From a virus, in IMG/VR virus record IMGVR_UViG_3300038954_000191, positions 1 through 22,264 of that record: 22,264 bases of DNA; one strand, given 5' to 3'. Under the pieces are notes generated by a model, which saw nothing but the letters and a program-made list of their open reading frames with translations, searched no databases and was not told where the DNA came from. Made by a program: the position numbers and the translations under genes. Shown here piece after piece: positions 1-22,264 of this stretch; within the stretch, counting starts at the first letter, position 1; each line of letters begins with the position of its first letter.

Positions 1-169
1 TTCAAAGTGGCCCGTCCTGTACGAAGGTGAAGACGGAGGCGTATTCGACTGTACAACGTACACCGGATTTGCGTCCCACGCCTTAGGCTACGAGGACGAT
101 CCCGGCAGTGCTATTCTCGATGAGATTGATACCGACATCGTCCGAGTATACCACAAGGGAGCACCATGA
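1..169 (+). CDS. C-terminal end of an unrecognised gene (5' truncated)
   Basis: An open frame enters from the left edge and reads 55 codons from base 2 to a TGA at 167-169. The visible residues are rich in Asp, Glu, Tyr and Gly and end in VYHKGAP. They contain no motif I can assign. The stop overlaps the ATG of the following exonuclease gene as ATGA, the usual sign of translational coupling, so both probably belong to a plus-strand operon of replication or nucleotide-metabolism genes beginning outside the window. That role is inferred only from the neighbour. The start codon and most of the protein may be missing. Confidence 0.6.
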   Translation, partial: SKWPVLYEGEDGGVFDCTTYTGFASHALGYEDDPGSAILDEIDTDIVRVYHKGAP

Positions 170-768
170 GCATCGCAAGTCTAATTACGTTGAACGACAA
201 TGTCTTAGCTGCGATGGACGTGGAAACCACGGGTCGCGATCCGTGTCGGCACGAAGTTATCCAACTTGCCATCGTGCTGTTGGATTGTAACCTCAACCCC
301 GTCGACAGCTTCTACACGAATATCTGCCCGGAGTACCCGGACAGGATTCACCCGGAAGCGGTCGCGACACACGGCATCACGTACGAGGATTTGCAGTCGT
401 CACCTGACAAGTACACGGTGGCAGACAACCTATGGGAGTGGTTCCAGAGTCTTGAACTGGCTCCTGGCAAACGCCTCGTTCCCTTGTGCCACAACTCGCA
501 GTTCGACATTCCGTTCGTCCAGTCGATGTTGGGTCTCGAAATGTTCTATGAGATTTTCGGGTACCCGACCCGCGACACCCAAGCCCTGATTGTGGGGATG
601 ATGGACCGAGCGGCATACCACAACGTTAAGTGTCCGTTCCCGTACGCCCGGCTCGGCGAATGCTGTAAGGTGCTGGGGATCGAACTGGATGACGCACACG
701 ACGCCCTGGCGGACGCAGTTGCTACTGCTCGGGTGTATCGGGCTTTGCTTGAGAAGTCTCAGTGGTAG
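166..768 (+). CDS. DEDDh 3'-5' exonuclease (DnaQ/RNase T family)
   Basis: This 200-residue protein has all the signature motifs of a DEDDh exonuclease. Exo I is DVETTG with D18 and E20, Exo II is HNSQFD with D114, and Exo III is HDALAD with H178 and D183. The family uses two metal ions to remove nucleotides from DNA or RNA 3' ends, as in the epsilon proofreading subunit, RNase T and oligoribonuclease. The protein is only the nuclease domain, without a polymerase or clamp-binding extension that I can see, so it could proofread in trans, process recombination ends or trim RNA. The start at 166 follows AAGGGAG, a good ribosome binding site, and overlaps the upstream stop as ATGA. It is one of only two plus-strand genes here and converges on the late operon. 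Family assignment is firm; the substrate is unknown. Confidence 0.93.
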   Translation: MSIASLITLNDNVLAAMDVETTGRDPCRHEVIQLAIVLLDCNLNPVDSFYTNICPEYPDRIHPEAVATHGITYEDLQSSPDKYTVADNLWEWFQSLELAPGKRLVPLCHNSQFDIPFVQSMLGLEMFYEIFGYPTRDTQALIVGMMDRAAYHNVKCPFPYARLGECCKVLGIELDDAHDALADAVATARVYRALLEKSQW

Positions 769-880
769 ACTTCTGACCGAGTGATGTCTTCTTAAAATTC
801 TTCAAGTCTCCGACGAAGGTTCCCACCTTCGGAACGGAGACTTTCTTATTTCCGCACTTGCGGCATCTTGCTTTAGCCAT
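722..880 (-). CDS. Possible small CxxC (half zinc-ribbon) protein, 52 aa
   Basis: A frame of 52 codons begins MAKARCRKCGNKK and ends in a Thr/Ser/Lys-rich tail. It has one CxxC pair at residues 6-9 and many basic residues, a common look for very small phage zinc-binding proteins. Its ATG overlaps the stop of the upstream SPFH-like gene as ATGGCTAA, which favours reinitiation. I see no Shine-Dalgarno sequence of its own. Against it, the frame runs through the terminator hairpin at 805-851 and its last 47 bases are antisense to the end of the exonuclease gene. It may be a real last gene of the late operon or a chance open frame. No function can be assigned. Confidence 0.4.
   Translation of the reverse strand: MAKARCRKCGNKKVSVPKVGTFVGDLKNFKKTSLGQKSTTETSQAKPDTPEQ
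805..851 (+). terminator. Rho-independent terminator between convergent modules
   Basis: The 8-bp outer arms AGTCTCCG (805-812) and CGGAGACT (835-842) enclose a second perfect 6-bp helix, GAAGGT (815-820) with ACCTTC (825-830), around a TCCC loop. The plus strand continues with TTCTTATTT, so the hairpin should end transcription of the exonuclease operon 36 bases after its stop. On the minus strand the same hairpin is followed by a weaker mixed T run, so it may also stop the late operon. It lies inside a possible small minus-strand gene (722-880), which complicates that second role. Confidence 0.75.
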
Positions 881-1388
881 CGTTGATTAAACGAAACGCG
901 GGACTTGAACACAACTCTGTGAATTTGCACTTCTTGACCTGGACGCCGATGACACGTAATTCCTCCTGCATGGCGAGCGAGAGGGCGACGTTCAGAGCAT
1001 TCGATTGCTTGAGCATATCATACGTGCATGGAGACAGAACGTCCACGAGCACGCTCTGTGCAGCCTCTCCCACGGTGTCTTCGTAATCCTCTTCCTCCGT
1101 GACACACTTCAACGCGTCGCTCGGTTTCCACCGAGTGAGTGTGCGGGCGGACACGGACACGCCGTCAGCGAGAGTCACGGTCTGTACGTGGGTAACGAGC
1201 GACTTCCATCGAATGTCAATCACCTCTACCTCAGTGACGAGAGGCCAGTACCAAACGATCCCAGGCCCGTGAAGCGTACCCTTCCGGCACTTCTGCCACT
1301 TCACTATACGGTGAGTCGGCGGTACCTTGTGAAATTGTGGGCACCATGCCGTGAGTTTACGGAAGAACATCGAGAGCCACTCAAGCAT
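873..1388 (-). CDS. Small SPFH/band-7-like protein
   Basis: This 171-residue protein reads like a compact stomatin/prohibitin-type SPFH domain. After an amphipathic, aromatic N-terminus (about residues 1-20) comes a PGIVWYWPL turn (42-50) with the following VEVIDIRW strand. Next is TLADGVSVSARTLTRWKPSDA (about 72-92), matching the usual T.DG.v....v.y.v.d.. core. A helix AAQSVLVDVL (109-118) and a final EELRVIGVQVKKCKFTEL segment (142-159) match the last helix-strand unit. The long C-terminal coiled coil of cellular family members is missing. SPFH proteins form membrane-attached rings, and HflK/C bind FtsH. Here the role is unknown; a virion, membrane or protease-modulating role would be speculation. 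The ATG overlaps the upstream stop by 8 bases (ATGCTTGA). The family match is by eye. Confidence 0.65.
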   Translation of the reverse strand: MLEWLSMFFRKLTAWCPQFHKVPPTHRIVKWQKCRKGTLHGPGIVWYWPLVTEVEVIDIRWKSLVTHVQTVTLADGVSVSARTLTRWKPSDALKCVTEEEDYEDTVGEAAQSVLVDVLSPCTYDMLKQSNALNVALSLAMQEELRVIGVQVKKCKFTELCSSPAFRLINDG

Positions 1389-1971
1389 CTGTCTTTACCT
1401 TTGCTGGGAATCGGCCCAGCGGGCAAGCCTCCGTCGCCATCCGTAGCTTATTCCGGAGGGCAGGTTGGTGCTTGTTAGCCGGGCAACCACACGAATTACA
1501 CACCTGACGTTCCTTGTCGAACATAGAGCACCCGCTACAATGTTCATCGTAGATTGCTTTGATCTCTTCGTCCGTGCGTTCTGGCCGCCCTGCCGCGACC
1601 CACTTCCTGACTGCGGCTTGATAGTTCATCACCTTGTCTACCAGTCTCGCAGTCTCCATCTTGGAATCCTTTGCACACCGTGTGCAAATATCTTTGTCGG
1701 TCTTCAACCCCGTCACACCACACATCGGGGTGTTGTCCTTTGGACTCTTGAACCGAAACTCACACGGCGGGTAGTCCGACGTGTCGACAACAGGAAGCTC
1801 CATCTTTGTCGGTGCCTGCTTCTGTTTCTTATCCAGCAGAACACGAACGGGGCATGAGTCACACGCCGACGCGTCGACAGGCTGGCGGTAGTGCTCCGCC
1901 TGCTTGTTGATACATCGATGAATCACTTCGCCTTTACGTCGCTCCACTTGACGTTTCCGGCATTCTCTCAT
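1381..1971 (-). CDS. Cysteine-rich phage protein with CxxC and CxxCGCP motifs
   Basis: This 196-residue protein carries 14 cysteines, at residues 4, 20, 37, 40, 70, 84, 96, 99, 145, 148, 158, 161, 163 and 183. The C-terminal part (145-187) has CSGCSMF, CNSCGCP and CPLGRF. That order is familiar from small cysteine-rich proteins encoded near phage tail-tip genes, some of which are suspected to hold zinc or an iron-sulfur cluster. The N-terminal half adds CDSCP and CTRC pairs, so two or three metal sites are possible. It has no signal peptide or membrane segment. It starts 11 bases after the hub gene, with AAGG about nine bases upstream, and its stop overlaps the next gene's ATG. It could be a tail assembly factor or a minor tip component. 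Biochemical function is unknown. Confidence 0.75.
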   Translation of the reverse strand: MRECRKRQVERRKGEVIHRCINKQAEHYRQPVDASACDSCPVRVLLDKKQKQAPTKMELPVVDTSDYPPCEFRFKSPKDNTPMCGVTGLKTDKDICTRCAKDSKMETARLVDKVMNYQAAVRKWVAAGRPERTDEEIKAIYDEHCSGCSMFDKERQVCNSCGCPANKHQPALRNKLRMATEACPLGRFPAKVKTDA

Positions 1972-1982
1972 TATTTGCTACC

Positions 1983-4913
1983 TTATACTTGTGCGTCGAT
2001 GTTCGGGCAATTGCTGCCCTTGACTGGCAATAGTGTTGCTGAAACGGGAGCCGTCGTCCCCGCTCGGAATGAACAGTGTGCCATTCTTGCCTGTGCTTCA
2101 ATTGCCCCCTTAAAGGCACGTGCCATGATCTCGGAGCCGAAGGTTTTACAGATGAAGTAGTTCGGCCCACCACACGACTTTCCACGTTCCGTAGTGTTAC
2201 ACGGACCCGGTTTGAGCGGGCAGTTGAGACCGCTACCAGGAGCGGTACTCGGTGCAATATACACGGCGGTGTGGTATTGCACGTTGACAGTCCACACGCA
2301 CGTCTCCAAGGTAGGACGACCACACGCCGTAGACTCTTCCGGTTCCTCGAAGTTGTATGACCGGCCATTCGAGGCGACTTCGTCTGCCCGAGTCGCCTGC
2401 TCCCCGGTGTCGACCGGGAAACTGCTGGTTCGTTCGAATTGCGGGGCAATCACGTCGACCAACTCCGAATCGTTCATATCTTGGCAGAAGGATTCGGGGA
2501 ACGTGTCATCCAGGTCACTTGGGATTCGGTCCCCTGTCGTCGCGACAACAGGCGGCTCGCCGCTAGCGGACTCAACATACAACGGATGTCCCTCAGGCGG
2601 CGTGACGTTCAGCAGTGGGCTTTCGATCTCGTACGCGTCTCCCGGATACGGTTCCTGTGCTTTGTTGGCAGGCCACGCGAAGAAGTATTCCTCGGTCGAA
2701 CCCGACAGAATAGGCGTCCAACATTCGACATCAACAATACCGTTGGTCGGGTTAATCGACACCGAAGTCACCAAGCACTTGACGTTCGGAAACTGTGCGA
2801 TGTTCAAGTTGATACAGTCGTACAACTCTAAGCCCATGTGCTCAAGCGTCGTCTGAAACTTGACGGTACGCCACGTGTTACTGTCGCGGATCGACCAGAA
2901 GGTCGCCGTCTTTAGGGCTTGAGCTTCGTTACTGATCGATTCGTAGGTGTGTGACTCACCAAAGAATCCGTACCTCCGGACATTACGTTCGACGGTCAGC
3001 CGCCTCTCCACGCTTCGAGCGTTGAGGATGTCCGCCCCACGGGGTTGCCACGTCACGTCACTACTTGTCACCAACTCTTCGGTCCGAGTGTGTGAGAAGC
3101 TGAACGAGCCCGCCACCAAATCCGCCTCAGTCATTGTCACGTCGACGCTTGGCTCGGCGGGTAGATACTTGATCTTAACCACGCCGTCCGTGATGACCAA
3201 CGCACACCGTGCCTCGTACGCCAAGCGGCTAACGGTTTGTAAGACGTTCTCTTTCTTGGCGTGATAGTAGTTGCAGGGGTAGTTCGCCAACGCCGATTTG
3301 GCCGACGCAAACGAAGCCGAGTCGACAGTGAAATCGGTAAAGTTCTCGATGATCCACTCGATCACGTCGGCAGGGTTGGGACCGATGTCAGAATCAAAGT
3401 GGACGTACAGCGTGTTATCCCAATTCTCATCCTGGTACGAATCCAAGCCACGGGTCAGGTGAATCTCAATCGCGGTCAGGTCACCGTAGTCGGTTTCAAC
3501 AACTTCGTAATAGTTGGTGGGAAGTTCAGTGAGTTGCCGATTGTCGCCGAACTGGCGGTACGCGTAGACACCAGTAACGGAGCCGGGGACCAAAGAGACC
3601 ACGTGGACGCGTGTCGAATCTTCCTCAAGATACACGTCCGAGCCGGACGGCAACCACTTGAACTTTGACTCTGCCATATCTCCGAGGGCACGCCACGCGT
3701 CGCCCGGGCCACCTACTACACGCAGCTCGATGTTTTCCGTTGCTTCGGAACATTCAGCGAGCGAGCCGGGTGTAGGCTCATTCTGTTGTCGATAGCCTTC
3801 GGTAAGTGGGCCTACCTTCGTACAGTCGACGTTCTCGGTTGGGGCGTCGAGTCGGTTGGTTTGATTGATAGTGAACGTCTCACCACTGAACGTGCCAGTG
3901 TAGATCACGTCGTCAATACGAATCTGAGTCAAACGCCCTTGCGGGAATTTGTTCCCGCCCAGGATGTTCAACGTATCGTTGACGTACGCTAGTTGATTAG
4001 CCCGGTCACGCAGTAGTTGGCAGAGCGTCTGGAATTTACCTCGCTCGCATTCCTTATCCTCCACAAGCTGTTTTCGATTGGGGCCGAGTTCAAGAACCCC
4101 GGCAACATTCTTAATCTGAGGAAGCCTCAATCCAAAGTTCCTGTCGTCGCCCGGACCACCATCGACTTGACCAAACTCATCCATGCTGTTCTCCCACTCC
4201 TGTCGGGCGTATGTAGCATTATCGAATGATTCGGTGTCCACGTCTTCTGGGACAGGTTCGCCGAGTTGGCTCTCAATCTTCGGACATTGAATCTGTTTCG
4301 CTTGGCAAATCTTGGCGTCGAGGGTCGTGTCTAAGACACCTTGCCCGATCCGCAGAATACCTTGGACGCCGTTGCGAATCTCAACGGCAGGGTATGCACA
4401 CGTTTCGCCGAATCGGAAGGGCCACGCCTTAGCACGGTCGCTCTCGTTGACTTCGGCAAACAGCCCGTCCTCCATCGCGAATCCAAACTGACGACCCTCG
4501 ATCTTATTCAGAATCGTGAACTTGAAGGTTCGGGCACGGTCGTCCCACTTCATTTCGGAATTGATCTCACCGTCAATTAAGACGACCGCCTCAGCGATCG
4601 GCACGCCGGGGAAGCTCAGGTACACCTTGGCGGGACGCTTGTGAACGTCGATGGTGTTGAGAATCTCCTTGATTGCACCGTCAGTGTCGGAAAGCGTAAC
4701 GGTGACAGATTGGGACGCACCGGTCCCGTCGACGAGTTGAGTAGTCTCAACGCCGCTGATACTGATGATCTGTTTCTTTGCCCCGGAGAATTCATGGGAA
4801 CTGTAGTAGTATTCGTCCCCGCTATCGTCCCACTGCACACCAATGAAGAGGGTCGGATCAACTCCGAACTTCTTAGACAGTGCTCCGTTTACTCCGCTGC
4901 TGAAAGTTCTCAT
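1983..4913 (-). CDS. Tail hub / tail-tip protein, 976 aa
   Basis: This is the large protein after the two Dit-like genes, the position of the tail-tip hub (gp27/J/Tal-like) in siphoviruses. The N-terminal third (about 1-170) is beta-rich, with repeated strands such as QSVTVTLSDTDG and RTFKFTIL, as in hub ring domains. The middle (about 480-720) has a second set, including DVIEWIIENFTDFTVD and VSRLAYEARCALVITDG. That pattern is frequent in hub proteins, where a domain closes the tube and contacts the tape measure. From about residue 855 the protein turns Cys-, Gly- and Pro-rich with eight cysteines, not typical of hubs. No lysozyme or peptidase motif was recognised. Its ATG directly follows the preceding stop (TAAATG). 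The hub assignment rests on position, size and strand patterns, not on a clear catalytic or fold signature. Confidence 0.7.
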   Translation of the reverse strand: MRTFSSGVNGALSKKFGVDPTLFIGVQWDDSGDEYYYSSHEFSGAKKQIISISGVETTQLVDGTGASQSVTVTLSDTDGAIKEILNTIDVHKRPAKVYLSFPGVPIAEAVVLIDGEINSEMKWDDRARTFKFTILNKIEGRQFGFAMEDGLFAEVNESDRAKAWPFRFGETCAYPAVEIRNGVQGILRIGQGVLDTTLDAKICQAKQIQCPKIESQLGEPVPEDVDTESFDNATYARQEWENSMDEFGQVDGGPGDDRNFGLRLPQIKNVAGVLELGPNRKQLVEDKECERGKFQTLCQLLRDRANQLAYVNDTLNILGGNKFPQGRLTQIRIDDVIYTGTFSGETFTINQTNRLDAPTENVDCTKVGPLTEGYRQQNEPTPGSLAECSEATENIELRVVGGPGDAWRALGDMAESKFKWLPSGSDVYLEEDSTRVHVVSLVPGSVTGVYAYRQFGDNRQLTELPTNYYEVVETDYGDLTAIEIHLTRGLDSYQDENWDNTLYVHFDSDIGPNPADVIEWIIENFTDFTVDSASFASAKSALANYPCNYYHAKKENVLQTVSRLAYEARCALVITDGVVKIKYLPAEPSVDVTMTEADLVAGSFSFSHTRTEELVTSSDVTWQPRGADILNARSVERRLTVERNVRRYGFFGESHTYESISNEAQALKTATFWSIRDSNTWRTVKFQTTLEHMGLELYDCINLNIAQFPNVKCLVTSVSINPTNGIVDVECWTPILSGSTEEYFFAWPANKAQEPYPGDAYEIESPLLNVTPPEGHPLYVESASGEPPVVATTGDRIPSDLDDTFPESFCQDMNDSELVDVIAPQFERTSSFPVDTGEQATRADEVASNGRSYNFEEPEESTACGRPTLETCVWTVNVQYHTAVYIAPSTAPGSGLNCPLKPGPCNTTERGKSCGGPNYFICKTFGSEIMARAFKGAIEAQARMAHCSFRAGTTAPVSATLLPVKGSNCPNIDAQV

Positions 4914-5306
4914 TTATGTCTCTACAACTTCAAGAGTTACTTGATACGCTTCTCCGCCGGGCCAACCACCGGCTCGACCGCTTCCATTAAACTCGACCGG
5001 GTTGATTCCAAACTTCCCGATGATCGTTCGGCCTCTCCAAACGATCCGCAACTTCGCTCCCCTGTACCGGTTGACAAAGTCACTGAGTTCATCCATCTTA
5101 TCTCGACTGATCGTGAAGTCCCACCGGTGCCGCTTTTTGCCTTCCGCCTTCTTGACGAAGGTTCGACGGCTCCCGTCCATCATCTTGATGACCGTGACCT
5201 GTGAGAGCAAACCCTGGTCGTTTCCGACCTGGGGTTGTGGCAAGATCACAGTAGAAGCTGATGCAGGGTAGGGTGCTTCCACTCTAAAGAATTCTGTGCT
5301 TGCCAT
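4914..5306 (-). CDS. Dit-like minor tail protein, 130 aa
   Basis: This small protein directly precedes the hub gene. It contains the order seen in distal-tail-type beta domains: a strand-rich start (STVILPQPQVG), HRWDFTISRDKMDELSDFVNRYRG (about 70-93), then KLRIVWRGRTIIGKFGINPVEF and a final YQVTLEVVE strand. The same helix-then-two-strands arrangement appears in the C-terminal half of the preceding protein (DLESLYTFLQDNLGREIILKDW). The two are probably related tail-tip ring subunits. The start lies one base after the upstream stop and lacks a Shine-Dalgarno sequence, so translation is probably coupled. The Dit-like label is inference from position and pattern; minor tail protein is the safer name. 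Confidence 0.6.
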   Translation of the reverse strand: MASTEFFRVEAPYPASASTVILPQPQVGNDQGLLSQVTVIKMMDGSRRTFVKKAEGKKRHRWDFTISRDKMDELSDFVNRYRGAKLRIVWRGRTIIGKFGINPVEFNGSGRAGGWPGGEAYQVTLEVVET

Positions 5307-5307
5307 G

Positions 5308-6576
5308 TTAATCGATCACGTATGAGACTTGCTGACTTACGATGTCGGCTTCCGTCAAATCGGTCGGGTCGCCGTCAACGTCGTATGCACGACCTACGAG
5401 GCCGTCCACAACCGAACTGTGTGTTACACTACGGTTGTAGGTGCTACCGGCTCGGCTCACAGTCTGGGCCAAGTCCAGGTAGTTGAAGAACCACTCGCCT
5501 TCTAAGGCTTCGCCTTCCACATCGAAGCTCAAGGTCCAGTAGCCTTCTGAATCCTCCGTGTATAGCTCGCCCGGGTTGACAACTACGACAACCCAAGTTA
5601 CGCCCTTCCAATCCTTTAGGATGATTTCCCGCCCGAGGTTATCTTGCAGGAACGTGTAAAGCGATTCCAGATCGGATCGCTTGTTAGCGACAACAGTATA
5701 AATCTGCGACTGCTCGGTCACCCAATTGTCATCTGAGAAAATGTCAGGCGACCCGTCGAAGAAGTTTCGGTTGACACGGTTGAACGCGTACCTCTGTCGA
5801 TCGTCCATTTCCGGGTTGCGAAGTTGGACAACCGTACCGCCGTCGACCGATTGCAAGTAGAACGTGTTGCTGTAGCTCAGCTTACGGATCGATGGTGCTA
5901 CTCCACCCGCTCCGTGGAACCGATTGTAGCTGTAGCGGTTGCAAGACGATTCGATGAAGTACGTGAAAGCCTGCTCAACTGCGTTCGAGTGTGAGAGACC
6001 CTGGTTCAGAATCTTATTGAGGAAGACGGTTGAAGTCAGGTCAAGGTCTGATTCAACATTGTACCCAACACCTGCCGAGACGGTTTGAGTCAATCCCAGG
6101 TCGTTACTGGCAGTCCACGCACGGAACGCAATCGACGAGAGGTTCAGGTTGCTTGTGATATTCGGGGTGAATGTAATCACAGCTTCCTGCGTCAATCCGA
6201 GTTCGTTCTCGGGGCCGACGTTCTTAACCGCAAACCCAAACTCAGCAGTGCTCGTTAAGTTCAACGCTTGCGGAACGACCTTCGTGCCGAAGACTTCACG
6301 AGACGCGTTTTGCGTGAGCCCCAACTCATTCTCAACCGTCTCGTACCCGAACGCTTTCGCCTCTTGCGTCAGGTTCAACTCTTGCTCGATCGAGTCACTG
6401 TTACCCGCGAACTGCAACAATGAGACACCGTCGTTAATACCCAGGTCTTGGGTTACGTTACGGCGTACACCGTCTGTAGCCTCTTGAGTGAGACCCAGGT
6501 CTTGCTCGACCGTGTAATTGAAACCCGACGCAGTGACAAGCACTTGCACCGTGTACTGATATGCTCGGATAGTCAT
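5308..6576 (-). CDS. Tail-tip protein with LxLTQ repeats and Dit-like C-terminal domain
   Basis: This 422-residue protein has two parts. Residues about 27-198 hold ten copies of a short motif around LxLTQxA, spaced 14 to 22 residues. Clear copies start at 27, 67, 85, 105, 126, 144, 160 and 178, with weaker ones at 45 and 192. From 85 onward they alternate between LGLTQ and LNLTS/LDLTS forms, giving a double unit of about 36-41 residues and suggesting a regular beta stack. Residues about 225-400 form a separate domain with ESLYTFLQDNLGREIILKDW and a following VTWVVVVVNP strand, resembling the next gene's product. It may be a tail-tip ring subunit with an elongated outward arm that contacts the host. 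Its ATG overlaps the upstream stop as TAATG. Function is inferred from structure and position only. Confidence 0.65.
   Translation of the reverse strand: MTIRAYQYTVQVLVTASGFNYTVEQDLGLTQEATDGVRRNVTQDLGINDGVSLLQFAGNSDSIEQELNLTQEAKAFGYETVENELGLTQNASREVFGTKVVPQALNLTSTAEFGFAVKNVGPENELGLTQEAVITFTPNITSNLNLSSIAFRAWTASNDLGLTQTVSAGVGYNVESDLDLTSTVFLNKILNQGLSHSNAVEQAFTYFIESSCNRYSYNRFHGAGGVAPSIRKLSYSNTFYLQSVDGGTVVQLRNPEMDDRQRYAFNRVNRNFFDGSPDIFSDDNWVTEQSQIYTVVANKRSDLESLYTFLQDNLGREIILKDWKGVTWVVVVVNPGELYTEDSEGYWTLSFDVEGEALEGEWFFNYLDLAQTVSRAGSTYNRSVTHSSVVDGLVGRAYDVDGDPTDLTEADIVSQQVSYVID
5983..6498 (-). repeat. Protein-coded LxLTQ tandem repeats
   Basis: This stretch codes for ten degenerate copies of a roughly 20-residue unit centred on LxLTQxA. 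The copies are related at the protein level but have diverged in DNA, so this is an old repeat, not a recent slippage array. Alternation of two motif versions gives a higher-order unit of about 36-41 residues. Confidence 0.75.
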
Positions 6577-7700
6577 TACTCAGTCATCCTAATCGTTGCT
6601 TCGACTGACTCGACCGATGACTCCGTCCAGTCCGCTGCGTCTGGGTCTTTCTGATGAAACTCTTGAACGTTGACAACACCGGAAACCCCCATGCCAGGAA
6701 TCCCCATATCGTCCTCGTCCGCTGTACCGTTGTCGCATCCGATATGTAGGTTAGGTGTCCCGTCCACCACTTCACAAGCTACGTCGAATCGAACACCGTG
6801 TACCGTCGAGACCCCGTCGAGTGGCGTCAAGTCGTAGTGGTCGTCGTCACCGGTTGCCGTGGCGTCCACGTAATCGGTTTCGTCGACATCGGTGTCATCG
6901 ACCAACGCGTAGTTGTCGGAGCCAGTGCTGGGTGTCCAGTCATTCGGAACCGCGTCTCCGCTCGGTCGCATAGCAAGCACGCGACACGCCCCAAGTGGGG
7001 CAGTGTGTTCAACGCCGTCAATCTCCATCGCGTACAAGTCATCGAACGCGAACCGGCTACCTCCCGTTTGGTTCGTGTTACCAGAGCAACCGATACGGAA
7101 TCCGTACGACGTGAAGAACGTGAAGGTAGTCATATTTTCGGCACCGGTGTCGAGCACTTCGTTGCCGTCGACATAAATCTTCATGTAACCGCCGTTACCG
7201 CTAGTCGTGAACTTCCACTCAAGCTCAATGTAGTGCCACGTATCGGCGGTCAAACAATCCGTAGCCGTGTGCGAACCCCCGGCTGTTAGCGAGGTTCCGT
7301 CAGAGTCACGACGGACAGTGTAAGCAGTAGACGTAGCACCAGTCATCAGTTGAAAGATGCTAGACTGGACCGACGGCGTGGTTGCCGCGTTGAAGAACCG
7401 AAACCCTACACACATGATCGGTGCAGACGAGTTCGCCGGTAACTTGTAGTCGGGGTTTCGACCGGCTCCGTCCGGAAACTCGTAATTCAACCACTCGGAG
7501 CGAGTGTTATCAACGTCTGGAAATTCGATCGCGAAACCGACCGCCTCAAAGTCGTCGATAATAGACAGACTGCCACCGTGACCGCCACTGATCGCTTGGA
7601 ACAGTTGGCGGTTGGTGTTGTTAAAGAGAGCCTCCACGTCCGACCCAGAAGAACTGGTGTCGCCGTATGACTCGAATCCGTCGCACAAGAATACAGTCAT
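6576..7700 (-). CDS. Concanavalin A/LamG-like lectin-fold tail protein
   Basis: Residues about 1-235 read as a jelly-roll of the LamG/concanavalin type. Evidence includes SEWLNYEF and the pair DTWHYIELEWKF (about 158-169) with GGYMKIYVDGNEVLDTG (about 175-191), the characteristic central strands of this fold, closing with AFDDLYAMEIDG. A second domain from about 236 starts RVLAMRPSGDAVPNDWTPSTGSD and ends in strands near ESVEATIRM. I have seen this pairing in phage structural proteins with no proven role. Sugar binding at the tail tip, or decoration of the virion, is the likely job. The start follows GGAGGA, the strongest ribosome binding site in this part of the operon, suggesting high output. 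No signal peptide is present. Receptor binding is inferred, not shown. Confidence 0.7.
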   Translation of the reverse strand: MTVFLCDGFESYGDTSSSGSDVEALFNNTNRQLFQAISGGHGGSLSIIDDFEAVGFAIEFPDVDNTRSEWLNYEFPDGAGRNPDYKLPANSSAPIMCVGFRFFNAATTPSVQSSIFQLMTGATSTAYTVRRDSDGTSLTAGGSHTATDCLTADTWHYIELEWKFTTSGNGGYMKIYVDGNEVLDTGAENMTTFTFFTSYGFRIGCSGNTNQTGGSRFAFDDLYAMEIDGVEHTAPLGACRVLAMRPSGDAVPNDWTPSTGSDNYALVDDTDVDETDYVDATATGDDDHYDLTPLDGVSTVHGVRFDVACEVVDGTPNLHIGCDNGTADEDDMGIPGMGVSGVVNVQEFHQKDPDAADWTESSVESVEATIRMTE

Positions 7701-7724
7701 GGCATTCCTCCAAAGAGTTGAGGA

Positions 7725-8225
7725 TTAGCCGCTGACGGTATACGTCACCTTGAGCACGTCGCCGGACACGACAGAAGCGTTGCTGCTGAATGCAGCCGTC
7801 GCCCACAAGGTACCGGTGGTGCCGGACTTCGTGCTATCGCTTGACACGAAGATACCCTTGATGGTCGCCGTGGCGTTCATCGTGAAGTCGACGGTCGTGC
7901 TGTTAGTCACGGCACGAGACGCGGCTGCGTCAGGGTTCCAGGCAACACGAGTGGACTCGTCGTAGCTGGTGTTTTCTGACCAACCAGAGTGAGACGACAT
8001 CGTGTCCGCGTTGTCGAATGCGGTAAACCCGCTGTTGTCGACTAGACCGACGTAGTGAGTCGTGTCCTGAGTACCACCGTTGAATCCGGCGTCCAACAGA
8101 TAGTGGATACCTTCATCGACGATGCCGTTGAACACTTCCTCTTCCCACTTGAGGTTACCATCCTTATCAAAGCATTGCACCTTGACAGGGTTCAGGAAGT
8201 CGATCTTTTCTTTTAAGCCTTTCAT
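7725..8225 (-). CDS. Phage structural protein of unknown role, 166 aa
   Basis: This protein begins with a short charged helix and then shows an order I recognise from many phage structural modules: EVFNGIVDEGIHYLLDAGFNGGTQ (about 31-54), HYVGLVDNSGF, then SYDESTRVAW, a run of Thr/Ser strands (TVDFTMNATATIKGIFVSS) and a final SGDVLKVTYTVSG. It is a small all-beta protein, perhaps a tail-tip or decoration subunit. Its ATG overlaps the tape-measure stop as ATGA and it precedes the lectin-like gene, so it belongs to the tail-tip set. No enzymatic motif is visible. The family is recurrent, but I know of no established function. Confidence 0.6.
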   Translation of the reverse strand: MKGLKEKIDFLNPVKVQCFDKDGNLKWEEEVFNGIVDEGIHYLLDAGFNGGTQDTTHYVGLVDNSGFTAFDNADTMSSHSGWSENTSYDESTRVAWNPDAAASRAVTNSTTVDFTMNATATIKGIFVSSDSTKSGTTGTLWATAAFSSNASVVSGDVLKVTYTVSG

Positions 8226-11200
8226 AGCCTTGTAGTTCCTCGTCGGAGTTCGCGTTTGATGGAAATGGCAATGTCACGACCAGTCTGGCCGGGCACATTG
8301 GATGATGAAGAGACGTTGATGTCTCCGATAGTGATGTTCGTGTCGCCCGTGTCGCGACCGGCACCGCTAGGTGCGTTACCAGCATTGATAGCTTGTAACT
8401 CTGGCAGGAAGTCCCGCGACGATTTCTGGTTGACCACAAACTCGTCGGGGGACAGCATCGCGGGGATTGTATCCTGACCCCGACCGCTACCTCCGTTGTT
8501 ACGGTACAGTGGACGACCACCGAAGTACAACCCATTTGAGCTGTTCTGGGCGTTCTGCTGTGCTGCTTCCTGTGCGGTTTGTAAAGCCTGCTGTGCGATG
8601 TCAAGCAACGCTTGATACGCTCCCTTGGCATTATTCGCCGCAGCTTGTAAACCGTTGGTAGCCGTCGTGACCGCGTTCAAGCCACGCCCCACCGATTGTG
8701 CAGCAGTCCCAATAGCAGCGACGTTTTCCTTCCCCGTAACAGCACGCAACTTGATTTCTGCCAGAGCCTTGTTGACGGTTTCGAACCCCTCTGAGTCTAC
8801 GTCAAGACCTAACTCCTGTACGTCCGACGTACTGATTTGCTCAACCAGTTGGCGTGCCGCTTCCAGGTTTGCTGGGTCGAATGCCTTTCGTGCCTCCACG
8901 CCTTCCAGCGTAGACTCCGCCGCAGCGATCGCATTGTTTACGGCCTCGGTCAGAAACTCTGCCTGTGCGTCACTGAACGGTGCGAAGATCGACCCGGCGT
9001 TCTCTGCAATAGCCGCAGGAGCCTGACGTAGATTTTCGATGAGAGTCCGCAGTTGTTCCTCGGTCAACTGATTGAGTTGACCTAACTGTTGCCTCAACGG
9101 CTCTGTCAGCGAGGAAGCATCGTCCCCGAACAACTTGGATTCTTTGAACGCTTGTGCGAGTGCCAACTGTGCGTCTGCGGCAGCGGCGTTCGCATTCGCG
9201 GTCGAAGTCTCAATAGTGCTCGCGAGGTTCTGCTGTTCCTTGTAAACGTCCAGAGCCGCGTTCGCAGTGTTCAACAACTGATCGCCCGGCAGTCCACCTT
9301 GTGCAACCGCGTCATTAACTGCATCGGCCACGACGCTGCTTCCAGTCCCTTCCGCCAAATCTTGGATGTTGGCGGTTAGAGTCACGGCGGCTTTCAAGTC
9401 CGTCGCGTTCGCAAGGTCTTCGCGAAGTTGGTCAATGGCGTTCGACCAATCAACATTAGTAGCCTCCAAACCTTCCGACACGTTGTCGATAGCCTCTTGG
9501 AACTGCTCCTTCAAGTCGAAGGTTTCAAGAACCTTAGACTCGCCAGCTTCGAGCAAAGCATCGCGGGCTTCGTTGGTTTCGTCGACCAACCGATCCTTCA
9601 ACGCGTTGATGTTTTCCTGCGGGGCACCTTCACTGACCGCAGAGGCGAGTTCCTTACGAACGTCGAGCACGTCTTGCAACTGACGTTGTGCCTCACCGCT
9701 CAACCGGTTGAAGATTTGCTCTTGCTCAAGCAACGCTTGATTGCCGACTTCTTCTCGCTGCCGATTCAACTCCCGCTCGACAGCGATCTGAGACGTGATG
9801 GCTTCCTGTACGCCAGCCTGGGCTTCCCTGATCTGTGCAGCGTTCCCGGCCCGCTTCGCAGCGGACAGTGCTGCCCTGGCTTCCTGCACGGCGATCTCTG
9901 CCGTGTTTCGAGCGATCTCTTGGGACTCTTCGGACAGACCGACATTGGCGGCACGGGCGAACGCCAGAGCAGTCTTTTCTGCGGATCGGGTCAACCGACG
10001 TGCAGCTTGTTCCGTTTCGTCGAGACCTTCCAGGCTGATCTCGAATGAGAATTCTTCCAGGTCTGCTCGGAAGCCACGGATTCGGTCACGTCCCGCGAGA
10101 ATCTCGTCGTCGATTTCTTTGATCGAGTCTCGAATCTGATCGAGCACGCGTTTCCGTGCGTCGCCGAATGCGTCGAGCAACGTGGTCTCAACTGCGGCGA
10201 TGTCGCCAGCTCGGACGTTGAACGCGTCTACGATCTCCCGACCGGTCTCCCTGGCTGACTCGCCTACTCGATTGATAATGTTGTCCGTGTTTCGCAGTGC
10301 GTCTTCGACTTCCTTGATTTTGTCTGCTTCAAGGTCTTCGACGGTTTCCGCAAACGCTTTCAGCCGATCGACTTCCAGCTTCGCAGTTTCTTCTGCCAAG
10401 TTGGATGCTGAGTCTGCCAACGCACGGAACAACTCAACCGCACCTTGTGCTGCTGCGGCAGTCGCCAGGAATGCCAGCACGGGCGGGAAGGCAACTGACG
10501 TAGCAACTCTGAATTTCGTTACGGCTACAGTTGCTCCGCCGATTCCTACCGCCAACGCAGAGATAGCAATGGCACCCTTCTCGCTACCTTGTGTAAGGAA
10601 CAAGAATGCGTTTACGACAGTATTCTGTAGTTGAAGTGCCCTATCGCCGAGACGTGTGAAGATAACTTCCAACTCTGCTGCGTTCCGTGCGGCTTCTCGT
10701 GCCGCCGTACTCTCGATACCAGCGATCGCGTCGCTCAACCTTTCAGCGGATCGTGCTGATCGGTCTGCGGTCTCCGCGTAGAGTTCACCGTTCTCGGTCA
10801 ACACGTTCAAGACACCAACGTTGGCACGGATCGTGTTGAATAGCCGAGCGAGCCCGTCTTCGTTTCCTTCGGTCGCCTTCTCCAACTCCTGTAGAGCCGC
10901 GACGAATCCGCCGCTCCGCTCGGACAGTTCTTGGAACCCTGCCACACCGAGTTCGTCATAAACAGCTTGCAGTGCCTTCGTCGGCTTAATCAACTTGTTG
11001 AAGACGTTACGCAACTGAGTGGTCGCGACGTTCGCCTTCGTACCGGTCAACGTAATCGTTGCCAGCGAGTCAGTGAGTTCCTTAAAGCTGACACCCAATT
11101 GAATTGCGAGTGGTGACAGCGTACCGAGTGAAGACTCAAGGTCGCCCAACGTGATACGACCGGCGTTAATTGTCCCGAAGAATTGCCCGGAGATACCGTT

Positions 11201-11851
11201 GACAGCTTCCGCGTTTTCGCCGAACGTTTTGTAGACCGACGACAACGCGTTGACCGCTTGAGTTAAATCACCGCCCGTGACGAGTGCTAGTTCTTGTGCT
11301 TCGGTGCGAAGAATCTCAAGGGTACCCTCCGTGTCGGACAGGTCGTTCTGCAACGCCTCGAAAGCGGCACCGCTAACTTCTTCGATCGGCCTACCTAACT
11401 CTGCGGCGAGTTGTTCGAGTTCGTCTCGAATCTTAGCGAAGCCCAATTGGTCTGCGTCGATCGCGGCAATACGCGATACTTGCAATTGGAATTCAGCGGC
11501 GGCGTCCGCAGCATCGAAGAACCCCTGCGTCACCGCACTGATCGCGGCGAAGATGATCTGCGATTCGATGATCCGGCCAACATCCCGGTAGGACAAGCCG
11601 ATAGCCTGGACAGACTTCGACGCCTTACGAGAGGCTCGGTCTACGTTATTCGCCGCCTTTGCACCAGACTTCCCAAACCGTTCGGCAGACTGTGCGATCT
11701 GCTCAAACCCCTGACCACCGATGTTCTTGTCGGCGACAGCCTGGAACGCCCCCATCGACTGAGCCGCGTTGTCCAACGCGGTGTCCAGTTTATTAAGGTT
11801 TGACACCGCACTAGCGGTGGTGATTTGGATTTCGCTTGAATAGACGGTCAT
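8222..11851 (-). CDS. Tape measure protein
   Basis: At 1209 residues this is the longest gene. It sits just after the chaperone region, as tape measures do. Residues about 90-350 match the TP901-type tape measure core, including AAEFQLQVSRIAA, GGDLTQAVNALSSVYKTFG and GRITLGDLESSLGTLSPLA. A hydrophobic stretch at about 425-475 could insert into the host membrane during DNA entry. Residues about 480-950 are Ala/Glu/Arg-rich helix, probably coiled coil. The C-terminus carries GRGQDTIPAMLSPDEFVVN, a short motif shared by many tape measures. By the usual rule of about 0.15 nm per residue, the tail would be near 180 nm long (inference). The ATG directly follows the upstream stop. No peptidase or muralytic domain was recognised. 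Confidence 0.93.
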   Translation of the reverse strand: MTVYSSEIQITTASAVSNLNKLDTALDNAAQSMGAFQAVADKNIGGQGFEQIAQSAERFGKSGAKAANNVDRASRKASKSVQAIGLSYRDVGRIIESQIIFAAISAVTQGFFDAADAAAEFQLQVSRIAAIDADQLGFAKIRDELEQLAAELGRPIEEVSGAAFEALQNDLSDTEGTLEILRTEAQELALVTGGDLTQAVNALSSVYKTFGENAEAVNGISGQFFGTINAGRITLGDLESSLGTLSPLAIQLGVSFKELTDSLATITLTGTKANVATTQLRNVFNKLIKPTKALQAVYDELGVAGFQELSERSGGFVAALQELEKATEGNEDGLARLFNTIRANVGVLNVLTENGELYAETADRSARSAERLSDAIAGIESTAAREAARNAAELEVIFTRLGDRALQLQNTVVNAFLFLTQGSEKGAIAISALAVGIGGATVAVTKFRVATSVAFPPVLAFLATAAAAQGAVELFRALADSASNLAEETAKLEVDRLKAFAETVEDLEADKIKEVEDALRNTDNIINRVGESARETGREIVDAFNVRAGDIAAVETTLLDAFGDARKRVLDQIRDSIKEIDDEILAGRDRIRGFRADLEEFSFEISLEGLDETEQAARRLTRSAEKTALAFARAANVGLSEESQEIARNTAEIAVQEARAALSAAKRAGNAAQIREAQAGVQEAITSQIAVERELNRQREEVGNQALLEQEQIFNRLSGEAQRQLQDVLDVRKELASAVSEGAPQENINALKDRLVDETNEARDALLEAGESKVLETFDLKEQFQEAIDNVSEGLEATNVDWSNAIDQLREDLANATDLKAAVTLTANIQDLAEGTGSSVVADAVNDAVAQGGLPGDQLLNTANAALDVYKEQQNLASTIETSTANANAAAADAQLALAQAFKESKLFGDDASSLTEPLRQQLGQLNQLTEEQLRTLIENLRQAPAAIAENAGSIFAPFSDAQAEFLTEAVNNAIAAAESTLEGVEARKAFDPANLEAARQLVEQISTSDVQELGLDVDSEGFETVNKALAEIKLRAVTGKENVAAIGTAAQSVGRGLNAVTTATNGLQAAANNAKGAYQALLDIAQQALQTAQEAAQQNAQNSSNGLYFGGRPLYRNNGGSGRGQDTIPAMLSPDEFVVNQKSSRDFLPELQAINAGNAPSGAGRDTGDTNITIGDINVSSSSNVPGQTGRDIAISIKRELRRGTTRL

Positions 11852-12355
11852 TTAGAATTTCTTCCTGCCAAACAATCGAGCTAGAAAGGGCAGTTCTTTC
11901 AGACGCTTTTCGACGACGGCTTGTGCCGCACGCTCGCCCGCTTTACGGAATTCATAAGGTGTAGGTTCGATCAACCGAGAAAATAGACCTTCCGTCCTGG
12001 GCTGAACGTTGGTCGTCTCGTTGGCGATGAGATAGCGTAGAGTAGTCTCGTAGTAGAAGCTGTACGAAGCCACGCCATCTTTCTCGATACCTCCACGCGA
12101 ATGAAGTCTACCGAGTGCGATCCGGTTTGGAGCGTTAGACTCTGGGAGGATTGGTACAGTCTCGCCTACCGCTCGGGCGAGAGATTGGAGGGTTGCCCGC
12201 GACGCACCAGACCAAACCGGGATGATACTTAGAGCGGCACGGACCCATGCACGTGCCGCCTCTTCGATCGTCTCCTTCACATAACTATCGGCGTCTCTTA
12301 GAACGAGTCGCTGTAGTGTTGGGAGTTGTAGGCTTGCTTTGGACTGAATCGTCAT
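11852..12355 (-). CDS. Tail-completion-like protein (HK97 gp10-like), 167 aa
   Basis: The protein has a helical start with EEAARAWVRAALSIIPVWSG (about 31-50), followed by SRATLQSLA and later YSFYYETTLRYLIANE (about 97-112). The SIIPVWSGASRATL segment and the later aromatic strand recall HK97 gp10-type tail-completion proteins. The basic C-terminus (VEKRLKELPFLARLFGRKKF) is amphipathic. These proteins usually lie before the tail tube gene, so its place between chaperone and tape measure is unusual; it may instead be a tape-measure partner. The first 71 bases overlap the frameshift extension of the chaperone gene in another frame. The start follows GCAGGTGCC, a weak ribosome binding site. Confidence 0.5.
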   Translation of the reverse strand: MTIQSKASLQLPTLQRLVLRDADSYVKETIEEAARAWVRAALSIIPVWSGASRATLQSLARAVGETVPILPESNAPNRIALGRLHSRGGIEKDGVASYSFYYETTLRYLIANETTNVQPRTEGLFSRLIEPTPYEFRKAGERAAQAVVEKRLKELPFLARLFGRKKF

Positions 12356-12521
12356 GGCACCTGCGTTGATGGTAGGCGATAATCTTTGCCTGGGTCATTA
12401 CATCGCAGTCGTCGAACGACTGCTTGACACCGGGCGGCAGGACACCTATTCGCTCACACGCTGCCCAGACTGCGAATTCTCCGGTGTGGTTTGGAGGCCA
12501 GAGGATTCTGCCTTGTCCGCC
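12285..12521 (-). CDS. Tail chaperone -1 frameshift extension (78 residues, GT-type)
   Basis: Directly after the chaperone frame, the -1 frame stays open to a TAG at 12285-12287 and has no credible start of its own. It reads EFAVWAACERIGVLPPGVKQ and then MTQAKIIAYHQRR, with Trp/Glu/Ile-rich helices ending in a basic tail. Such downstream segments are typical of the long form of tail assembly chaperones (lambda gpGT, HK97 and others), which bridge the tape measure and the tail tube subunits. A slip at CAGGGGGCG (12518-12526) would give a fusion of about 149 plus 78 residues. The last 71 bases overlap the start of the next gene. Existence of the open frame is certain; frameshifting is inferred. 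Confidence 0.7.
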   Translation of the reverse strand, partial: GGQGRILWPPNHTGEFAVWAACERIGVLPPGVKQSFDDCDVMTQAKIIAYHQRRCHDDSVQSKPTTPNTTATRSKRRR

Positions 12522-12967
12522 CCCTGACCACGTAGAAAAGATTCACGGGCCGCTTTCAGCTTGGCTTCGTTCAGAGCGTTCGCGTCAAGCACCAGGGTTT
12601 GGACGCGGTTCAGTTCCACGTCCGACAAACCCGCTTCGCGGAGTTCTTCGATCCACTTGGGCCACGTGCTGGGCTTCTTGGGATCGACTTCGCCCCATTC
12701 GATTTCCGAGGGTTCCAGCGACTTCACGCAAATGTACGCATAGCGTCGCTCGCCCCATTGTTCGATCTGGCGAACGTATTCGTCCGTGATGTGATCCTCT
12801 TTCTTGCCACCTTTGACCAAACGCTTCGCGGGTTCGGGTTTCGGGCAGAGGGTGTCAAACTCTTCCATGTTCGGGACAGCCTGAGCCTTGAAGACAAGGT
12901 CGTCGCCGGGTCGTGGCAGCACGAGGACTTCCTCGCACTTCGTAACTTCTACGCCACCAATTTTCAT
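12446..12967 (-). CDS. Tail assembly chaperone, short form (gpG-type)
   Basis: This 173-residue acidic protein lies between the tail tube genes and the tape measure, the standard place of the tail assembly chaperone. It begins with strands (KIGGVEVTKCEEVLVLPRPGDDLVF), then a predicted helical region with DEYVRQIEQWGERRYAYICVKSL (about 62-84) and a Gln/Ser-rich end. The short form is made in frame; a minority of ribosomes should shift -1 to add the extension ending at 12285. Such proteins coat the tape measure during tail assembly and are absent from the virion. The start follows GGAGAG with good spacing, just after the hairpin terminator. Sequence similarity in this family is poor, so the call rests on place, size and the frameshift layout. 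Confidence 0.75.
   Translation of the reverse strand: MKIGGVEVTKCEEVLVLPRPGDDLVFKAQAVPNMEEFDTLCPKPEPAKRLVKGGKKEDHITDEYVRQIEQWGERRYAYICVKSLEPSEIEWGEVDPKKPSTWPKWIEELREAGLSDVELNRVQTLVLDANALNEAKLKAARESFLRGQGADKAESSGLQTTPENSQSGQRVSE
12518..12526 (-). promoter_or_regulatory. Candidate -1 ribosomal slip site (CAG GGG GCG)
   Basis: In the zero frame the codons are CAG GGG GCG, with five consecutive G. A glycine tRNA on GGG can move back one base and still pair perfectly with GGG. The site lies within the window where a shift must occur, after the last -1 frame stop (a TGA spanning CCC GTG AAT about 21 bases upstream) and before the zero-frame stop at 12446. It is not the classical X XXY YYZ heptamer, because the next codon re-pairs poorly. 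TTT at the nearby TCT TTT CTA is a second candidate. Confidence 0.4.
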
Positions 12968-13000
12968 TCTATCTCTCCGCAGGATAGGTTAAGGTAAAGA

Positions 13001-13025
13001 GGGAGCCTGCACGTTACAGGCTCCC
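13001..13025 (-). terminator. Hairpin terminator or attenuator after the tail tube pair
   Basis: Perfect 9-base arms GGGAGCCTG and CAGGCTCCC (13001-13009 and 13017-13025) enclose a 7-base loop. On the minus strand the hairpin is followed by TCTTTACCTT. It sits 17 bases after the stop of the second tail tube gene and before the chaperone. It probably ends a share of transcripts here, so the abundant tail tube is made in excess over the chaperone and tape measure. The T run is interrupted, so read-through is expected. Confidence 0.65.
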
Positions 13026-13042
13026 GTTGTTAGAGACTCAGC

Positions 13043-13786
13043 TTATGAGCAAGAGTCGTTGTCAGACCGCGTCACCGTCGCGTCGGTCGCGTTGCACTGA
13101 CCGGACACGCTGATCGCGGCATCGTTCACCGAGTAGTCCAGCGTTTCGTACCGGAAGTCGGGCAGGAGGATTTCCTGGTCTTCGTCGGTACCGCACGGAA
13201 CACAGTGAAGGATGATAACGTCAACAGCGTACGGTTCGCACAAGTCACTCGAACTGGACACCCACTCGCTGGCTTCGCCGGTTTGCTTGAGGGCGTCGAC
13301 AGGGGTGGGAGTCGCGTCAGTCGAAGCGGTCACGTACTCGAACGTGAACGCGATGTCGACGGACATTGGTTGATCCTGTCCCTGTCGAACAGTGTCCAGA
13401 ACGTCGCGGTCACGATCGTAAATGAATTCACGAGTTTCCGACCAACTGATTTCACCTTCGCCAACTTGGATTTCCAACCGTTGCGGTAGGAAGGTGATAG
13501 TCGAGTCGTCCGCTTCCGTAGCAGTTGCGGCGGGCGTGAACGTAATATCGGTCGTGGTGCCGGACGTAGGCGTACGAGCCGTCACCGTGTAGGTCGTGTC
13601 GGCGGTCGCAAACTGAAAGCGAGCACCGATCGGCACCTGATCGTCGACTGTGGTGTTCAAAGAAACGGTGTCGATGCTGACAGTGGTGTCGCTGACTGAA
13701 ACGCCACCGGCGTCATCGACCAGAGCCGTCCCGCTGAGACCGTCTTGGAGGTAGAGAGTCGTGTCTCGAAGTTGAATACGTGCCAT
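13043..13786 (-). CDS. Major tail tube protein, copy 2
   Basis: This 247-residue protein is the second of two tandem tail-tube-like paralogs. It shares an identical 19-residue start and a near-identical C-terminal 149 residues (99-247, three substitutions) with the preceding gene. Only residues about 20-98 differ clearly. The shared part has QVGEGEISWSETREFIYDRDR and DQPMSVDIAFTFEYV, in keeping with the beta-sandwich of long-tail tube proteins, though I infer the fold from position and pattern. A Cys-containing region (CEPY, HCVPCG, GQCNATD, SCS) lies near the end. The variable part contains PIGARF, YTVTARTPTS and DITFTP, reading as a beta domain on the tube surface. The start follows AAGGA eight bases upstream. 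The terminator at 13001-13025 follows. Confidence 0.8.
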   Translation of the reverse strand: MARIQLRDTTLYLQDGLSGTALVDDAGGVSVSDTTVSIDTVSLNTTVDDQVPIGARFQFATADTTYTVTARTPTSGTTTDITFTPAATATEADDSTITFLPQRLEIQVGEGEISWSETREFIYDRDRDVLDTVRQGQDQPMSVDIAFTFEYVTASTDATPTPVDALKQTGEASEWVSSSSDLCEPYAVDVIILHCVPCGTDEDQEILLPDFRYETLDYSVNDAAISVSGQCNATDATVTRSDNDSCS

Positions 13787-13821
13787 TTGGCTATTCCTTT
13801 ACGGGTTGTAGTTGGTGGTGT

Positions 13822-14580
13822 TTACGCACAGGAGTCGTTGTTAGACCGTGTCACCGTCGCGTCGGTTGCGTTACACTGACCACTGACGCTGATTGCGGCG
13901 TCGTTCACTGAGTAGTCCAGAGTTTCGTATCGGAAGTCAGGCAGGAGGATTTCCTGGTCTTCGTCGGTACCGCACGGAACACAGTGAAGGATGATAACGT
14001 CAACAGCGTACGGCTCACACAAGTCGCTTGAGCTGGACACCCATTCGCTGGCTTCGCCGGTTTGCTTGAGAGCGTCGACAGGAGTGGGAGTTGCGTCCGT
14101 GGTCGCGGTCACGTATTCGAACGTGAACGCAATGTCGACGGACATCGGCTGGTCCTGACCTTGTCGGACAGTGTCCAGAACGTCGCGGTCACGATCGTAA
14201 ATGAATTCACGAGTTTCCGACCAACTGATTTCGCCTTCACCAACTTGGATTTCCAACCGTTGCGGTAGGAAGGTCAAACCGTCATCGTCTGCCGGGACGT
14301 TGCCCGTGGCCAACGCCGGGGTAAATGTGATGTCGGTGGTTGGACTTGCACTCGTCGGGGTGCGAGCCGTCACGGTGTGGACAGTTCCATCGCCAGTGTC
14401 GATAGTAAACCTCGCCCCAATCGGCACCAGAGCGTCGTCGCTCGTGTTGAGGCTGACGGCGTCGATCGTCAGGGTGGTGTCAGTGGCGGCAGGAGCGGTC
14501 GACGGTTGGTCGACTGTGGCGGAGCCGCTTAACCCGTCTTGCAGGTAAAGGGTGGTGTCTCGAAGTTGAATACGAGCCAT
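13822..14580 (-). CDS. Major tail tube protein, copy 1
   Basis: This 252-residue protein is the first of the two tail tube paralogs and follows the tail terminator candidate. It has the same first 19 residues and the same last 149 as the next gene, apart from three substitutions. The middle (about 20-103) is five residues longer and diverged, but keeps the pattern PIGARF, HTVTARTPTS, DITFTP and a DDD(G)LTFLP end. Two tail tube genes can let a phage build a tail of mixed subunits or swap surface domains, as when a minority variant carries an extra domain. The start follows GAGGA eight bases upstream, the same spacing as copy 2, so the leader was duplicated too. Synonymous differences in the matching region rule out a trivial assembly duplicate. 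Confidence 0.8.
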   Translation of the reverse strand: MARIQLRDTTLYLQDGLSGSATVDQPSTAPAATDTTLTIDAVSLNTSDDALVPIGARFTIDTGDGTVHTVTARTPTSASPTTDITFTPALATGNVPADDDGLTFLPQRLEIQVGEGEISWSETREFIYDRDRDVLDTVRQGQDQPMSVDIAFTFEYVTATTDATPTPVDALKQTGEASEWVSSSSDLCEPYAVDVIILHCVPCGTDEDQEILLPDFRYETLDYSVNDAAISVSGQCNATDATVTRSNNDSCA

Positions 14581-14632
14581 TTGGTTATTCCTCTAAGGAG
14601 ATTTGGTTTCACGTGAAGGTGTTGCACAATTC

Positions 14633-14646
14633 CCCGGGTCGCCGGG
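14633..14646 (-). other. Short GC hairpin between tail terminator and tail tube genes
   Basis: A CCCGG/CCGGG 5-bp stem with a GTCG loop lies eight bases past the stop of the 157-residue gene. Next to it is a TTCACGTGAA palindrome (14608-14617). There is no T run, so it is not a clear terminator; it may be a processing or mRNA-stability element. Support is weak. Confidence 0.25.
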
Positions 14647-14653
14647 TCGGACG

Positions 14654-15127
14654 CTATGCGTCAAGGCAAATCTCGTACTTAGCGATCACCGCTGCTTGAT
14701 AGGCTTCCGTGTCCTTGTCAAACTTTCCGAAATGCACGATACGAAGGAAGTCGTCAACAGCATCGCGATCGATGTCAAGACAGCCAACTTGAGATTCGTC
14801 GCCCCCTCCGTACTTGTATACGGGGATGGGACCGCTCAATGCGTTTGCAATCGTACCCATTCGATTGTGGAGTTGGTACCGGTTCTCAGTTGTAGCGTAG
14901 AGATCGGTGACCAGAACCATAACCTCGAACTTGTAGCGGTCTCTGCCGCCACCGGGTCGATACCAAGGTCCAGTGACTCGTAGCACGGCTGAGTCAGTGT
15001 CGAACCACTCGGGGCTTTCAACGTCGAGACCTTCGACGAAGTAAGTCATAGAGAGAGTTGTTCGGATTGTGGGTCGAAGGTACTCGGCGACAGACGCCAC
15101 AGCCCACGTGCCAATGTTAGCTTCCAT
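14654..15127 (-). CDS. Probable tail terminator protein, 157 aa
   Basis: This gene lies between head closure and tail tube, where tail terminator proteins (lambda gpU-type, SPP1 gp17-type) are encoded. It has an N-terminal helix (VASVAEYLRPTIRTTLS), then strands (AVLRVTGPWYRP and YKFEVMVLVTDLY, about 48-75), a second helix (NRYQLHNRMGTIANAL) and a C-terminal half ending in YQAAVIAKYEICLDA. Alternating helix and strands fit the small alpha/beta fold of the family, but similarity there is low. The start overlaps the previous gene by 11 bases and has an AGGG ribosome binding site six bases upstream. It would cap the tail tube and join it to the head. Assignment rests mainly on position. Confidence 0.6.
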   Translation of the reverse strand: MEANIGTWAVASVAEYLRPTIRTTLSMTYFVEGLDVESPEWFDTDSAVLRVTGPWYRPGGGRDRYKFEVMVLVTDLYATTENRYQLHNRMGTIANALSGPIPVYKYGGGDESQVGCLDIDRDAVDDFLRIVHFGKFDKDTEAYQAAVIAKYEICLDA

Positions 15128-15560
15128 GAGTACCCTTCGTTTCGACGCCAGAGATAATCACACCGCCGTCGAACGTCTGAACCGACTTCACGTCGTAGGT
15201 CTTACCCCTGTGGATTACCGTTTGTGTCGCTTCGATCTCGCCCCAATTGCGAATGTCTCGTTGGGAGATAAGGAACATCGTCTCTTCGATGTTCTGACCC
15301 GCTCCGCCTTGCCAAGCGTATTGGCGGATTGCCTGCATCATTGACGGCGTGTAGATGACGCGGTTCTGGCGGGTCGGCGGAACGTAGACTGCGTTCCGGA
15401 TGGTCGTTGTTTCGAGGGAGCGGGACAAGTCCCCGGTCGTGTAATCGACCGAGGAACTTGACACTTTGCTCAATTGAATCTGCTCGCCGTATCGGCGAGT
15501 GAAGTTGTAGAACGTCCGCCTCTGCGTTCGCGTTACGTTAGGATTATTTGTTGGTTCCAT
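15117..15560 (-). CDS. Head closure/connector protein, 147 aa
   Basis: This small protein comes two genes after the coat protein and has the layout of head completion proteins (SPP1 gp16 / HK97 gp7-like): a basic N-terminus, then strands such as TTIRNAVYVPPTRQNRVIYTP (about 52-72), a central QNIEETMFLISQRDI (about 90-104) and a closing beta hairpin with QTVIHRGKTYDVKSVQTFDGGVIISGVE. The RGKTYDVKSVQ motif is typical for this family's small barrel. It would close the portal channel after packaging and bind the tail. The start overlaps the preceding gene's stop by 17 bases and shows no clear ribosome binding site, so it may be coupled. Confidence 0.65.
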   Translation of the reverse strand: MEPTNNPNVTRTQRRTFYNFTRRYGEQIQLSKVSSSSVDYTTGDLSRSLETTTIRNAVYVPPTRQNRVIYTPSMMQAIRQYAWQGGAGQNIEETMFLISQRDIRNWGEIEATQTVIHRGKTYDVKSVQTFDGGVIISGVETKGTHGS

Positions 15561-15819
15561 GAACGATACGCAGCAGTTGTTTCAGTTCTTCCAGTTCATC
15601 GTGAATCTTGTCCAAGGCGAGCAAGATCATCTTGCGGTCTTCCTTGTACGGAGACTCAGTCTCGATGATGTGTGTAATCTGTTTTCGCGTGGGTCTTTCA
15701 TAGACCGCTGTAACAGCCCACACATTGAATGAGATCGCACCAGTCAAGAGGATCGAAATAATGACAATCGCTAACTTGCTGGGAATCCTCCAATATACTT
15801 CGTCTTGTCTCGGTGCCAT
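15544..15819 (-). CDS. Small membrane protein with C-terminal coiled coil
   Basis: The product has 91 residues from the ATG at 15819, beginning MAPRQDEVYWRIPSK. It has one transmembrane helix (LAIVIISILLTGAISFNVW, about residues 16-34) and then a heptad-like helix (RKMILLALDKIHDELEELKQLL). An in-frame ATG at 15870 would add 17 residues, but it puts a stable hairpin inside the gene and its AGGA is only two bases away. The 15819 start has GGAGAG at good spacing. Similar one-helix plus coiled-coil proteins are common in phages, and some are called holin- or hemolysin-like. An inner-membrane spanin-like part is possible, but no outer partner is seen. It may act in lysis or in host membrane contact; function is not known. 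Confidence 0.65.
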   Translation of the reverse strand: MAPRQDEVYWRIPSKLAIVIISILLTGAISFNVWAVTAVYERPTRKQITHIIETESPYKEDRKMILLALDKIHDELEELKQLLRIVHGTNK

Positions 15820-15842
15820 TGTCGCTCTCTCCGTAGTATAGA

Positions 15843-15866
15843 CGGGAACCTGTTTCCAGGTTCCCG
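15843..15866 (-). other. Stable hairpin with GNRA-type loop after the coat gene
   Basis: Perfect 10-base arms, CGGGAACCTG and CAGGTTCCCG on the minus strand, close on a GAAA tetraloop. The hairpin sits between the coat protein stop (15910) and the ribosome binding site of the next gene. There is no T run, so it is probably an mRNA-stabilising or processing element, or a weak attenuator, rather than a full terminator. This would favour coat protein over downstream genes (inference). Confidence 0.7.
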
Positions 15867-15909
15867 CCATTTTCCTGTACCAGAAACCGTGCGATTTCTG
15901 GAAAGCGAA

Positions 15910-17334
15910 TTAGCCGTTGACGACGACCGCCAGTCGTTCGTCGAGGACCGCGACGCCGCACAACAGGTCGAAGGTCACTCGCGTGCCTTGCGACTGAGAG
16001 TCGTACTGCATCGTGACTCGCATCGACAACCCGTCGAAGCTGGCAACTGCGGCACGAGCACCGTAGTTGTTCGCAGCGGCGGAGAGAGGACGGCTCACCA
16101 GGGCGATTGCATCGCGGGTGAACGCCAGCGATCGGCTACCAGCCGGTCCGGGGAAGCACAGGTCGTCGTCGGCCAACGCTGCGTCCAACGGACGATCCAG
16201 CAACAGGTCGTACTCGGTCGTGCTCGTCTCGGTGACGGCGATGACCGTGTACGCGTGTCGGTTGGCACCAGTTCCGAATGCGACCAACTGACCGACTTGC
16301 GGCCCCTTGTTCGCGGCGAATCCGTCGACGGTAACTTCCTTGCTGTAACCAGCGGCATAGGCACCGTTCACGTCACAGGCTTTGTAGACGTAAACGTCAG
16401 CACCCGACGCGATGTCGGCGGTCACACCTTCGGTGAGGGTGATGTCTGCGTCGCCACTGTCGTCAGCAGCCGAGGCAATCACGTGGATTTTCTCGCTGCC
16501 TTCGATGGTGATGTACTCACCACCAGCGGTCGTGACTTCGGTCGTAGTGACCGTGGTCTCGATGACGGTGTCGCCTTCGCTCTCGGTTCCGTCGGTGGCA
16601 CCAGCGGCACCATCGGCCAGTTCCGTGTCGGCGAGGTTGACGTGGGCGACGTTCTGGTCCATGAAGGAGTCGAAGCCGTAGATACGACCGACCGACGCTT
16701 CACGCAGAGCGGTACCTTCGTCACCACGCTTGTCGGCTTCCACGACGATTTCCGCACCCAACGCGGCACGATTGAATCGGCTCGACATCACCAATCGACG
16801 ACCGGCTTTCGGAGCCTTGTTGTCGTTCAGCTTTTCGTCGGCATCCAGAATGTAGTCGTCGACATTCAGGCTGGTGACGCTGTTGGGCTCACCAACTTGG
16901 TACGTCAACAGTTGTGCGGACTGACCGCACAGAACTTGGTCGACCTTCTCGGCGATTTCACGAGCCGCAGGTTCCATGTATCGTTCGAGCAAGTCGGGCA
17001 GTGCCTTCGACAGTTCGCCGTCTTTGATGACGAACGAGACGTGGATGTGCTGATCCAACGGCACGGGGATATTCGTGCTGATCGCGTCCTGATCGGTCAC
17101 GTTGTCGCTATCCGTCTTCCGCTTACCAGAGAAGTCAGCGGGACGGCTGGTGTTGACAACATCGCCTTCGTTGGCGACCATGTCGGAAAAGTCACGGTGG
17201 ACCAATTGGGCCATGACCGTGTTGGACATCAGGGTCATCAACGCTTCGCGAGACCAGATTTCCGGAATCAGAGCGTCGTTGTCGTTTGCCTTTGCGATGA
17301 GTCGGGTCGCGGCGGCGAGGATTGCTTTGAACAT
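15910..17334 (-). CDS. Major capsid protein, P22 coat-like with an inserted beta region
   Basis: At 474 residues it is longer than P22 gp5 (430). Residues about 20-240 follow the P22-type order, including FSDMVANEGDVVNTSRPADF, then AGRRLVMSSRFNRAALGAEIV (178-197) and LREASVGRIYGFDSFMDQNV (210-229). The end (about 400-474) has the matching RSLAFTRDAIALVSRPL and an LCGVAVLDERL strand. Between them, about residues 235-400 form a long beta-rich insertion, the place where P22 has its I-domain. It contains two repeats of one pattern, one about 283-318 and one about 360-395. The scaffold gene is immediately upstream and no protease is encoded next to it, as in P22. The hairpin at 15843-15866 follows it. 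Fold assignment by eye, but well supported by context. Confidence 0.87.
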   Translation of the reverse strand: MFKAILAAATRLIAKANDNDALIPEIWSREALMTLMSNTVMAQLVHRDFSDMVANEGDVVNTSRPADFSGKRKTDSDNVTDQDAISTNIPVPLDQHIHVSFVIKDGELSKALPDLLERYMEPAAREIAEKVDQVLCGQSAQLLTYQVGEPNSVTSLNVDDYILDADEKLNDNKAPKAGRRLVMSSRFNRAALGAEIVVEADKRGDEGTALREASVGRIYGFDSFMDQNVAHVNLADTELADGAAGATDGTESEGDTVIETTVTTTEVTTAGGEYITIEGSEKIHVIASAADDSGDADITLTEGVTADIASGADVYVYKACDVNGAYAAGYSKEVTVDGFAANKGPQVGQLVAFGTGANRHAYTVIAVTETSTTEYDLLLDRPLDAALADDDLCFPGPAGSRSLAFTRDAIALVSRPLSAAANNYGARAAVASFDGLSMRVTMQYDSQSQGTRVTFDLLCGVAVLDERLAVVVNG

Positions 17335-17418
17335 AATCGTTCGTTTCCTATGGGTTAAGGACAGTTTAGAGTGCTTAGGACAAACCCGGTCGTTGCCGGT
17401 AGACCCGCTCAGAGCGGT

Positions 17419-18267
17419 TTAGAATCCGCGTCGATCTTTGATGCCGTACTGTTGCTTGATGGCATCCCGGTTCTTGAAGTATTCCTCGTCGGTCATCTTC
17501 GACGGGTCAACTCGTCCACCGGACACGGATGGATTGGAACCTTGCCCGATACCGTTCGCGACGTTGTTGCGGAAGAGGTTACCGTACTTTTCCGGTTCAT
17601 CCTTCATCTGCACAACCGCGTCTTCGACGGGCCGTAGCTCGGTCTTGGCGATGCCGTCTTCGCCAGTCACGTTTACCTCAACACGCGGAACAAGGCGACC
17701 GGTCTTTTCGCCTTGTTCGTTCACTTCCTCCACGATCTTTGTGCGGGGACCGAGGACCGAAATGAACTGTTCAGGGTTGTACGCGTCGTGAGCCTGTGCG
17801 GCTTTCATGATCGCGTTGTCTCGGGTCTGCGTCTCAAACAGGTTCTTGAACCTGTCACGCTCACCAGTGGTTTGTTCCAACGTCTGCTGGAACTTTTCCT
17901 GTTGCCTCTTCGCCTCGTAACGGGCTTGTTCTTCCCGGGTGCGAAGTTGCGATTGAATCGTTTCGAGTTCCGAACGCAGTTCTTCCTTCTCTTGCGAAGT
18001 CAACTGCTGATTCTGCAACAGTTGCTCGTACCGGCGTTCGGTTGCTTGGAGTTGTTCGCGGACTTTCTTGTTCCGCTTGACGACGATTTCATTCACCTGC
18101 TCTTGCGTGAACAGCTTGCCTTCGCCGCCTTGACCTTCACCGCCCTCGTTGGGGGTTTGGTCGGGATTGCCGCCTCCTGCGTCGGGAGAGCCGCCTTCGT
18201 CGCCTCCCTCATTGTCACGTGGAATCGGACGGGGGAATGCCAACAAAAAGCGAGTCAATTTCATCAT
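17419..18267 (-). CDS. Scaffolding protein
   Basis: The 282-residue product fits a phage scaffold. It has a Gly/Glu/Asp/Pro-rich flexible start (about 18-50), a long charged coiled coil (about residues 50-150) full of Glu, Gln, Lys and Arg, and a less helical C-terminal part with RLVPRVEVNVTGEDG and a basic tail (DAIKQQYGIKDRRGF) that could bind the coat. It lies directly before the coat gene, the usual place. Scaffolds guide assembly of the procapsid and leave before packaging. No protease motif is seen. Two adjacent ATG codons exist; the AGGG site favours the second by spacing. A short promoter-like sequence lies upstream at 18331-18359. Confidence 0.85.
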   Translation of the reverse strand: MMKLTRFLLAFPRPIPRDNEGGDEGGSPDAGGGNPDQTPNEGGEGQGGEGKLFTQEQVNEIVVKRNKKVREQLQATERRYEQLLQNQQLTSQEKEELRSELETIQSQLRTREEQARYEAKRQQEKFQQTLEQTTGERDRFKNLFETQTRDNAIMKAAQAHDAYNPEQFISVLGPRTKIVEEVNEQGEKTGRLVPRVEVNVTGEDGIAKTELRPVEDAVVQMKDEPEKYGNLFRNNVANGIGQGSNPSVSGGRVDPSKMTDEEYFKNRDAIKQQYGIKDRRGF

Positions 18268-18330
18268 GTTACCCTGTGAGGTTTCAGGTACCGTGGAATT
18301 TACCCCGGAAAGAGCCGGGTCTCATTTCTA

Positions 18331-18359
18331 CTTACAACTTATGAAGTTAGACCGGTCAA
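18331..18359 (-). promoter_or_regulatory. Candidate sigma70-like promoter before the scaffold gene
   Basis: On the minus strand, TTGACC (18354-18359) is separated by 17 bases from TGTAAG (18331-18336). The -35 is near consensus but the -10 matches at only four of six positions. It sits in the largest intergenic gap of the late operon (112 bases) and contains an AACTT-CAT-AAGTT inverted repeat within the spacer. It could add transcripts for scaffold and coat; this is weak evidence. Confidence 0.3.
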
Positions 18360-18379
18360 TCGCCGAGAAAATCAGAAAA

Positions 18380-19069
18380 TTATCCTTTTTTCTGAGAGAA
18401 AGCACTTGACACAGCCAGAAACGGCCTAATCAACGCCCACGCGGAGGGACTCGGAATGAGGTTGGCCACGTGGTTTTTAGCCGACCGGCTGGTGTCGAAT
18501 TCCGTTCGAACCGGACCGAATGTCTCCACCTTGACGTTCAGAGCCTCAAAGTCGGCTTGTGGGTCGCGACCGCCCAGGAGAGCGTCGGCGATGAGGAAAG
18601 CGGCCTGCTCGATCGACGTGGGAATACCAGCGGAGCCGCCGATCAAACAGACCGTCCCGTCGTCCAGCGTCCTGGTACGAGGGAATTCGAGTGTCTGATC
18701 GTCGTCGGTCTTCGACCCTACGAAAGCAAACCGGTCGATCAGTTGTTGGGCATGATACAGAGCCTTGACCTTATCCTCCAAGCTGGCGTTGTTCCAGTCC
18801 CACGCGTGAATCCGCACCGCGTGGAACAAGTCCCCGGCGTCGACCGTTCCGTAGTATAGGTCTGAGAGGTCCACAGCGAGCGTGTCAGACGATGGATCGG
18901 GTGACCCGCCTGATTGGATGTAGACGTACGGAAAGTCCGTGTCGCCCGGGTACAGGCCGCTGTACGTGCCATCCTCGGTGATGGCGGACGTAGCGGTAGA
19001 GTCCGACCCTTCCAGGTCGCTGCCGTAGAGGGTCAGACCGGTCGTGTAAATCAGATGCTTCGTTGCCAT
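18380..19069 (-). CDS. Head-tail adaptor (DnaT-like/gp6-like) with extra N-terminal domain
   Basis: Residues about 80-200 resemble adaptor proteins of the DnaT-like/HK97 gp6 type. A helical start (WNNASLEDKVKALYHAQQLIDRF, about 92-114) is followed by LEFPRTRTLDDG, then IPTSIEQAAFLIADALL (149-165) and a short VETFGPVRTEF strand. These proteins form a ring under the portal and begin the head-tail neck. The first 70 residues (HLIYTTGLTLYG, DFPYVYIQSGG and DLSDLYYG) are beta-like and are not part of the ordinary adaptor, making the 229-residue product unusually long. The ATG overlaps the portal stop as TAATG, and the gene lies before the scaffold rather than after the coat. Assignment is moderate. 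Confidence 0.6.
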   Translation of the reverse strand: MATKHLIYTTGLTLYGSDLEGSDSTATSAITEDGTYSGLYPGDTDFPYVYIQSGGSPDPSSDTLAVDLSDLYYGTVDAGDLFHAVRIHAWDWNNASLEDKVKALYHAQQLIDRFAFVGSKTDDDQTLEFPRTRTLDDGTVCLIGGSAGIPTSIEQAAFLIADALLGGRDPQADFEALNVKVETFGPVRTEFDTSRSAKNHVANLIPSPSAWALIRPFLAVSSAFSQKKG

Positions 19070-20832
19070 TACTTGTTCTCGCTTCCGCTACCTGGGGTCG
19101 GGGGTTCTGGACGTTTTGTCTCATTCTTGTTCTGGGACTGATCCTTCTCCCGGGCGGCATCGCCACCGGCCTCCGGTACTCCACGAGCGGCGAAGTTGGC
19201 AGCCTGTCCGCTACCTCCGCCCGGTGTCTGTGCGATGATCGTCGCGGCCAGTCGTTCGGCCCGATCTTTCTTCGCCTGCTCGACCACCTTCTCTGCGTCG
19301 TAGCCGAGTGCTTCGGATGCGGTGATGTCGTCCACGAGACCGGCTTTGTGAGCTTGCATCGTGACCTGGGGGTCGGAGAGGATGTACGAGTTCGTTTCGA
19401 TCTTACGATGAATCTGGTCGATCTTATCCTGCGGTAGCTTACCGCCGACCAGGGTGTCGACGATCATCTTCGCAGTGACCCGTTTGAGTTCCTGCGTCGG
19501 CATACGCTCGACCAGCTTGAGTTGCTCGTCGGCTTCTTCCAGACGTTCCAGGTCACTTTTGAGCGTGTAACGCTCGGGGTAGTGTACGGTCGCCGGGGTT
19601 GGGTTGGTCACGTTCTCGTACTCTGCCCACAAGGTGGCGATCATCTTCTCGCCTGCTTCGAGGACTAGACCGATGAACGACAACCCGGCTTCCAGACCGC
19701 CTTGGCTGACTTTCTTGCTTTCGGCAGACTCCGTACGCGAGCCAGCCTTGTTGGCGACAGCCAAGTTAATCAAGTGTCGAATGTTGTCTTCCAGCTTCTC
19801 TTGCAACTTCATCGAAGCCTCAAGAGGATCGGTAGGCGGTGCGATAAAGCCGGGTCGGTCTTCGCCAATTCCGTAGTACCGACCTTTACCACCACCAACC
19901 TCTTCCGCGTGTCCCTCCGCACCTTCTGCGTCGGACGGTCGCTTCAAGTGATCGCCGGATGCGTAGTGGTCGCGTTGGATTGTGAGAAAGGGAGCGTTCG
20001 ATCGAAGTGCATAGTAGACATCGTTGCTTGAGAGGTTCAGCAGTGAACGCTGGTAGGATGCGACATCCTTCATTAAGGAGTCGCCGATGTCGAACAGAAC
20101 GAACGGCACGCGTTTCAGGTTCGTACGAACGCGTCCGTCTTCAAGTGAATCTTCTGCGATACGGAGTTCACCTTCCTTGTCGAACAGTTTGTACCAGACG
20201 ACACCGTTCTCATCTTTCCAGATGAGTCGGTAGCCGACTTCTGTTCCGTTCGGCAGGATAACACCGTGACCGACTTCACCATGAACTGTGATGTTCCAAT
20301 CACGAAGCAACACGCTCTGAAATTCACCCCCTTTACCGCGTGGTGCATAAGAGTACGATAGGATGTCTTCAATCCGGTAGTATGTGAGATACGGCGGGTA
20401 TGTCACGTCCGCCAACGTGTCACCGAGTGGCGGAGCCGCGTCGACGTAGACACCAACCTTGCCCATCAGCAATAGCTCGGTAAGAACATCCTTCCCGATG
20501 AAGGAGTCCATCGTCGAGCCTTCGCCATCTACGCCGCCTCCTTTACCTACAACTGCTTCCCTGTATTGCCGACTTCCGCCGACGCGGCTCACGCCCACTA
20601 ACCGCTGGTAAATGTTGTTCCGCACGTCGAGGATAGCCGACTTCGCGAACGTCGGAATTGGAGTCAATTCCTTCCGCTCGTTGAATTCGGCTTGCGTCTC
20701 TCGGTTGCTGAACTTTACCAAGTAGTGATCGCGATAGTATTCGCCACCTTCAAACGTATCCCGCCAAAACTCCCAATCCAGGGAGTCACGGACGTAGTGC
20801 GGGTGACGGATGTTGATGATTTCGTGAGCCAT
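19069..20832 (-). CDS. Portal protein
   Basis: This 587-residue protein is encoded right after the large terminase. It starts RHPHYVRDSLDWEFWRDTF and shows a portal layout. Early on are FAKSAILDVRNNIYQRLVG (about 62-80), then beta segments in the wing region, and a long helical C-terminal part rich in Glu, Lys and Arg (LEASMKLQEKLEDNIRHL and LKSDLERLEEADEQLKLVERM). The acidic, Lys-rich C-terminal tail (SQNKNETKRPEPP) is disordered. The order and starting motif recall DUF4055-type portals, although I cannot confirm the exact family. The portal forms the ring through which DNA is packaged. Its ATG directly follows the terminase stop (TAAATG). Confidence 0.82.
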   Translation of the reverse strand: MAHEIINIRHPHYVRDSLDWEFWRDTFEGGEYYRDHYLVKFSNRETQAEFNERKELTPIPTFAKSAILDVRNNIYQRLVGVSRVGGSRQYREAVVGKGGGVDGEGSTMDSFIGKDVLTELLLMGKVGVYVDAAPPLGDTLADVTYPPYLTYYRIEDILSYSYAPRGKGGEFQSVLLRDWNITVHGEVGHGVILPNGTEVGYRLIWKDENGVVWYKLFDKEGELRIAEDSLEDGRVRTNLKRVPFVLFDIGDSLMKDVASYQRSLLNLSSNDVYYALRSNAPFLTIQRDHYASGDHLKRPSDAEGAEGHAEEVGGGKGRYYGIGEDRPGFIAPPTDPLEASMKLQEKLEDNIRHLINLAVANKAGSRTESAESKKVSQGGLEAGLSFIGLVLEAGEKMIATLWAEYENVTNPTPATVHYPERYTLKSDLERLEEADEQLKLVERMPTQELKRVTAKMIVDTLVGGKLPQDKIDQIHRKIETNSYILSDPQVTMQAHKAGLVDDITASEALGYDAEKVVEQAKKDRAERLAATIIAQTPGGGSGQAANFAARGVPEAGGDAAREKDQSQNKNETKRPEPPTPGSGSENK

Positions 20833-22264
20833 TTATACTCTCTCGTCAGGTTTGATACTCCTGCCTGTCGACTGGCAGAAAGCTCGGAAGTGTGCAATCT
20901 CACAGTATGCGGCTGCGTGTGCGAAGTGGTCGTCCGCGATTGACTTATAGATGCCGCGAGGCAGTCCAAGTTCGTCTAACTCGTAGGTACGAATCGGTGC
21001 CTTCAAGTGTTCTCTCGCAACCCCTGGGAAACCGATCGGCACAGTAATCTTCTGCTTGTGGAATCGACCGAGTGCCAAGTCGAGGAACACAGTACGATCC
21101 ACTGTGAGGCAGGGTACACCCTGCTCGTCTTTGGTCTCCTTGACTTCGTTGCCGACTGTACCTCGACGGTAGGCAACCATTGAGGCGTAGCCTTTGAACG
21201 CACGACAGAATCGCCGGGCGTTCACGGTGTCTGGCTGAAAGTCAACACACGCGTGGCGTACTTGCCATTCCCGCATCAGGTTTCCCAACGCGTTCCAGTC
21301 ATCCGATGGAAGACGGATCGCTTGCAGCATTCGCTGCATTGAATTCTCGTACGGCATGTTCTTCGGGTCACGGTCGTACTTGAATTCTGCAATCCAACAG
21401 TCGAGGTATGTACCAACGTCAACACCCATGCAGATGAGTCGGTTGGCGTCTTCCGGTCGGTCTTCACCGATGCGGTAGGAACCGTCCCGGCATTCCTCAA
21501 TAATTGAATCGGTGACTCGGGCACCCTCGCTGATATGAGGCTCGCCGAGTTTCTGGTTCTTGAATTCGATCGCCGCTAAGTCGCTCAGTTGAGCCTTGTG
21601 GTACGCGTTCGCCATTTCACCTGGGGTGACGGTCGACGAGTACATTTGATTGATGTGAAAGGAGCGGTGACCCTTCACGTTCGTTCGTTGTGCAACCCAC
21701 TCGGCCCCTTTGAGCCAGTCGAGTTTCTCTTCATGCTTCAACTCTTTCTTGCAGAGGTTGCAGATGAAGATGGTTCGATCGCTCTCCGGGTCGCCCGGGT
21801 AGTCGCCTGCTACGATGGTGTTCTCTTCCCAATCCAAGCGGATTCGTTTACCGCAATGGGGACACGGGAAAAAGAATTGCTCCATCGTTCCGTGACTGTA
21901 CTGCTTGTCGATTCCAAACTCCGGAAGAGTCGGCGTCGATAAACTGAACAGGTATTTCTTTAACTGACCGGATAGTCGCTCCGTGACTAGGTCATACGTG
22001 TTGTCCGAGCAGCGATCGTACTCGTCGATGATCGCCGTCGAAATTGGAACGGACACAAGACCACGCTCCGCAACGGAGCCTCGAATGTAGAGGCTCGCGT
22101 TTTGGTCTGTGATTTTCAATCCGACTTTGTTCGTCTTGCCCCACATATCTTTCAAGTGAGGCGACAAATCAGTCAGAGCGTCGAGTCGTCCCTGGGAGAA
22201 GTCACCAGCCAACCCAGCGGTCGGCAGGACGTATAACACGTCTTCGACCTTCTCGTTGATGATG
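20833..22264 (-). CDS. Terminase large subunit, lambda gpA-like (5' end outside window)
   Basis: The reading frame stays open to the right edge. A GTG at 22239 exists inside the gene, but the codons before it (IINEKVEDV) continue the family pattern, so the start and the Walker A motif lie outside. Numbering from this GTG, DFSQGRL is followed by the Walker B motif STAIIDEYDRC (68-77) and the motif FSLSTPT (98-104). A zinc ribbon CPHC...CNLC (126-129 and 160-163) is characteristic of gpA-like terminases (PF05876). The C-terminal nuclease has MGVDVG (D274), ACVDFQPD (D333) and DDHFAH (D436/437). It would cut and translocate DNA at the portal. Expected full length exceeds the visible 476 codons. 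Confidence 0.92.
   Translation of the reverse strand, partial: IINEKVEDVLYVLPTAGLAGDFSQGRLDALTDLSPHLKDMWGKTNKVGLKITDQNASLYIRGSVAERGLVSVPISTAIIDEYDRCSDNTYDLVTERLSGQLKKYLFSLSTPTLPEFGIDKQYSHGTMEQFFFPCPHCGKRIRLDWEENTIVAGDYPGDPESDRTIFICNLCKKELKHEEKLDWLKGAEWVAQRTNVKGHRSFHINQMYSSTVTPGEMANAYHKAQLSDLAAIEFKNQKLGEPHISEGARVTDSIIEECRDGSYRIGEDRPEDANRLICMGVDVGTYLDCWIAEFKYDRDPKNMPYENSMQRMLQAIRLPSDDWNALGNLMREWQVRHACVDFQPDTVNARRFCRAFKGYASMVAYRRGTVGNEVKETKDEQGVPCLTVDRTVFLDLALGRFHKQKITVPIGFPGVAREHLKAPIRTYELDELGLPRGIYKSIADDHFAHAAAYCEIAHFRAFCQSTGRSIKPDERV

Follow-up and report, generated by a model that had tools for sequence, protein, structure and literature searches.

What could a tailed phage do with a protein that consists of little more than one SPFH domain? 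SPFH proteins are usually studied as large coiled-coil cages, and an open reading frame in a 22.3-kb IMG/VR record of a tailed phage (22 264 nucleotides, analysed over its full length and called the window below) raises this question. The frame occupies 873..1388 on the minus strand, with its ATG start at 1388 and its stop at 873, and encodes 171 amino acids; a check of the plus strand of 873-1388 gave no 171-aa product of this kind. An earlier note on this DNA had placed the product by eye in the SPFH/band-7 family. All of the motifs quoted there were found in the protein, and the assignment held: PF01145 (Band_7) matched with 59.6 bits (E 5.4e-16, profile positions 2-139 of 176) against a curated cut-off of 23.6 bits, well beyond the background similarity that the note had named as the alternative. 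The match covers residues 21-153 (930..1328, minus strand). A second Pfam run gave 58.9 bits at the identical position, and phmmer against the PDB retrieved the archaeal stomatin PH1511 (E 0.0017).

The structure of the window protein was predicted with AlphaFold2 using an alignment of 38 family sequences (mean pLDDT 92, pTM 0.78); the family alignment was required, the single sequence giving a pLDDT of 33. Strands and helices follow the order expected for SPFH. The last element of the model is the last SPFH β-strand (residues 149-161; 906..944, minus strand) and the chain stops 10 residues beyond it, which bears out the note's claim that a C-terminal coiled coil is absent. Its description of the protein as minimal is likewise apt, this being an SPFH domain without the later assembly parts. 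All family members end near the last SPFH strand, so that the coiled coil and C-terminal oligomerization region of a cage-forming protein are lacking throughout.

The model begins with a predicted amphipathic helix (residues 3-13; 1350..1382, minus strand); the sequence of the window protein shows neither a transmembrane segment nor a signal peptide. The segment before the conserved Pro has a mean hydrophobic moment of 0.49 over 45 sequences, compared with 0.204 ± 0.015 in shuffles of the same residues, and in the family this amphipathic segment is only 16-18 residues long. From the model, we propose that this helix, rather than a transmembrane segment, anchors the protein to the membrane. The GPGIVWYWP loop (residues 41-49; 1242..1268, minus strand; family motif PG-x-[HFV]-[WI]-[YW]-WP) is proposed to be a membrane-interface loop. 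Pro42, Gly43, Trp48 and Pro49 are invariant in it among 38 sequences, a conservation that is partly ascertainment because the motif served as a search pattern. Membrane binding and oligomerization of the phage protein are both predicted properties.

Relatives were collected by iterated scans of IMG/VR, starting from the window protein aligned with the MW202733.1 protein. Seven loci were obtained first and then 44 contigs encoding minimal SPFH proteins; all 44 records passed the PF01145 cut-off. The members are 170-202 aa long (46 sequences) and share one layout, in which a short N-terminal helix that terminates at a Pro (Pro17, unchanged in 38 sequences) is followed by one SPFH domain and a short tail past the last strand. 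The scans selected for PGxxWYWP and LVTEVEV, so the conservation of both motifs is partly ascertainment; no such selection applied to length, to the N-terminal helix or to the absence of a coiled coil. Among GenBank phages one member was found, MW202733.1, annotated as a 'prohibitin-like protein', as a marginal tblastn match (E about 0.01); tblastn of GenBank phages at E 0.01 returned no member, and scans with single proteins returned the MW202733 phage alone or no match. Two scans of bacterial and archaeal genomes gave no member, using short peptide patterns that divergent members could escape. Of 50 random IMG/VR contigs, one has any SPFH domain (in a frame of 371 aa; the contig is 324 kb long). 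On this census, the minimal SPFH protein is a phage-only family common to many uncultivated phages. dN/dS was calculated from unsaturated pairs, more distant pairs being saturated, and was 0.06 (L012/L013), 0.12 (L012/L014), 0.11 (L014/L015) and 0.11 (L022/L023). The family is under strong purifying selection. Since the window protein is 72% identical to its counterpart in another phage and the family is conserved in 44 contigs with dN/dS of about 0.06-0.12, the frame at 873-1388 is, as judged from its sequence, a real gene and not a chance frame.

The family profile was compared with cellular SPFH proteins. Mammalian stomatin scored best (E 1.3e-17), followed by QmcA (3e-12), HflK (1e-8), erlin, HflC (4e-6) and flotillin (1e-3). 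In a tree calculated with IQ-TREE, the phage proteins including MW202733 form one clade (UFBoot 96) beside the cellular slipins, and the T4-like lipoprotein of 44RR falls elsewhere; with six non-phage sequences and a short alignment behind it, the tree can serve as an indication at most. The annotated plasmid matches were slipins. The HflK equivalog TIGR01933 scored 11.6 bits with the window protein, against 159.4 required. These comparisons place the phage family nearer to stomatin/slipin (SPFH1) than to HflK/C, flotillin or prohibitin. With PH1511, QmcA/YbbK and mammalian stomatin it shares the SPFH domain, a sister position in the tree, the GPG...P loop, a putatively membrane-facing N-terminal segment and the absence of a signal peptide. 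Unlike them, it has no coiled coil, C-terminal region or NfeD partner, its helix is too short to span a membrane and its members have 170-202 aa, compared with about 254-304 aa in the slipins considered. NfeD as an operon partner was rejected, PF01957 being present in 0 of the 44 records.

A bare domain of this type might act on the host's own assemblies. It could enter host cages (slipin/QmcA, HflKC or flotillin) and open or cap them in a dominant-negative manner, shifting FtsH-type proteolysis or membrane domains in the phage's favour; this generalizes the idea in the earlier note that the protein might bind HflKC/FtsH. The note further suggested that it might shield phage proteins from degradation or ready the membrane for DNA entry. 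The entire family retains the SPFH domain without the assembly parts, slipins (QmcA/YbbK) and HflKC both bind FtsH (PMC2636767), and one record (that of L022) also has a full-length phrog_200-type SPFH protein as a possible partner. HflKC, however, is not the closest relative by the family profile: a decoy aimed at HflKC is not specifically favoured because the sequence is nearer to stomatin (1e-17) than to HflK (1e-8) or HflC (4e-6). A decoy would moreover be expected early, whereas the gene lies in a late operon, and it should track host proteins, whereas divergence within the family is large. We consider interference with host cages conceivable but rather unlikely.

Phage SPFH proteins as such are already known, from T4-like phages (PMC1524935), Kuttervirus (PMC10892097, PMC3220722), Kayvirus (PMC7150955), Burkholderia phage CSP3 (PMC10269572), an Antarctic prophage (PMC4936722), some Bruynoghevirus relatives (PMC8540360) and Gibbsiella phage GIB1 (PMC13239085); phages go unmentioned in a 2009 survey of SPFH proteins from prokaryotes. 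What appears to be new here is the phage-only single-domain form free of a coiled coil. In the papers searched, which were mostly outside the subscription journals, no such phage SPFH family was found described, nor was an association with proteases. The T4-like SPFH lipoproteins (PHROG 200; 44RR ORF098c, Kuttervirus gp200) are likewise phage-encoded, but have about 260-310 aa, an N-terminal hydrophobic segment, a long C-terminal part and a separate branch in the tree. PHROG 200 matched the window protein weakly but genuinely (E 4e-4), over positions 100-249 of 379 only, and its relatives with E 1e-9 to 2e-10; the window protein does not appear to be a member of that line. A true member, with 142.7 bits, is L137:10271-11167 in the record of L022, a 298-aa full-length SPFH protein whose N-terminal region includes a hydrophobic segment; its gene and that of the minimal protein are some 9 kb apart, and some phages thus have both kinds. 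The MW202733.1 protein, from an uncultivated podovirus of Manatee Spring, is a minimal SPFH protein within the phage clade (27% identity over 108 aa), although its gene adjoins the terminase, unlike that in the window. Its annotated start (UOF81165.1, L004:20007-20420) is probably too late, as the helix at the N-terminus and the first strands are encoded in frame upstream of it.

The position of the gene was examined next to its neighbours in the window, the terminase of which is at most 26% identical to those of cultivated phages. The terminase (20833-22264), a portal-like gene assigned from its position (19069-20832), a coat-like gene (15910-17334; the homologue in the nearest relative matches the P22 coat protein, PF11651), the tape measure (8222-11851), a 976-aa tail hub or tail-tip gene that matches phrog_31 (central tail fibre J) weakly (1983..4913), and the SPFH gene all share the minus strand, and the gene that follows is convergent, in keeping with the note's placement at the end of the late operon. 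This convergent gene encodes a DnaQ-like 3'-5' exonuclease (166..768, plus strand; PF00929, E 6e-20), with homologues in 17 loci. The 104-bp gap between the two gene ends (769..872) contains, at 827-839 of the plus strand, a weak site resembling a terminator. The 5' neighbour of the SPFH gene is a predicted Cys-rich gene of 196 aa (1381..1971, minus strand; phrog_13558), the end of which overlaps the SPFH start by 8 nt. It contains CxxC pairs and has homologues in seven loci; those of the window's clade lie between the hub and SPFH genes, and that of L014 is on the opposite strand adjoining the exonuclease. Elsewhere in the window, 13043-13786 and 13822-14580 are adjacent, closely similar genes that both begin MARIQLRDTTLYLQDGLSG and are probably tandem paralogues of a tail protein; both counterparts are kept in the nearest relative's contig. 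A 422-aa protein encoded between the hub and tape-measure genes (5308-6576) has a repeated ELGLTQxA-like motif in its first half.

Neighbours across the family were called with a simple longest-ORF script; Pfam and PHROGs named few others, and signal peptides, lipoboxes and serine-protease motifs were judged by eye. A tail-hub homologue lies 0-2 called ORFs upstream of the SPFH gene in 20 contigs, including the window. This proximity agrees with an accessory role in the virion or tail tip, in which a structural protein made late and located near the hub would touch the membrane during DNA entry, and in Kuttervirus Sajous1 the SPFH lipoprotein gp200 gave three spectra in CsCl-purified virions (PMC10892097). 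gp200, however, belongs to the other, lipoprotein line of SPFH proteins, and three spectra may be contamination, as the same list includes DNA-associated, lysis and assembly proteins (PMC10892097). The 20 hub-linked contigs also have their gene content in common and seem to represent a single phage lineage; in other lineages the gene is next to genes for lysozyme, portal or protease, which shows that the link to the hub is not obligatory. A structural role seems unlikely to us.

In those other lineages a phage lysozyme lies close downstream of the SPFH gene in L034, L043, L044 and L046. These neighbours are confined to one subclade plus L034, and the lysozyme PF00959 is present in five of 44 family records compared with two of 50 random contigs, with no clear enrichment; linkage to a lysis cassette as a general rule was rejected on these counts. 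In L027 the gene stands between a DUF4055 (portal-like) gene and a Mu-F-like gene, with an apparently exported trypsin-like protease 4 kb away, and in L028 and L040 it stands beside small membrane or lipoprotein genes. An apparently exported trypsin-like protease adjoins it in L026, L030/L036 and L033 and lies 1.7-1.9 kb from it in L032 and L050. Trypsin_2 (PF13365) was found in 14 of 44 family records (2.0 Mb) against two of 50 random viral contigs (3.1 Mb), both of the latter longer than 300 kb. The contrast (Fisher P 0.0006, or 0.001 without two duplicates) is post hoc and ignores shared ancestry and host type. Among non-redundant records the protease is within 2.1 kb in five of 12, where random placement predicts 1.2 (P 0.004); in half of the cases it is 12-48 kb from the SPFH gene. 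No trypsin-like protease was found in the frames of the window or in the 40.6-kb contig of its nearest relative (L048 = G038), and the window's clade is without one except for L029, where it is 21 kb distant.

Taken with the predicted structure, this context leads us to prefer, tentatively and at somewhat less than an even chance, a late accessory protein that is bound to the host inner membrane and acts there, altering it during the final phase of infection. The gene would be a late accessory gene rather than one for a core part of the virion, and the protein would be made late in infection. Having neither a signal peptide nor a transmembrane segment, it should be cytoplasmic and lie on the inner leaflet, as do SPFH1 proteins, the hydrophilic part of which faces the cytoplasm (PMC2636767); the amphipathic helix and the Trp-rich PGxxWYWP loop would seat it on this face of the membrane. 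The absence of a coiled coil and C-terminus would preclude a cage, and two options would remain, lateral packing of SPFH domains and entry into the cages of the host; we expect the former, with molecules packed side by side through SPFH-SPFH contacts and no cage closed. The likeliest use would be in helping or timing the envelope stage, meaning lysis and the export or regulation of enzymes secreted late. The late position and the envelope-stage neighbours favour the view that the protein acts as infection ends. By analogy, the Kayvirus protein MbpS may be a precedent: it is an SPFH protein encoded between the endolysin gene lysK and the gene of an exported lytic enzyme, tgl (PMC7150955). The likeness is by description alone, MbpS being a predicted membrane protein of at least 244 aa from a phage of a Gram-positive host (PMC7150955). 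Against the envelope role, the genes in the window and its nearest relatives adjoin the tail hub and not a lysis gene.

Cellular SPFH proteins partner membrane proteases (PMC2636767), and the protease neighbours would allow a more specific proposal, in which the cage-less phage stomatin and the exported trypsin-like proteases form a viral SPFH-membrane-protease partnership for late remodelling of the host envelope. The SPFH protein should be cytoplasmic and the proteases look exported, a mismatch in topology that weighs against the envelope role; the partnership we rate as very doubtful. If true, it would parallel in viruses the pairing of SPFH proteins with proteases and offer a clue to the way in which these phages deal with the host envelope. 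The variation of neighbours outside the hub lineage would also suit non-essential cargo, or a moron: the phage would have acquired a host slipin domain on one occasion and retained it for general membrane fitness or to exclude superinfecting phages, without any specific part in lysis or entry; the SPFH gene orf75 of another phage, CSP3, has been read in this way (PMC10269572). The strong purifying selection and the conserved position within the hub lineage argue against this explanation, which we judge improbable. A diverse phage family with the SPFH domain alone under selection provides natural minimal constructs for studying the action of the domain on membranes.

Two further observations were made at L134. 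A 131-aa RF-1 domain protein (L134:3377-3772; PF00472, E 1e-24) resembles a peptide-release or ribosome-rescue factor. A tandem of two apparently exported proteins (L134:6429-7822) precedes the terminase of the nearest relative and consists of a weak C39-like peptidase, below the cut-off, and a thioredoxin-fold protein.
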